In this document: in pieces, positions 1-64,000 of the stretch
Position numbering within the stretch: position 1 is the first letter of the stretch
Layout of the letters: every line of letters begins with the position of its first letter
Assembly: GCF_021732705.1 (NCBI RefSeq)
Contig: NZ_JAKFUM010000002.1
Coordinates: forward strand, 1-64,000
DNA: 64,000 bases
From: Nevskia sp.
Lineage (GTDB): Bacteria > Pseudomonadota > Gammaproteobacteria > Nevskiales > Nevskiaceae
Direction of reading: 5' to 3'
Translations under genes and position numbers: made by a program
Notes under the pieces: generated by a model
Seen by the model: only the letters and a program-made list of their open reading frames with translations
Told to the model about the DNA's origin: nothing
Database searches by the model: none

Positions 1-10
1 TCTTCAAGGC
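1..10 (-). rRNA. rrs: First bases of 16S rRNA (partial, gene continues off the left edge)
   Basis: Read on the minus strand the window ends in TTGAAGA. These are the first bases of a proteobacterial 16S rRNA, which normally continues GTTTGATC. They follow a typical rRNA leader with boxA and two strong promoters. Only about ten bases of the mature gene are inside the window, so the assignment rests mainly on the leader. The exact mature 5' end is approximate. Confidence 0.7.
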
Positions 11-112
11 CATAGAGCGATCGATGGGCTCTTACTGCTTTCATCGATGCTCCGTAATGCATTGGCTTGCTGCCAAGCACCCGGAAGCACCCACAAAAAT
101 CACTTGTTATTC

Positions 113-124
113 TGTTAAAGATCA
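113..124 (-). promoter_or_regulatory. boxA antitermination element of the rRNA leader
   Basis: On the minus strand TGATCTTTAACA matches the rRNA boxA (E. coli TGCTCTTTAACA). It is followed by GTGGGTGCTT, the counterpart of the conserved leader segment GTGGGCACT. A small hairpin with TTGGC/GCCAA arms lies at 62-76. The whole segment from about 166 down to 11 is therefore the untranslated 16S leader. Confidence 0.8.
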
Positions 125-173
125 GGCTTCTGGGCTTCCGCGTCTCGCGTCAGGCCCGTCAGCAGGGAGGCGA

Positions 174-201
174 ATTATAGAGGACTTTCATCCCCTGTCA
201 A
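174..201 (-). promoter_or_regulatory. rRNA operon promoter P2 (consensus sigma-70)
   Basis: On the minus strand a perfect TTGACA -35 (196-201) is followed by a 16-base spacer and a perfect TATAAT -10 (174-179). The bases just downstream are TCGCC, the GC-rich discriminator typical of stringently controlled rRNA promoters. Transcription would start near position 166 and run toward the 16S gene at the left edge. Confidence 0.88.
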
Positions 202-280
202 CTCTTTCCGATAAACCCCGAAAGCGCCGACTCCTTTTTCCTTCCCAACCCCCGCAACGGTGGCCGCTGCGAGGGGGCGA

Positions 281-308
281 ATTATAGGGCAGCCGCACAC
301 ACCGTCAA
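281..308 (-). promoter_or_regulatory. rRNA operon promoter P1 (tandem, upstream)
   Basis: This is a second minus-strand promoter 107 bases upstream of P2, with the same architecture: -35 TTGACG (303-308), 16-base spacer, -10 TATAAT (281-286), and again a TCGCC discriminator. Tandem promoters with identical spacing are usual for rRNA operons. An AT-rich patch at about 311-325 could act as a weak UP element, but this is not clear. Confidence 0.85.
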
Positions 309-377
309 GGGGATTTCGAAAGAATTCTCGAAGACCGCGGCGCTTTCCCAGAAATGCTCAAAAAATGGTCACTTTCG

Positions 378-1097
378 TCAAAACGGCAGGAAGCGACCGG
401 TGCGGGCGACATAGTCCTGGTACGGCTTGCCGAGCTCCTTTTTCAATCCCGCTTCCTCGAAGTGCACGCCGACGACGATGTAGATCGACATGCCGACGCT
501 GAAAAGGAGATGGCTCACGGTCATCTCCGGCGTCGCCCATAACGCGATGAACAGTCCCAGCATCATCGGATGGCGGACCCAGCGGTAGAACAGGTGCTCC
601 TTGAAGGCGACTGCGCTGTAGTTGCGGCGCAGCAAGTTCAGCCAGACCTGACGCAGGCCGAACAGATCGAAATGGTTGGTCAGGAAGGTCGAGATCAGCA
701 CGATCAGCCAGCCGACCGCAGCCAACATGTACAGCGCCGTCGACAGCATCGGTTCACGAATCTGCCAGACCACGCCCGGCAGCGGTTCCCAGAACAGGTA
801 GGTCAGGATCAGGACGACGTTCGTCGCCAGCACGTAACTGCTCCGCTCGATCACGTGCGGCACGAATTGCGTCAGCCTCCTTTTGAACCAGGGTCGCGCC
901 ATGACGCTGTGTTGAACGCCGAACAGCGTGATCAGGCCGATGTCGACGAACAACGCTGTCGCGACCGGCCCCGGTAGGCCGCTGTTGACCGATTTCAACA
1001 CACCGACATCGTTCAGGAAGCCGATCAAATAGACGAACACGGCAAAAAACAGCCCGTAGCAGGCCACGCCGTAGGCAAACGACAAATAGCGGTTCAC
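378..1097 (-). CDS. mddA: MddA-like methanethiol S-methyltransferase (integral membrane)
   Basis: This 239-residue polytopic membrane protein belongs to the NnrU/isoprenylcysteine methyltransferase-like superfamily. The MddA branch uses S-adenosylmethionine to methylate methanethiol to dimethyl sulfide. Five or so hydrophobic segments span the length. The C-terminal half carries the family-typical RHPMMLGLFIALWATPEMT stretch followed by HLLFS, and ends with the HFEE...YQDY segment found in these methyltransferases. A GGAG Shine-Dalgarno lies 8 bases before the ATG. The gene stands alone directly upstream of the rRNA promoters, so its mRNA would read into the rRNA leader unless it is terminated. 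Family membership is clear; the methanethiol substrate is inferred from similarity. Confidence 0.75.
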   Translation of the reverse strand: MNRYLSFAYGVACYGLFFAVFVYLIGFLNDVGVLKSVNSGLPGPVATALFVDIGLITLFGVQHSVMARPWFKRRLTQFVPHVIERSSYVLATNVVLILTYLFWEPLPGVVWQIREPMLSTALYMLAAVGWLIVLISTFLTNHFDLFGLRQVWLNLLRRNYSAVAFKEHLFYRWVRHPMMLGLFIALWATPEMTVSHLLFSVGMSIYIVVGVHFEEAGLKKELGKPYQDYVARTGRFLPF

Positions 1098-1555
1098 GGA
1101 TTCGGCTCCGGGATGACGTTGCGAAGGATCGACACGCGTTGATCGCGTTGCCGCGACCCGCGATTAAACGACTGTCTTGGCTGCCCGGCAAGCCATGCTG
1201 GCTGGCGGCGAGCAGCACGTCATCCGCAAGCCGCCGATCCTCGCATCGACGGTCGGCAACGCCGGGTTCCACCACGGCAGCCGCGTTCAACGGCTCTTTC
1301 ATCAGCCGTTGCTGAGCCGCGCCGACAAGGCGCAGGCCGAGTCCGACTCGGCAGCGTCCGCTCGGGCAGGCAACTGCGCGTCTCGATCGCGATCCTTCAT
1401 TCATGCAGGGATCGAAGGTCGGCTGGCCGCTCATTTCTGTGATTGACGCGATCTTCGCAGACGGTGCCCGCCGGGCCCAGTCTTCAAGCAAGCCACGTCG
1501 CCGCAAGAGCCGCCCGCGCCCAGCGGGCGGCTCTTGCGGAGACTATCGACCGTGA
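1098..1555. other. Gene-free segment with one strong hairpin
   Basis: These 458 bases lie between the MddA-like gene and a small exported protein gene, both on the minus strand. Apart from the 17-bp hairpin at 1501-1539 and the upstream region of the MddA-like gene, nothing is recognisable. The open frames here are typical GC-rich shadows without Shine-Dalgarno sites. Confidence 0.5.
1501..1539 (-). terminator. Perfect 17-bp hairpin downstream of a small exported protein gene
   Basis: The arms CCGCAAGAGCCGCCCGC (1501-1517) and its exact reverse complement (1523-1539) enclose a 5-base loop. The hairpin begins 16 bases after the stop of the minus-strand gene at 1556-1879. There is no run of T after it, so it may be a processing or stabilising structure rather than a classical intrinsic terminator. 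Confidence 0.6.
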
Positions 1556-1879
1556 TCAGCGCTTTCGGGTGGTCTGCAGATGCGGAAACTTCGCCTGCTT
1601 CCAGGCTTCGATCGCATCCAGCTTCGGCGTGCTTGCGCCATCACTCGTCGCCACAACGGCGCCGTCGGTCACGACCCGCTCGGGTTGCCTGGCCGCTCGC
1701 CAAGCTTCGTTCGAATCCACCATCGGCTTGCTGCCAGCCGGTTCCGGCGAGGGCACGGCCTTGTCCGTGGTCGGATAAAGCCAGTGCTGCTTGGTTTTGA
1801 GCCAGTCGGTGGCCATGGCGTTGGGAGTTGCAAGGGCTGCGGCAAGCGCGGCGATCGTGAGAAGTTTCCAGTTGGACAT
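1556..1879 (-). CDS. Small exported protein of unknown function
   Basis: The 107-residue product begins with a clear Sec signal peptide (MSNWKLLTIAALAAALATPNAMA, given here in outline), probably cut after AMA near residue 23. The mature part has charged, tryptophan-containing segments DSNEAWRAAR and DAIEAWKQAKFP. These are two similar copies of a short EAW-centred motif about 35 residues apart. The start was chosen because a GAGGT Shine-Dalgarno precedes this ATG by 7 bases; the frame is open further upstream but has no signal peptide there. I do not recognise the family. The duplicated EAW motif suggests a small periplasmic binding or scaffold role, which is speculation. Confidence 0.6.
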   Translation of the reverse strand: MSNWKLLTIAALAAALATPNAMATDWLKTKQHWLYPTTDKAVPSPEPAGSKPMVDSNEAWRAARQPERVVTDGAVVATSDGASTPKLDAIEAWKQAKFPHLQTTRKR

Positions 1880-2052
1880 GAGATGTACCTCGTCTTGAAC
1901 GAATAAGGAACAGACCTCTCCCTGCAGTGATGGCCGGGCAGCCATCGGGCTAGTGGGAAGGGCGTGGAGCGATGGGTTGGGGAGCGATGGCAAAGCCATC
2001 GGGCGCAGGGCCGCCGCCAAACGCGGCAGCCGGACGCCAGATCAACCGCGAC

Positions 2053-2457
2053 TCAAATCCGGAGACGCGCGGTGACGAGGAAGGTGCTTGATCCCGGCGA
2101 CGCCGCGGACGGCATGCGTGCGCGGAAGCGGAGCAACGCCGGCGGACGGTAATGCCGCAGCGCCGAAACGAGCGGCGACGGCCAGGCGGCCGGCGGATCG
2201 CTCGCTTGCGGATGGGTCAGCTCGGCGACCAGATCGTCCAGATCATCCGTCTGCCTCGCGGTGCGACTGGCGAGGTCCAGCGCAACCTCGCAGCCCGAGC
2301 CGCGGTCTTGCGGCGCATCGCCATGACCGTCAGCGATCGCAGCGTGCAGCTTGCAGGGTTCTGCCGTTCCCAAGGCGCCGGGTTCGCAGGCGTACGCCAC
2401 CCTCAGCTGCATCAGCAGCCCGAGCACGACGACGGCAATGGCGAGAAGCTTCTTCAT
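2053..2457 (-). CDS. Hypothetical exported protein
   Basis: The product is 134 residues if it starts at MKKLLAIAVVVLGLL, which gives a good signal peptide with likely cleavage after AYA near residue 23. The mature N-terminus holds two cysteines in CEPGALGTAEPC and a third further on (GSGCEV), so disulfides or metal binding are possible. The C-terminal half is proline- and arginine-rich. No good Shine-Dalgarno precedes this ATG, and an in-frame start lies 15 codons upstream, so the start is uncertain. The size and cysteine/histidine content recall small copper-induced exported proteins, but I cannot assign a family. Confidence 0.45.
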   Translation of the reverse strand: MKKLLAIAVVVLGLLMQLRVAYACEPGALGTAEPCKLHAAIADGHGDAPQDRGSGCEVALDLASRTARQTDDLDDLVAELTHPQASDPPAAWPSPLVSALRHYRPPALLRFRARMPSAASPGSSTFLVTARLRI

Positions 2458-2659
2458 GGTGCAGTACACGCACAGTTTCAGTGCATTGACTGCCGATGGC
2501 AACAGAAGTTCCGGAAATTTCGACTGTCGATCGAACTTAATGATGCAAAAACAAAGCTTTGACGCATCCTCGACAAACGCGCACAGTCATGAGCCCTTGC
2601 CCGAAGCGCACCGATTTAGTGCAAAGCACGTGCCCGTCAGCGCATGAAGACGCGATCGA

Positions 2660-3280
2660 TCAGCGCAACCTGCCTGCCGCGCGGGCCAGATCGGTGATGC
2701 CCGCCCAGTCGCCGGCTGCGATCATCGCGGGCGGGGCCAGCCACGAACCGCCGACACAGGCGACATTCGGCAAGGCCAGATAGCCGTGCGCGCTCGCGGC
2801 GTCGATGCCGCCGGTGGGGCAGAACAGCACGTCGGAGAACACCGAGCCCAGCGCCTTCAGCAGCGGAATGCCGCCCGCGGGCGCTGCCGGGAACAGCTTC
2901 AGCGCCCGGAATCCCGCATCGCGCGCCGCCAGCACTTCGCTGGGCGTCATCGTGCCCGGCAGGAATGGCAGGCCGGACTTGCGAACCGCATCGAGCAGAG
3001 CCGGCGTTGCCGCCGGGCTGACACCGAACTGCGCCCCGGCCGTGATCGCGGCAAGCAGGTCCTCGCTGGTCGTGACGGTGCCGACGCCGACGATCGCTTC
3101 CGGCACGGCCGCCCGAATGGCGCGCACGGAGTCCAGTGCCACCGGCGTCCGCAGGGTCACTTCCAGCACACGGATCCCGCCACCGATCAGGGCCCGGGCC
3201 AGCGGCACGGCATCGCGCAGCTCATTCAGGACGATGACCGGCATCACCGGCCCGGCTTTCAGGATGTCGACGATCTGCAT
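2660..3280 (-). CDS. eda: 2-dehydro-3-deoxy-6-phosphogluconate (KDPG) aldolase
   Basis: This class I aldolase of the Entner-Doudoroff pathway cleaves KDPG to pyruvate and glyceraldehyde-3-phosphate. The 206-residue length is typical. The (beta/alpha)8 barrel shows the catalytic glutamate region VLEVTLRT (about residues 39-46), the GVGTV strand, the PGTMTPSE strand, the Schiff-base lysine in FRALKLFPA, and the phosphate-binding PTGGI and GGSWL segments. The frame is open well upstream, but the alignment with the family starts at MQIVDILKAGPVMPVIV. The gene lies 80 bases downstream of edd on the same strand and is probably co-transcribed with it. Confidence 0.93.
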   Translation of the reverse strand: MQIVDILKAGPVMPVIVLNELRDAVPLARALIGGGIRVLEVTLRTPVALDSVRAIRAAVPEAIVGVGTVTTSEDLLAAITAGAQFGVSPAATPALLDAVRKSGLPFLPGTMTPSEVLAARDAGFRALKLFPAAPAGGIPLLKALGSVFSDVLFCPTGGIDAASAHGYLALPNVACVGGSWLAPPAMIAAGDWAGITDLARAAGRLR

Positions 3281-3360
3281 GTTCCGCGGGTGCTCCACTG
3301 GTGCGTTCTGGTTACGGCGATCAGCCAACGTGGCGAACGAAAAACGTGCTGGACCGGACC

Positions 3361-5223
3361 TCAGCGTATCTGCAGATCGAAGCCGCTGCGCACGCCCGCC
3401 ACGGCGTCGCCGACGATCATCGCGCCGTGCTCGGCGTTGCTGACCTGCGACCGCGCCGTCGCGAACAGTTCGCGGCCACAGCCGCTGTCGTTGGCGGACA
3501 GATCGGCTTCCGCCGGTTGCCGTGCGAGCCACTCCGCTTCCGGAACCAGCGCCTGCAGCAGGCCTTGCTCGGCGTCGAGCCGGATCACATCGCCATCGCG
3601 CACCCTGGCCAGTTCGCCACCGGCCAGACACTCCGGCGACACGTGAATCGCGGCCGGCACCTTGCCGGACGCGCCACTCATCCGGCCATCGGTGACCAGC
3701 GCGACATGAAACCCTTCATCCTGCAGCACGCCCAGCGCCGGCGTCAGCTTGTGCAGCTCCGGCATGCCGTTCGCGCGCGGGCCCTGAAAACGGACCACGG
3801 CGACGAAATCGCGCTTCAGCTCGCCGCGCTTGAAGGCCGCCAGCATCGCTTCCTGCGAATCGAACACCTGCGCCGGCGCTTCGACGATGCGATGTTCCGG
3901 CTTCACGGCCGACACCTTGATCACGGCGCGGCCCAGATTGCCGGTCAGCCGGCGCAGGCCACCATCGGCGCTGAACGGATGCGACGCCGGGCGCAGCACG
4001 GATTCATCGAGCGACGCCGCCGGCGCCGGCCGCCAGGCCAACGCGCCATCGGGATCGAGAAAGGGCGCTTCGGCATACGCGTCGAGGCCGCGACCGGCGA
4101 CGGTCTGGACGTCGCCGTGCAGCAGGCCGGCCGCCAGCAGCTCGCGAATCAGAAAGCCCATGCCGCCGGCGGCGTGAAAGTGATTCACGTCGGCCTTGCC
4201 GTTCGGATAGATGCGCGCCAGCAGCGGCACGACGGCGGAGAGATCGGAGAAATCGTCCCAGTCGATGACGATGCCGGCCGCGCGCGCCATCGCGATCAGG
4301 TGGATCGTGTGATTGGTCGACCCGCCGGTGGCATGCAGGCCGACGATGCCGTTGACGATGGCCCGCTCGTCGATGACCTCGGCCAGCGGCAAACGGGCGT
4401 CGCCCAGCGCGGTGATCGCGGCCACACGCTTGCCGGCGGCGGCCGTCAGGGCATCGCGCAGCGGCGTGTTCGGGTTGACGAAAGCCGCGCCGGGCAGATG
4501 CAAGCCCATGATTTCCATCAGCATCTGATTGGAATTGGCAGTGCCGTAGAAGGTGCAGGTGCCCGGCGCGTGATAGCTCTGCGCTTCCGATTCCAGCAGC
4601 GCCTCGCGGCCGACCTTGCCCTGCGCGAACAGCTGCCGGGTCTTGGCCTTGTCATCGTTCGAGATGCCCGACGGCATCGGCCCGCCCGGCACGAAGATCA
4701 CCGGCAAGTGACCGAAGCTCAGAGCGCCGATCAGCAGGCCCGGCACGATCTTGTCGCAGACGCCGAGCATCAGCGCCGCGTCGAAGGTGTTGTGGCTCAG
4801 TGCGATCGCGGTCGACATCGCAATCACGTCGCGCGAGAACAGGCTCAGCTCCATGCCGGGCTCGCCCTGCGTCACGCCATCGCACATCGCCGGGACGCCG
4901 CCGGCGAACTGCGCCACGGCGAACGCTTCCCGCGCCGCCTGCTTGATGATCGCCGGGAAGCGCTCGAGCGGCTGATGGGCCGACAGCATGTCGTTGTAGG
5001 CCGAGACGATGCCGATGTTCGGCCAGCGGCCGGCGCGCAGTTGCTGCTTGTCGCCGGCGTCGGACGCGGCGAAGGCATGCGCGAGGTTGGTGCAGCCGAG
5101 CCGACCGCGCGCCGTGCCGGCGAGATGCGCGGCGTCGATCTTCTTCAGGTAGGCGGTGCGGGAAGCGGCGCTGCGGGCCCGGATTCGGGACGTGACGGCG
5201 GCGACTACGGGATGCAAGGCCAT
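3361..5223 (-). CDS. edd: 6-phosphogluconate dehydratase
   Basis: This enzyme dehydrates 6-phosphogluconate to KDPG, the committed step of the Entner-Doudoroff pathway. It is 620 residues, the normal length for Edd. Visible family features of the IlvD/Edd superfamily are [15 protein letters not shown], the cysteine regions [14 protein letters not shown] and [10 protein letters not shown] that help bind the 4Fe-4S cluster, the [16 protein letters not shown] segment, and the C-terminal [18 protein letters not shown] signature. A GGAG Shine-Dalgarno is 5 bases before the ATG. The gene is divergent from zwf-pgl across a 139-base promoter region, and eda follows downstream. Confidence 0.95.
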
Positions 5224-5321
5224 GAAAACTCCGGCGATGGGGCCACCTGTGCGCGTCCGGACGGGACACTGGCAAGAAAACCGCTAGCCAATGACCGCGA
5301 CATCGAGCAGGCACGATAGCA

Positions 5322-5338
5322 TTGCAAGAACGGTGCAA
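5322..5338. promoter_or_regulatory. Inverted repeat in the edd/zwf divergent region
   Basis: TTGCAAGAACGGTGCAA contains TTGCA and TGCAA arms between the two divergent Entner-Doudoroff/oxidative-pentose operons, 25 bases before the zwf start codon. A related element, TTGCAC-N7-GTGCAA, sits between glgB and glgC. It may be a regulator site; it does not match the HexR consensus. Confidence 0.35.
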
Positions 5339-5362
5339 AACGCAGTTCGAGAACCTCACGCC

Positions 5363-6823
5363 ATGGCCCAACCGCAGTGCTTTGACCTTGTCTTCTTCGG
5401 CGGCACCGGCGACCTCGCCCTGCGCAAGCTGTTGCCCGCCTTGTATTATCGGCATCGAGATACAATCGATTGCACGGGCTGGCGAATCATAGCCGTATCG
5501 CGTCAGGCCCTCGATACCGCGGCCTATGTCGCGATGGTTCACGATGCCTGCCAGCGCTTCGTGCCGGCCAAGGATTTCGACGAAGCGGTCTGGCAGAAAT
5601 TCGCCACGCGGCTCGAATATCTGGCGATCGACGCAACACAGGCCGCCGATTACGGGAAGCTCTCCGCCGCCCTCGCCGACTCGGCCGATCGCATCCGCGT
5701 GTTCTATCTGTCGACCGCGGCCAGCCTGTTCGCCGGCATCTGCAACCACCTCGCGAGCGCCGGGCTGGTCACGCCGCTGTCGCGCGTGGTGCTGGAGAAG
5801 CCGCTCGGCTTCAGTCTGGATTCGGCGACGGCGATCAACGAATCGGTCGCCAGAATCTTCACCGAGAAGCAGATCTTCCGGATCGACCATTACCTCGGCA
5901 AGGAAACGGTCCAGAACCTGATCGCGCTGCGCTTCGGCAATTCGATCTTCGAGCCGATGTGGCACCGCGCCAGCGTGCGCGATGTGCAGATCACGCTGGC
6001 CGAGACCGTCGGCGTCGGCGATCGCGGCGAGTACTACGACCGCTACGGCGCGCTGCGCGACATGGTGCAGAACCATGCGCTGCAACTGCTCTGCATCCTG
6101 GCGATGGAGCCGCCGTCGAGCATCAACCCCGACGAGATCCGCGACGAAAAGCTCAAGGTGCTCCGTGCCTTGCGGCCGTTCACGCCGGAGGACGTGCGCA
6201 ACAAGATCGTCCGCGGCCAGTACCGGGCCGGCGCGATCGAAGGCAAGGCGGTGCCCGGCTATCTCGACGAAACCGGCATTCCGGATGGCTCGACCACCGA
6301 AACCTTCGTCTCGATGCGCGTCGATGTCGACAACTGGCGCTGGGCGCGCGTGCCGTTCTACCTGCGCACCGGCAAGCGCATGCAGGAGCGGATGTCGGAG
6401 ATCGTCATCAACTTCCGCGCCGTGCCGCACGCGATCCTGCCCGGCAACGATGCCGGCAACGTCAACCGGCTCGTGATCCGCCTGCAGCCGGACGAAGGCA
6501 TCGAACTGCACGTGCTGGCGAAGGTGCCGGGTGCCGACATGCGGGTGAAGCCGGTCAAGCTCGACCTCGACTTCGCCGAAACCTTCAAGACCCGGCAATG
6601 GGACGCCTACGAGCGCCTGCTGATGGATGTGATCGGCGGCAATCTGACCCTGTTCATGCGCCGCGACGAACTCGACGAGGCCTGGCGCTGGATCGACCCG
6701 ATCCACGCCGCGTGGGCCGCGCAGGGCGATGCCCCGAAGGGCTACAGCGCCGGCACCTGGGGGCCGACCGCATCGAGCGCGCTGATCGTCCGCGATGGCT
6801 TGAGCTGGAAGGAAGAAAGCTGA
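5363..6823 (+). CDS. zwf: Glucose-6-phosphate 1-dehydrogenase
   Basis: This enzyme oxidises glucose-6-phosphate to 6-phosphogluconolactone with NAD(P)+, feeding the Entner-Doudoroff route encoded next to it. The protein is about 486 residues, as expected. The Rossmann fold is marked by FGGTGDLALRKLLPALYY near the N-terminus, and the catalytic signature RIDHYLGKE with its active-site histidine is complete. RTGKRM follows in the substrate domain. The start at MAQPQCFDLVFFGG gives the normal distance to the nucleotide-binding loop; an in-frame ATG 24 codons upstream would add a non-conserved tail over the promoter region. The stop is one base before the pgl start, implying translational coupling. 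Confidence 0.95.
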   Translation: MAQPQCFDLVFFGGTGDLALRKLLPALYYRHRDTIDCTGWRIIAVSRQALDTAAYVAMVHDACQRFVPAKDFDEAVWQKFATRLEYLAIDATQAADYGKLSAALADSADRIRVFYLSTAASLFAGICNHLASAGLVTPLSRVVLEKPLGFSLDSATAINESVARIFTEKQIFRIDHYLGKETVQNLIALRFGNSIFEPMWHRASVRDVQITLAETVGVGDRGEYYDRYGALRDMVQNHALQLLCILAMEPPSSINPDEIRDEKLKVLRALRPFTPEDVRNKIVRGQYRAGAIEGKAVPGYLDETGIPDGSTTETFVSMRVDVDNWRWARVPFYLRTGKRMQERMSEIVINFRAVPHAILPGNDAGNVNRLVIRLQPDEGIELHVLAKVPGADMRVKPVKLDLDFAETFKTRQWDAYERLLMDVIGGNLTLFMRRDELDEAWRWIDPIHAAWAAQGDAPKGYSAGTWGPTASSALIVRDGLSWKEES

Positions 6824-6824
6824 G

Positions 6825-7538
6825 ATGGCGCTGTTCGAACGGACGCTGGCCGATGGCGATGCCCTGCCCGCAGCCGTCGCCGCGTCCGTCGCCGACGATC
6901 TTCGTGCGGCCATCGCGCAGCGCAGTCAGGCATCGCTTGTCGTCTCCGGCGGTCGCAGCCCGGTCCCGTTCTTCGCCGCGCTGCGCCGGGCGGATGTCGA
7001 CTGGTCGAGGGTCTGGATCACACTGGCCGACGAGCGCTGGGTGCCGCCGTCGGCTGCGGATTCCAACGAACGCCTGCTGCGCGAGCATCTGCTGATCGAT
7101 GGTGCGGCGGCCGCGCGCTTCATCGGCCTGAAATCGGCATTCGATACGCCCGAAACCGGCCTCGCGGCCACCCGCGCGGCATTGGCGGCGATTCCGCGGC
7201 CGTTCGATGTCGTGGTGCTCGGCATGGGCGAAGACGGCCACACCGCGTCGCTGTTTCCGGGCGCGGCAGGCTTGGCGCAGGCGCTGGACGTGGCGAACGC
7301 GGACGTCGTGGCCGCGATCACGCCGCTGACCGCGCCGCATCCACGGATCACGCTGACCCTGGCAGCGCTGCTCGATGCCCGGCGCATCGTGCTGCCGCTG
7401 TCGGGTGCGGCAAAGCTCGCCGTGTATCGCGCCGCGGTCGCCGCGGATGGCGATCCGTTGCTACGGCCGATCGCGGCGGTGCTGCAGCAGCGCCGGGTGC
7501 CGGTCGAGGTCTGGATCGTCGACCCGGCCGTCGTCTGA
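6825..7538 (+). CDS. pgl: 6-phosphogluconolactonase
   Basis: This enzyme hydrolyses 6-phosphogluconolactone, made by Zwf, to 6-phosphogluconate, the substrate of Edd. The 237-residue protein belongs to the DevB/NagB-like family. It shows the VVSGGRSPVPFF phosphate loop, the ITLADERWVPP signature and the VLGMGEDGHTASLFPG signature with its catalytic aspartate/histidine region. The ATG follows the zwf TGA after one base. The two genes therefore act as one unit, and the four genes edd, eda, zwf and pgl encode the complete route from glucose-6-phosphate. Confidence 0.95.
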   Translation: MALFERTLADGDALPAAVAASVADDLRAAIAQRSQASLVVSGGRSPVPFFAALRRADVDWSRVWITLADERWVPPSAADSNERLLREHLLIDGAAAARFIGLKSAFDTPETGLAATRAALAAIPRPFDVVVLGMGEDGHTASLFPGAAGLAQALDVANADVVAAITPLTAPHPRITLTLAALLDARRIVLPLSGAAKLAVYRAAVAADGDPLLRPIAAVLQQRRVPVEVWIVDPAVV

Positions 7539-7577
7539 ATTCGTTGTCCGTCCGTACCGAGCACGAGCAACGAATTC
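7537..7577. terminator. Stem-loop immediately after pgl
   Basis: Perfect 10-base arms GAATTCGTTG (7537-7546) and CAACGAATTC (7568-7577) enclose a 21-base loop. The left arm overlaps the last two bases of the pgl stop codon. There is no T-run on the plus strand, so it may be a rho-assisted terminator or a 3' stabiliser. Confidence 0.5.
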
Positions 7578-7632
7578 CCGCGGGCGCCGGAATCCCGGAG
7601 GCAGCGGGCCGCATTGACTATATATTCACATC

Positions 7633-9102
7633 ATGCGCTGGCCAAAGACCGCACTGACTGCCCTCGGCATCGCCCTCATCGCGTTGATCGCGGTGCTCGC
7701 GTTCAACACCGCACGACTGCCGGGCATGCCAGGCGCTCGACCGGCCGCGCCCCGCTTGCCGCTCGATGAAAAGGCACTGGCCGAACGGCTCGCGGCTGCG
7801 ATCCGCATCCCGACGGTCTCGTTCGAGGACAAGTCGCAGATCGATCTGGCGACATTCGAACGAATGGCCGCGCTGCTGGAGACGAACTACCCGAACGCGC
7901 ATCGGGTCATGACCCGCGAAGTGATCAACGGCCACAGCCTGCTGTTCACCTGGCCGGGCAAGGACCCGGTCGCTGGCCCGGCGCTGTTCCTGGCCCACAT
8001 GGACGTGGTGCCGGTCGAGCCCGGCACCGAATCGCTGTGGCTGCAGCCGGCGTTTTCCGGTGCGGTTTCCAATGGTTACGTCTGGGGCCGCGGCACGCTG
8101 GACGACAAGGTCTCGGTCATCGGCCTGATGGAAGCCGCGGAATCGCTGGCCGCCAGCGGCTGGCAACCGGCCCGTACCGTGCTGTTCGCGTTCGGGCACG
8201 ACGAGGAGATCAGCGGCCTCGACGGTGCGGCGAAGATCGCCGAAACCCTGAAGGCGCGGGGCGTGAAGGCCACCGTGCTGCTCGATGAGGGCGGCGCGAT
8301 CACCATCGGCCTGATGCCCGGCGTCAAGCGCCCGGTCGCCGCGATCATGGCCGCGGAAAAGGGCTATGCCTCGTTCAAGCTGACGGCGAAGGCGATCGGC
8401 GGTCATTCGTCGACGCCGCCGCCGGATACCGCCGCCAGCAGCCTCGCCCGCGCCATCGTGCGCCTGCAGGATCACCCGATGCCGGCGCGCATCGCGCCGC
8501 CGGTGGATGTGATGCTGGAACGCGCCGCGCCCGCAATGAGCCTGCGCAACCGGGTGGTGATCGCCAACCGCTGGCTGTTCGAACCACTGCTGCTGCAGCT
8601 GCTGCGCGGCGAACCGGTGACCAATGCGCTGATCCGCACCACGACGGCCCCGACGATCCTGCGCGCCGGCGTCAAGGACAACGTGCTGCCGGCGGAAGCG
8701 ACCGCCGTGATCAACTTCCGGCTGCTGCCGGGCGACAGCGTGGCGGATGTCGAACGGCACATTCGCAGCGTGATCGGCGACGATGCGATCACGATCACGC
8801 AGGAAGCCGGTTTCGGCAATCCGGCCTCGCCGGTGTCCGACGCCAGCGCCCCGGCCTTCCGGCACCTCGGGAACGCCGTGCTCGACGTGTTTCCCGATGC
8901 GCTGGTCAGCACCGGCCTCGTCGTTGGCGCCACCGACGCCCGGCATTACGCCGGGCTGTACGACAACCGCTACAACTTCCTGCCGGTGCCGCTGGTGGCA
9001 GCGGACCTGAACCGCATCCACGGCGCCAACGAGCGCATCGCCATCGGTGATTTCGCCAACGCCGTGCGCTGGTATCGCCGGGTGCTCGAAACGCTGGAGT
9101 GA
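7633..9102 (+). CDS. M20 family metallopeptidase (PM20D1/carboxypeptidase S-like)
   Basis: This 489-residue dizinc peptidase/amidohydrolase carries an N-terminal hydrophobic segment (about residues 6-26) that would export it or anchor it in the inner membrane. Catalytic motifs of the M20A family are visible: FLAHMDVVPV (zinc histidine and catalytic aspartate), GRGTLDDKVS (bridging aspartate), GHDEEISG (general-base glutamate and zinc glutamate), a dimerisation domain starting at AIGGHSSTPPP, and the late zinc histidine in TDARHYAGLYDNRYNF. Relatives include carboxypeptidase S and mammalian PM20D1 N-acyl amino acid hydrolase, so the natural substrate may be a peptide or an N-acyl amino acid. 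It seems monocistronic and converges with the haloperoxidase gene. Confidence 0.88.
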   Translation: MRWPKTALTALGIALIALIAVLAFNTARLPGMPGARPAAPRLPLDEKALAERLAAAIRIPTVSFEDKSQIDLATFERMAALLETNYPNAHRVMTREVINGHSLLFTWPGKDPVAGPALFLAHMDVVPVEPGTESLWLQPAFSGAVSNGYVWGRGTLDDKVSVIGLMEAAESLAASGWQPARTVLFAFGHDEEISGLDGAAKIAETLKARGVKATVLLDEGGAITIGLMPGVKRPVAAIMAAEKGYASFKLTAKAIGGHSSTPPPDTAASSLARAIVRLQDHPMPARIAPPVDVMLERAAPAMSLRNRVVIANRWLFEPLLLQLLRGEPVTNALIRTTTAPTILRAGVKDNVLPAEATAVINFRLLPGDSVADVERHIRSVIGDDAITITQEAGFGNPASPVSDASAPAFRHLGNAVLDVFPDALVSTGLVVGATDARHYAGLYDNRYNFLPVPLVAADLNRIHGANERIAIGDFANAVRWYRRVLETLE

Positions 9103-9121
9103 CGGACGCGCCACCAGTCAA

Positions 9122-9156
9122 AAGGCGCTGCGATCCGGATCGAATCGCAGCGCCTT
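9122..9156. terminator. Bidirectional hairpin between convergent genes
   Basis: The 13-base arms AAGGCGCTGCGAT (9122-9134) and ATCGCAGCGCCTT (9144-9156) are exact complements with a 9-base loop. The hairpin sits 19 bases after the M20 peptidase stop and downstream of the convergent haloperoxidase gene, so it could serve both transcripts. No long T-run is present. Confidence 0.65.
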
Positions 9157-9188
9157 CAGCCTCTCCGTCAGACCGGGTTCCCAGGCGC

Positions 9189-9278
9189 CTCGCGGTCAGC
9201 AGAGGCTGATGCGGGAGCCTGACGATCAGCCGACGCTGATTCGGTGTCCTGACGATCAGCCGACGCTGATCGTGGATC
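9189..9278. repeat. Three tandem 30-bp repeats at the 3' end of the haloperoxidase gene
   Basis: Units run 9189-9218, 9219-9248 and 9249-9278. Units 2 and 3 share their first 22 bases exactly (beginning CTGACGATCAGCCGACGCTG). Unit 1 is a diverged copy that keeps GGTCAGC...GGCTGATG. Unit 3 overlaps the last codons and stop of the haloperoxidase gene, so the array looks like a duplication of the gene's 3' terminus. Confidence 0.75.
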
Positions 9279-11103
9279 CGTCGTACTTGGTGATCGTGAA
9301 TCGCGAACCGGCGCCGGGCTCCTTGAACAGCTTCTGGTTGTCCTTGAGGATGCTGATCGACACCGCCTCGCCCAGCCGCTGCGCTTCGGTGGCGTCCGTG
9401 CGCCAGTGCACGCCGCACATGTTGCGGGCCTGCGCGACATTGCTGCCGATCTTGTTCAGCTCGCCGCCGACCGTGAGGTCCGGAATGCTGTCGTCGACGA
9501 TCAGGCTCAGGCCGTCATCGCTGGTGCGGTAATACGGCCGCGGCAGGATCGTGTTCTCGTCGAAGAAGGCCTTCAGCACCGTTACGCAGGCGCCGGCCAC
9601 AGTGGCATGGCCGGAGCCATACGAGCAGTGGTTCGGCGAGCCTTCCGGGAAGCCCTGCGACAGCAGCCACGTGCCGCTGCCGCCATTCAGCGCGGCGTTG
9701 CGGGCCAGCACTTTCGGCAGCACCGTGGAACTGAACATCGAACCGTGGATCGGATAGTTGCGCGCGCCTTGACGCATCACTTCGAGCCGGCCGCCGAATT
9801 CTTCCGGCCGCAGGCGGCGATGCACGCACCACTTCTCGTTCCAGACGTGCTTCAGCGCCCGGGTCGAGACCTCAGCCATCAGCGCGAGGATGAACGGCCC
9901 TCCCAGCGTTCCGAACGCGACCTGCGTGCCGTTGAGGATGTTCGGGGTCGGCCCGTTGAAGGCGGCATCGTACGGACGCCCGGCACCGCCTTCGGGCTGG
10001 CGGCCGTACGGGTTGCCGGCGTCCCATGGCACGCCCAGCCCGAGCAGGATGTTCATCGCGTTGAAGTAGGCCTGGTAAAGCTGATCGATGTGCGCGAACT
10101 GGCACATCGTTCGGCTGCCGGAAATCCAGCGCGCCTGCGACTCCACCGTGATGCCGGGCGTGTTGACGCCGTTCTGCACCGCCAGCCAGGCCGGGAACGT
10201 GGTCATGTAGTCGACACCGGGCAGGCCGGCCTTCACGCGCTGGTCGATGAACTGAGCGCCGAACGGAATCGGCTTCAGGAAGAACTGCGACAGCCACGGC
10301 CCCACGGTCACGCCCGGGAATGGATCGCGGAACAGGGTCTGCGGCGTGACGATGCCGCCTTCCTTCGGGCCCTTGAAGGCGCTGCCGAAATTCGTGAGAT
10401 CGGCCGCCGCGGCGGCGATCGTCGGGTCCGTGCTCCACTGGTTGAACGGAATGTCGCGGGTCAGCGCCATCCAGTACAGCTCGGCCATCTCGGCCGCTTC
10501 TTCCTTGCTGTCGAAGCTCGGCGCCGGCGGCAGCCCGAGGCGACCGACATCCGCGCCTTCCAGATCGAAGGCCATGCCGGCCTGCGGATTGACCAGACGC
10601 CGGCCGTTGCCGAGCGGGTTGTGCACGCCCACCGGCAGGGCATCGAAATCCGCCTGGCGGCCGCTGCGGATTGCGGCGACGAGCTGCGTGAACGCGTTGA
10701 CGTCCGGCTCGCCGAGGCTGTTGTGCGGCAGCGATTTCGAGAAGCTGGCGATGCCGTTCGGCCAGCGCAGTTCGTCGCTGTTCGGCGTGCCGTTCCGCAG
10801 TTCGGCATCGCGATTGGCCTGCGCCGCGTCGACGCGCAGCTCGTAGGCTTTCTTCCGACGCTCGCTTGCCGTCAGCCCGCCGCTGACATCGCCGCCGCCG
10901 CCGCCACCGCCACCGCCACCGCCGCGACCGTCGTCGTCGGCCAGCACCGACTCGCTGGTCGCCATCGCGCCGGCGCCGAGCGCGATCGGCAATGCCGTCA
11001 AACCGCCCAGAAAGCGTCGGCGGCTGCCCGACGCCGGCCGGCCCTCGTCCTGCATCGCCCCGGCAACCGCTTGGTCCTGCGTGAATTCACCCTTTGTGCC
11101 CAT
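9256..11103 (-). CDS. Tat-exported vanadium-dependent haloperoxidase family protein
   Basis: The 615-residue protein is a PAP2-like vanadate enzyme of the haloperoxidase superfamily; such enzymes oxidise halides with hydrogen peroxide or act as acid phosphatases. It starts with a twin-arginine signal (SRRRFLGG, residues 27-34) and then a run of 11 glycines. Vanadate-site residues fall in the algal bromoperoxidase spacing: K424 and R432 (KWCVHRRLRP), H499 in YGSGHAT, and R560 with H566 in ARNMCGVHWR. A GGGGA Shine-Dalgarno lies 7 bases upstream of the ATG. The product should be periplasmic or secreted and folded before export, consistent with Tat targeting. Halide specificity cannot be read from sequence. 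A perfect FNR-type palindrome lies about 80 bases upstream. Confidence 0.85.
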   Translation of the reverse strand: MGTKGEFTQDQAVAGAMQDEGRPASGSRRRFLGGLTALPIALGAGAMATSESVLADDDGRGGGGGGGGGGGDVSGGLTASERRKKAYELRVDAAQANRDAELRNGTPNSDELRWPNGIASFSKSLPHNSLGEPDVNAFTQLVAAIRSGRQADFDALPVGVHNPLGNGRRLVNPQAGMAFDLEGADVGRLGLPPAPSFDSKEEAAEMAELYWMALTRDIPFNQWSTDPTIAAAAADLTNFGSAFKGPKEGGIVTPQTLFRDPFPGVTVGPWLSQFFLKPIPFGAQFIDQRVKAGLPGVDYMTTFPAWLAVQNGVNTPGITVESQARWISGSRTMCQFAHIDQLYQAYFNAMNILLGLGVPWDAGNPYGRQPEGGAGRPYDAAFNGPTPNILNGTQVAFGTLGGPFILALMAEVSTRALKHVWNEKWCVHRRLRPEEFGGRLEVMRQGARNYPIHGSMFSSTVLPKVLARNAALNGGSGTWLLSQGFPEGSPNHCSYGSGHATVAGACVTVLKAFFDENTILPRPYYRTSDDGLSLIVDDSIPDLTVGGELNKIGSNVAQARNMCGVHWRTDATEAQRLGEAVSISILKDNQKLFKEPGAGSRFTITKYDGSTISVG

Positions 11104-11597
11104 GTCGTCATCCCCAGTGGTTCTTTGATGAACATCGGTTTCTGCTCGGCGCGCTGCCGGCAGCGACCGGACGATGGTCGTTGATCTGGATCAAGTCGAG
11201 AGGCGGAAAAATGCGCGGGCGAAATCCGCGACATGGTCGGCGACGAACGGACTATTTCGTGCCGACAGCCGGTAGCGCGGTCGCAAGTTGTCCCCAGCTC
11301 CGGCCGATGACACCATTTTCACAAGTAGGGATTTACGACAGCCGCGCAGCCGCGCGGGGCCACGGCAATGTGACGCGTTTCACAGGCTCGCGCGGACGGC
11401 GGCCGTGCCGCCTTGCCGCGTGCCGGTCAGCGCCGTGGTCACGAAGCAACCTGCGGCGGCGCGATCGCCGCGCCGGCAAGGACGATCGGACGGTGTTGGG
11501 TCAGCGCCGATACGGCGGCGGGATGGCCGCCGGGTCATCGGCCGAGCGCTCGGCCTTCGCGAACGAGGGACGAGCGCGAGATGCCGGCGGCTGACGC
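11104..11597. other. Gene-free segment upstream of the haloperoxidase gene
   Basis: These 494 bases lie between the haloperoxidase start and the stop of a 180-residue protein gene. The haloperoxidase 5' region holds an FNR/ANR-type palindrome at 11181-11194. The remainder has open frames only of the GC-rich shadow type and no recognisable RNA gene. Confidence 0.5.
11181..11194. promoter_or_regulatory. FNR/ANR/CRP-family binding site (TTGAT-N4-ATCAA)
   Basis: TTGATCTGGATCAA is a perfect match to the FNR/ANR/DNR consensus, centred about 84 bases upstream of the haloperoxidase start codon. Its position fits oxygen- or nitrogen-oxide-responsive control of that gene. The only other gene nearby has its 3' end here, so the haloperoxidase is the likely target. 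Confidence 0.65.
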
Positions 11598-12140
11598 CTA
11601 GTCGGCGGTGCCGAGCAAGGACGCAAGCGGCGGAATCGCGGCCGGATCGGGCTCCCAGCCCTGTGGAAGCATGGCCGCGCGATCGCGCAGCAGCTGCGCC
11701 TTCGACATCCGCAGCACCGCCGCCTGCACCGCGGCACGCGCAGCGGCCTCGCCGTCGACATGCACCTGCGTGATCACGTCGCCGGACAGGCTGCGCAGCG
11801 CCCGCACCGCCGCTTCGACTTCCGCCGGCGACGAACGCGCGCCATCGAGCACGCGGCCGGCTTCGGCAGCGGCTTCGGCCAAGGCCGTCACCGCCGCCGC
11901 GGTCTCGGCGCCACCGTGCGCGTGGTTCTGCAGCTCGTGCGAGAACGCCAGCAGCCGTTCCAGCTCGTCGCAGTCGAACGCGAACTGCGTCGGCAGCTGG
12001 CTCGCCATCAGGCCGAGCAGTCCGATCACCAGCCGCGCCTGTTCCTGCGCCAGCTTGTTGGCGGGATCGAGCGCCGGCAGCACGACATCGGTCATCGCCT
12101 TGACGATGCTCTGGATCTGGATCGCGGGACGCATCTGCAT
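11598..12140 (-). CDS. Small protein coupled to an APH-like kinase, unknown function
   Basis: The 180-residue product has no signal peptide and is mostly helical and alanine-rich, with the segments QAQARLVIGLLGLMASQLP and LLAFSHELQNHA. Its ATG overlaps the TAA stop of the upstream phosphotransferase gene (TAATG), so the two are translated together. This arrangement often marks a functional partner. I recognise no domain with confidence. In other bacteria genes of this size follow ACAD10-type phosphotransferases in acyl-CoA/alcohol metabolism clusters, but that link is inference. Confidence 0.65.
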   Translation of the reverse strand: MQMRPAIQIQSIVKAMTDVVLPALDPANKLAQEQARLVIGLLGLMASQLPTQFAFDCDELERLLAFSHELQNHAHGGAETAAAVTALAEAAAEAGRVLDGARSSPAEVEAAVRALRSLSGDVITQVHVDGEAAARAAVQAAVLRMSKAQLLRDRAAMLPQGWEPDPAAIPPLASLLGTAD

Positions 12141-13372
12141 TACGGGGCCTCCTCGATCAGGGTGCGCATCTCGTCCAGCAGCATCGAGCCGATGCCCATC
12201 AGCCAGGTCACGAGCACGTCCTGATGGGTCTTGCCGCCGCGCGCCACGCGGTAGCCGGTTCCGAACAGCAGGGTTGCCATCATGTAGGCGTTGTAGACCT
12301 TGTACCAATGCACGCTTTTCGCGTTGACGCCGAGCCCGGACGCCTCTTCGTAGGCCGCGAGGAACGCGCTTTCCGGCAGCAGGCCGCAGGTCAGGAAAGT
12401 CTTGCCGTCTTCGGCCAGATGGCCGAACGCCTGACTCGTGGTCCACGCCAGATCCTGATGGCGATCGCCGATGCGGCCGAGCTCCCAGTCCAGCCACGCG
12501 GAAATCCGTGCGTCGTGCTCGGTGAACAGGAAGTTGCCGAGGCGATAGTCCGCGTGCACGACGACCGGGCGATCGAGCACCGGCAGGTTCGCACGCAGCC
12601 ACGCGGCGCACAGCCGCACCAGCGGGATGTCCTCGTCGCTGTCTTCCTCCCAGACCCGCTCCCACCAGTTCACGCCCCACAACGCGCAATCGGTGCTGCC
12701 GGCCGCGGGGACGGCGAAGGCATCGAGCCCGCGACCGCGAAAATCGACCGTGTGGATCGCCGCCAGATGCGCGACGAACTGCGGCGCCAGCTGTGCCCGC
12801 AGGTCGATCGGCAGATGGGTGCCGAGCCCGGTGACACCGCTGTGCGCGGTGGTCGGCTTGGTCACGCCCTCGGCAAAGCCGTAGATCAGCGCCGGATACG
12901 GCAGGTGCGCGCCGTCGGCATCGCACCAGTAGACCGGCGGCACCGGCACCACGCCGCGCATCGCGCGGATCAACTGGAACTCGCGCTGGCGGCTGGTCTC
13001 GACGATCGACTCCGCCGGCTCCATCCGCAGCACCATCGGCGTTTTCTGCGGCGTGCGCACGCCGTCCGGACCCGGCGCGTTCCAGTGCAGCGTGAACGCC
13101 ATCTGCAGCTTGGACGCGCCGCCGGACAGCCAGCGGGCATCGACGATCTCGAACGGGTCGGCCAGTTCCGCCTTCAGCAGCGAGGTGACGCCCTGCACCA
13201 GCCGCTCCAGCGGCAGCGGCGTGAAGCCCGGCCCGCTGCGGCGCTCCATCTTGCGGGTCAGAACCCGGTCGATTTCCGGCTCGGTCGGAAAGCGGCGTCG
13301 CAGATCCGCGATCCATTCCGGCGATGGCCGGGCCTTGTCGATCACGCCGCGGAAACGGGCCGCGGCGGTCAT
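12140..13372 (-). CDS. APH/ACAD10-type phosphotransferase family protein
   Basis: This 410-residue protein has an aminoglycoside-phosphotransferase-like kinase fold. The catalytic loop is VVVHADYRLGNFLF (HxDxxxxN pattern) and the metal-binding aspartate is in AWLDWELGRIGDRHQDLAW. The N-terminal lobe holds SGGASKLQMAF and VLRMEP, the latter providing an ATP-binding arginine/lysine-type strand. The sequence resembles the kinase domain of ACAD10-like proteins, which phosphorylate 4-hydroxy acyl-CoA or similar alcohols, more than true drug-resistance enzymes. The start was taken at MTAAARFRGVIDK, preceded by GAGGG. It is the first gene of a coupled pair and diverges from a DUF6795 gene. The substrate is unknown. 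Confidence 0.8.
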   Translation of the reverse strand: MTAAARFRGVIDKARPSPEWIADLRRRFPTEPEIDRVLTRKMERRSGPGFTPLPLERLVQGVTSLLKAELADPFEIVDARWLSGGASKLQMAFTLHWNAPGPDGVRTPQKTPMVLRMEPAESIVETSRQREFQLIRAMRGVVPVPPVYWCDADGAHLPYPALIYGFAEGVTKPTTAHSGVTGLGTHLPIDLRAQLAPQFVAHLAAIHTVDFRGRGLDAFAVPAAGSTDCALWGVNWWERVWEEDSDEDIPLVRLCAAWLRANLPVLDRPVVVHADYRLGNFLFTEHDARISAWLDWELGRIGDRHQDLAWTTSQAFGHLAEDGKTFLTCGLLPESAFLAAYEEASGLGVNAKSVHWYKVYNAYMMATLLFGTGYRVARGGKTHQDVLVTWLMGIGSMLLDEMRTLIEEAP

Positions 13373-13616
13373 GCCCGCCCTCGCGCGCAACCCCACGCCG
13401 CCGTGGCGGCCGCCAAGCAAAGCATCATCAGGAATTCTCCCGGAGCACCCGTGTCAGGGCTTCGCTGTCAGTCTGCGAGGCCGTCGTCGTTGAAAGCGTC
13501 GCCTGTCGCGGCGCGGTGCGTCAATGCCGGAACTGCCGACGACGCGCGTCCGGGTTGAATGTCGCGCCGCAGCCGTCGTAGCCTTTTGTCTCCAGTTTTG
13601 TTGCAGCGTGGTGCCC

Positions 13617-14126
13617 ATGCGCAGGCAGGCTGATCCAGCGACGGCGACCCGGCGGCGAAGGCTCTGGCCGGTCGCCGGCCTCGCTGTGCTGGCCGCTGCG
13701 CTCGCATTCCTGCTCCCGCCGACGGAGGCGCTCGCCATGTCGAAGATGTGCCTGTTCTCGGAAGTCAGCGGCGTGGTGCTCGACCACGGCCAGCCGGTCG
13801 CCGGGGCCACGCTGGAGCGCAGTTGGTTCTGGCACTGGAAAGACCAGAAAGGCGGCGACAGCACCCAGACCGACGCGCAGGGCGCGTTCCGCTTTCCGTC
13901 GGTCTTCGGCGGCTCCCTGCTCGGCTCCTTCCTGCCGCACGAGCCGTTCGTCGAACAGAAGATCCTGATCCAGCACGGCGGCAAGACCTACCGCGCGTGG
14001 GTGTTCGAAAAGGGCAGCTACCGCGAAAACGACGAACTGAACGGCAAGCCGATCCGGCTGGTGTGCCGCCTCGAAAAGGACCCGGTTCGCAAGGACAACG
14101 TGTTCGGCATCTGCGAGTGGAATTGA
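13617..14126 (+). CDS. DUF6795 domain protein, exported or membrane-anchored
   Basis: The 169-residue product starts with an arginine-rich N-terminus and one hydrophobic helix (about residues 17-37, ending EALA), a signal peptide or membrane anchor. After it comes the DUF6795 domain, recognised by FSEVSGVVLDHGQPVAGA followed by the aromatic ERSWFWHWKD and TQTDAQGAFRFP. This is a carboxypeptidase-regulatory-like beta-sandwich. It would face the periplasm. The gene is 37 bases upstream of a class 3 lipase gene on the same strand, so a lipase/partner or toxin/immunity relation is possible. The start was chosen for the signal-like N-terminus; longer in-frame starts exist. Confidence 0.7.
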   Translation: MRRQADPATATRRRRLWPVAGLAVLAAALAFLLPPTEALAMSKMCLFSEVSGVVLDHGQPVAGATLERSWFWHWKDQKGGDSTQTDAQGAFRFPSVFGGSLLGSFLPHEPFVEQKILIQHGGKTYRAWVFEKGSYRENDELNGKPIRLVCRLEKDPVRKDNVFGICEWN

Positions 14127-14163
14127 TCGCTGCCCAGTAACCCCGATCCGGGAGAGCCCGACG

Positions 14164-15336
14164 ATGAGCATCACGCCGCTGACCCCTCGCCAGGCCGCGC
14201 TGATCGCGCGCGGCGTCTATCAGCTTCGCGAAAGCGCGATCGCCGATGTGCTCGCCGATGGCAACGATCTCGGCACCGGCGGAGAGTTCGCGCTGGAGGC
14301 CGGCAAGCGCTTCGAGGGTCGATCCGGCGCGCTGGCGTTCAAGAAGCTGACCGGGTTCGGCTACGTCGCTGCCGGTACTGGCCGACGGCAGGGCGAACTG
14401 CTGATCGCCACGCGCGGCACCGCGATCGGCATCGACTGGCTGTCCAATTTCAATGTCGGCGTGCAGCGCGGGCCGTCGAGCCATCTGGTGCATGCCGGCT
14501 TTCACGAAGTCTGGAAAACGTTCCGGGACGATTTGCGCGACTTCGTTCGCGGCCGCAACGTCAGCCATGTCCACTGCGTCGGCCACAGCCTGGGCGGCGC
14601 GCTCGCCGGCCTCAATGCCGACTGGGCCTCGAGCCAGCGACTGGCCGCGACCTCGCTGTACACCTTCGGCGCGCCGCGGCTCGGCCTGCCCGACTTCTCG
14701 CGCGAGCTGACCGAGCGCCTCGGCGCCGACAACATCTACCGCGTCAGCCACGTGGCCGATCCGGTGCCGATGATCCCGATCTTCCCGTTCCGCCACATGC
14801 CGTACACCCGCGGCGGCTATGTCATCCGCAACGGTGGCGGGCTGATCAGCATCGCCGCGCACAACATGCTCGGCAGCTACATCCCGGGGGTCGGCACGGC
14901 CGGTTGGGATGCGCTGGCCAACGAGGATGACGAGCCGACGAACGACGACAAGATCAAGCGCTGGGTCGAGTCGACCTCGAACAGCGGCGGTCCGGCGCAT
15001 CTGTCGGCAAGCCTGCTCGGCCTGATCGCGCGGGCGCTGAACTGGCTGCTGAAGCAGGCCAAGAACCTCGTCGTGGGCGCCATCGGCACTGTCGTCGCGA
15101 TCGGCGCGACGGTGCTGGACCAGATCGCGTACCTGCTGGCGCGGGCGGCCGACCTGTCCGGCGAGATCGCCGGCTGGGTTCGCTCGCTGGTCGGGCGAAT
15201 CTTCAGCTACCTCGGCCGGGTCGTGGTCGGCGCCGCGCAGATCACGGCGGCCTTCCTGCGCTGGACGCTCGGCCTGCTGTGGTCGAGCCTGCAGGCGACG
15301 GCGACCCGGGCGCTGACCTACGCCGGCGTCGGTTGA
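14164..15336 (+). CDS. Class 3 lipase family protein with a hydrophobic C-terminal extension
   Basis: The 390-residue alpha/beta hydrolase has the lipase nucleophile elbow GHSLGG with serine 142. The likely partners are aspartate 199 (HVADPVP) and histidine 233 (AAHNMLGSY), a fungal lipase-like triad. There is no signal peptide. After the catalytic domain, residues about 285-390 form a series of amphipathic or hydrophobic helices (for example NLVVGAIGTVVAIGATVL) that could insert into membranes. A GGGAG Shine-Dalgarno precedes the ATG. Cytoplasmic lipases with such tails next to an exported small protein recall phospholipase effectors of contact-dependent secretion, but no secretion genes are in the window. 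It ends 9 bases before the convergent malQ stop. Confidence 0.8.
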   Translation: MSITPLTPRQAALIARGVYQLRESAIADVLADGNDLGTGGEFALEAGKRFEGRSGALAFKKLTGFGYVAAGTGRRQGELLIATRGTAIGIDWLSNFNVGVQRGPSSHLVHAGFHEVWKTFRDDLRDFVRGRNVSHVHCVGHSLGGALAGLNADWASSQRLAATSLYTFGAPRLGLPDFSRELTERLGADNIYRVSHVADPVPMIPIFPFRHMPYTRGGYVIRNGGGLISIAAHNMLGSYIPGVGTAGWDALANEDDEPTNDDKIKRWVESTSNSGGPAHLSASLLGLIARALNWLLKQAKNLVVGAIGTVVAIGATVLDQIAYLLARAADLSGEIAGWVRSLVGRIFSYLGRVVVGAAQITAAFLRWTLGLLWSSLQATATRALTYAGVG

Positions 15337-15345
15337 GCCGCGGCG

Positions 15346-17410
15346 CTAGCGGCGCGCGGCGATCGCCGCGATCCGCGCCGCCACCGCCGGCGCGTCGAGC
15401 ATCGTCCCGACCGCGCCCGGCAACCGCCGCCGCCAGTTCGGATGCTCGTCGATCGTGCCGGGCACGTTCGGCTGCTCGATGACGCCGAGCAGGTCTTCGG
15501 CCGGGATCAGCGCCAGCGGCGGCGGTGTCGACGCGACGAAGACGCAGGCGGCGTCGACCACGGCGGCCGTGTCGTCATCCGCCGGCTGCGCCCCGGTGAC
15601 GATGCCGGCATGGACGAACGCGGCCCAGAGCTTGGCGCGGTCCTCGGCACGGGCGGCGCGGTCGCCGGCCTCGTCCTGACCTTCGCCATAGAGCGCCAGC
15701 CGCGCGCGCCAGTCGATGTCACGCCCGGACCACCAGCCCGCAACCGTCGGCAGGTCGTGGGTCGTGGTCATCGCCACGGCATCGGCCGGCCATCGCGTCG
15801 GCTCGACGAACAGACCCCAGTCGCGCTCGAACCACAGCACGCGCATGCCGAGGATGCCGGCCGGGCTCATCCGCTGGCGGAAACCGTCCGGCACGGTGCC
15901 CATGTCCTCGCCGATGATGACCGCGCGATGCCGCCACGATTCGAGCGCGATCAGACCGAACAGGTCGTCGATCGGGTATTTCAGGTAGGCGCCCTCGGTG
16001 GGCCCGGCGCCATCCGGCACCAGCCACAGCCGGCCGAGCCCGATCACGTGGTCGATGCGCAGGCCGCCGGCGTGTCGCAGCTGGCTGCGCAGCAGTTCGA
16101 GGAATGGGGCGTAGCCGCCGCGGATCAGCGCACGGGGCGAATACGCGGTGAGGCCCCAGCCCTGCCCGAGTGCGTTCAGCGCATCCGGCGGCGCGCCCAC
16201 CGACAGGCCGCGCAGGAAGTCCTGCGGCCGGCTCCAGCCGTGGCTGCCGCCGCCATCGGCGCCGACGGCGAGATCGCCGATCAGCCCGATCGCCATGCCG
16301 GCCGCCTTCGCGGCCGCCTGTGCCGCGCGCTGTCCGCGATCGGCCAGCCATTGCAGTTGCAGGTGGAAGAGGACTTCGGCGGCATTCCGTTCGGCGAACG
16401 CGGCAACCTCGGCACTGCCGGCATCGCGAAACGGCGCAGGCCACGTCTGCCACTGCCACAGCGGCGGTTGCTGCGCGAGGAAATGGGCCTGCAGCGCTTC
16501 GAAGCGCGCATGGTCGCGCAGCGGCTCGCCGCCCGCGGCCACGAACTGCGCGAACTCGTCGCGCAGCGCCGACGGCAGTGTGTCGAAGCCGGCCAGCAGC
16601 CGTCGCGCGAGGCGAAGACGGATGCGACCGGCGGCGGGCCAGTCGACCATCGGCCGCGCTTCGAGTGCGGCGGCTTCGTCGTGCAGGCCTTCGTCGGCGA
16701 GCGCCGCGTCGACCGCCGCGCGGCCGAACACGTCCGCCAGATCGATGTGCTGCGCGTTGACGAACAGCCGGCTCGACGGCGAATACGGGCTGAAGCGTTC
16801 GACATCGGCCGAGAACAGCGCATGCACCGGACTGACCGCGATGGCCGACGCGCCGTGCCGCGCAGCGGCCGTCGCCAACTGCGCGAGACCGCCGAAGGTG
16901 CCGATACCGCCGTCACCGGCGCTGCGCAGCGCATAGATCTGCGCCGTCAGCCCCCACAGCCGCCGCGTGCCGACCAGATCCTGCACGGTGAAGGCGCGGG
17001 CCGGCACCACGGCGAGGGTCACGGTCTGGCCGTTGATCGAAAGCCGGTGATAGCCATCGTCATCGACCGGCCCGATCCGGCATTCGCCGTCGGCATCGGC
17101 CTCGGCCGTGCCGGTGACGCTGCCCGCACCGTTTTCGAGTTCGATCCGGTACTCGCGACTCGCCGGATCATCGATGCGCCCGACTTTCGCGCGCTCGCCG
17201 GCACGCACCACGAGCATCGGCGCCAGCACGGCCCGCGCGCGCGCATCCGCCAGTTGCGCCAGGCTGGCGCGGCAGGCCGCGTCATCGGCGCAGTCGTAGC
17301 CGAGTGCGGCAAGCACGGCCTGCAGGGTGGCCGGCGCAACGTCGCGCGGCACGCCCTGGTAATCGATCCAGCGCGTCGCGAGGCCCGCAGCCTCGGCCAG
17401 CGCGTGCAGC

Positions 17411-17418
<8 letters not shown>
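15346..17418 (-). CDS. malQ: 4-alpha-glucanotransferase (amylomaltase)
   Basis: This GH77 enzyme transfers maltooligosaccharide units between glucans and works on the oligosaccharides released by GlgX. The 690-residue form carries the N-terminal extension seen in proteobacterial MalQ (about residues 1-135) before the catalytic barrel. Catalytic segments are GLRIDHVIGLGRLW (nucleophile aspartate), IIGEDMGTVPDGF (acid/base glutamate) and MTTTHDLPTVAGWW (third aspartate). Its start overlaps the glgX stop by 8 bases. It is the last gene of the glgB-glgX-malQ operon and converges with the lipase gene. Confidence 0.93.
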
Positions 17419-19548
<2,130 letters not shown>

Positions 19549-19552
<4 letters not shown>

Positions 19553-21768
19553 GCTGCCACCAGCATGAGGCAGGCCAGCGGTGGCAGATCCAGCACGAGA
19601 CTCGCCGGATAGCCGTGGCTGGCGTGATGTTCGGCGATGTGCACGCCGCCGTTGCCGCCACCGGTGCAGCCATCGGTGCCGCCGTAGATCGCGGCATCGG
19701 TGTTCAGCCGTTCGCGCCACGCACCGGGACGATGCACGCCGACGCGATAGCCGTGGCGCGGCACGGCCGTGAAGTTGCAGACCACCAGAACCGGTGGCGC
19801 ATCGCTGTCCGGCGCGAAGCGCAGCCACGCGAAGACGCTGTTCGCCGTGTCATCGACGACGACCCAGCGGAAGCCGCGGCCATCGCAATCGCCGCGATGC
19901 AGCGCCGGCAGGTCGCGATACGCGGCGTTCAGATCGCCAACCAGACGCTGCAGGCCGCTTTTCAGCGGATCGGCGAGACCCGGCCAGTCCAGTTCGATGT
20001 CGTGATTCCACTCGCGCTCCTGCGCGATCTCGCCGCCCATGAACAGCAGTTTCTTGCCGGGATAGCCCCACATCAGCCCGTAGTACGCGCGCAGCCCGGC
20101 ATGTCGCTGCCAGGCATCCCCCGGCAGCTTGGCCACCAGCGCCTTCTTGAGATGCACCACCTCGTCATGCGACAGCGGCAGCACGAAGGCTTCGGAGAAC
20201 GCGTACATCAGCCCGAACGTGATGTCGTCGTGATGGAACTTGCGGTGCACGCCTTCGCGCGCCATGTACTGCAAGGTGTCGTGCATCCAGCCCATGTTCC
20301 ACTTGTACGCAAAGCCCAGACCGCCCTGCGCCACCGGCGCGGTGACGCCCGGCCACGAGGTCGATTCCTCGGCGATGACGATGGCCCCCGGGCAGCGCTC
20401 GGCCAGCACCGTGTTCAGTTCCCGAATGAAGGCGACCGCTTCGAGATTCTCGCGGCCGCCGTGGAGGTTCGGAATCCACTCGCCGGCCTTGCGTGAGTAG
20501 TCCCGGTGCAGCATCGAGGCCACGGCGTCGACGCGCAGGCCGTCGATGTGGAAGTGCTCGATGAAATGCAGCGCGCTGCCGATCAAGAAGCCGCGCACTT
20601 CGTTGCGGCCGAAGTTGTAGATCAGCGTGTTCCAGTCCGGGTGATAGCCCTCGCGCGGGTCCTCGTGCTCGTACAGCGCGGTGCCGTCGAAGCGGCGCAG
20701 GCCGTGGGCGTCGGCCGGGAAATGCGCCGGCACCCAGTCGAGGATCACGCCGATGCCCGCTGCATGGCAGGCGTCGACGAAGCGGGCGAACGCTTCCGGC
20801 GAGCCGTGGCGCGCCGTCGGCGTGTACAGCCCCAGCGGCTGATAGCCCCAGCTGCCGCCGAACGGATGCTCCATGACCGGCATCAGCTCGATGTGGGTGA
20901 AGCCGAGGCCGGCGACATACGGCACGAGGCGCGCGGCGAGCTGATCCCAGTCCGGCACGCCGCCGGCGCCGAAATCGTTCCGCTGCCAGGAGCCGGCGTG
21001 CAGCTCGTACAGGCTGATCGGCGCATTGCGCGCCTGCCGCGTCGCACGTTCGGCCAGCCAGCCGGCATCACGCCAGGCAAACGCCTGCGGCCCGGGGATG
21101 ACGGATGCGGTATCCGGCGGCAGCTCGGCCTGCCGGGCGAACGGATCGGCCTTCAGCCAGCGATCGCCATCGGCCCCGAGCACCTCGTACTTGTAGACCT
21201 CGCCGGCCGCAAGCTGCGGCACGAACAGCTCCCAGATGCCGGCCTCCACGCGCAGCCGCATCGGATGGCGCCGGCCGTCCCACAGGTTGAACGGACCGAC
21301 CACCGACACCCGCCGCGCGTTCGGCGCCCAGACCGCGAAGCGCACGCCGGCCACGCCGTCGATCACCATCGGCTGCGCGCCCATGACCCGGCCCAGCTCG
21401 CGGTGGCGGCCTTCGCGGAACAGGTGCAGATCGAGCTCGCCGAGCAGCAGGCCGAAGCGGTACGGATCGTCGAGGTCCTGCTCGCCGTCCGGCCACTGCA
21501 CGCGCAGGCGATACCCCGCGGTCGTGCCGTCAGGGGCCACGATCGCGCCTTCGAACAGGCCGTCGCCGTGCACGCATTCGAGTGTCGCGAGCACGGTGCC
21601 GCGGGTCGCGTCGAGCACCGTCACCGCGCGCGCGCCGGGCTGGAAGCTGCGGATCGTTGCGCCATGCCGCCCGAGCACGGCGAAGGCGTCGACCGGTTCG
21701 CCGCGCACGAGCGCGTCGAGCCTCGGATCGCGCGATGCGTCGCGAGCGGGCCGCTCCGGGCGGTTCAT
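19549..21768 (-). CDS. glgB: 1,4-alpha-glucan branching enzyme
   Basis: This GH13 branching enzyme makes the alpha-1,6 branch points of glycogen. At 739 residues it matches the long N1-N2-CBM48-barrel form. Features are an N-terminal beta domain ([20 protein letters not shown]), the CBM48 segment [27 protein letters not shown], and the catalytic sites [17 protein letters not shown] (aspartate), [14 protein letters not shown] (glutamate) and [13 protein letters not shown] (aspartate). The start at [11 protein letters not shown] was chosen because upstream codons extend into the glgC promoter region. It is first in a three-gene operon and is divergent from glgC. Confidence 0.95.
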
Positions 21769-21895
21769 GCGGGGTCTGGGCAGGCGGCGGCAAACATCGG
21801 CATCGGCAGTCGAAACAGGTTCACGGAGCGCAGGAACAATGACGGGCCGATTCGACGGCTGGATGGCATCGAATTCGCATGGTTCGTGCCGCGTT

Positions 21896-21926
21896 TTGCA
21901 CTTCGATGGTGCAAGGTGCAGCAAAA
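21896..21926. promoter_or_regulatory. Nested inverted repeats in the glgB/glgC divergent region
   Basis: TTGCACTTCGATGGTGCAA (21896-21914) has perfect 6-base arms. Just outside lie TTTTGC (21894-21899) and GCAAAA (21921-21926), giving a second, nested repeat. The elements sit 128 bases upstream of glgB and 114 upstream of glgC. They are plausible operators controlling both arms of the glycogen cluster. Confidence 0.4.
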
Positions 21927-22027
21927 GCCATCCCATCCGATCCCGCACGCGGCCCGAAACGGCACGCGCTGAGCGATCATAGTCCAACGACCCGGTTGCG
22001 CCGGGTCACCCGCCGGGGCCGTGGAGA

Positions 22028-23290
22028 GTGAATGTGTCAACGCAGCCGGAAGTGCGTTTCGTCAGCCGTGCCACCCGTGAAACGCTGGCACTGGTCATGG
22101 CCGGCGGGCGTGGCTCGCGGCTGAAACAACTGACGCTAAACACCGCGAAGCCGGCGGTGCCATTCGGCGGCAAGTTCCGGATCATCGATTTCACCCTGTC
22201 GAACTGCATCAACAGCGGCGTGCGCCGCGTCGGCGTGCTGACCCAGTACAAGAGTCACGCGCTGATCCGCCATCTGCAGATGGGCTGGGGCTTCATGCGC
22301 GGCCAGTTCGGCGAATTCGTCGAACTGCTGCCGGCCGAGCAGCGCAGCGAAGGCATGAGCTGGTACACCGGCACCGCCGATGCCGTCTACCAGAACATCC
22401 CGTTCATCCGCGCGCACCAGCCGGCGCACGTGCTGATCCTCGCCGGCGATCACATCTACAAGATGGACTACGGCCCGATGCTTGCGCACCACGTGGCGAC
22501 CGGCGCTTCGGTGACGGTCGGCTGCCTCGAAGTGCCGCTGTCCGATGCCACCGAGTTCGGCGTGATGACCATCGCCGACGACAGCCGCATCGTCCGCTTC
22601 GACGAGAAGCCGAAAGACCCCAAGCCGATGCCCGGCAAGCCCGACATGGCGCTGGCCAGCATGGGCATCTACGTGTTCGATGCCCGCTTCCTGCTCGACT
22701 TCCTGAATCGCGACGCCGGCGTCAGCGAATCGAGCCACGACTTCGGCCACGACATCATCCCGAAGGCGATCGCCGAAGCGGCGGTCTACGCCTACCCGTT
22801 CCGCGACCTGTACGACAACGGCAAGCAGGGCTACTGGCGCGACGTCGGCACCGTCGACGCGTTCTGGAAGGCGAACCTGGAACTGACCGACGTCTTGCCG
22901 GAGCTGAACCTGTACGACGAGCGCTGGCCGATCTGGACCCACGCCGCGCAGTTGCCGCCGGCCAAGTTCATCCTCGACAAGCCGGATGCGCGCGGCTGCG
23001 CGATCGATTCGATGGTCAGCGCAGGCTGCATCATCGCCGGCGCCGAGGTGCGCAATTCCGTGCTGTTCAACAACGCGCGGATCGAGACCGGCAGCCGGAT
23101 CAGCCACTCGGTGCTGCTGCCGGGCGTGATGGTCGGCCGCAACTGCACGATCAACAAGGCGGTGATCGACGAAGGCTGCGTCATTCCGGACGACACCTGC
23201 ATCGGCGAAGGCACCGGCGGCCCGGCGAGCTACTACCATGTGACGAAATCCGGCGTGACGCTCGTCACCAAAGAGATGCTGCTCGGCTGA
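22028..23290 (+). CDS. glgC: Glucose-1-phosphate adenylyltransferase
   Basis: This enzyme makes ADP-glucose from glucose-1-phosphate and ATP, the committed step of bacterial glycogen synthesis. The 418-420-residue protein has the nucleotidyltransferase loop ALVMAGGRGSRLKQLT, the FRIIDFTLSNCINSG segment, the substrate-binding region around FDEKPKDP, and a C-terminal left-handed beta-helix with hexapeptide repeats (about residues 320-410). There is no ATG in frame at the N-terminus. GTG at 22028 opens the frame, but GTG at 22034 stands 7 bases after a GGAG and is the more likely start. The glgA gene follows 25 bases downstream. Confidence 0.95.
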   Translation: MNVSTQPEVRFVSRATRETLALVMAGGRGSRLKQLTLNTAKPAVPFGGKFRIIDFTLSNCINSGVRRVGVLTQYKSHALIRHLQMGWGFMRGQFGEFVELLPAEQRSEGMSWYTGTADAVYQNIPFIRAHQPAHVLILAGDHIYKMDYGPMLAHHVATGASVTVGCLEVPLSDATEFGVMTIADDSRIVRFDEKPKDPKPMPGKPDMALASMGIYVFDARFLLDFLNRDAGVSESSHDFGHDIIPKAIAEAAVYAYPFRDLYDNGKQGYWRDVGTVDAFWKANLELTDVLPELNLYDERWPIWTHAAQLPPAKFILDKPDARGCAIDSMVSAGCIIAGAEVRNSVLFNNARIETGSRISHSVLLPGVMVGRNCTINKAVIDEGCVIPDDTCIGEGTGGPASYYHVTKSGVTLVTKEMLLG

Positions 23291-23315
23291 TCCTCCCTTC
23301 CCTCCCGCGGAACCC

Positions 23316-24749
23316 ATGACCCGACTTCTGTTTGCCGCCAGCGAGGCGGTGCCGCTGGTGAAGACCGGCGGCCTGGCCGATGTCGCCGGCGCGCTGCCGG
23401 CCGCCCTGATCGCCCTCGGCGTCGATGTTCGCGTCGTCCTGCCGGCCTATCGCGGCTGCCTCGACAAGCTCGAAGCGCCGACGGTGATCGGCGCGATGAC
23501 CGTTCGCGGCCAGAGCTTCCGGATCTGGGAAGGCCGGCTCGCCGGCTCGCCGGTCATCCACTGGCTGGTCGACTACGCGCCGCTGTATGGCCGCGATGGC
23601 GATCCGTACCACGATCCGCAGCATCGTCCGTGGTCGGACAACGCCTGGCGCTTCGGCTGCTTCTGCGAAGCGGTGGCGCGGCTCGCCGCGGGCGAAGGCA
23701 GCGGCGGCTGGAAGCCGGACGTGGTCCATTGCCACGACTGGCAGACCGGCCTCGTTCCGGCCTGGCTCAAGCTGCGCATGGCCGGACCGCGCGCCGTGTT
23801 CACCATCCACAACCTCGCGTACGGCGGCCTGTTCCCGCGGGCGGCGTTCGAGTCGCTCGGCCTGCCGCCGGGCTGGTGGTCGATCGACGGACTGGAGTTC
23901 TACGGCCAGATGTCGTTCCTGAAAGCCGGCCTCGTCTATTCCGATGTCATCACCACGGTCAGCCCGCGCTATGCCGACGAAATCCGCACACCGGCGTTCG
24001 GCTGCGGCTTCGAAGGCGTGCTCGACAAGCTGTCGGCCCGCGTCCACGGCATTCTCAACGGCATCGACACCGACGCGTGGAATCCGGCCACCGATGCCCA
24101 GCTGGCCCAGACCTACAGCTCGTCGACCCTGAAGGCCGGCAAGCTCGCCAACCGTCACGCGCTGCAGGATGAGCTGCGCCTGCCGCGCGACGAGGCGATG
24201 ACCGTCGTCGGCATGATCGGCCGGCTGACCGACCAGAAAGGCTTCGATCTGGTCGTGGCCGCGCTGCCGGAACTGATGAAGCTGCCGGTGCAGCTGGCGA
24301 TCCTCGGCGCCGGCGACAAGGCGCTGGAAGCCGAACTGGCGATCGCCGCGACCCGCTACCCGGGCCGCATCGGCCTGAAGCTCGGCTATGACGATCAGCT
24401 CGCGCGGCGCATCGAGGCCGGCAGCGACCTGTTCCTGATGCCGTCGCGGTTCGAACCCTGCGGCTTGAACCAGATGTACAGCCAGCGCTACGGCACCGTG
24501 CCGGTCGTGCACCGGGTCGGCGGGCTGGCCGATACCGTGGTCGATGCCACGCCGCGCACGCTCAAGAACGGCACGGCGACCGGTGTGGTGTTCGAGGACG
24601 CGGATGTCGGCGGCATCGTCTACGGCGTCAGCCGCGGCGTCGAGCTGATGCACGACCCGATCGCCCGCATCGGCCTGCAGCACAGCGGCATGTCCCGCGA
24701 TTTCTCGTGGGCCGCGTCCGCCCGGCAGTACCTCGCGCTGTATCGCTGA
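23316..24749 (+). CDS. glgA: Glycogen synthase (ADP-glucose)
   Basis: This GT5 glycosyltransferase elongates alpha-1,4 glucan from the ADP-glucose made by GlgC. The 477-residue length is standard. The N-terminal KTGGLADVAGALP loop (KxGGL motif) binds ADP-glucose, HCHDWQTGLVPAWLK and TIHNLAYGGLFP are typical GT5 segments, and the C-terminal donor domain shows SRFEPCGLNQMYSQRYGTVPVV. It completes the glgC-glgA operon, which together with the divergent glgB-glgX-malQ operon covers synthesis, branching and debranching. No glycogen phosphorylase gene is in the window. Confidence 0.95.
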   Translation: MTRLLFAASEAVPLVKTGGLADVAGALPAALIALGVDVRVVLPAYRGCLDKLEAPTVIGAMTVRGQSFRIWEGRLAGSPVIHWLVDYAPLYGRDGDPYHDPQHRPWSDNAWRFGCFCEAVARLAAGEGSGGWKPDVVHCHDWQTGLVPAWLKLRMAGPRAVFTIHNLAYGGLFPRAAFESLGLPPGWWSIDGLEFYGQMSFLKAGLVYSDVITTVSPRYADEIRTPAFGCGFEGVLDKLSARVHGILNGIDTDAWNPATDAQLAQTYSSSTLKAGKLANRHALQDELRLPRDEAMTVVGMIGRLTDQKGFDLVVAALPELMKLPVQLAILGAGDKALEAELAIAATRYPGRIGLKLGYDDQLARRIEAGSDLFLMPSRFEPCGLNQMYSQRYGTVPVVHRVGGLADTVVDATPRTLKNGTATGVVFEDADVGGIVYGVSRGVELMHDPIARIGLQHSGMSRDFSWAASARQYLALYR

Positions 24750-24856
24750 GCCGGCGCGACGCGACGTTCGATCGATTTCCCAAGCAGCGGCGCGCTCGGT
24801 AAAGTCGCGCCCGCTGCAGCCGCCCACCGCACCACGCACCGACCCCCGAGTCCCGC

Positions 24857-25477
24857 ATGACCGAACAGATCGCGACCAATGTCCACTGGCACCACGGCGA
24901 AATCAGCCGCGCCGACCGCTACCGAGTCCTCGGCCAGAAGGGCGCCACGCTCTGGTTCACCGGCTTTTCCGGCAGCGGCAAGAGCACCGTCGCGGTCGCG
25001 CTCGAAAACGAACTGCTGAAGCGCGGCCGCCTGACCTACCGGCTGGACGGCGACAACATCCGACTCGGCATCAACAAGAACCTCGGCTTCACCGCCGCCG
25101 ACCGCACCGAGAACATCCGTCGCATCGGCGAGATCGCCAAGCTCTTTACCGATGCCGGCGTCATCGCGCTGTCGAGCTTCATCAGCCCGTACCGCGCCGA
25201 CCGCGATGCCGTGCGTACGCTGCATGCCGACAGCGGCATGGATTTCATCGAGATCTACGTCGACTGCCCGCTCGAGGAAGCCGAGAAGCGCGATCCGAAA
25301 GGCCTGTACAAGAAGGCCCGCGCCGGACAGATCAAGAACTTCACCGGCATTGACGATCCGTACGAAGCGCCGGAAGCGCCGGAACTGGTGCTGAAGACCG
25401 CCGAAATGACGCTGCAGCAGGAAGTCGACGCCGTGATCGCGCTGATGGTCAAGCGCGGGCTGATTCTCGACATCTGA
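24857..25477 (+). CDS. cysC: Adenylylsulfate (APS) kinase
   Basis: The 206-residue protein phosphorylates adenosine 5'-phosphosulfate to PAPS, the activated sulfate of assimilation and sulfation. The P-loop is GFSGSGKSTVA (about residues 37-47). It is followed by YRLDGDNIRLGINKNLGFTAADRTENIRRIGEIA and the FISPYRADRD lid segment, all typical of CysC. The C-terminal KKARAGQIKNFTGIDDPYEAPEAPEL segment binds APS. It is a stand-alone kinase: no ATP sulfurylase (cysD/cysN) is adjacent. It seems monocistronic, 107 bases after glgA. Confidence 0.93.
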   Translation: MTEQIATNVHWHHGEISRADRYRVLGQKGATLWFTGFSGSGKSTVAVALENELLKRGRLTYRLDGDNIRLGINKNLGFTAADRTENIRRIGEIAKLFTDAGVIALSSFISPYRADRDAVRTLHADSGMDFIEIYVDCPLEEAEKRDPKGLYKKARAGQIKNFTGIDDPYEAPEAPELVLKTAEMTLQQEVDAVIALMVKRGLILDI

Positions 25478-25606
25478 TCGTCGACGGGCTCGGCGAGTCA
25501 CCGCCGGGCCCGAGGCCCCTCGCCCGCGCGTGACGGATCGCGCGACGGGGCCGCGCGCGTCGGCGCTCTGCAAGGCTTCAGCTTGCGCCGCGTGGCCGAT
25601 GCGCGA

Positions 25607-26212
25607 TCAGCGCGACGGCGATTGCCACTGCCATTCCCATTGCAGCCAGAAGGTTCGGGTATTGCCGAACTGCGACGGTGTGGCGCTGCGGGTCAGGGCG
25701 TCGTTGTTGATGCGGTAGTCGGCGTATTTCGCGGTCATCCGGCCGTAGCGCGCCCGGGCGCCGAGCGCGAACGCCGTCGCCAGATCCCATTCGATGGCAA
25801 ACGCACGATCCGCCGCCGGGACCCGGTAGCCGTGGACCGCTGCCGTGCCGGCATACGGCCCGCTGGCGTAGGACAGCGTGCCGGAAACATCATCGAGGCC
25901 CTCCGCCGGCCGGTGCGGAATGCGATCCGCCGCGCCATTCAGGGCGGCAAGCGACGGCAGCGCCTGATCGAACCCCGTTCGGGCGGGGCCCGCCCGATGC
26001 TCGCGCTTGATGCTGGCGCGCAAGCCGGCCCATTCCTGCCACCAGCCCGTCGGCCGCGGCGTGACGGGATCGGCCGCCATGCCCGCAGCGCCGACCTGAG
26101 CGTCGACCGTCGCCCGCGGCGCCTGCGCGGCGACCGACATCGTGGCCGCCAGCAATCCGCCGAGCACGAGGGCCCCCGGCCATGGGGTACAGCGCGGAAG
26201 ATTCCGAGGCAT
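25607..26212 (-). CDS. Exported beta-rich hypothetical protein
   Basis: The 201-residue product has a signal peptide with likely cleavage after MSVAAQA near residue 30. The C-terminal half alternates hydrophobic and polar residues and is rich in aromatics (IEWDLATAFALGARARYG and TFWLQWEWQWQ), the pattern of outer-membrane beta-strands. The middle is loop-like and proline-rich. It could be a small outer-membrane protein or the relict C-terminal part of a larger barrel. No family is recognised. It converges with cysC and diverges from aceE. Confidence 0.55.
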   Translation of the reverse strand: MPRNLPRCTPWPGALVLGGLLAATMSVAAQAPRATVDAQVGAAGMAADPVTPRPTGWWQEWAGLRASIKREHRAGPARTGFDQALPSLAALNGAADRIPHRPAEGLDDVSGTLSYASGPYAGTAAVHGYRVPAADRAFAIEWDLATAFALGARARYGRMTAKYADYRINNDALTRSATPSQFGNTRTFWLQWEWQWQSPSR

Positions 26213-26444
26213 GGGCTTGCTCGGCGAGGGAGGTCAGCGGGTGATCGGCGCCACCGCATGCGCCTTGAGCGGGTGACGCCCGGCGTACCCCTTTGGCCGA
26301 CCAAGGGCGGGTGAACCGCCGCGCACCGATGCCTGCGACCGCTCGTGCTGCTTGGTATCGTCCGACGTGCTGCCGCGCGTTCGAATCCGCGCAAGGCGCA
26401 CCGCCGACTCCTGATTCGCGTTCGCCCCGGGCGACCGTTCGAGC

Positions 26445-29150
26445 ATGCCCATGACCGCAGAAAGCAACCGCAGCAATAGCCTGTCCCCGGCCGGGCTTCC
26501 GGACATCGATCCGCTCGAGACGCGCGAATGGCTGGAATCGCTCGACGCCGTGCTGGCCGGCGCCGGCAGCGAGCGGGCGCAGTTCCTGATCCAGCGACTG
26601 GAGGCGCGCCTGCGCGACCGCGGCAGCGTGGCGCTCGCGCAACCGTATTCGGCCTATCGCAACAGCATTCCGCTGGACCAGCAGGGCGCCTACCCCGGCG
26701 ATCTCGCGATCGAGGAGCGGATCACCGCCATCCTGCGCTGGAACGCGCTGGCCATGGTGATGCGGGCCAATGCCGCGTACGGCGATCTCGGCGGCCACAT
26801 CGCGTCCTATGCCTCGGCCGCGGAAATCTTCGAAGCCGGCTTCAATCACTTCTTCGACGCGCGCGATCTGGTCTATTTCCAGCCGCATTCGGCGCCCGGC
26901 GTCTATGCCCGCGCGTTCCTCGAAGGTCGCCTGAGCGAATCGCAGCTCGCGCACTATCGGCAGGAACTCGCCGGCGGCGGGCTCTGCTCGTATCCGCACC
27001 CATGGCTGATGCCGGACTTCTGGCAGTTTCCGACCGGCTCGATGGGTCTGGGCCCGATCAGTGCGGTCTATCAGGCGCGCTTCCTGCGCTATCTGTGCGA
27101 CCGCAAACTCAGCGGCGCGAACGACGATGTCGAGGGCCGTCACGGCGAGCGTCATGTCTGGGGCGTGTTCGGCGACGGCGAGATGGACGAGCCGGAGTCG
27201 ATCGCCGGGCTGACCCTGGCCGCGCGCGAAAAGCTCGACAACCTGACCTTCATCGTCAACTGCAACCTGCAGCGTCTCGATGGCCCGGTGCGCGGCAACG
27301 GTCAGGTCATCCAGGAGTTCGAGGCGCTGTTCACCGGCGCCGGCTGGAACGTGATCAAGGTGCTGTGGGGATCGGACTGGGATGCGCTGTTCGCGCGCGA
27401 TGCCGAGCACACCTTGCTGCGCATCTTCGCCAACACGCCAGACGGCGAATACCAGACGCTGGGCGCGAAGGACGGCGCCTACAACCTCGCGAACTTCTTC
27501 CAGCGCGACCCGGCGCTGGCGCGGCTGGTTGCCCACATGAGCGATGCCGAGATCGATGCCCTGAAGCGCGGCGGTCATGACCTGCGCAAGCTGCACGCCG
27601 CATTCGCCGCGGCCAAGGCGCACAAGGGCCGGCCGACCGTGATCCTGGCCAAGACCAAGAAGGGCTACGGCATGGGTAGCGCCGGCGAGTCGCGGATGAC
27701 GTCGCATCAGGCCAAGAAGCTCGATGTCGAAGGCCTGAAGGTGTTTCGCGACCGCTTCCATCTTCCACTGTCGGATGACGATTGCGCCGCCCTGCGCTTC
27801 TATCGGCCGGCCGACGACAGCGTCGAACTGCGCTACCTGCGGGCCCGGCGCGAGGCGCTCGGCGGCTATCTGCCGTCGCGTCGCCCGGTCGCCGAGCCGG
27901 TCGCGGTGCCACCGCTGGCCAGGTACGCCGAGTTCGCGCTGCGTTCGGACGGCAAGGAGATGTCGACGACGATGGCCGCCGTGCGCATGCTCGGCGGCCT
28001 GCTGAAGGACAAGGGCTTGGGGCCGCGCATCGTGCCGATCGTCGCCGACGAGGCGCGCACCTTCGGCATGGCCAACCTGTTCCGGCAGGTCGGCATCTAC
28101 TCGCCGGTCGGTCAGCTGTACGAGCCGGAAGATGCGTCGTCGATGCTGTCGTACCGCGAAGCCATCGACGGTCAACTGCTGGAAGAAGGCATCAACGAAG
28201 CGGGCGCCCTCGCCTCGTGGACGGCGGCCGCCACCTCGTACAGCGTCAACGGTCTGGCGATGCTGCCGGTCTACATCTACTACTCGATGTTCGGCTTCCA
28301 GCGCGTTGGCGACCTGATCTGGGCCGCGGCCGATCAGCGCGCCCGCGGCTTCCTGCTCGGGGCGACGGCCGGCCGCACGACCCTGGGCGGCGAGGGCCTG
28401 CAGCATCAGGACGGCAGCAGCCACGTGATCGCCGCCACCGTTCCGAACTGCCGCGCCTACGATCCGGCCTTCGCCTGCGAACTGGCCGTGATCATGGACC
28501 ACGGCGCACGGCAGATGATGGAACGGCAGGTCGACGAGTTCTATTACCTGACCGTGATGAACGAGAACTACGCCCAGCCGTCGCTGCCGGCCGGCGTCGA
28601 AGCCGACATCATCAAGGGCATGTATCGCTACGGCGGCCATCTCGTGTCTGGCGCGAAAACCGTGGTTCGACTGCTCGGCTCGGGCACCATCCTGCGCGAG
28701 GTCATCGCGGCAGCGGACCTGCTGGCGAACGACTGGGGCATCGCATCGCAGGTCTACAGCGTCACCAGCTTCAGCGAGCTCGCGCGAGATGCCGCCGATG
28801 CCGCGCGCTGGAATCGCCTGCATCCCGATCAGCCGGCACGCATCAGCCATGTCGCGCAGCAACTGGCAGGAGCCAGCCTGACGATCGCGGCGAGCGACTA
28901 CGTTCGTGCCTATCCGCAACTGATCGCGCCGTATGTCGACGGCCGCTACCTCACGCTGGGCACCGATGGCTTCGGCCGCAGTGACACGCGTGCCGCGCTG
29001 CGCCGCTTCTTCGAGGTCGATGCCCGCTCGATCGTCGTCGCCACGCTCGATGCCCTCGCGCGCAGCGGTGACTTGGACGCCGCGCGTGTGACCGACGCGA
29101 TCGGCCGCTACGGCATCGACACGACAGCGTCAGCGCCGTGGACGCGCTGA
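26445..29150 (+). CDS. aceE: Pyruvate dehydrogenase E1 component, homodimeric type
   Basis: This thiamine-diphosphate enzyme decarboxylates pyruvate and transfers the acetyl group to lipoyl-E2 in the pyruvate dehydrogenase complex. The 901-residue protein has the standard AceE layout: an N-terminal E2-binding region, DLGGHIASYASAAEIFE, FFDARDLVYFQPHSAPGVYAR (active-site histidine), the ThDP motif GDGEMDEPESIAGL (from about residue 243) ending in LQRLDGPVRGNG, and a C-terminal domain with DGSSHVIAAT and the ASQVYSVTSFSELARD region. The start may be either of two ATGs two codons apart. Notably, aceF and lpd do not follow. This is either a solitary second E1 or the cell's main E1 with its partners elsewhere. 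Confidence 0.92.
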   Translation: MPMTAESNRSNSLSPAGLPDIDPLETREWLESLDAVLAGAGSERAQFLIQRLEARLRDRGSVALAQPYSAYRNSIPLDQQGAYPGDLAIEERITAILRWNALAMVMRANAAYGDLGGHIASYASAAEIFEAGFNHFFDARDLVYFQPHSAPGVYARAFLEGRLSESQLAHYRQELAGGGLCSYPHPWLMPDFWQFPTGSMGLGPISAVYQARFLRYLCDRKLSGANDDVEGRHGERHVWGVFGDGEMDEPESIAGLTLAAREKLDNLTFIVNCNLQRLDGPVRGNGQVIQEFEALFTGAGWNVIKVLWGSDWDALFARDAEHTLLRIFANTPDGEYQTLGAKDGAYNLANFFQRDPALARLVAHMSDAEIDALKRGGHDLRKLHAAFAAAKAHKGRPTVILAKTKKGYGMGSAGESRMTSHQAKKLDVEGLKVFRDRFHLPLSDDDCAALRFYRPADDSVELRYLRARREALGGYLPSRRPVAEPVAVPPLARYAEFALRSDGKEMSTTMAAVRMLGGLLKDKGLGPRIVPIVADEARTFGMANLFRQVGIYSPVGQLYEPEDASSMLSYREAIDGQLLEEGINEAGALASWTAAATSYSVNGLAMLPVYIYYSMFGFQRVGDLIWAAADQRARGFLLGATAGRTTLGGEGLQHQDGSSHVIAATVPNCRAYDPAFACELAVIMDHGARQMMERQVDEFYYLTVMNENYAQPSLPAGVEADIIKGMYRYGGHLVSGAKTVVRLLGSGTILREVIAAADLLANDWGIASQVYSVTSFSELARDAADAARWNRLHPDQPARISHVAQQLAGASLTIAASDYVRAYPQLIAPYVDGRYLTLGTDGFGRSDTRAALRRFFEVDARSIVVATLDALARSGDLDAARVTDAIGRYGIDTTASAPWTR

Positions 29151-29300
29151 GCTGATCTCGCCAACGGCGGCGGGCAACCGGCGGCAACTTGCGGAACCGA
29201 CGGGCTCGATCCGATTCGCGGCTGGATCAGGCAGTACCAGCAAGGCCGCCGCTCTGTCAACGTGCTCGCGCCGGAGCCGATCCAGATGTCGCGTCGGGCG

Positions 29301-31286
29301 TCAGTCCGCGGTGAACCCGTTGACCAAGTGGGTGCTGTCGCAGAACGGCTTGTTGCGCGATCCACCGCAGCGGCAGAGCCGTGTCTCGGTGACGCGCGCC
29401 ACCGTCCGGCCGGTGCCTGCGCAGATTTCCAGATTGCCGCAGACCGCCAGCGGTCCATTCGGTTCGGGATCGACCGCGAGCACCCCGTCGCGAATGGCCA
29501 GCGCAGTGGCATCCACGGTCGCGGGTTCGCCGCTGGCGACGAAGGCACCGACATGCGATCCATCGCAGAACGGCTTGTTCGACGAGCGTCCGCAGCGGCA
29601 CAGCGTGGCGCGGTAGCCGATCGCGGCTCCGTGCAGCGCGATCGGCGCGCGCACCGCCAGCGGTCCGTTCTCGCGAACATGCAGCGTATTCACCCGTGGC
29701 GGCGCCTCCTGCGGGCCACCGTCGTGCCGCTGATAGCGGATCGCCCCGGACGGGCAGTTCTCGGCGACCGACACCAGCGTCTCGGGACGCGTTTCATCGG
29801 GCTTGATCCAGGTACCCGGCGTGTTCGCGAGGAAGACCTGCGGCAGGTTCAGCACGCAGTGCCGTGAATGGATGCAGCGCTTGCCGTCGAACGCGATGTC
29901 GATCGCCGTGCCCGACGCCCGCTCGATCCCGTCCGACGCGATTGCCGCGGCCGACGACGCCATCGGATCGGCCGCCGCCGGGCCGGACGCCGTCGCCGAA
30001 GCGGCGGGCAGCGCCGGCGAGGACATGGCCGCCGGCGGCGGCGCCGCGCTGCCGATGCCGATCTCCGCCAGAAGCGCATGAGCGGCCTCCAGCGCCTCGC
30101 CTGCCGCGATCAGCGCGTGATCCTCGGCGGAGAGACGCCGGACGGCTTCCAGCAACTGCCGGTTGCGCTCACCGAGCACTGCCCGTTCGATCGTTCCGCC
30201 CTGCAGCGGTGACAGCGCCCGGATCGTCGCGAAGCTGACGCCGGCCGTGCAGCCGGGCGCGGATTCGCTGGCCGGCAGCTGGCTCAGTCGACTGCCAATC
30301 TGTGCCAGCGCGCGCATCATCAGCACGCCGGATTTCAGCAGCGCGCGCTTGTCGACCGCCGGCCGCTGCGGCACGGCCCAGGCCTGCAGCAGCAGGCGCA
30401 ACATCTGCACGTAGCTGGCGTTCGCCAGATCGATCAGGCTGGCTGCCGGCTCGGCCGTGATGTGCAGGCGACCCGTCGCGACGATCGGCGGCCGCATCAG
30501 CGGGTTGCGCGCCGCACGACGCGCCGGCGCGAACGAAGGCCTTGCTTCCAGCAGCGCTTGATACTCGCGGCGGATGGTCTGGAACCGTGCGAAATGCGAG
30601 TCGCCGCTGGTCACCGAACCCTCACCCTGCACCACGATCGTGTCCAGTGCCGCCAGCGCGCTGTCGAGACAGGCCACGGCCACGAGACCGGGCAGCGCTG
30701 TATCGGTCGGTCGTACCTGCAGCGAACGATCGCCACAGAACAGCACGTCCGCGCCAAGGGTGCCGGACAGGTAGCGCAGCCCCTCGCCGATCGCGGCGTA
30801 CAGTTCGCCGACCGTGGCGTAGTCACCCCCGAACGGCATCAGTCGCGAGCGATCGACCCGGCGACGATAGCTCGATGCGGTGAAGCCCTGACCATCGGAC
30901 AGCGCGGACGCCACCGGTCGTTCGAGATAGATGAAGTGATCGAGCGTGTCGAGATCGAACGGGGCCAGCTCGATCACGACGCCCGCCGGGTACATGCCCG
31001 GGCTCACCGGAAAGTTGGGTCGACCGAAATGCGGCGTGCCGCCCAGTGCGGCGGTGAGATTCGCAACCAGTGTCAGGTGCGTCATCTCCTCGAGCGCGAC
31101 ACCGAGGATCACCCGACGCCACTTTCGGACGGCGACGAGTTCGGCGTCGGACAGTTCCTCGTCGGTCGAGTCCTTCAGGCTGAACATCGCGTACAGATAG
31201 CAGCACATCAGGTTGTGCTCGATCTCGGCCGCCTCGCCGAGGGCGGCCATCAGCTGTTCGCGCGATTCGATCTGGACAATGCTCAT
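29301..31286 (-). CDS. Ferritin-like / 4Fe-4S / double-CDGSH fusion protein
   Basis: The 661-residue protein joins several iron modules. Residues 1 to about 225 form a ferritin-like four-helix domain of the iminophenyl-pyruvate dimer synthase (VioB-like) type, with EIEHN and ALEEMTHL as likely di-iron ligands. A helical region follows, then an alanine/proline-rich linker (about 425-460). Next comes a divergent single-cluster ferredoxin domain (about 464-518, cysteines 471, 477 and 511 in CPSGAI). Two CDGSH-type 2Fe-2S domains complete it: CRCGRSSNKPFCDGSH at 563 and CRCGGSRNKPFCDSTH at 638. It is probably a cytoplasmic redox or iron-sensing enzyme. It lies 24 bases after the response-regulator gene and so appears to be the last gene of the RND/two-component operon. 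Confidence 0.8.
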   Translation of the reverse strand: MSIVQIESREQLMAALGEAAEIEHNLMCCYLYAMFSLKDSTDEELSDAELVAVRKWRRVILGVALEEMTHLTLVANLTAALGGTPHFGRPNFPVSPGMYPAGVVIELAPFDLDTLDHFIYLERPVASALSDGQGFTASSYRRRVDRSRLMPFGGDYATVGELYAAIGEGLRYLSGTLGADVLFCGDRSLQVRPTDTALPGLVAVACLDSALAALDTIVVQGEGSVTSGDSHFARFQTIRREYQALLEARPSFAPARRAARNPLMRPPIVATGRLHITAEPAASLIDLANASYVQMLRLLLQAWAVPQRPAVDKRALLKSGVLMMRALAQIGSRLSQLPASESAPGCTAGVSFATIRALSPLQGGTIERAVLGERNRQLLEAVRRLSAEDHALIAAGEALEAAHALLAEIGIGSAAPPPAAMSSPALPAASATASGPAAADPMASSAAAIASDGIERASGTAIDIAFDGKRCIHSRHCVLNLPQVFLANTPGTWIKPDETRPETLVSVAENCPSGAIRYQRHDGGPQEAPPRVNTLHVRENGPLAVRAPIALHGAAIGYRATLCRCGRSSNKPFCDGSHVGAFVASGEPATVDATALAIRDGVLAVDPEPNGPLAVCGNLEICAGTGRTVARVTETRLCRCGGSRNKPFCDSTHLVNGFTAD

Positions 31287-31310
31287 GGCGGGTGCCGGTC
31301 TCGTCTTCCG

Positions 31311-31946
31311 TTACAGGTGTATCAAGCCGCGCTGATGGGCTATGGCCACCGCTTCGGTCCGACTGATTGCATCGAGCTTGGTCAGGATGCTCTTGACGTG
31401 CGTTTTCGCCGTGCCCTCGGTGATGTTCAGACGCCGCGCGATGTCCTTGTTGCTGCGGCCCTGCGACAACTGCACCAGCACTTCGATCTCGCGATGGGTC
31501 AGGCTTGGCCGCGCCATGCGCTGAAGGGCCTTGGCCGCCACCGAGTGCGAGGTGTACTGACCTCCGTCGGCCACCGCACGGATCGCGCTGAGAATTTCCT
31601 GTCGTGGCGCATCCTTCAGCAGATAGCCGCGGGCGCCGGCTCTGAGACACTGGAAAATGTCCTCGTCGCCGTCGTACGTGGTCATGATCAAGATGCGGAT
31701 TTCGGGATAGCGCGCGATCAGCCGCTGCACCACGGTCAGGCCATCGGCCTTCGGCATGCGCAGGTCGAGCACGACGACATCCGGCTGCTTCTCCTCGAAC
31801 AGGGCGATGGCCGTTTCGCCATCGCCGGCTTCGGCGATCACGGTCAGATCGCTCTGCAGGTTGATGATCGCAGCGAGCCCATCCCGGACGATCGGGTGAT
31901 CATCGGCCAGCAGCACGGTGGTCTTGCGGGCGGTGGGCGCCGTCAT
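31311..31946 (-). CDS. NarL/LuxR-family response regulator
   Basis: This 211-residue transcription factor has an N-terminal receiver domain (DDHPIVRDG acidic pocket, phospho-accepting aspartate 61 in VVVLDLRMP, TTYDG and the lysine in GYLLKDAP). Its C-terminal LuxR-type helix-turn-helix is SLTHREIEVLVQLSQGRSNKDIARRLNITEGTAKTHVKSIL. The first four bases overlap the stop of the upstream histidine kinase gene (ATGA), so the pair is coupled and almost certainly cognate. The likely target is its own operon, including the RND pump. Confidence 0.93.
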   Translation of the reverse strand: MTAPTARKTTVLLADDHPIVRDGLAAIINLQSDLTVIAEAGDGETAIALFEEKQPDVVVLDLRMPKADGLTVVQRLIARYPEIRILIMTTYDGDEDIFQCLRAGARGYLLKDAPRQEILSAIRAVADGGQYTSHSVAAKALQRMARPSLTHREIEVLVQLSQGRSNKDIARRLNITEGTAKTHVKSILTKLDAISRTEAVAIAHQRGLIHL

Positions 31947-34900
31947 GTCGAGGCCTCGGCTTGATCGGCAGCGATGCGGACAGAGATGCGGGTGCCCTGC
32001 CCGGTCCGGCTATCGATGTCCAGCCGTCCACCGATCGCCCGCGCCCGTTCGCGCATGTTGTCGAGCCCGAAACCCTGATGCGCGTACAGCGTCGGAATCT
32101 CGGCCATGCCCTGACCATCGTCATCCACCTGCAGCACGACGTCATCGGCCTCGCGCATCAGGCTGATGACGATGCGACTCGGCCGACCATGCCGCTGGGC
32201 GTTGCTGACGGCTTCCGTCGCGATGCGGAACAGTTCGTGTTCGATGGCCGGCCGCAGCCGGATCGCGGCAATCGGCTGGCTCAGCACGCAGCGGATGCGG
32301 CCGGGCACGGCCGAGCGATCCGCCAGTTGCTGCAAGGCGCTCTGCAGCCCCCCGACCTTGCTCTGGAATGGCTGCAGCGCCATCACCGAGCGCCTCGCTT
32401 CGGCCAGCCCGAACCGCGCAAGGTCCTTGATCTTGTCGACGAAGCCGCCGATGTCCGGCGACAGATTGCCGGATAGCGTCTCTTCCATCGCCTCGATCTG
32501 CATCAGCAGCCCGGTGAAATTCTGGGCGAGGCCATCGTGAATCTCGCGGCCGATGCGGTTGCGCTCCGCCAGCACGGCGGACTGCCGGCCTTCGCTCGCC
32601 GAACGCTCGGACAGCTCGCGCAGGCGCAAGGCCAGCGTCGCCTGATGCGCCAGCGCCTGCACCAGCTGCAGCTGCTCCTCGCCGAAATTGCAGGCATCCG
32701 TGAACCGCGCGGTGAAGGTGCCGATCACCTCGTCGCCCAGAATCAGCGGCACCCCCAGCAGCCCGCGCACGCCGAGCTTCTCGAAGAACGCGCGCAGCTG
32801 GCCGCCGTGATCCGGCATCTGGTCGAGATCGTAGACCACCGGTCGGCGCAGACGCACATGCTCCTTCCAGCGCAGGTCCCGGCCTGCCGGCCATTCGCGG
32901 GAGACCGGATCATCGCTGTCGGCATCGACGATGCGCCCGTCGCCGTAGATCAGATGCACCGCGAAGCGCGCGTGATGGACCGGTTCCGCGGCATCGACCG
33001 ACCGGGCCGCGGAGTCGGTGACGTCGACCCCGTCGGCAGTGCCCGGTACGCGCAGCCACAGCGCGGCAGAACGCGCGCCGAGGCGCTCGGAAAGCACCAT
33101 CAGGACCCGTCCCAGGGCCTGCTCGACCCGCGTTTCGGTCGCCAGCACATCGAGCGTCTGCTGCAGCGTGTGATTCGCGCCGGTGAGTTCCTGAAGCCGC
33201 AGGCGCGCAGCACTCTCGCGCTCTCGGCGGACCACGTCGATCAGGCGCTCGCGATGCATCGCCGACGCCACCACGCGCGCCGCCGTCGACAGGGCATCGA
33301 TCTCGTGAAGCCGATAGGGCCGGCGACGCTCGCAATCGTCGAACGAGACGAAGCCCTGGTAGTGCCCGTCGACCAGGATCGGCAGGATCGCCGACGTCTG
33401 GTTCTGCAGGCGCTCGAAGTAGCGCTGCGTCGCCGCTGGCAGTTCGCCCGCGATCAGCCAGACCGGCTCGCCGCCGCGGATGCGCTGCAGGTGGTCGCCC
33501 AGCCAGTGCGATGGCAGTTCCCGATGCATCTGGCTGCCCAGCCGATCGATCAATGCTTCACCGACCCATTCGGCATGCACCCGATGCGTCGAACCGCCAT
33601 CGCCGCACGCCTCGTGCAGCATCAGCTGGGTGCGACTCCAGCCGCCGGCTTTGCCCAGACGCTCGAGCGCAAGCGGCAGGGCGCTCGACAGATCGGCGGA
33701 TTCCAGCAGCAGGCGGCTGGCTTCCGCAGCAGCGCCGAGCAACACCTCGCGATCGAGCAAGGCACGATTCGCCGCTTCCAGCGCCCGCGATCGTTCGTAC
33801 GCCGCGAGGGCCTGCTGTTCGATGATGGCGCTGCGTCGGGCATCCTCCGCCAGCTGGGCGATTTGCAGGGCGATCGACGCATGCTGCGCCATCACTCTGG
33901 CGTGCTCCAGCTTGAACGTGCCGGGCCAGTCGAGGCGGGTGAAGCACAGCCCGAACAAGCCGACCAGACGGCCGCCGACGATCAGCGGAATGTCGATCAC
34001 GCGCTGGTGTCCGCGCGCGCGATGCCACGCGATGCTGATCGGCCACGGGTGTCCTTCGAGATCGGCTTCGACCTCGAAGGACACCAGATCCTCCCGCCGC
34101 AGCCGCTCGACCCACGGTGCCGAGATGGCCTGCGGCACCGGCTCCCGCCACAGGGCCATCGCCGGATCGTGTTCGATCGAATCGTCCCGGTCATCGGTCA
34201 CCGAGTACGCCATCCGCAGGTCCCCGGTGGCGTCGTCGTAGGTGAAGATCGCGGCCGATCGCGCACCGACGATGGAGTTGGCTTCACGCAGCAGCGCGCG
34301 CAGGAAATCCGGCACGTTGTGCAGGCCGACGAGGTTCAGGGTCGATCGTCGCAACACGTGATTGGCGCGCGTCAGCTGCTGCGCCTGTTCGCGCGCGGCC
34401 TGCTCGCGCTCCTGCGTGATCGCGGCCGACTTGGCCTCGTCGCCCAGACGCAGCAGTTCCAGGGATACCGTGATCTGGTCAGCGAGCAGCCGCAGCAGCC
34501 CGTGCGGCCGCTGCACCGGGGCGTCGCGGCTGGCAAACGCGAGGCCGAGCCACCCGAGCAGACGCTGATCGGCGCGCAGCGGTATCAGCCGCAGACCCTG
34601 CAGCCCGTGCTCGCGATTGAAGCGCACGAACCGCGGCCACAGGCGGATGGCCGCGTTGGGCACCTCGACGCTGTCGATGCCATCGACCATCAGCGCGTCG
34701 AGCAGGCGCCGTGCCTCAGCGGCGACCAGCGACACGGCATCGAGGCCGCGATGGCGCTGCTCGGCATGCGGAATGCGCCCCTGAGGGCCCATCAGCACCG
34801 GCAGGTAGGCGGTTTCACCATCGATCAGCGCGATCGCGCCGCTTTGCGCGCCGGCGAGCGGCAGCGTCGCGGCGAGCATGCGTTCGAGAAAGCCATCGAT

Positions 34901-36832
34901 GTCGTCGTCCTCGCCGAAACCGCCGATGGCGCTGTGCATGGCGGCGTTGGCCAGTGTCAGTTCCTCGTTGCGAAGCCGTGCCTGGCGCAGGCTGACTTCC
35001 CGCTCTTCGAGCAAGGCGCGCTGCACGTCGTGGCGCTCGAGTGCCGCGACGATGCCGTCGCAGGCGGCCCGAAGCGCGGCGAGACAGGCACGGTCGATCG
35101 CGGGCTCGGTCGACCAGTCGAAGCAGAGCCAGTGATCGACCTGGCCACGAAAGCGGATCGGCAGCAGCAGGTTGGCCCGGCAGCCGATCGCCTGCCAGTG
35201 CGCGCGCGACCGCGGATCGTGCAGGTCGTCGATGCCGACGTACACCGCCTCTTCCCGCTTCAGCCGATGCAGGAAGTCGACGAAATCGGCCGTCGGCGGG
35301 ACCTCCACCGGTGCCAGCGACGGCACGCCCGGACGCGTCCAGAGCAGTTGGCTCAGTGCAATCGACGGCTCGACCGATGATCCGGGAAACCCGCCGAACG
35401 CCGCCCGGTCAGCACCGACGGTCTCGGCCATCAACGCCAGCCAGCGTCGCAGGCCCGCCTCGAACGGCTCTTCGCTCATCAGGGCGCGGCTCGCGGCGAC
35501 CGAAGCCTCGAGCACGGCATTGAGCGCCAGCGCATCGCGGGTGCGGGCCTGCTCGATCGTCAGCCGCGACTGCTCGAGCCGGTGCCGTGCCAATGCGTCG
35601 CTGATGGTCGACGCGATGGTCTGCATGGCTGCCAGATCGGCATCGGCGAATTCATCGAGCGCGCAACCGAAGTCGAAACCCAGCAGGCCCCAGATCTGGC
35701 CTTCGATCATCAGCGGATAGCAGACGCCCCAGGCGACGCCGAGTGCGAGCTGCTCGCTGCGAAAAGGTTCGTCGAGCGTGTCGATCTCGACCAGCAGGCG
35801 GCCGGATTGCCGGAGTTCGGCGAAGCAGCGCGTCCAGGTGCTGTCGTGCCGAAGCATGGCGAAGCGTGCCATCGGCGTATCGGATTGCCGCTGCACGCCG
35901 GGGCGTGTCCACTCGTGACCGAGCGTCTGCCAGCCGTGACGCTCGGGATCGGCCGGGGTCCAGTCGATCCGCGCCATCGCCGCACGGATGGCGGAGGTCG
36001 CTTCGCCGACGCGGCGCAGCACGCCCCCGAAGCAGCTGTCCGGATCGCGCGCCGCCAGCAGTTCCTCGGCCGACGCGGCCACCGCCGCCAGCAGGCGCGT
36101 GTGCCGCTCGAGCCGACGCGCCGCCTCCGCTGCTGCATCGGCCCGATCGATCTCCGCCTGTCGCCGGGCCTGCTCGGTCTGATTGCGGATGACGGCGGAC
36201 GCGATCGCCGATGCCGCTGCGCGCAGGGCATCGATCTCGATCGCCTGAAACGGCCGGTCGTGACTGCAGTTGTCGCAGCCGATGGCGCCCCAGAAGCGCT
36301 GTTCGACGATGATCGGCACGAACAGATCGGACCGCGACGCCGTCGCGATGCTGAGCGCATGGTTCGCCCCGGTCTTCTGCGCCACCGGCGAGCTGTAGAC
36401 CATTCCCGCCAGCAGCGGCCGGAACACTTCCTCGTATTCGGCATACGCGAACGGACCCGGGCCGATGACCTCGCACAGCGCCTTCAGACCCGGGCGATGC
36501 GCTTCGGCGGCGATGAAGCCGGCCTGTTCGTCATGCGAGTAGCGGATGACCCAGAAGCGGTCGAGATCGCTCGCCCGCTGCAGCGCCTCGCAGGTCAGCC
36601 GCAGGGCATGATCGAGGTCCGGCAGTTCGAGCATGTGCCGCGAGATGGCGACCAGCGCCGACAGCAGCCAGCTGCCATCCGACGATGCGGCGTCGCCGGC
36701 GATTCCAGCAGCGGCAGCAGGTGGCAGGAAGGCACCGGGATCGTTCACGTCGAAATCGTAGCGCGCACGCCTGTGTCGGCGCATCCGGTTCCACGCGAGG
36801 CGCCATGCCAGGTTCGGCAGGCGTCGGTCCAC
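31943..36832 (-). CDS. Giant soluble sensor histidine kinase with seven GAF-like modules
   Basis: The 1629-residue protein has no transmembrane segment or signal peptide. Seven GAF-like modules are suggested by a recurring closing strand (WGAIGCD, WGLLGFD, WLCFD, LGWLGLAF, VGLFGLCF, QGFVSFDD, IGTFTARF) near residues 181, 379, 569, 761, 957, 1159 and 1372, a regular period of about 190-210, separated by coiled-coil-like helices. The kinase core is HisKA_3 with histidine 1432 (GREIHDGLAQNFTG) and a HATPase domain with EAVSNAQRHG, DDDGQG and GFGLDNMRERA. A GTG start with a GAGGGA Shine-Dalgarno follows the NodT-like stop directly. The ligand is unknown; GAF tandems bind small molecules, haem or redox signals. 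Confidence 0.88.
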   Translation of the reverse strand: MDRRLPNLAWRLAWNRMRRHRRARYDFDVNDPGAFLPPAAAAGIAGDAASSDGSWLLSALVAISRHMLELPDLDHALRLTCEALQRASDLDRFWVIRYSHDEQAGFIAAEAHRPGLKALCEVIGPGPFAYAEYEEVFRPLLAGMVYSSPVAQKTGANHALSIATASRSDLFVPIIVEQRFWGAIGCDNCSHDRPFQAIEIDALRAAASAIASAVIRNQTEQARRQAEIDRADAAAEAARRLERHTRLLAAVAASAEELLAARDPDSCFGGVLRRVGEATSAIRAAMARIDWTPADPERHGWQTLGHEWTRPGVQRQSDTPMARFAMLRHDSTWTRCFAELRQSGRLLVEIDTLDEPFRSEQLALGVAWGVCYPLMIEGQIWGLLGFDFGCALDEFADADLAAMQTIASTISDALARHRLEQSRLTIEQARTRDALALNAVLEASVAASRALMSEEPFEAGLRRWLALMAETVGADRAAFGGFPGSSVEPSIALSQLLWTRPGVPSLAPVEVPPTADFVDFLHRLKREEAVYVGIDDLHDPRSRAHWQAIGCRANLLLPIRFRGQVDHWLCFDWSTEPAIDRACLAALRAACDGIVAALERHDVQRALLEEREVSLRQARLRNEELTLANAAMHSAIGGFGEDDDIDGFLERMLAATLPLAGAQSGAIALIDGETAYLPVLMGPQGRIPHAEQRHRGLDAVSLVAAEARRLLDALMVDGIDSVEVPNAAIRLWPRFVRFNREHGLQGLRLIPLRADQRLLGWLGLAFASRDAPVQRPHGLLRLLADQITVSLELLRLGDEAKSAAITQEREQAAREQAQQLTRANHVLRRSTLNLVGLHNVPDFLRALLREANSIVGARSAAIFTYDDATGDLRMAYSVTDDRDDSIEHDPAMALWREPVPQAISAPWVERLRREDLVSFEVEADLEGHPWPISIAWHRARGHQRVIDIPLIVGGRLVGLFGLCFTRLDWPGTFKLEHARVMAQHASIALQIAQLAEDARRSAIIEQQALAAYERSRALEAANRALLDREVLLGAAAEASRLLLESADLSSALPLALERLGKAGGWSRTQLMLHEACGDGGSTHRVHAEWVGEALIDRLGSQMHRELPSHWLGDHLQRIRGGEPVWLIAGELPAATQRYFERLQNQTSAILPILVDGHYQGFVSFDDCERRRPYRLHEIDALSTAARVVASAMHRERLIDVVRRERESAARLRLQELTGANHTLQQTLDVLATETRVEQALGRVLMVLSERLGARSAALWLRVPGTADGVDVTDSAARSVDAAEPVHHARFAVHLIYGDGRIVDADSDDPVSREWPAGRDLRWKEHVRLRRPVVYDLDQMPDHGGQLRAFFEKLGVRGLLGVPLILGDEVIGTFTARFTDACNFGEEQLQLVQALAHQATLALRLRELSERSASEGRQSAVLAERNRIGREIHDGLAQNFTGLLMQIEAMEETLSGNLSPDIGGFVDKIKDLARFGLAEARRSVMALQPFQSKVGGLQSALQQLADRSAVPGRIRCVLSQPIAAIRLRPAIEHELFRIATEAVSNAQRHGRPSRIVISLMREADDVVLQVDDDGQGMAEIPTLYAHQGFGLDNMRERARAIGGRLDIDSRTGQGTRISVRIAADQAEAST

Positions 36833-38275
36833 TCAGCGTCCCTCGCCTGAATCGAGCTGCGGCAGCGGTGCGTCCTGCCAGCCACCGCCGAGCGCGCGGT
36901 AGATCGCGATGAGGCTGGTCGCCATTGCCGTGCGCGACTGGCTCTCCCGGTCTTCCGCTTCCAGCAGCACGCGTTCGGCATCCAGTACCTGCAGGAAATT
37001 GCTGATCCCGCCTTCGTAGCGCAGCCGCGACAATCGGGCGGCGGCGGCGCTCGCCTCCGCGGCATCGCGCAGATGGGCATAGCGGGCGCGGGCGCGGGTG
37101 TAGGCGATGAATGCGTTCTCGGTTTCCTCCAGCGCCCCGAGCACCGTTTGCTGATACCGGGCCAGCGCCCCTTCGGTGACGGCGCGCGAGCTGTCGATCC
37201 GGGCGAACACGCGGCCGAGATCGAATGCCGCCCAACGGATGCCGGGACCGAGCGTGTAGGTATCGGTGCCGGATGCGCCGAGCCCGGTGCCGGTCAGTGC
37301 CGCGTAGCCGATGCTGCCGCTGAAGGTCACGCGCGGAAACAGATCGCCCACGGCAACGCCGATCCGCGCGGTGGCGGCATGCAGCTCGCTTTCCGCCCGC
37401 TGGATGTCCGGGCGGCGGCGCAGCAGATCGGCCGGCGTTCCGATGGCGACGATTTCCGGCAACGCAGGCCAGGCTGGCGGCGACGCCAGCTCATCGATCA
37501 GGGCCTCCGGCAGCTGCCCCGTCAGCACCGCCAGCCGATGCTGCGCCTGCGCAACGCTGACTTCGAGCAGCGGAATCGTCGCCAGCGTCGTGGCCAGCTG
37601 CGCGCGCGCCTGACTGGTGTCGAGTTCCGTGCCGCGGCCGGCATCAAGCCGGACCTGGGTCACGTCCAGCGTCGTGCGCTGATTGCCGGCGTTGCGTCGG
37701 GCAACGCCCAGCTGATCCTGCGCGCCGCGCAGCTCGAAGTAGCTGCGGGCGACATTGGCCGCGAGCAGCACCTGGGCATTGCGCAGATTGGACTCCGCCG
37801 CTGCCAGGTCCGCCGTCGATGCCTCGACACTGCGCCGCACGCGGCCAAAGAAATCCAGTTCCCAGGTGACATCGAAGCCGGCATCGACGATTTCCGTGGT
37901 CCGCGGCGCCCCCGGCAGCTGCAGGTCTTCGCTCTGTTGCTGCTTGGTGTAACCACCGCCGACGGACGCGGTCGGCAGTTGGTCGAACCGCGTCAGCCGC
38001 CGCTGCGCCCGGGCGGCATTCAGGGTGGCCAGCGCCGCCTTCAGGTCATTGTTGTGGCGGAGCGCGGCATCGACCAGCCGGTCCAGCTGCGGATCGCCGA
38101 AGCGCGTCCAGAACGCCGCGATGTCCAGCGAGGCCGGGGACAGGCCCCGGTCGAGTCGGGCGAAGCCATCCGGCAGTGTCGATGGCGGGGACCGGAAATC
38201 CGGCCCCACCGCGCAGCCCGCGGAAAGGACCGACAGCACCAGCGCCACGCTCAGACGGATTTGACGGTCAGACAT
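36833..38275 (-). CDS. RND efflux outer-membrane channel lipoprotein (NodT/OprM family)
   Basis: This 480-residue TolC-like channel forms the outer-membrane exit duct of the pump encoded upstream. A lipoprotein signal ends in the lipobox LSAGCAVGPDF, so the N-terminal cysteine is acylated. The two repeats of the family are visible around LVDAALRHNNDLKAALATLNAARAQ and RPDIQRAESELHAATARIGVA. The start at MSDRQIRLSV was chosen for the signal; it overlaps the stop of the RND transporter gene by 8 bases. Its stop is immediately followed by the kinase start, so the pump and sensor are one transcription unit. Confidence 0.93.
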   Translation of the reverse strand: MSDRQIRLSVALVLSVLSAGCAVGPDFRSPPSTLPDGFARLDRGLSPASLDIAAFWTRFGDPQLDRLVDAALRHNNDLKAALATLNAARAQRRLTRFDQLPTASVGGGYTKQQQSEDLQLPGAPRTTEIVDAGFDVTWELDFFGRVRRSVEASTADLAAAESNLRNAQVLLAANVARSYFELRGAQDQLGVARRNAGNQRTTLDVTQVRLDAGRGTELDTSQARAQLATTLATIPLLEVSVAQAQHRLAVLTGQLPEALIDELASPPAWPALPEIVAIGTPADLLRRRPDIQRAESELHAATARIGVAVGDLFPRVTFSGSIGYAALTGTGLGASGTDTYTLGPGIRWAAFDLGRVFARIDSSRAVTEGALARYQQTVLGALEETENAFIAYTRARARYAHLRDAAEASAAAARLSRLRYEGGISNFLQVLDAERVLLEAEDRESQSRTAMATSLIAIYRALGGGWQDAPLPQLDSGEGR

Positions 38276-41200
38276 GGCCGTGCCCCGGCTGCGTGCCGTC
38301 ATGCCCCGGCGGCGCGACCTTCCGGGGCGCCACGGCGGAGCTGAAGGCGACGAAGAACACCGGCGTGAAGAACAGCCCGAACAACGTCACGCCGATCATG
38401 CCGCTGAACACCGCGACGCCCATCGCCTTCGAGACTTCCGCGCCGGCACCGGTGGCGCGCACCAGCGGCAGCACGCCCATGATGAAGGCGAAGCTGGTCA
38501 TCAGGATCGGCCGCAGACGCAACTTGCAGGCTTCGATCGCGGCCTCGATCCGGTCGCGGCCCTCGTCATGCAGCTGCTTGGCGAATTCGACGATCAGGAT
38601 CGCGTTCTTGCACGCCAAGCCCACCAGCACGACCAGCCCGACCTGGGTGAAGACATTGTTGTCGCCGCCTTGCAGCAGCACGCCGAGCACCGCGGCGAAG
38701 ATGCACATCGGCACGATCAGGATGACCGCCAGCGGCAGGGTCAGGCTTTCGTATTGCGCCGCAAGCACCAGAAACACGAACAGCACGCACAGCGGAAACA
38801 CGGTCAGCATGGTGCCGCCGGACGAAATCTGCTGGAACGCGAGGTCGGTCCACTCGAAGGTCATGCCGGACGGCAGGGTCTCGTCGAGGATGCGGCTGAT
38901 TTCGGCCTGCGCCTCTCCCGATGACACGCCCGGTGCGCCGCCGCCGTTGATGTCGGCCGAGCGATAGGCGTTGTAGCGCTGCACCACTTCCGGGCCGAAC
39001 GATTCGCGAATCGCCATCACCGACCCCAGCGGCACCATCTGGCCATCGCGCGTGCGGGTCTGCAGGGTGGCGATGTCCTCGACCTGCGAACGGAACGGCG
39101 CATCGGCCTGCACCACGACTCGGAAGGTCCTGCCAAAGCGATTGAAATCGTTGACGTAGAGCGAACCGAGAAACACCTGCAGGGTCTGGAAGACATCGGT
39201 CAGCGCGATGTTCTGTTCCTTGACCTTCACGCGATCGACATCGGCAAACAGCTGCGGCACGTTGATCTGGTAGTTCGAGAACATGCCGGCCAGCTTCGGG
39301 TTCTGCCAGGCCTTGCCGAGCGATTCGTTGACGGCCGCCGCCAGCGCTTCCGGCCCGCGATCGCTGCGATCCTCGACCTGCAGCTTGAAGCCGCCCAGCT
39401 GGCCAAGGCCGATCACCGGCGGCGGCGGAAACACGGCAACGAAGGCGTCCTGGATCGACCCGAACTGCTGGTTCAAGGCACCAGCGATGGCATTGCCGGA
39501 CAGCTCCGGCGTGGTCCGCTGCTCGAACGGCTTCAGCGGAATGAACATCACCGCCGCACTGGACGTGTTGACGAAGCCGTTGATCGACAGACCCGGAAAC
39601 TGCACCGCGGCCGACACGCCGGGATGGGCCAGCGCGATCTCGCCCATGCGTCGCGTGACGGCTTCGGTGCGGTCGAGCGAGGCCGCGGGCGGAAGCTGCG
39701 CGATGCCGATCAGGTACTGCTTGTCCTGCCCCGGGATGAAGCCGCCCGGAACCGCACTGAACGCGTAGTAGGTCGCACCGAGCAGCCCGGCGTAGATCAC
39801 GAATGCCAGCCCGCGACGATGCGTCAGGATGCAGACCCAGCGCCCGTAACCGGTGCTGGCAGCATCGAACGCGCGATTGAACGGGCGGAACAGCCAGCCG
39901 AGCGCGCGATCCAGCACGCGCGTCAGCAGGTCCTTCTGCGTGTGGTGGTCGCGCAACAGCAGGCCGGCGAGCGCCGGGGACAAGGTCAGCGAGTTGATCG
40001 CCGAAATGATCGTGGCGATGGCGATGGTCAGCGCGAACTGCCGGTAGAACTGCCCGGTCAGCCCGGGGACCAGCGCCACCGGCACGAACACCGCGCTGAG
40101 CACCAGCGCGATCGCGACGATCGGCCCGCTGACTTCCGACATCGCGATGCGCGTCGCCTCGCGCGGCGCATGCCCGAGCATGATGTTGCGCTCGACATTC
40201 TCGACCACGACGATGGCGTCATCGACGACGATGCCGATCGCCAGCACCATGCCGAACAGGCTCAGCGTATTGATCGAGAAGCCGACCATCAGCATCACGC
40301 CGAAGGTGCCGATGATCGAGACCGGCACCGCGATCAGCGGAATGATCGACGCGCGCCAGGTCTGCAGGAACAGGATCACCACCAGCACCACGAGCGCGAT
40401 CGCTTCGAGCAAGGTGTGGACGACCGACTGGATCGACTCCCGCACGAACACGGTCGGGTCGTAGACCACCGAGTAGTCCATGCCGGCCGGGAAGCTGGCC
40501 TTCAACTGGTCCATCGTCTGCCGCACCGAGGTCGACAGCGCCAGGGCATTGGAGCCCGGCGACTGGAAGATCGGCAACGCGACGGCCTGCTCGTTGTTCA
40601 GCAGGCTGCGCAGCGAGTACTGCGCCGCCCCGAGCTCGATCCGCGCCACATCCTTGATCGTCGTGACTTCGCCGTCACGCCCGGTCTTGATCACGATGTC
40701 GGCGAACTGGCTTTCGTCGAGCAGTCGGCCAGTGGCATTGATCGCGAGCTGGAACTGCGCTTCCGGCGCCGGCGGCGCGCCGATCTGCCCGGCCGCGACC
40801 TGCAGGTTCTGCTCGCGGATGGCGGCCACGACATCGCCCGCCGTCAGCGAGCGCGCCGCGAGCTTCTGCGGATCGAGCCAGATGCGCATGGAATAGTCGC
40901 CGGCGCCGAACACCTGGACATCGCCCATGCCGGGCAGGCGGCCCAGCTGGTCGCGAACGTTCAGCACCGCGTAGTTGCGCAGATACAACGAGTCGTAGCG
41001 GCCATCGGGAGAGCGCAGATGGACGACCATCGTCAGATCCGGCGAACTCTTGCGCGTGGTCACGCCGAGATTGCGAACTTCTTCCGGCAACCGCGGCAGC
41101 GCCTGCGCGACGCGGTTCTGCACCTGGACCTGTGCGCGGTCGATGTCGGTGCCGATGCGGAAGGTGATGGTCAGCGTGAGATTGCCGTCGACCGTTGCCG

Positions 41201-41447
41201 TCGATGACATGTACAGCATGTCCTCGACGCCGACGATCTCCTGTTCGAGCGGCGCGGCAACGGTGTCGGAAATCACCGATGGATTGGCGCCGGGGTACGC
41301 CGCGCGCACCACCACCGACGGCGGGACCACTTCCGGGTATTCGCTGATCGGCAGCTGGAAGATCGCGATGGCGCCGCCGATCGTGATGAAGATCGACAGC
41401 ACCGCGGCGAAGATCGGACGGTCGATGAAGAAGAAGGCGAATTTCAT
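38268..41447 (-). CDS. RND multidrug efflux transporter, HAE1/MexF-like
   Basis: This 1059-residue inner-membrane proton antiporter of the AcrB/MexF type expels hydrophobic compounds through the adaptor and channel encoded beside it. The N-terminus MKFAFFFIDRPIFAAVLSIFI (in outline) is typical. The proton-relay aspartate pair is in GIVVDDAIVVVENVER, and QVQVQNRVAQALPRLPEEV and FIPGQDKQYL are conserved porter-domain segments. Twelve transmembrane helices with two large periplasmic loops are apparent. It follows the adaptor gene after 6 bases. The MexF-type assignment is by overall similarity; substrates are not predictable. Confidence 0.95.
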   Translation of the reverse strand: MKFAFFFIDRPIFAAVLSIFITIGGAIAIFQLPISEYPEVVPPSVVVRAAYPGANPSVISDTVAAPLEQEIVGVEDMLYMSSTATVDGNLTLTITFRIGTDIDRAQVQVQNRVAQALPRLPEEVRNLGVTTRKSSPDLTMVVHLRSPDGRYDSLYLRNYAVLNVRDQLGRLPGMGDVQVFGAGDYSMRIWLDPQKLAARSLTAGDVVAAIREQNLQVAAGQIGAPPAPEAQFQLAINATGRLLDESQFADIVIKTGRDGEVTTIKDVARIELGAAQYSLRSLLNNEQAVALPIFQSPGSNALALSTSVRQTMDQLKASFPAGMDYSVVYDPTVFVRESIQSVVHTLLEAIALVVLVVILFLQTWRASIIPLIAVPVSIIGTFGVMLMVGFSINTLSLFGMVLAIGIVVDDAIVVVENVERNIMLGHAPREATRIAMSEVSGPIVAIALVLSAVFVPVALVPGLTGQFYRQFALTIAIATIISAINSLTLSPALAGLLLRDHHTQKDLLTRVLDRALGWLFRPFNRAFDAASTGYGRWVCILTHRRGLAFVIYAGLLGATYYAFSAVPGGFIPGQDKQYLIGIAQLPPAASLDRTEAVTRRMGEIALAHPGVSAAVQFPGLSINGFVNTSSAAVMFIPLKPFEQRTTPELSGNAIAGALNQQFGSIQDAFVAVFPPPPVIGLGQLGGFKLQVEDRSDRGPEALAAAVNESLGKAWQNPKLAGMFSNYQINVPQLFADVDRVKVKEQNIALTDVFQTLQVFLGSLYVNDFNRFGRTFRVVVQADAPFRSQVEDIATLQTRTRDGQMVPLGSVMAIRESFGPEVVQRYNAYRSADINGGGAPGVSSGEAQAEISRILDETLPSGMTFEWTDLAFQQISSGGTMLTVFPLCVLFVFLVLAAQYESLTLPLAVILIVPMCIFAAVLGVLLQGGDNNVFTQVGLVVLVGLACKNAILIVEFAKQLHDEGRDRIEAAIEACKLRLRPILMTSFAFIMGVLPLVRATGAGAEVSKAMGVAVFSGMIGVTLFGLFFTPVFFVAFSSAVAPRKVAPPGHDGTQPGHGHV

Positions 41448-41453
41448 CGTCGA

Positions 41454-42620
41454 TCAGCCTTTCGCCGCAGCGGTGACCGGCGTCTGCGATTCGACCATCG
41501 GCACCGGCTGTGGCGTCACCGGCGATCCGGGACGCACGCGCTGCAGGCCGTTGACGACGATCTTCTCGCCCGGCTTGAGTCCTTCCCGCACCACGCGCAG
41601 ACCATCGACGACCGGACCGATCTTCACCGGGCGGTACTCGGTGCTGCCGTCTTCCTTCACCACCAGCACGTACTTCACGTTCTGGTCCGTGCCGATGGCG
41701 CTGTCGCGGATCAATGTCGCGTCGTACTGGCCGCTGCCGAGCAGCTTGACCCGCGCGAACAGGCCCGGCGTGTACAGCCGCTTGTCGTTTCTGAACTGTC
41801 CGCGCGCGAGGATGGTGCCGGTCTGCGGATTGATGGCGTTGTCGACGAACACCATCACGCCTTCGTGCGGATGTCCTTCCTCACTGGCCAGCCCGACGAA
41901 CAAGGGATTGGGCGTGTCGCGCGAACTCTTTCGCTCGCCTCGCCGCGCGAGTTCGCCATAGCGCAGGAAGGCACGTTCGTCGGCATTGAACTCGACGTAG
42001 ATCGGATCGATCGAGACCACCGTCGTCAGCAGCGTCGTGCCGCCGGTCACCAGATTGCCGAGCGTCACCGCCGCGCGGCTGACCAGCCCGCTGATCGGGG
42101 CATGAACCTTGGTGAACTCCAGATTCAGTGCCGCCGACTGCACTGCCGCTTCGGCACCCTGCAGGCCGGCCTCCTGCTGCCGCACTTGGCTGACGCGCTG
42201 GTCGTATTCCTCGCGCGAGATCGCGCGAGCGCTGAGCAGGGTCTCGGCGCGCGCAAGATCCGCCTTCGCCAGCGCCAGCGTGCTGCGGCCTTTCGACAGT
42301 TCCGCCTGCGCCCGGTCGTACTCGGCCTGGTACGGGCGCGGATCGATCTCGAACAGCAGTTCGCCGGCCTTCACTTCCCGTCCCTGCGCGAACGCGACGC
42401 GCTGGATGTAACCCGACACGCGCGGTCGCACTTCGACCCGTTCCACCGCTTCGAAGCGGCCGGTGAACTCGTCGTAGTCGGTGATCTGGCGCGTCAGCAC
42501 TTCGGCAACGCTGACCGGCGGCGGACCCTGCTGGGGCTTGGGCGTCGGCTTGCCACAGCCGGCAAGGCTCGCTGCAGCGCAACTGACCACCACGGAAAGC
42601 ACAGCAAGCCGAGGGCGCAT
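41454..42620 (-). CDS. RND efflux periplasmic adaptor lipoprotein (MexE/AcrA-like)
   Basis: This 388-residue membrane-fusion protein links the RND pump to the outer-membrane channel. It has a lipoprotein signal ending in SLAGCGK. The N-terminal beta-barrel/lipoyl part includes EFTGRFEAVERVEVRPRVSGYIQRVAFAQGREVKAGELLFEIDP (shown here only as a landmark region from about residue 52). An alpha-hairpin (ARAETLLSARAISREEYDQR) and VHAPISGLVSR follow. It is the first gene of the apparent six-gene operon. No local TetR or LysR repressor is adjacent upstream, which supports control by the downstream two-component system. Confidence 0.93.
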   Translation of the reverse strand: MRPRLAVLSVVVSCAAASLAGCGKPTPKPQQGPPPVSVAEVLTRQITDYDEFTGRFEAVERVEVRPRVSGYIQRVAFAQGREVKAGELLFEIDPRPYQAEYDRAQAELSKGRSTLALAKADLARAETLLSARAISREEYDQRVSQVRQQEAGLQGAEAAVQSAALNLEFTKVHAPISGLVSRAAVTLGNLVTGGTTLLTTVVSIDPIYVEFNADERAFLRYGELARRGERKSSRDTPNPLFVGLASEEGHPHEGVMVFVDNAINPQTGTILARGQFRNDKRLYTPGLFARVKLLGSGQYDATLIRDSAIGTDQNVKYVLVVKEDGSTEYRPVKIGPVVDGLRVVREGLKPGEKIVVNGLQRVRPGSPVTPQPVPMVESQTPVTAAAKG

Positions 42621-43121
42621 GGATTCGGTTCCGGCATCTGGAGGCGGCGGTCATCCCTCGCGCCTCCGGTCCGCCAGAGCCCGCGACGGGACTCCGTCAG
42701 GTGCTGAAAGTGTCCGAGAGCGGCGGCACCGCGCCCATTCGTCACATGGCCGGGGCGTGTTCCTGCATCGGAGCGATCCGACGCTCTGCCTTTGGAGGCA
42801 GATCGATGCACCAGAACGGCCGACGTGCCGCTCGATCGACCGTGTCGCGAGCACGAAATGCCGCCGGCCGCGCCAGGGCGCATGAATCACGGGATTCCTC
42901 GCCTTTTCAAGGCGCTGGCGTGTTGCGGGAGCATCCGAAAGTGCCCGGAACGCACGACATCCCGCCGCTTCGGCTCCCCCATTCGAGTGGCTGCCCATCG
43001 CTTGCAGCGCTGCGTCCGCTTGCTCAGCCTTGCGGCCGTATCGTGTCAAACCGGGTCAGCGCGGATGGCGAATGCCGGCAGCTCATGGACGACAGCGACC
43101 ACGCCTTGCGCGATGTCGCCG
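42621..43121. other. Gene-free segment between the efflux operon and the LysR gene
   Basis: These 501 bases contain the upstream region of the adaptor gene and the 3' trailer of the LysR gene, both on the minus strand. Open frames here lack Shine-Dalgarno sites and recognisable domains. I see no RNA gene, convincing promoter or terminator. Confidence 0.45.
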
Positions 43122-44018
43122 CTAGCGCATCGTCGCGGGCACGCGGCGCTGGAAGCAGTCCACCGCGGCCCGGGCGGCCGGTCCGGCGAGTTCCGGGCGC
43201 ACCGTGACCAGATACAGCTCCATGTTGCGTTCGCCGCCGACCGCCAGCGGCAGCGGTCGCACGCTGCCGTCGCGCAGCGCCGTCGCCAGCAGGTGTTCCG
43301 GCAGCCAGGCATAGCCGAGGCCGGCCTTCACGGTGGCCAGCGAGGCTTCGATGCTGCTGACCGTGCAGCGCCGGCTGGCACCGAGCCAGCCCTCGTTGCG
43401 CGGCCGCTTCTGGCCCGAATCGCGGACCACGACCTGGACATGGCGCGCCAGATGCTCGGTGGTCAGCGGCACCTCGACCGCGAACAGCGGGTGGTCCGGT
43501 GCGGCGATGGCGATGAAGCGGATGTCCATCAGGAAGCTGCCGAGGAAGCCCGGCGGCACGCGGCTGGTGACGACGACATCGGCCGCCGCGTCCTCGATCG
43601 CCTGCTCGGCACCGGACAGCACGGCGTCCGATACCTGCATCTGCGTGCTCGGACACAGTTGCTGCAGCTCGGCCACGATCGACAGCAGCAGACCGCGCGG
43701 GAATGCGACATCGACCACCAGCCGCAGCTCCGGCTCCCAGCCCTGCTTGAGCTTGCGCGCGAGCTGTTCGAGCGTTTCCAGATCGCGCAGCAGTGGCCGG
43801 GCACGCTGCAGCAGCACCCGGCCGTGCTCGGTCAGCACCGCCTTGCGGCCCTCGACCACCAGCAGCGGCACGTCGAGCGCTTCCTGCAACCGCGCCAGTG
43901 CGTAGCTGACCGCCGGCTGGCTCTTGTGCAGCGCCGCGGCGGCCTGCGCGTAACCGCCGTGGTCGATCACCGCCGCCAGCACGGCCCATTGGTCCAGCGA
44001 GGTTTTCGGCGTCGTCAT
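43122..44018 (-). CDS. LysR-family transcriptional regulator
   Basis: The 298-residue protein has an N-terminal winged helix-turn-helix (LAAVIDHGGYAQAAAALHKSQPAVSYALARLQEALDVPLL, about residues 13-52). A two-lobed effector-binding domain follows, with a long linker helix ending near residue 90. It is transcribed divergently from the pirin-led operon across 104 bases that contain a perfect palindrome, the usual layout for a LysR activator and its target. The effector is unknown and may be a substrate or intermediate of the neighbouring pathway. Confidence 0.93.
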   Translation of the reverse strand: MTTPKTSLDQWAVLAAVIDHGGYAQAAAALHKSQPAVSYALARLQEALDVPLLVVEGRKAVLTEHGRVLLQRARPLLRDLETLEQLARKLKQGWEPELRLVVDVAFPRGLLLSIVAELQQLCPSTQMQVSDAVLSGAEQAIEDAAADVVVTSRVPPGFLGSFLMDIRFIAIAAPDHPLFAVEVPLTTEHLARHVQVVVRDSGQKRPRNEGWLGASRRCTVSSIEASLATVKAGLGYAWLPEHLLATALRDGSVRPLPLAVGGERNMELYLVTVRPELAGPAARAAVDCFQRRVPATMR

Positions 44019-44029
44019 TCCTCGAAAAT

Positions 44030-44044
44030 ATCAAGTTACTTGAT
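44030..44044. promoter_or_regulatory. Palindrome between LysR and pirin genes, probable LysR operator
   Basis: ATCAAGTTACTTGAT has perfect 7-base arms around a single T. It lies 11 bases upstream of the LysR start and 78 bases upstream of the pirin start. This is where LysR proteins bind for autoregulation and activation of the divergent gene. Confidence 0.6.
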
Positions 44045-44122
44045 TGATGGCATCCGAATTTCGAGCTTTTTTATAGAAATCATGGCTACTACAGTGTTCG
44101 CACACCTACCGGAGATCACGCC

Positions 44123-44845
44123 ATGAATCAGATTCGACTCGCCAGCGACCGCGGCCACGCCCAGCACGGCTGGCTCGATTCGCATCACAGCTTTTCGTTC
44201 GGCAGCTACTTCGACCCCGAGCACGTCGAATACGGCCCGCTGCGGGTGATCAACGAGGACCGCGTGCAGCCCGGCAACGGCTTCGGCACCCATGGCCATC
44301 GCGACATGGAAATCATCAGCTACGTGCTGGCCGGCGAACTCGCCCATCAGGATTCGCTCGGCAACGGCTCGGTGATCCGCCCGGGCGACGTGCAGCGGAT
44401 GAGCGCCGGCACTGGCGTGCGCCACAGCGAGTTCAACCCGTCGCAGACCGATCCCGTCCACTTCCTGCAGATCTGGATCCAGCCGAGCCAGACCGGCATC
44501 GCGCCGAGCTACGAGGAAAAGCGCTTCGACGACGCCGACAAGCGCGGCCGCCTGCGCCTGATCGCCTCGCCGGATGCCGCCGACGGCTCGGTGCTGATCC
44601 ATCAGGACGCCCGGCTGTACGCCGGCCTGTTCGATGGCCGCGAGGCCGCGACCCTGATGCTCGCCCCCGGCCGCCGCGCCTATGTCCACGTGGCGCGCGG
44701 CGCGATCCGCGCCAACGGCGTGCGGCTTGCGGCCGGCGATGCGCTGAAGGTCGCTTCGCTCGACGAAGTCGGCCTGAGCGATGGCGAGCACGCCGAAGTG
44801 CTGGTCTTCGACCTGCCGGGCGAACAACCGACCCGCCGCAACTGA
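44123..44845 (+). CDS. Pirin family protein (YhhW/quercetinase-like)
   Basis: This 240-residue bicupin resembles E. coli YhhW, a metal-dependent quercetin 2,3-dioxygenase in vitro. The N-terminal cupin has the metal ligands in FGTHGHRDMEIISYVLAGELAHQD (two histidines) and in GVRHSEFNP (histidine and glutamate). The second cupin lacks obvious ligands, as usual. A GGAG Shine-Dalgarno precedes the ATG. It is the first gene of a co-directional run of seven genes, and its product may act as an oxygenase on an aromatic compound or as a redox-sensing co-regulator. Confidence 0.9.
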   Translation: MNQIRLASDRGHAQHGWLDSHHSFSFGSYFDPEHVEYGPLRVINEDRVQPGNGFGTHGHRDMEIISYVLAGELAHQDSLGNGSVIRPGDVQRMSAGTGVRHSEFNPSQTDPVHFLQIWIQPSQTGIAPSYEEKRFDDADKRGRLRLIASPDAADGSVLIHQDARLYAGLFDGREAATLMLAPGRRAYVHVARGAIRANGVRLAAGDALKVASLDEVGLSDGEHAEVLVFDLPGEQPTRRN

Positions 44846-44861
44846 TCCACCCGCCGCACCG

Positions 44862-44882
44862 CACCACCACCATCACCATCAC
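44862..44882. repeat. CAC/CAT triplet run in an untranslated gap
   Basis: Seven consecutive CAC or CAT triplets lie between the pirin stop and the next gene, immediately before its Shine-Dalgarno GGGAG. The run is not in an open frame. It gives an unstructured, G-free leader before the ribosome-binding site. Confidence 0.5.
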
Positions 44883-44898
44883 CGAAGGGAGAACCGCC

Positions 44899-45603
44899 AT
44901 GTCAAACCTCACCACCCTCGCCAAGCGCTCCGAGAAGGGCCTGCTGACGCCGGACAACTGCGTGCTCGCGATGATCGACCTGCAGCCGCAGATGCTGTTC
45001 GGCGTCTCCAGCCACGATCGTCAGACGATCATCAATAACAATGTCTTGCTGGCCAAGGCCGCGCAGGTCTTCGGCGTTCCGGTCGTGCTGTCGACCGTCG
45101 AGAGCAAGGCCTTCAGCGGCAACACCTGGCCGCAGCTGCTGGCCGCGCTGCCCGGCGTCGAGCCGATCGAGCGCAGCTCGATGAACTCCTGGGATGACGC
45201 CAACTTCGTCGCCGCGATCGAGAAGACCGGTCGCAAGAAGATCGTGCTGACCGGCCTGTGGACGGAAACCTGCGTCGCGCTGCCGACGATCCAGGCGATC
45301 CACGATGGCTACGAGGTCTACGTTGCCGAAGACTGCTGCGGCGACGTCAGCCTGCTGGCCCACGACAACGCGATGAAGCGCGTCTATCAGGCCGGTGCGA
45401 AGCCGGTGACGGCGCTGTCGACCCTGCTGGAGTGGCAGCGCGACTGGGCCCAGCGCGACACCTACGACGCGGTGATGGACATCGTGAAGACCCACAGCGG
45501 CGCGTATGGCGCCGGCGTCGAATACGCCTACACCATGGTTCATGGCGCGCCGCCGACCGTGCTCGCCCCGTACCGCGTGCCGGCCCCGGCCGCGCACGGC
45601 TGA
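44899..45603 (+). CDS. Isochorismatase-like cysteine hydrolase (YcaC-like)
   Basis: The 234-residue hydrolase has the catalytic aspartate in VLAMIDLQPQM near the N-terminus, a lysine in VESKAFSG, and the nucleophile cysteine in TGLWTETCVALPTIQ. This is the Asp-Lys-Cys triad of the isochorismatase-like superfamily, close to E. coli YcaC. Such enzymes cleave amides or related bonds. A GGGAG Shine-Dalgarno lies upstream. The gene is second in the pirin operon, and its substrate is probably shared with the amidohydrolase encoded two genes downstream. Confidence 0.9.
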   Translation: MSNLTTLAKRSEKGLLTPDNCVLAMIDLQPQMLFGVSSHDRQTIINNNVLLAKAAQVFGVPVVLSTVESKAFSGNTWPQLLAALPGVEPIERSSMNSWDDANFVAAIEKTGRKKIVLTGLWTETCVALPTIQAIHDGYEVYVAEDCCGDVSLLAHDNAMKRVYQAGAKPVTALSTLLEWQRDWAQRDTYDAVMDIVKTHSGAYGAGVEYAYTMVHGAPPTVLAPYRVPAPAAHG

Positions 45604-45683
45604 GCCGGACTGCCGCGGACGACCGGCGCGCAGCGTCGATCGTCCGCGTACCGACGCCGCCCCACGAATCTGGAGACGCCGCC

Positions 45684-45959
45684 ATGAAGATGTATCTGCT
45701 GTCGCTGGGCGCCGGCCTGCTGGTCGGTGCGATATACGCGCTGCTGAACGTGCGCTCGCCGGCCCCGCCGGTGATCGCGCTCGTCGGACTGATGGGCATC
45801 CTGCTCGGCGAGCAGGCGGTGCCGCTGGTCAAGCGGGTGCTGGTCGCGAAGGAGCCGGTCACCGTCGGCTGGGTCAAGGCGCAGTGCGGCGAGCATGTGT
45901 TCGGCGAACTGCCGGGCAAGGCCACCGTCAAGCCGCGCGCACAGGGAGACGCCGCATGA
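45684..45959 (+). CDS. XapX domain small membrane protein
   Basis: This 91-residue protein has two hydrophobic helices, LLSLGAGLLVGAIYALLNV and PPVIALVGLMGILLGEQAVP, which match the XapX (DUF1427) domain. A short soluble tail follows. A GGAG Shine-Dalgarno precedes the ATG. It overlaps the start of the amidohydrolase gene by four bases (ATGA). XapX proteins recur beside isochorismatase-like and pirin genes but have no known biochemical role. It is probably an inner-membrane subunit. Confidence 0.85.
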   Translation: MKMYLLSLGAGLLVGAIYALLNVRSPAPPVIALVGLMGILLGEQAVPLVKRVLVAKEPVTVGWVKAQCGEHVFGELPGKATVKPRAQGDAA

Positions 45960-47824
45960 ACGCCGTGCCCCCGGTCAAGGCCGAGATGATCGTCCGCAAC
46001 GCGCGGATCACCACGCTCGATCGCCAGAAGCCGCAGGCCACGGCGCTGGCGATCGCCGAGGGCCGCTTCGTGGCGGTCGGCACCGACGAGGAGGTGATGG
46101 CGCTGGCCGGTGCCGGCACGCAAGTGATCGATGCCGGCCAGCGGCGGCTGATCCCCGGGCTGATCGATTCGCACATCCACGTCATCCGCGGCGGCCTGAA
46201 CTACAACCTCGAGCTGCGCTGGGATGGCGTGCCGTCGCTCGCCGATGCGATGCGGATGCTGCGCGAGCAGGTGGCCCGCACGCCGGCGCCGCAGTGGATT
46301 CGCGTGGTCGGCGGCTTCAGCGAATGGCAGTTCGCCGAGCGCCGCCTGCCGACGCTCGACGAATTGAACGCCGCGGCACCGGACACGCCGGTGTTCATCC
46401 TGCATCTCTACGACCGCGCGCTGCTCAACGCCGCCGCGCTGCGCGCCGCCGGCTACACCCGCGACACGCCGAATCCGCCCGGCGGCTGGATCGTCAAGGA
46501 CCACCGCGGCGAACCGACCGGCCTGCTGCTCGCCGAACCGAACGCGCTGCTGCTGTATTCGGCGCTGGCCAAGGGACCGAAGCTGCCGGTGGAGTATCAG
46601 AAGAACTCGACGCGCCACTTCATGCGCGAACTGAACCGGCTCGGTGTCACCAGCGTCGTCGATGCCGGCGGCGGCTTCCAGAACTACCCGGACGACTATC
46701 AGGTCATCGAGGACCTGCACGCCGCCGGCGAACTGACGCTGCGCATCGCCTACAACCTGTTCACCCAGAAGCCGAAGGAAGAAGTCGCCGACTTCACGAA
46801 GTGGGCGACGATGGTCAAGCCGGGTCAGGGCGATGCGATGTACCGCCACAACGGTGCCGGCGAAATGCTGGTGTTCTCAGCGGCGGATTTCGAGGACTTC
46901 CGCCAGCCGCGCCCGGAACTGCCGCCCGGCATGGAACCCGACCTCGAGGCGGTGGTGCGAGTGCTGGTCGCCAACCGCTGGCCGTTCCGTCTCCATGCGA
47001 CCTACGACGAATCGATCGCCCGCGCACTGAGCGTGTTCGAGAAGGTCGACGCGGAGCTGCCGTTCGACGGCCTGCACTGGTTCTTCGATCACGCCGAAAC
47101 GGTCAGCGACCGCAACATCGCGCGCATCGCCCGGCTGGGCGGCGGCATCGCGATCCAGCACCGCATGTCCTACCAGGGCGAGTACTTCATCGAGCGCTAC
47201 GGCACGAAGGCCGTCGAACGCACGCCGCCGTACAAGCGGATGCTGGAGATGGGCGTTCACGTCGGCGCCGGCACCGATGCCACCCGCGTGGCCAGCTACG
47301 ACCCGTGGAATGCGCTGTGGTGGCTGACCACCGGCAAGACCGTCGGCGGCACGCGAATGTATCCGCCGGCCCACCTCGTCGACCGCGAGACGGCGCTCGG
47401 CTTGTACACGAAGGCCAACGCCTGGTTCTCGAACGAGGAAGGCGCCAAGGGCCAGATCAAGGTCGGCCAACTGGCCGATTTCGCGCTGCTGTCGGCCGAC
47501 TACTTCAGCGTGCCGGAAGACCAGATCCGCCAGCTGGTGTCGGTGCTGACCGTCGTCGGCGGCAAGCCGGTCTACGGCGACGACGCGTTCAAGCCGCTGG
47601 CACCGATCCTGCCGCCGGCGATGCCGGACTGGTCGCCGGTCAACTTCGGCAGCGGCTACTTCAAGCCCGATCGCGAAGCGCTGCACGCGAAGGCGCAGGC
47701 GAGCTGCGGCTGCGCGTCGAGCTGCCAGGTCCACGGCCATGCCCACGGCCGTGCCGACACCACCGCAACCGACGACCCGCGCGGCTTCTGGGGCGCGCTC
47801 GGCTGCTCGTGCTGGGCATTCTGA
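45956..47824 (+). CDS. YtcJ-type amidohydrolase with Cys/His-rich C-terminal tail
   Basis: This 622-residue metal-dependent hydrolase belongs to the amidohydrolase_3 (YtcJ) family. Zinc ligands are visible in LIPGLIDSHIHV (HxH), with further histidines in RLHATYDES, FFDHAE and AIQHRMS, and the catalytic aspartate in GAGTDATR. The last 40 residues are unusual for the family: SCGCASSCQVHGHAHGR and finally GCSCWAF hold six cysteines and three histidines and look like a metal-binding tail. The start is fixed by the ATGA overlap with the XapX gene; the frame is open upstream but only as a shadow. The substrate is unknown. Confidence 0.9.
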   Translation: MNAVPPVKAEMIVRNARITTLDRQKPQATALAIAEGRFVAVGTDEEVMALAGAGTQVIDAGQRRLIPGLIDSHIHVIRGGLNYNLELRWDGVPSLADAMRMLREQVARTPAPQWIRVVGGFSEWQFAERRLPTLDELNAAAPDTPVFILHLYDRALLNAAALRAAGYTRDTPNPPGGWIVKDHRGEPTGLLLAEPNALLLYSALAKGPKLPVEYQKNSTRHFMRELNRLGVTSVVDAGGGFQNYPDDYQVIEDLHAAGELTLRIAYNLFTQKPKEEVADFTKWATMVKPGQGDAMYRHNGAGEMLVFSAADFEDFRQPRPELPPGMEPDLEAVVRVLVANRWPFRLHATYDESIARALSVFEKVDAELPFDGLHWFFDHAETVSDRNIARIARLGGGIAIQHRMSYQGEYFIERYGTKAVERTPPYKRMLEMGVHVGAGTDATRVASYDPWNALWWLTTGKTVGGTRMYPPAHLVDRETALGLYTKANAWFSNEEGAKGQIKVGQLADFALLSADYFSVPEDQIRQLVSVLTVVGGKPVYGDDAFKPLAPILPPAMPDWSPVNFGSGYFKPDREALHAKAQASCGCASSCQVHGHAHGRADTTATDDPRGFWGALGCSCWAF

Positions 47825-47826
47825 TC

Positions 47827-48543
47827 ATGACCGACACCGCCAACGTACCGATGGCCATCGTCCGTCCGGGCACCGTCGCGCCGCTGCTGAGCTTCGTCGC
47901 CGGTTATGTCGATACCGTCGGCTTCATCGCGCTGTTCGGCCTGTTCACGGCCCACGTCACCGGCAACTTCGTGCTGATCGGCGCGTCGTTCGTGCACGGT
48001 GCCGATGGCGGCGTGATCGCCAAGCTGCTGGCGCTGCCGGTGTTCATCGTCGCCGTGGCGCTGACCACGGCCTTCGTGCGCCACCGCGAACGCCGGCAGC
48101 GGCGCGCGCTGACCCCGGTGCTGTGGGCGCAGATCGTGCTGCTGGGCGGCTTCGTGATCGCGGCCGTGCTGGCGGCCCCGATCAGCGCCGCCGACGCACC
48201 CGGCGCCGTGCTCGCCGGCCTGCTCGGTGTGGCCGCGATGGGCGTGCAGAACGCGGCCTCGCGGCTGGTGTTCACGACGCTGTCACCGACCACGGTGATG
48301 ACCGGCAACGTGACCCAGGTGGTGATCGACAGCGTCGACCTGCTGCGCGGTTCGACTGCCGACACCCGGGCGTCGACGCAAGCGCGGATTCGCAAGATGT
48401 GGCCGCCCGTGCTGGCGTTCGCGATCGGTGCCGCGGCCGGTGCGGTGCTGTACGCGCTGCTCGGCATCGCCTGCCTGCTGGTGCCGATGCTGGCGATAGC
48501 CGTCGTCTCGAGGATCGCCCAGCCTGCGGGCGCGACCGCATGA
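47827..48543 (+). CDS. DUF1275 (YoaK) family membrane protein
   Basis: The 238-residue protein has about six transmembrane helices and the family hallmarks LSFVAGYVDTVGFIALFGLFTAHVTGN near the N-terminus and GVQNAASRL...SPTTVMTGNVTQ in the second half. DUF1275 proteins are thought to be small-molecule transporters or permeases but none is well characterised. The ATG is two bases after the amidohydrolase stop. In this operon it could move the pathway's substrate across the inner membrane. Confidence 0.9.
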   Translation: MTDTANVPMAIVRPGTVAPLLSFVAGYVDTVGFIALFGLFTAHVTGNFVLIGASFVHGADGGVIAKLLALPVFIVAVALTTAFVRHRERRQRRALTPVLWAQIVLLGGFVIAAVLAAPISAADAPGAVLAGLLGVAAMGVQNAASRLVFTTLSPTTVMTGNVTQVVIDSVDLLRGSTADTRASTQARIRKMWPPVLAFAIGAAAGAVLYALLGIACLLVPMLAIAVVSRIAQPAGATA

Positions 48544-48938
48544 GCCGCGCCGTGTATGCGCTGGCTCGCGGCGGGCTGTGTCTGGCCTTTGTCTACAGCG
48601 GCCTGAGCAAGCTGCTCGACTTCCCGGCAGCGATCGCCGAGCAGCAGCACTTCGGCCTGTCGCCCCCGGCGCTGTTCGCCGCCATCACCATTGCCGTGCA
48701 GCTCGGCGGCTCGGCACTGGTGCTGTTCGGGCGTGGTCTCGGCGCGGCAGCGGGTGCGCTGATGCTGGCCGGTTTCACCGTGCTGGCCACGGTCATCGGG
48801 CATCCGTTCTGGACGATGACGGGCCTCGAGCGCTTCCACAACCTCAATGCCTTCCTCGAACATGCCGGGCTCGTCGGCGGCTTCACGATCGTGGCGCTGC
48901 TGGCGCGGTCGTCGCGCATCCGCGCCACGCACGGCTGA
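48540..48938 (+). CDS. DoxX family membrane protein
   Basis: The 132-residue protein has four hydrophobic helices and the DoxX pattern LCLAFVYSGLSKLLDFPAAIAEQ with VQLGGSALVLFG and NLNAFLEHAGLVGGF. DoxX proteins are quinone-interacting redox membrane subunits, and some take part in sulfur or thiol oxidation and oxidative stress defence. The start overlaps the DUF1275 stop by four bases. It may pass electrons from an oxygenation step of this operon to the quinone pool, which is inference. Confidence 0.88.
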   Translation: MSRAVYALARGGLCLAFVYSGLSKLLDFPAAIAEQQHFGLSPPALFAAITIAVQLGGSALVLFGRGLGAAAGALMLAGFTVLATVIGHPFWTMTGLERFHNLNAFLEHAGLVGGFTIVALLARSSRIRATHG

Positions 48939-48944
48939 ATCACG

Positions 48945-50249
48945 ATGCGGATACCGCTCGCCGTGCTCGCCGTTGCGCTGCCGGCCTGCGGGCTGGCGGG
49001 AGTTCCGGACTGTTCCATCGCGCTCGATGGCAACGATCCGCAGCGATACCTGTGCTTCGGCGGCGAAGTGCGGCTGCGCTACGAGCGCCGCGGCAACGAT
49101 GATTTCGGCACTGGCGACGGCGACTCCGACGCCGCATACCTGCTGCAGCGCGTGGCCCTGCAGGCGGATCTGCACGCCAGCGCGCACTGGCGCCTGTTCG
49201 CGCAGGCGCTGTCTGCCATTCAGTACGGTGATCGCGCCACGGCATCGCCGATCAATCAAAACCCGATCGATCTCCAGCAGGCGTTCGTCGACTACGGATT
49301 CGGCGACGTCGCTGCGAGCCGCGGCAGGCTGACCGCGCGGCTCGGCCGCTTCGGCCTGAACCTCGGCTCGGGCCGGCTGGTCGCGACCCGCGCCGCACCC
49401 AACGTGCCGTACAAGTTCGACGGCCTGCAGCTGATCGCCTCGCGGGGCCGAGAGCAACTGCAGGGCTTTCTGCTGCGGCCGTCGCAGGAATCGCAGCGCC
49501 AGCTGGACGGCCAGAATGATGGCCGGAGCCTCTGGGGCCTCTACGCGACCGCGCCGACCGGCTGGCCGCTGCCGGCGACGCTCGATCTGTACTACCTCGG
49601 CGCTCGCGATGACCAGCGCCGCTATGTCCGCGGCGAGGCCGACGAGCAGCGTCACAGCATCGGCGCACGGCTGTCCGGTGATCGAGACCCCTGGCGCTAC
49701 GACTGGGAAGCCGTCGTGCAAGTCGGCCGCTTCGGGGATCAGGAGATACGGGCCTGGACGCTCGCCAGCGATACCGGCTACCGATTTCGCGGGCATCCCT
49801 GGCAGCCGCAGATCAGCCTCAAGGCCGACTATGCCAGCGGCGATGCACGCGGCACCGGCAGGCGTCTCGGCAGTTTCAATCCGCTGTACTTCCGGGCGGC
49901 GTATTTCAACGATGCGGCGCTGATCCGTCCCACCAACATCATCGACCTGCATCCGTCCCTGCAACTGAAGCCGACCCCGGCGCTGACCGCCACCCTCGCC
50001 GTCGACCTGCTGTGGCGCGCCACGACGCGAGATGGCATCTACAGCCCGGCCGGCGACGTGCTGTTGCGACCGGCGACTGGCAGCAGCCGCTGGATCGGCA
50101 CCAGCAGCGAGGCGTCGCTCAGCGGAAGTGCGGGTCGGCGCTGGGTCTGGACGCTGTCCTACGTGCACCTGTTCGCCAGCGACGCCGTGCGCACGGCGGG
50201 AGGCCGCGATGTCGACTTCCTCGGCGGCTGGGCCACCTTCAGCTGGTGA
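48945..50249 (+). CDS. Alginate-export (AlgE-type) outer-membrane porin family protein
   Basis: This 434-residue beta-barrel has a signal peptide (MRIPLAVLAVALPACGLAG). Its repeated amphipathic strands are typical of the alginate_exp family (YLCFGGEVRLRYERRGNDDF near the start, RLGRFGLNLGSGRLVATR, DLYYLGARDDQRRY, and the C-terminal GGWATFSW ending in an aromatic residue). Outside alginate producers, members are generic anion or small-organic porins. It closes the pirin operon, 6 bases after the DoxX gene, and would give the pathway an outer-membrane entry. Confidence 0.88.
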   Translation: MRIPLAVLAVALPACGLAGVPDCSIALDGNDPQRYLCFGGEVRLRYERRGNDDFGTGDGDSDAAYLLQRVALQADLHASAHWRLFAQALSAIQYGDRATASPINQNPIDLQQAFVDYGFGDVAASRGRLTARLGRFGLNLGSGRLVATRAAPNVPYKFDGLQLIASRGREQLQGFLLRPSQESQRQLDGQNDGRSLWGLYATAPTGWPLPATLDLYYLGARDDQRRYVRGEADEQRHSIGARLSGDRDPWRYDWEAVVQVGRFGDQEIRAWTLASDTGYRFRGHPWQPQISLKADYASGDARGTGRRLGSFNPLYFRAAYFNDAALIRPTNIIDLHPSLQLKPTPALTATLAVDLLWRATTRDGIYSPAGDVLLRPATGSSRWIGTSSEASLSGSAGRRWVWTLSYVHLFASDAVRTAGGRDVDFLGGWATFSW

Positions 50250-50540
50250 GCCGCTCCCGACACATCGCCGCCCTGCACGTCCACGCCGATTAGCTTTGCC
50301 CTCAGCGCGGTCGGCACGGCGGCAACAGGCTTAAGGTAGGCGCTCGCTCTGGTTCTTCGCGGCCGGCCCGCGACGCATGACTATCCAGCCGACGCAAAGT
50401 TGACCAATCGGGAACACGACAAAATCTGATGGATCACGCTGCACCGTCCTAACGGTTAGATCCGTGACGGATGCTTTTTGACCGCCGGCAGTGGCTGATA
50501 CCCGTCAAATTTGAACTGACGCTGCCCGCAGGAAGTGACA

Positions 50541-50579
50541 GACAAAAACAAAGGGGCCTACATTTTCATGTAAGCCCCT
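50541..50579 (-). terminator. Intrinsic terminator of a tRNA unit (minus strand)
   Basis: Read on the minus strand, AGGGGCTTACAT pairs with ATGTAGGCCCCT around a GAAA tetraloop, followed by TTTGTTTTTG. One pair is G-U on this strand but a mismatch on the other, which fixes the direction. It stands 24 bases downstream of a tRNA CCA end, as expected for a tRNA terminator. Confidence 0.8.
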
Positions 50580-50602
50580 GCATTTTTTTCAGCTACTTTT
50601 TT

Positions 50603-50640
50603 TGGCTGGGGGACTAGGACTCGAACCTCGATAAACAGAG
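50603..50640 (-). pseudogene. tRNA 3'-end remnant, probable integration (att) site
   Basis: On the minus strand GAGGTTCGAGTCCTAGTCCC followed by CCAGCCA reads as a T-arm, acceptor 3' strand and encoded CCA end. The expected 5' acceptor strand (a G-rich partner), D-arm and anticodon arm are absent from the next 40 bases. One T-stem pair is broken. This is what remains when DNA integrates at a tRNA 3' end. The tRNA identity is unclear; the acceptor end is glutamine-like. Confidence 0.6.
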
Positions 50641-50762
50641 TTCGATGGTTGGCCATTATCGCAGCCGGTATTCGATCGTCCGCTTTGGTGCCAATACCTG
50701 ACGCTCGGGAGTAGCAGCTTTGCGGAAGCCAGTGGTCCCGGATTGAAGTTCGGCATGGGCTT

Positions 50763-53480
50763 TCAGTCCTTGCTCGTCGGCAAGTCGTTGATGGCGGCAG
50801 GTTCGGGCAGGGGCGCTCGCTGATCTTCCAGATGACGCCGTAGATAAGCTGCGGTTCGGCTGCTGTGCGACTGGGCAACTTGTCTCGGGGTTCCGGTCGC
50901 GACGATGGTACCGCCCGCCGCCCCTGCCCCCGGCCCGACATCGATGACCCAGTCGGCGCGCGCGATGACGCGCAGGTCGTGCTCGACGACGACGACGGTG
51001 TTGCCACGCTCGACCAGCGCGTCGAGCTGGGCGAACAGCCGGTCGGCGTCGACCGGATGCAGGCCGGTGGTGGGTTCGTCGAGCACGTAGAGCGCGTCGC
51101 CGCGCTGCGCACGCTGCAGCTCGGTGGCGAGCTTGATGCGCTGCGCTTCGCCGCCCGAGAACTCCATGGCCGGCTGCCCCAGGCGCAGGTAACCCAGTCC
51201 CAGTTCGTGCAGGATCGCCAGCGGCTTGCACACGACCGGCTCGTCGGCGAACACGACGAGCGCTTCGTCGACGGTCAGGCGCAGCACGTCGGCGATGGAG
51301 CGATCGCGCCATCGCACGGCCAGCGTCGCCTCGTTGTAGCGCGCGCCCTTGCAGGTAGGACAGGGCGCAAAGACGCTGGGCATGAACATCATCTCCACGC
51401 TCACGAAGCCCTCGCCCTCGCAGGTCGCGCAGCGACCCTTGCCGACATTGAACGAGAACCGCCCGGCGTCGAAGCGCCGATTGCGCGCCGCAGGGGTGGC
51501 CGCGAACAGGCGCCGCACTGGGTCGAGCAGGCCGGTATAAGTCGCCAGGTTCGACCGCGGAGTGCGGCCGATCGGTTTCTGGTCGACCACGACGAGCCGA
51601 CGGATCCGGTCGACATCGCCGTCCAGGCGTCCGCGCGTACGCTGCACCGCCGTCGCAGGTCCCTCGTCCGGCGCCTGGTCCGCCGGCACGTCCTCGTGAC
51701 CCAGATGATCGCGCACCAGGTCCACGAGCGCCCGGCTGATCAGGCTCGACTTGCCGGACCCGGACAGGCCGGTGACCACCGTGAAGACGCCGAGCGGCAA
51801 CTGCACGTCGACGTCGTGCAGGTTGTGGAGGGACACGCCGTGCATTCCGAGGTGATGCGTCGCGCCGCGCCGTCCGCCCGCCACGACTGCTTGCGGTTCG
51901 AACAGCACGCGCGCGGTCTGCGAATCGGCAACGGCCCGCAGTCCCGCGGGCGGCCCGCTGTACAGCACGCAGCCGCCGTGCTCGCCGGCACCGGGCCCGA
52001 CATCGACGATCCAGTCGGCGCGCCGCATCGTCTCAAGGTCGTGCTCCACCACGAAGACGGAGTTGCCCCGTTTCCGCAACTGCTGCAGTGCCTCGATGAG
52101 CGCCTCGCCGTCGGCGGGATGCAAGCCGGCGGAAGGCTCGTCGAGGACGTACACGACGCCGAACAGCTGCGACTGGATCTGCGTCGCCAGGCGCAGGCGC
52201 TGCAGTTCTCCGGCGGAAAGGCTGGGCGTGGCCCGGTCCATCGAGAGATACCCGAGTCCCAGGCGCTCGAGCACTGCAACGCGGTCGACGACATTGCGCG
52301 CGAGGCGCTGTGCCGCGACCCGCTTCTCCTCGGAAAGCGTGGGTGTGCGATTGGAATCGAAGGCTTCGGCGTGCGCGGCGTGCCCGCTGGCCGCGCGACG
52401 GTCGCGATCGCGGTGGGTGGCGGCGCGATCGACTCGTGAGCGACGACCGCGCGCGGCGTCCTCGAAGCGGCCCTCGGCCGCGGGCGCCAGCAGTGTTGCG
52501 ATCTCGTGCAGCGAGCGCTGGCTGAGGTCCCCGATGTCGAGGCCCGCGAACGTGACGGACAGCGCCTCGGGCTTGAGGCGTTTGCCTTCGCAGGATGCGC
52601 AGCGTGTGCCGCGCAGGAACCGGGCGACGCGCCGCTTCATCAGCGCGCTCTGCGTGGTCGCGAAGGTGTGGAGCACATAAGCCCGCGCGCCCGTGAAGGT
52701 TCCCTGGTAGCTGGGCGCGATTCCTCGGCGGCGCGCGTCGGCGACCGCGGCGAGCGTGAAACCTGCCCACACCGGTAGGGTCGGCTGCTCGTCGGTGTAC
52801 AGGATCCAGTCGCGCATCTTCTTCGGCAGGCGATGCCACGGCACCTCGATATCGACGCCCCGCGAGGTGAGGATGTCGCGCAGATTCCCACCATGCCACC
52901 CGGGCGGCCACGCGGCGACCGCGCCGTCCTTGATCGAGCGCGATGGGTCGGGGACCAACAGCGCTTCGGTGGTTTCATAGACATGCCCGAGGCCGTGGCA
53001 CGCCGGGCACGCGCCCTGGGGCGTGTTGGGCGAGAAGTCTTCCGCATACAGCATTGCTTGGTGCGGCGGATAGGTTCCGGCGCGCGAATAGAGCATGCGG
53101 ATCAGAGTCGACAGGGTCGTCACGCTGCCAACCGAGGAGCGCACGCTCGGCGTGCCGCGCTGCTGTTGGAGCGCAACCGCGGGCGGAAGCCCCGTGATCG
53201 AATCGACGTCCGGCACGCCGACCTGGTGGATCAGGCGTCGCGCGTAGGGCGATACCGAGTCGAAGTAGCGGCGCTGGGCCTCCGCGTAGATCGTCGAGAA
53301 GGCCAGCGAGGATTTTCCCGAACCCGAGACGCCGGAAAACACCACGAGCGCGTCCCGCGGGATGTCGACATCGACATCGCGCAGGTTGTGCTCGCGCGCG
53401 CCGCGTACGCGCACGAGACCGTCGGTGACGTCGTCGTCCTTCGGTCCCGCGGATATCGGCCCAGAATCCTCGCCGGACAT
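50763..53480 (-). CDS. UvrA-like ABC ATPase, class II (DrrC-like)
   Basis: The 905-residue protein has two UvrA-type ATPase halves. The first has Walker [10 protein letters not shown] near residue 50 and signature [13 protein letters not shown]; the second has GLSGSGKSS near residue 570 and signature [13 protein letters not shown], each with LDEP(S/T)xGLHP. Zinc-finger cysteines lie in [20 protein letters not shown] and CATCEGEGF...CPTCKGARY. It is shorter than canonical UvrA (about 940) and lacks the UvrB-binding region, as do class II UvrA proteins such as DrrC, which protect against DNA-bound drugs. It is last in a three-gene minus-strand run after the HbpS-like gene, 4 bases away. Confidence 0.9.
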
Positions 53481-53484
53481 CCGG

Positions 53485-53892
53485 TCAAAACGCCGCGGCG
53501 CCCGCCTGTGCGACGGTCTGGTCCTGCTCGCCCGAGCCGCCGCTGACGCCGACCGCGCCGACCACGTGGCCGTTCTTCTTCAGCGGAATGCCGCCGGCGA
53601 AAATCATGATGCGGCCATGATTCGAACCGTGAATGCCGAAGAACTGCTGGCCCGGCTGCGAGTTGTCGGCCAAGTCCTTGGTCGCGATGTTGAAGGCGCG
53701 CGCGGTGAACGCCTTGTTGATCGAGATATCGACGCTGCCGATCCACGCCCCGTCCATGCGCTCGTGTGCGACGAGATTGCCGCCGGCGTCGACGACGGCG
53801 ATGTTCATCGGCTGGCCGATTTCCACGGCGCGTTTCTCGGCGGCGGCCAAGATGGTCTTGGCGTCGTTCAGGGTGACGAGAGAGATTTCCAT
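53485..53892 (-). CDS. GlcG/HbpS family haem-binding-like protein
   Basis: This 135-residue alpha/beta domain protein has the family pattern MNIAVVDAGGNLVAHERMDGAWIGS, then KAFTAR...IHGSNHGRIMIFAGGIPL and GAVGVSGGSGEQDQTVA. HbpS binds haem and senses redox stress in Streptomyces, and GlcG homologues are common small proteins in catabolic loci. There is no signal peptide here, so it is cytoplasmic. It sits between the ABM-domain gene (31 bases upstream) and the UvrA-like gene (4 bases downstream). Confidence 0.9.
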   Translation of the reverse strand: MEISLVTLNDAKTILAAAEKRAVEIGQPMNIAVVDAGGNLVAHERMDGAWIGSVDISINKAFTARAFNIATKDLADNSQPGQQFFGIHGSNHGRIMIFAGGIPLKKNGHVVGAVGVSGGSGEQDQTVAQAGAAAF

Positions 53893-53923
53893 GAGCGATG
53901 ACTCCTTATTGTCGTCGTGGGAT

Positions 53924-54226
53924 TCAGCCGGGCATCTTGGATGCGAGCACGTCGATCTTCTCGATGCTCGGCGGCTGCGAGAACAACTCGGCCGCCTGTG
54001 CCATCAGCGCCGCGGCGACTTTTCCGGACAGATGCGCTTGGCGGCCGGCGTCGTTGGGAAAGACATCGAAGATGGCGTAGCTCGAAGGTCCGATCTTGAC
54101 GCCGAACCAGGCGATGGTCGCCGGCTCTTCCATCACGAGGGGGCGGCCCCCGAGCAGAAACGCCTCGACGTCCTTTTCCTTGCCGGGCTTGGCTTCCATG
54201 CGAACCCACAGTGCGGTCGTGACCAT
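53924..54226 (-). CDS. Antibiotic biosynthesis monooxygenase (ABM) domain protein
   Basis: The 100-residue ferredoxin-like dimeric domain begins ALWVRMEAKPGKEKDVEAFL and continues with WFGVKIGPSSYAIFDVFPNDAGRQAHLSG and ELFSQPPSIEKIDVLASK. This matches the ABM/YgiN-type quinol monooxygenase family, which oxidises quinols or polyketide-like aromatics without cofactors. The start has an AGGAG Shine-Dalgarno 7 bases upstream, and longer readings of the frame cross the divergent promoter. It is first of the ABM-HbpS-UvrA run. Confidence 0.85.
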   Translation of the reverse strand: MVTTALWVRMEAKPGKEKDVEAFLLGGRPLVMEEPATIAWFGVKIGPSSYAIFDVFPNDAGRQAHLSGKVAAALMAQAAELFSQPPSIEKIDVLASKMPG

Positions 54227-54407
54227 GATTGAACTCCTGTTGCGAGACGGTGGATGTACGTTGGCTAACACGTGCTGCAAGCGTCGGCGGCGGCGGGTAG
54301 CAGCGACCACGTGGCGTAGTGTGGTCTCGTCCAGCGCCACGGTCGGTGTGGCGGAAACGACATTGAACCGACAAAATCCGCCAACCCGCCCGCACGTCCC
54401 GAAACCC

Positions 54408-55436
54408 ATGAACATCGTGCTGCTCGCTCTCGATGGGAACCTGCCCTCTGGCCTGGTCGGTCTCGCCGATGTGTTCTGGCTGGCTGGCAAGGCCAGTGCG
54501 CTCCAGCCCGACGCTCCGCGCTGGCCCTGCGAGGTGATCCTTGCCAGCCCCGACGGCCGCGCCGTGACTGATGGCCGGGGCCGTCCCTTGCCGGTGGACG
54601 CCGCGCTCCACGACATCCCCCACGCCGACGCCGTGATCGTGCCCGGCCTCATGCCCGCGGGCGATGGCCTGCCGCCGCGAAACGCCCAGACCGCCAGGGC
54701 CGCTACTTGGCTCAGGCGACAGCACGCGCACGGCGCCTGGGTCTTGGGCAACTGCTCCGGCGTGTTCGTGCTCGGCGAGGCGGGTCTGCTCAACGGCCGC
54801 CGCTGCACCACCACCTGGTGGCTGAACGACGAGCTGAAGCACCGCTTCCCCCGCTGCGACGCGGCCTGGGGCAGCGCGCTGATCGAGGATGGTCGCGTGG
54901 TCACGGCGGGCGGGCCAATGTCGTGGATCGACCTAGCGCTCTACACCATCCGCGTACTGGTGGGGCCAAAGGCGGCGCGAATCGCCGCCGACTTCGCCGT
55001 GATCGATACCGCACCGCTGGCGCAGAGCGTCTACGTGCCACCGGGCCATGTGCAGGCGCGCGATCCTTTTCTGGTTGCAGCCGAAATCGCTGTGCGTGGC
55101 CATCGTGCCGATGTGGCGCTCACGCCCTGTGCGCTGGCCGCGCAGCTCGCCACCAGCGAGCGCACCCTGCTCCGGCGGCTGAAGAATCTCGGCCAGCAAT
55201 CGTCCAAGACCTTCATCAGCCGCGTGCAGCTCGAATCCGCCCGCACCCTGCTGGAAACCGATAGCGCGGCGGTAAAGGCTGTGGCGCAGCATTGCGGCTG
55301 GCGCGACGAGGGAAGCTTCCGCCGCGCTTTCGTACGGCATACCGGCATGACGCCGACTGCGTATCGCGTTTGGGCACGACAGCGGCGCGGGGACGTGACC
55401 TCTAGCGATGCGTGCTCAACGTCCGCTTCGGGATGA
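54408..55436 (+). CDS. GlxA family AraC-type transcriptional regulator
   Basis: The 342-residue protein combines an N-terminal DJ-1/PfpI-like domain (NIVLLALDGNLPSGLVGLADVF; nucleophile-elbow cysteine in VLGNCSGVFVLGEAGLL) with a C-terminal AraC DNA-binding domain. That domain shows two helix-turn-helix units, ALAAQLATSERTLLRRLKNL and AVAQHCGWRDEGSFRRAFVRHTGMTPTAYR. It is divergent from the ABM-HbpS-UvrA genes across 181 bases, so it most likely controls them. The start was chosen at the beginning of the PfpI strand. Confidence 0.92.
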   Translation: MNIVLLALDGNLPSGLVGLADVFWLAGKASALQPDAPRWPCEVILASPDGRAVTDGRGRPLPVDAALHDIPHADAVIVPGLMPAGDGLPPRNAQTARAATWLRRQHAHGAWVLGNCSGVFVLGEAGLLNGRRCTTTWWLNDELKHRFPRCDAAWGSALIEDGRVVTAGGPMSWIDLALYTIRVLVGPKAARIAADFAVIDTAPLAQSVYVPPGHVQARDPFLVAAEIAVRGHRADVALTPCALAAQLATSERTLLRRLKNLGQQSSKTFISRVQLESARTLLETDSAAVKAVAQHCGWRDEGSFRRAFVRHTGMTPTAYRVWARQRRGDVTSSDACSTSASG

Positions 55437-55577
55437 TAGTGGCGGACGGCTTACCACGATAACGCCAGGCGAGCATCGACGGAACTGATGCCAATCCCGG
55501 CGGTACTCCAAGATCGCATCGACCTGAATACAGGCGGACATGCGTCCGAGTCAGTGCCGATTCACGCCGGTCACGGC

Positions 55578-55612
55578 ACAAAAAAACGCGGAGAGGTTTC
55601 CCCTTCCGCGCT
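55578..55612 (-). terminator. Intrinsic terminator downstream of the PstS/DING-like gene
   Basis: On the minus strand GCGCGGAAGGGGAAACCTCTCCGCG forms a stem with a GAAA-type loop (GCGGA/TCCGC plus inner pairs) directly followed by seven T residues. It lies about 105 bases after the stop of the minus-strand gene at 55718-57013. Confidence 0.8.
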
Positions 55613-55678
55613 CAAATGCTTAAAGTTCTGATTCGACGCTACCGCATGACAACCGCGGTGGCGCAAGTCGTTGCCAGA

Positions 55679-55704
55679 CCGGTTCCAAGTTGCCTTGGAA
55701 CCGG
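55679..55704. terminator. Perfect 11-bp hairpin just after the PstS/DING-like gene
   Basis: The arms CCGGTTCCAAG (55679-55689) and CTTGGAACCGG (55694-55704) enclose a TTGC loop, beginning 13 bases after the stop codon. There is no T-run, so it may protect the 3' end of an mRNA that terminates at 55578-55612. Confidence 0.55.
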
Positions 55705-55717
55705 CGCTTCGCAAGGT

Positions 55718-57013
55718 TTAGTTGACGCAGCCGTTGATGGTGCGCGTCAAGTTGCCGCTCAGGTAGGCGTAGCCCGAACCGGCACGAACGCTGTCGCTCG
55801 GCGCGTCGTTCGTGTTGTTGCGGATCGTCGCGTTGTACGGCGCCACGAGCAGGCGGCTGACCGCGGCCGGCAGGCGATTGGCGGTGTTGTAGGCCAGCAG
55901 GTAGCTGATGCCGATGATCGGATAGTTGTTCGCCGGGGTGGCGTACGAGTTCGGATCGGCGAGCAGCACGCAGCCGGCATCAGCCACGTTGGTCAGCGTC
56001 AGCAGGGTCGGACGACCGTTGCTGTCGTTCGCACCGAGGGCACGATCAGCCAGGATCGAGATCGTCGGGGCGGTCAGCGAGGTCGGCGCACGACCGTTGA
56101 TGCTGGTGAAGCGCAAGGTCGGGGCGCGCAGCAGCGTGTCGGAGACTTCCGTGTAGCCGATGGCGCCATCGGTGGCGGCGGCCGAGTTGGCCACACCCGG
56201 GTTGCCGCTGGCCGCGATCGAGCCGGCCGGCAACGGGCTGATGGCCGCTGTGAACAAGCTCTGCGTGCTGTAGCCGTTCGAGCGCGGGCAGTTGGCCGAC
56301 AGCCAGTTGGTGAAGCTGAAGGTCGTGCCCGAGCTGTCCGAACGGTAGACCACGCGGATCGCCTTGGCCGGATACGAAGCGCTGATCTGGTTCCAGTTGT
56401 TGATCGTGCCGTTGAAGATGCCGCACACCTGCTGCGTGGTCAGATTCAGCGTCGTCGCAGCCGGCACGTCGGCATTGTTGAAGGTAACGGCGATGGCGGC
56501 AGCGATGACCGGGAACTGCACGATCTGGCCATGCGCTGCACCCTTGTTCGTCAGACCGCGGGCGAACTCGACATCGGACAGCGGCGCGTCAGAGGCGGCG
56601 AAGTCCGGTTCGGAAATCGCGGCCGGGGCGCCGAAGCCGGTCGGCGTGCCGGCGAAGGTGCCGCAGGTACCACTGGCGAGCACCGGCACGCCGGCGGCGG
56701 TGGTTCCGATGATCGCGTTACGGCCGGTGCCCGAGCCGGTCTGGCAGTACGAGATGCCCTGGACCTGCGACTGGCCGAAGCCGCGCTGGGCCACTTCGCC
56801 GAAGATCGTGCCTTCGAACGCCGGGTTCGCGGCGCGAGTGGCAGTCGTCTGGCGGCTGCTGTTGGCCGGCGCTGCGGCGTTGTAGAAGCTGCCACCGACA
56901 TAGGCGTTGGCCGGGAGGGTGGCACCGCCGCCGTACAGCGTGGCCTGAGCGGAAACGCCAAACGACGTCAGCGCGAGCACGCCGGCAGCAATCGAATTGA
57001 GCTTGATGGACAT
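55718..57013 (-). CDS. Secreted PstS/DING-like phosphate-binding protein
   Basis: The 431-residue product has a Sec signal (cleavage near SAQA, residue 24). Mature sequence starts with LYGGGATLPANAY, the GGGATLP start shared by PstS and the DING proteins. Phosphate-loop segments are SYCQTGSGTGRNAI, SDAPLSDVE, FPVIAAAIAVTFNN, LTTQQVCGIFNGTINNWNQI and VYRSDSSGTTFSFTNWL. It is longer than transport-only PstS and no pstCAB genes are adjacent, as with DING-type secreted phosphate-binding proteins. Several cysteines suggest disulfides. It may scavenge phosphate or act as an adhesin. Confidence 0.82.
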   Translation of the reverse strand: MSIKLNSIAAGVLALTSFGVSAQATLYGGGATLPANAYVGGSFYNAAAPANSSRQTTATRAANPAFEGTIFGEVAQRGFGQSQVQGISYCQTGSGTGRNAIIGTTAAGVPVLASGTCGTFAGTPTGFGAPAAISEPDFAASDAPLSDVEFARGLTNKGAAHGQIVQFPVIAAAIAVTFNNADVPAATTLNLTTQQVCGIFNGTINNWNQISASYPAKAIRVVYRSDSSGTTFSFTNWLSANCPRSNGYSTQSLFTAAISPLPAGSIAASGNPGVANSAAATDGAIGYTEVSDTLLRAPTLRFTSINGRAPTSLTAPTISILADRALGANDSNGRPTLLTLTNVADAGCVLLADPNSYATPANNYPIIGISYLLAYNTANRLPAAVSRLLVAPYNATIRNNTNDAPSDSVRAGSGYAYLSGNLTRTINGCVN

Positions 57014-57325
57014 GAGGACCCCTGAATGTTTATTCGGAACTGAGCTGGAATTGGTGTGGCAACCGGATGTCGCGTTCGTCCCTGTACGACAGTCGCTTTT
57101 TTACCGAGCATGCATGTCAGTTCCGCTATGTTTTGAAGAAACCTGTGCAGCGGATGGCGTGGGAAAATCCATCGAACTCGACCGCTCGCCCACTCGAAAT
57201 CCGCCGGGCGATAAGCGTGTTATCGCGGGCATCAGTCACTGCTCTCGCTGAGCCATTGCCACTGCCCGACTGCCGCCTTGAACAGGCCTGCAGTCGGGAT
57301 ATCGATGGCTTGCGCCGTGTGCCGC
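57014..57325. other. Intergenic segment upstream of the PstS/DING-like gene
   Basis: These 312 bases lie between the end of the filamentous protein gene and the start of the PstS/DING-like gene, both minus strand. They contain a hairpin (57265-57298) after the former and the promoter region of the latter. A full two-unit PHO box is not evident. Confidence 0.5.
57265..57298 (-). terminator. Hairpin after the filamentous exoprotein gene
   Basis: Nine-base arms CCCGACTGC (57265-57273) and GCAGTCGGG (57290-57298) enclose 16 bases, starting 27 bases after the exoprotein stop. It has no T-run. It may be a terminator or mRNA 3' stabiliser separating the two genes. Confidence 0.5.
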
Positions 57326-60300
57326 TCAGCGTTGCAAACGGCGCTTCTGTTCCTCGTCTGGAGTGCCGAATCCGTAGACCTCGACAGTGATCACTGTTGC
57401 AGCGCGGTCGATCGGACGCGCTGCCAACGCAGCGGCCTGCTGGGTTGCTGCGGCAGCCGCGGCCGAGCCTGAATTCAAGGTGCCGGAATCAATCGCTGAC
57501 AGCCGCAGGCCGATGCTGGTGCCCTGCACCTGCACGTTGTCGGCATTGGCCACGGCGCGCGCAGCGACGATCAGGTTGCCGGAGACGCGGATGCCAGCAT
57601 CGCCGGCATCGACGGTGCCGGCCGGAGCGATCAGCGCGACGTCGCCTGGTTCCGCGCCGGCCACGGTCTGCAGCGTCGCGATGCCGGCACCGCTCACCTG
57701 CCCGCGCGCATCGACCAGACAGTAGAAGTCGACGTTGCAGGTGAACGATGGCAAAGGCAGCTCGGCCGTGGTGCGGGCACCACGACCGGCATTGATGTCC
57801 GCGTTCGAACTCCAAATGACGATGTTGCCGCCCTGCTCGGTGAACACGCGGCTCTGCGCCAGCAGCAGGCTGCGATCGGTGAACAAGCGGATGTCGCCCT
57901 GTTCCAAGCTCAGCAGACCCTGCGTGCCGGGGCCTGCAAACAGGCGGCCCTGGGCATCGGTCGCGAACGGCGGTGCCGACGTGCTGCCCAACAGCGCCTC
58001 GCCGCCGGGCCCGAAGATCGAGATCGTGCCGCCCTGCTGGCTCTGCACGGTGGTGCCGCGCAGATCCAGATTGCCGGTCGAGGCCAGCATCGGATTGCCG
58101 GCGGCATCCAGCAACGCGCCGTTGGCACCGACGCCGGTCAGATTATTCGCGGTGTAACCGAGTGCGCTCGGGAACAGCGTCTCGATCGCCTGATAGCCGC
58201 GCACGTACTGGCCGTTGAACGGGCTGTCCGGATTGCCGAAGTCAATGCCGACTGTCCGCAGCACGTCGAAGAACACCTGGCCGACGAAGCGCTGCTGGAT
58301 GTACGTCGGCAATGCCCGGAACACGGCATAGGCCTCGCCCGGTAGCAGCGCTGGCGGCAACGGACGCTGATCGCGGACGAAGCCGGTGTTGACGTCGAGT
58401 CCCTGCTGGTAATCCTGAATGAAGCGCACCAGTTCCGCGTCATAGCGACGCACGCCGGGCGCCGGCGCGGCCGTTGCCGGATCGATGTAGCGATCGATGA
58501 AGGCCTGTGTCGCCATGCCCGGCCCGACGCCGAACTGCACGGTGATGTCGGCACCATCGCGCGGCAGGAATGGATTGAACAGATTGCCGACCGAGTTGAT
58601 GCCGGTGATCGGCGCGCTGCCGACATCGCGCGGCACGCTGTTACTGGGGTCCACGGGCCGCGAGCGACCGTCGATGATCTGGTTCTGGTTGGTCAGCGGG
58701 CCGATGTTGCGGCCTGCCACGATTTGCAGCTCTCCCGGACCGGCCAGGACCAGACTCGGTTCGGAGCCGAAGACATTGCGGCCGTTGACCGATTCGTCGA
58801 TGCCGCCCGTGGTGTCGAGCAGATCGCGACCGGCGACGATGCGGCTGACGTCGCTGTTGTGGACATGCTGGCCCTGGAATGACAGGTTGACGATGTCGCG
58901 CCCGGCCTGCACCAATGCGGCCTTGTCCGGCGCCAGCACCAGCGCATCGCGCAGGATGCCGTCGCTGCCGACCACGCCGCCGCGGATGTCGCCCGTCAGC
59001 GCGTAGATCCGTGCCGGGGTGTAGTCGGTGCCGTGCAGCGCCGTCTGCGCGTGCAGCAGCGCGTTCGACGTGCTGCTGATGTAGCGATAGCCGGTCGTCA
59101 GCGATGGCGCGAGGTTGGCGGCTCCGGCGGCTGTCGGTTGGTTGAGTGCCGATGGCAGGTTGGTCGGGTCCGCGTCGATCAGGCCGAAGTAGCGATCGTC
59201 GCGGCTGTCGTTGCCATCGTCGATCAGGTTGATCGTCATCGTGCTGGCGAACCGGATCGAATCATTCGCGAACAGGTTCAGATTGCCGATCGACGACGGG
59301 AACAGACCGCCGCTCTTCTCGATCGACAGCGATCCATCAAGCGCCGTCAGGCGCACCGTGGCCGGCAGGATGTCGCCATCGCGGCGCACGCTGCCGTTGC
59401 CGGGCAGACTCAGGCCGGTGCCAAAGACATCGTTCGAAAGATCGATCGGCAGGCTGCCGTAGCGCAGATCGCCAGTCGTGGCGGTGACACTGATCGCCGA
59501 GCGCGCGCTGTAGGCCTGCGAGTTGGCCGAGAACAGCGGTCCCGGCAGCGACGCCGGCAGGTACGACGGGTTGTACAGGCCGGCCAAGGTCACGCTGCCG
59601 CGCGCGGCGACATCAAGCACGCCGTCCTGCACGGCAAGGATCGTGGCCAGTCCATTGACGCCAGTACCGCGACTGCTGCCGATCTGGCCATCGGTGCGGA
59701 TGCGACCCTCGCCCTGCGCGACAAAATAACTACCGCTGAGCAGGTCGCCGCCGGCGTGCACACGCAGGTCCCCGCCGCCGGCGGTGTTGATGACCTGGCT
59801 GCCGTCTTCGCCGGTGCTGCGGAAGTAGGTCGTCGGCAGCGATACGCTGAGACTGGTGATGTTCCGGCCGGCGTCGATGTCGATATCGCCTCCAGCACTG
59901 AGGAAGCCCTGCCCGAACGCGCCGAAGTTGATCGAAGTCGACAGCACTTCGGCAATGCCGCCCGCCACCAACTGCGTGTTGCCGAAATGCAGTGAATCGA
60001 GCGAATGGCGCACGTCGTTGCCGGTATCGAGCCACTGCCACCAGTACTGGCCCGCGTTCGAACTGTTCGAGTAAGCGGACTGCACACCCGTGATGTCGCG
60101 CTGTGCCACCAGCCGGATGTCGCCTGCCGCTTCCGGCTGGACGATGCCGCTGACGATGTACTGGCCAACGGCGACATCGCCGATCACGCCATCGGTGTAT
60201 CGCGGATCGAACAGGCCCGGCTGCAGGATACGGCTGCCGGTTTCGGCAACCGTGCCGGCGCGCGGTGCCCCGGCGGTGTAGACGACACCCGGGGCAATAC

Positions 60301-63300
60301 CGTCGTTCAGCTCGAAATCACGGGCGGCGGCGATGTCGATGCTGCCAGTGCCCGTGCGGATCATCGTCGGCTGGAACGCAATGCCGCGAGTAACCGGATC
60401 GGTGTAGCTCGTGTTGCCGCTGACGAAGACATTGCCGCCGTTGGTCAGCACGCCAACCGCGCCCGTGAACGCAGAGCTCGGGCGCAGCGCGAGCACATTG
60501 GCACTGGTGCTTTCTGCGCCGGCAATCAGGCGGAAGCTGCTGCTGGCACCGCCGGCGAGGCTTGCCGCGGCCAACGGCAATGGGTTTTCGGCGGTCGAGA
60601 CCGGGGACTCGCTGTTATCGACCGTTGCCAGCGCTGCGCCGGTGAACACCGGTGCCAGCATCGGCCGCGGCGCGTCCGGCAGTGCGATGCGGCGATTGAG
60701 GAAGCCACCTTCGATCCGCGCGAGATAGGCGTTGTAGTCGAGCAGATACTGGGCATAGCCCTGCGCGTTCAGCGGCAGCTGCGGCGCACCCAGACCGAGC
60801 CGCGCGACACCCAGCAGTTCGATGCGCGACGCGGGCGCCAGCGCCGTGATGGGCCTGGAATCGAGCTGCCCGACCGGCAGCAGCCCGTACAGCAGGTAGT
60901 TCAGATACTGCTCATACAGGCCGTAATACTGGGCGATCTGCGCATCCTGCGCGGGCGAGCCGTCGCCCGTCAGCATCGCTGGGGCATCGATCTGTCCGGC
61001 CAGCGCCGGGTACGCGCGGGTCAGCACCTCGTAGAGCGCTGCGACTTGCGCGAGGCTGCGCGCGCGCGGCGCCTGCAGGCCCAGCGGATTCGACAGCTGC
61101 ACGAAGCCGTCGCTGAGGCTGGCATTGACCTGCACATTGTTCGCGGCCCGCAACGTGACCACCGGCGCTTCATCGCCGTGGCGGTAGCGGAAGCGCACGA
61201 CGTTGCCGTTGGCATCGAGATCGGCCGCGCCAAGGTTCCAATTCGAGGCGACGGTGATGTCGCCGTTGTTGACGGTCAGATCCGGATTGCGCAGCTCGAT
61301 GCCAAGCCGGGTCTTGAGCCCGGCAACGCCCGCCAGACGTGTCTCGAACGCCAGCGGACCCTGCTGCAGGAAGCCCTGCAAGTTGGTCGCATAGAACGCC
61401 GGGTTGCTGGCCGGATCGATCACGCCATTGAAGCCGCTGCCGGCATCGGCCGCGCTCCACACGGCATACGCCTCGACACCGACTTCGCGCGCGCCGGTGA
61501 TGGTCGCACCGGCGTTGATCTCGACATTGACCTCGCCGCCGTCGACCAGACCGGCACGTAGATTCAGCGTGCCGCCTTCGAGCCCGCCAGCACGGCCACC
61601 GCTGACGTCGACCGTGGAACCAGACCCCAGCACGATGCGCCCGGCATTGGCCGCCGCGATCGCCTGATAGCCGAATGTCGGATCCAGGGCCGCGCCAGGG
61701 CCGCCGGTGGCTGGCGTTGCCACGGTGCCCGTCGACAGGCTCACGCGGCCGCCACGTTCGGTGGCCGAACTGCCGCGCGCCAGCAGGCTGCCGTTGACGG
61801 CAACGCCACTGAAACCGTTCAACGCGATCTGGCCACCCTTGATGCTGGAAGCGTCCAACGTGCCGTTGATCACGACGTTGCCATGCTCGGCGCTGATCGC
61901 CGGCACGGCGGCGGAACCTTCCACCGGCGTCAGCGGCACATCGGCGGTCAGACTGATGTCGCGTGCGCTCAGTCGATTGCCGCGGTCCAGCGTCAGGTTG
62001 CCGCGACGGCTGTGGATCGCGATCTGCTGATTGACGCCGCCGGCAGTCAGCGCCAAGGCAACCGCGTTCAGATCGACCGAGCTACCGATATCGAGCCGGT
62101 AGCTGCCGCCTTCATAGCTGCTGGCAGCACCGCCGAGCACGCGGCCCGTGCCGACAAAATCCAGACTCTGATTCAAGGCGCTGATCGCGATACTGCCGGC
62201 GTCGCCACCGGCTGCAGCGGCGCTGATGTCAAACGTGCTGGCGCCGTCGAGCACGACATTGCCAAGCGTGGCATCGAGGCTGATCGCTCCGGCGGACGCA
62301 AACTGCGTGGTGTCGAAGAACGTGCGCGCCAGACCGGACACGCTCAGCTCGGCCGCCGCCCCGAGGCGCAGGTCAGCGGATGTGGCCTGCAGGTTCAGCA
62401 GGCCGGCACGCGCGGCAACGCGCGAGTCGATGTCGAGGGCCGCCGCGGTCAGGCTCAAGGCACCGCCGAGGCCACCGTCGAGACTGGCCGCAGTCGATGC
62501 CGCATCGCTCAGCGACAGGTTGCCGAGCGTCAGCAGCCGAGTGTCGGCAGCGGTATCGACTGTGAACAGCGGCGCGGTCAGCGCCACCGTGCTGCGATCG
62601 AAATCGAAGCGGCCGATGCCGCTGCCGATGATCCGGTCGCGCACCGCGGCATTCACCGCGCCAAAGCCGACGAAGCGGGTGCTGCCGGCGCCGAAACGCA
62701 GGCTACCGACATTCAGCTGCAGGGCGTTCGTCGATTCGCCAGGTGGCGCGACGGCCGAGGCGCTGTCGCCGATGCCGCCGAACGACAGGCTGCGCGCGGT
62801 GATCGAGACCGCGCCGCCATCGCTGACGAAGCCGGTGGCGCGCAGATCAAGCGCGCTGTTGCCGAGCACGATATCAAGCGGTGCGAGGTCTGGCGTGGCG
62901 GCGCTGCCGCGCTGGCCAAGGAACGAGATCAGGCCGCTGCTGCGCAGGCGGATGCTGTCCGAAGCGGCCAGCTGTGCGAGCGTGCCGCTGCCGATTACGA
63001 GGCCGCCGGTCGTGGTGCTGACGCCATCGGCGACAAAGCTGATCGAGCCGGCATTGGCCTCGATCACGCGCGCCGAGAAGCGGGCTGTCGGGTCCACGAT
63101 GACATCGCGGCTGGCATCGAGCACCAGGCTGCGGCCGCCGGACACGCGGGCGCCGTTGCCGAGCTGCAGCAGGCCCCGCCCGCCGTCGGCGCTGACGTTG
63201 CTGCGGATGATGGGCGCCGCGTCGCGGTTCGAGACCCGCAGCAGCGCGCCGTCGCCAGCGAGCAGCAGCGGCGCACCGGTGGCAACCGGCTGGGCCGCGT

Positions 63301-64000
63301 CTTCGTCGGACAGCGGTGTCGTGCGGATCACCGAACCGCTATCGATCAACAGGCCGTTCGCGGCATTCGGATCGGCGTCCGCGCTGCCGGCGGCGGCAGC
63401 GTCAGTGCGCGTCACGAGAATCAGCTCCGAGCCGGCCAGTGCGGACGCTTCGTCGTTGCTGACGACGACGCTGTTGGCCAGCGCACGGATCGTGGTGCCG
63501 GCGCTGTCGGTGCTGCGCACACCGCCCACGAGCAGGCTGGCCGCACCAATGCCGTTGAGATCACCGACCGCGAGCTGCACGTAGCCATCGCGCGTGGTGG
63601 CGCCGGCACCGATGATCTGGATGTCGCGCGCGGCGATGTCGACCTGCGCGGTGGTGCCGCGTTCGATCACGGTGCTGCCGTCGGCGCGGACGATCGAGCG
63701 CTGGCCGCCGCTCGCGTTCAGCGTGGCATCGAGATTGACGCTGCGTGTCGCCGCCAGCACCAGCTGCCCGGCATCGAGCGGACGCTGGGCGGCCACGGTG
63801 CCAGCATCGGCAGCGAGCCGCGAGAAGTAGTCGTTGGCGCTGGTCAGCGTGTACTGCGAGTACTGCTGCCAGACGGCATTTGTCTGCACGATGAAGCGGG
63901 TGCTGCGGGCATCGCGCGCCGACTCGTTGCGGCCCACGCGGGCGTAGCCGTCCTGGAAGTAGCCGGCACTCAGATAGCTGCCATCAGGCAGTACGACGTT
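57326..64000 (-). CDS. Filamentous-haemagglutinin-family exoprotein, C-terminal part (start outside the window)
   Basis: The frame is open to the right edge, giving 2224 visible residues, and no signal peptide or TPS secretion domain is included, so the gene begins beyond the window. The sequence is a long run of beta-helix-forming repeats rich in G, A, S, N and D (for example GGRVSLSTGTV and GDIRLFTDRSLLLAQSRVFTEQGGNIVIWSSNADINAGRGART). The last stretch matches the DUF3739 C-terminal module of FhaB-like large exoproteins, ending VITVEVYGFGTPDEEQKRRLQR as the C-terminus (given in outline). Such proteins are two-partner-secreted adhesins or haem/siderophore-related surface fibres. No TpsB transporter gene lies in the window. 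Confidence 0.85.
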   Translation of the reverse strand, partial: NVVLPDGSYLSAGYFQDGYARVGRNESARDARSTRFIVQTNAVWQQYSQYTLTSANDYFSRLAADAGTVAAQRPLDAGQLVLAATRSVNLDATLNASGGQRSIVRADGSTVIERGTTAQVDIAARDIQIIGAGATTRDGYVQLAVGDLNGIGAASLLVGGVRSTDSAGTTIRALANSVVVSNDEASALAGSELILVTRTDAAAAGSADADPNAANGLLIDSGSVIRTTPLSDEDAAQPVATGAPLLLAGDGALLRVSNRDAAPIIRSNVSADGGRGLLQLGNGARVSGGRSLVLDASRDVIVDPTARFSARVIEANAGSISFVADGVSTTTGGLVIGSGTLAQLAASDSIRLRSSGLISFLGQRGSAATPDLAPLDIVLGNSALDLRATGFVSDGGAVSITARSLSFGGIGDSASAVAPPGESTNALQLNVGSLRFGAGSTRFVGFGAVNAAVRDRIIGSGIGRFDFDRSTVALTAPLFTVDTAADTRLLTLGNLSLSDAASTAASLDGGLGGALSLTAAALDIDSRVAARAGLLNLQATSADLRLGAAAELSVSGLARTFFDTTQFASAGAISLDATLGNVVLDGASTFDISAAAAGGDAGSIAISALNQSLDFVGTGRVLGGAASSYEGGSYRLDIGSSVDLNAVALALTAGGVNQQIAIHSRRGNLTLDRGNRLSARDISLTADVPLTPVEGSAAVPAISAEHGNVVINGTLDASSIKGGQIALNGFSGVAVNGSLLARGSSATERGGRVSLSTGTVATPATGGPGAALDPTFGYQAIAAANAGRIVLGSGSTVDVSGGRAGGLEGGTLNLRAGLVDGGEVNVEINAGATITGAREVGVEAYAVWSAADAGSGFNGVIDPASNPAFYATNLQGFLQQGPLAFETRLAGVAGLKTRLGIELRNPDLTVNNGDITVASNWNLGAADLDANGNVVRFRYRHGDEAPVVTLRAANNVQVNASLSDGFVQLSNPLGLQAPRARSLAQVAALYEVLTRAYPALAGQIDAPAMLTGDGSPAQDAQIAQYYGLYEQYLNYLLYGLLPVGQLDSRPITALAPASRIELLGVARLGLGAPQLPLNAQGYAQYLLDYNAYLARIEGGFLNRRIALPDAPRPMLAPVFTGAALATVDNSESPVSTAENPLPLAAASLAGGASSSFRLIAGAESTSANVLALRPSSAFTGAVGVLTNGGNVFVSGNTSYTDPVTRGIAFQPTMIRTGTGSIDIAAARDFELNDGIAPGVVYTAGAPRAGTVAETGSRILQPGLFDPRYTDGVIGDVAVGQYIVSGIVQPEAAGDIRLVAQRDITGVQSAYSNSSNAGQYWWQWLDTGNDVRHSLDSLHFGNTQLVAGGIAEVLSTSINFGAFGQGFLSAGGDIDIDAGRNITSLSVSLPTTYFRSTGEDGSQVINTAGGGDLRVHAGGDLLSGSYFVAQGEGRIRTDGQIGSSRGTGVNGLATILAVQDGVLDVAARGSVTLAGLYNPSYLPASLPGPLFSANSQAYSARSAISVTATTGDLRYGSLPIDLSNDVFGTGLSLPGNGSVRRDGDILPATVRLTALDGSLSIEKSGGLFPSSIGNLNLFANDSIRFASTMTINLIDDGNDSRDDRYFGLIDADPTNLPSALNQPTAAGAANLAPSLTTGYRYISSTSNALLHAQTALHGTDYTPARIYALTGDIRGGVVGSDGILRDALVLAPDKAALVQAGRDIVNLSFQGQHVHNSDVSRIVAGRDLLDTTGGIDESVNGRNVFGSEPSLVLAGPGELQIVAGRNIGPLTNQNQIIDGRSRPVDPSNSVPRDVGSAPITGINSVGNLFNPFLPRDGADITVQFGVGPGMATQAFIDRYIDPATAAPAPGVRRYDAELVRFIQDYQQGLDVNTGFVRDQRPLPPALLPGEAYAVFRALPTYIQQRFVGQVFFDVLRTVGIDFGNPDSPFNGQYVRGYQAIETLFPSALGYTANNLTGVGANGALLDAAGNPMLASTGNLDLRGTTVQSQQGGTISIFGPGGEALLGSTSAPPFATDAQGRLFAGPGTQGLLSLEQGDIRLFTDRSLLLAQSRVFTEQGGNIVIWSSNADINAGRGARTTAELPLPSFTCNVDFYCLVDARGQVSGAGIATLQTVAGAEPGDVALIAPAGTVDAGDAGIRVSGNLIVAARAVANADNVQVQGTSIGLRLSAIDSGTLNSGSAAAAAATQQAAALAARPIDRAATVITVEVYGFGTPDEEQKRRLQR

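Follow-up and report, generated by a model that had tools for sequence, protein, structure and literature searches.

The question raised by this locus of Nevskia sp. is whether an operon that joins hydrolases, membrane proteins, and an outer-membrane porin serves to take up and degrade a compound or to protect the cell from one. In the window (the whole stretch of 64,000 nucleotides that was analyzed), genes for pirin, a YcaC-like hydrolase, XapX (DUF1427), an amidohydrolase, DUF1275/YoaK, DoxX, and an Alginate_exp porin follow one another in this order at 44123..50249, with a LysR gene diverging from them on the minus strand (Table 1), and all of them lie where a preliminary description of this DNA had placed them. 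Intergenic gaps are 53 bases between the pirin and YcaC-like genes and 80 between the YcaC-like gene and xapX; from there to the porin gene they are -4, 2, -4, and 6 bases, which bears out the close packing of the last five genes noted in that description. This layout supports a single unit resembling an operon, from which the LysR gene points away. A promoter scan returned one promoter-like site (0.7 expected) and none before the operon; a terminator scan gave three terminator-like sites versus 3.5 expected.

Table 1. Features of the operon and its divergent regulator gene; Pfam and NCBIfam family calls are profile matches above curated cut-offs
Feature	Coordinates	Strand	Basis
LysR-family regulator	43122..44018	-	Pfam HTH_1 60.7 bits, LysR_substrate 97 bits
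Candidate LysR site, 15-base inverted repeat ATCAAGTTACTTGAT, T-N11-A type	44030..44044		Perfect repeat
Pirin/YhhW-type quercetinase-like cupin protein (accessory)	44123..44845	+	Pirin 121.3, Pirin_C_2 92.5 bits
YcaC-like isochorismatase-fold cysteine hydrolase	44899..45603	+	Isochorismatase (PF00857) 107 bits
XapX/DUF1427 small membrane protein	45684..45959	+	DUF1427 PF07235 123.5, XapX TIGR03510 71.7 bits
Amidohydro_3 (YtcJ-like) metal-dependent amidohydrolase	45956..47824	+	PF07969 432.9 bits
Amidohydrolase C-terminal Cys/His tail, coding part, residues 584-622	47705..47821	+	Conserved pattern
DUF1275/YoaK membrane protein, proposed carrier	47827..48543	+	PF06912 124.4 bits
DoxX-family membrane protein	48540..48938	+	PF07681 50.8 bits, MauE 35.2 bits
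Alginate_exp (AlgE-type) outer-membrane porin	48945..50249	+	PF13372 265.8 bits

The gene cluster is one copy of a type, made of hydrolases and membrane carriers, that is common to many soil and plant bacteria. Genes near the amidohydrolase (within 4.5 kb) were compared with those farther away (4.5 to 9 kb) at the 71 loci with full flanks out of the best 80 of 590 GTDB loci, a selection biased toward complete modules. Near and far counts were 67 and 5 for the YcaC-like gene, 57 and 1 for xapX, 52 and 0 for doxX, 37 and 1 for an MFS_3 exporter gene, 30 and 2 for the porin gene, 29 and 3 for yoaK, and 13 and 5 for pirin. These locus counts can include more than one locus per species (L020 and L073, for instance, are both from Novosphingobium capsulatum), and L026 and L110, which have a matching position on like-sized contigs, were both counted. 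Within 6 kb of the amidohydrolase, yoaK was found at 30 and the porin gene at 32 of 72 loci. In the genus of the window, xapX lies within 170 bases of the amidohydrolase gene in all nine carrier genomes, while 8 of the 18 genomes have neither gene. Because of the near/far control and this adjacency, we conclude that the core association is conserved above chance beyond this genome, as the preliminary description had required of the whole set; pirin and the LysR gene are accessory and lie outside the widely conserved core.

A random sample of the phylum (299 genomes) had xapX within 3 kb of 15 of 45 amidohydrolase genes, and among 20 other loci doxX and xapX each occurred once and the YcaC-like gene 15 times. 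The distribution is patchy, and we propose that parts of the module can be swapped. Plasmid copies occur in 385 PLSDB records, in which many of the carriers are rhizobia, Pantoea, and Azospirillum, in keeping with the passage of PMC554113 that assigns the DUF1427 domain to plant-associated Proteobacteria. The domain is the same here, but it is not restricted to plant associates, since the best 80 loci also include Nevskiaceae, a myxobacterium, and five loci assigned by record title to ammonia-oxidizer genera. A PADLOC search of the eight proteins at 1e-5 matched no family of anti-phage defense.

The most distinctive protein of the module is the amidohydrolase. The Amidohydro_3 profile matches residues 56-540, far above its cut-off of 29.7 bits, and H73, H75, H347, H379, H402, D441, and E303 are invariant in 53 of 53 amidohydrolases, the His and Asp residues presumably being metal ligands. 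The structure model reaches a pLDDT of 83.6 and a pTM of 0.87. Beyond the Pfam match lies a C-terminal tail of the pattern C-x2-HxHxH...F(W/F)GxxGCxC, found at 110 of 119 loci, including the window copy, in which at least four Cys and three His are nearly invariant; its pLDDT is below 50, and it is predicted to be disordered. In the 299 genomes, 41 of 42 strong matches to the tail profile were at the C terminus of this amidohydrolase, and in the PDB the profile matched only a designed protein (E 0.0036) and a ribosomal protein (E 1.9). This near-invariant Cys/His tail is new here. It is absent from the relative L013/L114 (51% identical); selenocysteine insertion or read-through at the one TGA of L013 was rejected, as the frame ends ahead of the tail. 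A 66-residue frame in genome G249 that resembled a free-standing tail peptide was set aside as a relic, the fetched 15 kb holding no other module genes. Tat-like signals, detected with a pattern of our own making and not a trained predictor, are present in the amidohydrolases of 53 of 119 loci; because of them, the enzyme in those relatives probably works folded in the periplasm. Such a signal was looked for and not found in the amidohydrolase of the window.

The second hydrolase of the core matches the YcaC structures of Escherichia coli and Pseudomonas (1yac and 4wgf; 95 and 91 bits), and its PF00857 match together with the catalytic Asp D27 and Cys C125 marks it as an isochorismatase-like cysteine hydrolase; D27, R92, and C125 are conserved at 93% or more among 103 neighbors. 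It falls into the same fold family as YcaC but forms a separate subfamily, because it scores 117.9 bits against the cut-off of 310 of the NCBIfam YcaC equivalog NF041461. Many relatives add an alpha/beta hydrolase that matches haloperoxidase, arylesterase, and gamma-lactamase structures. XapX has a conserved core, VRSPAPP...GEQ (78 neighbors). DoxX exceeds the MauE cut-off of 27 bits, and the idea that it oxidizes thiols of the tail in the manner of MauE/VKOR proteins was considered and rejected, there being no alignment column with Cys in more than 30% of 72 DoxX proteins. Pirin matches YhhW best in the PDB (1tq5, 243 bits) and has both domains of the YhhW type, Pirin and the quercetinase C-terminal domain.

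The two carriers offer a clue to transport. YoaK and MFS_3 genes co-occur at only 3 of 88 loci (Fisher p 1e-10, ancestry ignored), and an independent-pairs sign test of this alternation on a tree was not significant (median p 0.25, range 0.03-1); it is as if DUF1275 filled a carrier slot otherwise held by MFS_3. The best named NCBIfam matches of MFS_3 are the exporters EntS, Mef, and Tap, all under the model cut-offs. A passage of PMC7778945 relates DUF1275 to the MFS in TCDB; PMC12316277, citing Wang 2020, notes that DUF1275 genes (TCDB 9.B.143) adjoin those of YtcJ-like amidohydrolases, as here, and its conjectures on their role include carrying peptides or amido compounds. The suggestion in the preliminary description that DUF1275 could be an inner-membrane carrier thus gains partial support, from the MFS relation and the alternation, the tree-controlled test being nonsignificant. 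These passages on DUF1275 and YtcJ-like amidohydrolases make no mention of XapX, the YcaC-like hydrolase, DoxX, the porin, the tail, or the alternation with MFS_3.

Upstream, the candidate LysR site recurs as ATCAA-N5-TTGAT in four of the seven intergenic regions that were aligned for the family, and the divergent LysR-pirin pair is kept at loci L106-L111. LysR genes were counted 23 times within 4.5 kb of the amidohydrolase gene versus 13 times at 4.5 to 9 kb (71 loci). A link to the upstream MexEF-OprN-like RND genes was rejected: the pairing is not conserved at other loci, with a single weak match (28%, L037).

Judged from sequence, the most likely role of the cluster is the breakdown and pumping out of a toxic compound. 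Our explanation, put forward tentatively, is that the operon defends the cell, by inducible detoxification and export, against a small toxic compound containing a bond such as an amide, ester, or lactam, a reading that we favor over uptake and catabolism; aldehyde or aromatic detoxification had been the second option of the preliminary description. The regulator, LysR here and AraC or two-component systems elsewhere, would sense the compound; the YcaC-like cysteine hydrolase and the YtcJ-like metal hydrolase would open its bonds, joined in many relatives by the serine hydrolase of the haloperoxidase/arylesterase kind. A carrier, YoaK/DUF1275 here and the EntS-like MFS_3 exporter elsewhere, would export the compound or its product from the cytoplasm, with the AlgE-type porin as the exit route; DoxX, XapX, and the accessory pirin may belong to the membrane or redox side. 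In its favor are the conserved and close-set core, the patchy spread with many plasmid copies, the exporter-like MFS_3, the MFS relation of DUF1275 and its place beside YtcJ-like amidohydrolases, the alternation of carriers, the structures matched by the alpha/beta hydrolase, the loci in ammonia-oxidizer genera, and the redox-family genes counted below. Against it count the nonsignificant tree-controlled test, the bias of the 80 loci toward complete modules, the missing Tat-like signal in the window copy, and the rarity of direct quinone-type partners, FMN reductase being near at 0 and ABM at 1 of 71 loci.

The first option of that description, a complete catabolic route in which a compound with an amide group or a ring enters through porin and carrier and is opened by the hydrolases for metabolism, would account for the grouping of a porin and a carrier with hydrolases of three types in a single unit, and the amido-compound transport considered in PMC12316277 agrees with it. 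We nevertheless regard it as unlikely: the neighborhood clusters inspected show no recurring downstream catabolic family, among the families searched for, ring-cleaving mhqO-like dioxygenase genes are near at only 6 of 71 loci, and MFS_3 resembles exporters, albeit below model cut-offs. The module also occurs in genera of ammonia oxidizers, which are autotrophs. These loci are not decisive, because ammonia-releasing amide hydrolysis would suit ammonia oxidizers as well.

The Mhq regulon of Bacillus, with the dioxygenase MhqO, the hydrolase MhqD, and the DoxX protein MhqP, removes quinone-like electrophiles, and the present operon resembles it in combining DoxX with hydrolases and, at the few loci just given, an mhqO-like gene. 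A similar stress unit, with LysR as the sensor and DoxX, pirin, and the hydrolases removing electrophiles, agrees with the pirin counts and with a copy in Priestia that is adjoined by FMN reductase and monooxygenase-like genes, with spxA in the same 18-kb stretch. At least one of six redox families counted, among them pirin, mhqO-like, ABM, AhpD, and mhqD-like genes, is near at 21 of 71 loci versus 6 far. Such partners are nonetheless found at a minority of loci, DoxX has no conserved Cys, and the core hydrolases are left unexplained; the MarR-type MhqR was not seen here, and the Mhq regulon lacks the core hydrolases, XapX, the carrier, and the porin. This explanation is therefore improbable in our judgment, and pirin, which had been taken as a redox part of the set, is better seen as an accessory. 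The tail raises a further alternative, that it binds or delivers a metal such as zinc or copper and that the operon answers metal stress. Its nearly invariant Cys and His, its predicted disorder without a ligand, and the Tat-like export in many relatives would fit, but the recurring neighbors identified include no metal transporter, chaperone, or sensor family, being instead hydrolases and exporters of organic compounds, and we consider metal stress very unlikely.

Beyond detoxification and export, a bolder and decidedly unlikely extension is that the amidohydrolase represents a new type of metal-dependent hydrolase with a functional tail, which would fold once it binds a second metal or is covalently modified (in Tat-exported relatives, at the cell envelope) and act as a built-in cofactor, a metal reserve, or a docking piece for the membrane proteins DoxX/XapX; DUF1427 and DUF1275 would thereby gain a first defined function in an envelope hydrolase-export machine.

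Our results place DUF1427/XapX and DUF1275/YoaK, widespread domains without an assigned function, in a recurring unit with defined partners, and the conserved Cys/His tail on a hydrolase family poses a clear biochemical question. If the module does detoxify and export a compound, soil and plant bacteria would possess in it a mobile trait of resistance.

Comparison with related loci showed an operon core made up of the amidohydrolase, the YcaC-like hydrolase, XapX, DoxX, and a carrier, with pirin and the regulator as exchangeable parts. This is based on near/far counts (0 to 4.5 kb versus 4.5 to 9 kb from the amidohydrolase) in 71 loci with full flanks. Scanning GTDB genomes with a 14-sequence amidohydrolase alignment gave at least 590 confirmed relatives, of which the best 80 (66 to 78% identical) were kept; 72 of these 80 loci had at least 6 kb on each side. 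Within 6 kb of the amidohydrolase in these 72 loci, and near/far in the 71, we found the YcaC-like hydrolase in 68 (67/5), an alpha/beta hydrolase in 43 (38/9), XapX in 58 (57/1), DoxX in 53 (52/0), the exporter-like carrier MFS_3 in 38 (37/1), the porin in 32 (30/2), and YoaK in 30 (29/3). Corresponding figures were 19 (13/5) for pirin, 33 (32/13) for a response regulator, 26 (23/13) for LysR, and 18 (14/7) for AraC; XapX, DoxX, porin, and YoaK lay on the same strand without exception. The association proposed in the preliminary description thus extends to other genomes for the core, but not as a fixed seven-gene set.

Features of the window and of related loci
Feature	Location	Strand
Seven-gene operon: pirin, YcaC-like isochorismatase-fold hydrolase, XapX/DUF1427, amidohydrolase, DUF1275/YoaK, DoxX, Alginate_exp porin	44123-50249	+
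LysR gene, divergent from operon	43122-44018	
Inverted repeat in LysR-pirin spacer, candidate LysR site (ATCAAGTTACTTGAT)	44030-44044	
MexEF-OprN-like RND efflux genes adjoining LysR gene	36833-42620	-
RND adaptor	41454-42620	
Large two-ATPase ABC protein	50763-53480	-
296-residue protein between amidohydrolase and DoxX	L020:9860-10750	
Two further isochorismatase-family genes	G000:C4:99617-100177 and 102042-102617	
Amidohydrolase tail alone	G249:C7:638776-638895 (L138)	

The coordinates and gene names of the preliminary description were correct for all seven genes and the divergent LysR gene. Gaps from pirin to porin are 53, 80, -4, 2, -4, and 6 bases; the motif ATCAA-N5-TTGAT is exact in the LysR-pirin spacer of 4 of 7 relatives, and a promoter scan of the window found no sigma-70-like promoter ahead of the operon. 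The neighboring RND adaptor scores 456 bits against the MexE model (cut-off, 714), the remaining two RND genes being named by position and size only, and the ABC protein is UvrA-relative-like, a name taken from sequence alone. The two further isochorismatase-family genes lie on one contig, about 3 kb apart or less. In the congeners L106 to L109, a haloperoxidase-like alpha/beta hydrolase follows 3' of the porin; none lies at 50249-50700 of the window, and the best match in the window's genome is 42% identical and on a different contig. The frequent alpha/beta hydrolase belongs to the haloperoxidase/arylesterase/gamma-lactamase family. The L020 296-residue protein, near in 15/71 loci, matched nothing in Pfam or NCBIfam. 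Pirin most resembles the quercetinase YhhW; DoxX conserves K24, E34, W91, E107, and H108, with no conserved Cys found by alignment, and XapX conserves VRSPAPP...GEQ. Other copies have LysR, AraC, or kinases nearby as regulators; a scan of five such kinases showed MASE4, Reg_prop, or Ser/Thr-kinase-GAF parts.

As the highest-ranked relatives, the 80 loci are a biased set. Among 299 sampled genomes from the phylum, DUF1427 matched (E ≤0.001) in 33 and the amidohydrolase in 37; 19 of 26 strong DUF1427 matches (E ≤5.9e-17) lay within 3 kb of an amidohydrolase match, and 15 of 45 amidohydrolase matches had a strong DUF1427 match within 3 kb. Of the remaining 30 amidohydrolase loci, 20 were fetched: 15 had the YcaC-like hydrolase, 4 pirin, 1 DoxX, and 1 XapX. 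On these counts, the full gene set is a frequent arrangement rather than the norm, and the module's most stable part is the hydrolase pair. In the window's genus, 9 of 18 genomes carry the amidohydrolase (E ≤1e-100), all with XapX at a distance of at most 170 bases; one more genome (84% complete) has XapX. Copies also occur in 385 of 72,556 PLSDB plasmid records, including rhizobia, Pantoea, and a Priestia plasmid. Among the papers searched for combinations of the module's families, none was recognized as describing the cluster. A 2005 paper describes DUF1427 as confined to plant-associated Proteobacteria (PMC554113); in an E. coli ycaN deletion mutant, ycaC is reported to be altered (PMC9068703).

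The Pfam match stops at residue 540 of the 622-residue amidohydrolase, and the extreme C terminus has the form CxC-x3-C-x2-HxHxH ... F(W/F)GxxGCxC(W/F)A. A pattern for its main part was satisfied in 110/119 loci; the nine exceptions are tail-less L114, L132, and L134, L082, which ends early in the fetched contig, and five partial tails. In a 53-sequence alignment C590, H593, F611, C617, and C619 are invariant, with C586 in 49, H595 in 52, and H597 in 50. A 40-column tail profile gave 42 strong matches (E ≤2.2e-8) in the 299 genomes, 41 of them the C terminus of this amidohydrolase; the other, in a 66-residue frame with no module gene adjoining (L138), is probably what remains of an amidohydrolase since lost. 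Seven matches were weaker (E 0.001 to 0.005), including the amidohydrolase of G130, and 3 of 45 amidohydrolases lack the tail. The AlphaFold model of the window's amidohydrolase has a good barrel (pLDDT 83.6, pTM 0.87), with residues 574 to 622 disordered; strong conservation without predicted structure would suit a tail whose structure depends on a ligand, partner, or modification.

A Tat-like pattern (twin arginines, then a hydrophobic stretch and, farther on, a Met) precedes the amidohydrolase in 53/119 loci, including the congeners L106, L107, and L109, and is absent from the window copy and L108, suggesting that the enzyme is probably periplasmic in many relatives but cytoplasmic here. 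In relatives with the signal (e.g., L106, L098, and L023), a Met lies just past it, at the start position of copies that lack the signal. There may be two start sites, giving exported and non-exported forms.

As to carriers, 88 loci comprised 31 with YoaK, 42 with MFS_3, 3 with both, and 12 with neither (Fisher p 1e-10 for exclusion). A tree-controlled independent-pairs test, however, was not significant, with a median p of 0.25, the other carrier changing the opposite way in a mean of 3.2 pairs and the same way in 0.4; by a quick method, supported branches carried at least 8 label changes for YoaK and at least 10 for MFS_3. The module's MFS_3 scored highest with models for a proton antiporter and EntS, followed by Mef, Tap, and Tet(V); none of these scores reached its cut-off. 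DUF1275 is related to the MFS repeat unit in TCDB (PMC7778945), and some DUF1275 genes are reported to be close to YtcJ-like amidohydrolases (PMC12316277, citing Wang et al. 2020). We read YoaK and MFS_3 as putative exporters.

Such exporter-like carriers argue against catabolism of a compound, as do the lack of conserved downstream enzymes among the recurring neighbor families examined and the presence of 5 of the best 80 loci in Nitrosomonas, Nitrosospira, and Nitrosovibrio, as judged from their record titles, genera which are autotrophs; we consider catabolism unlikely. Quinone stress seems similarly doubtful: at least one of six redox families is near in 21/71 loci versus 6 far, which favors some redox role, but FMN reductase is near in 0/71 and ABM in 1/71. 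A role related to metals appears more improbable still. The operon is best read, tentatively, as one for inducible hydrolytic detoxification with export.
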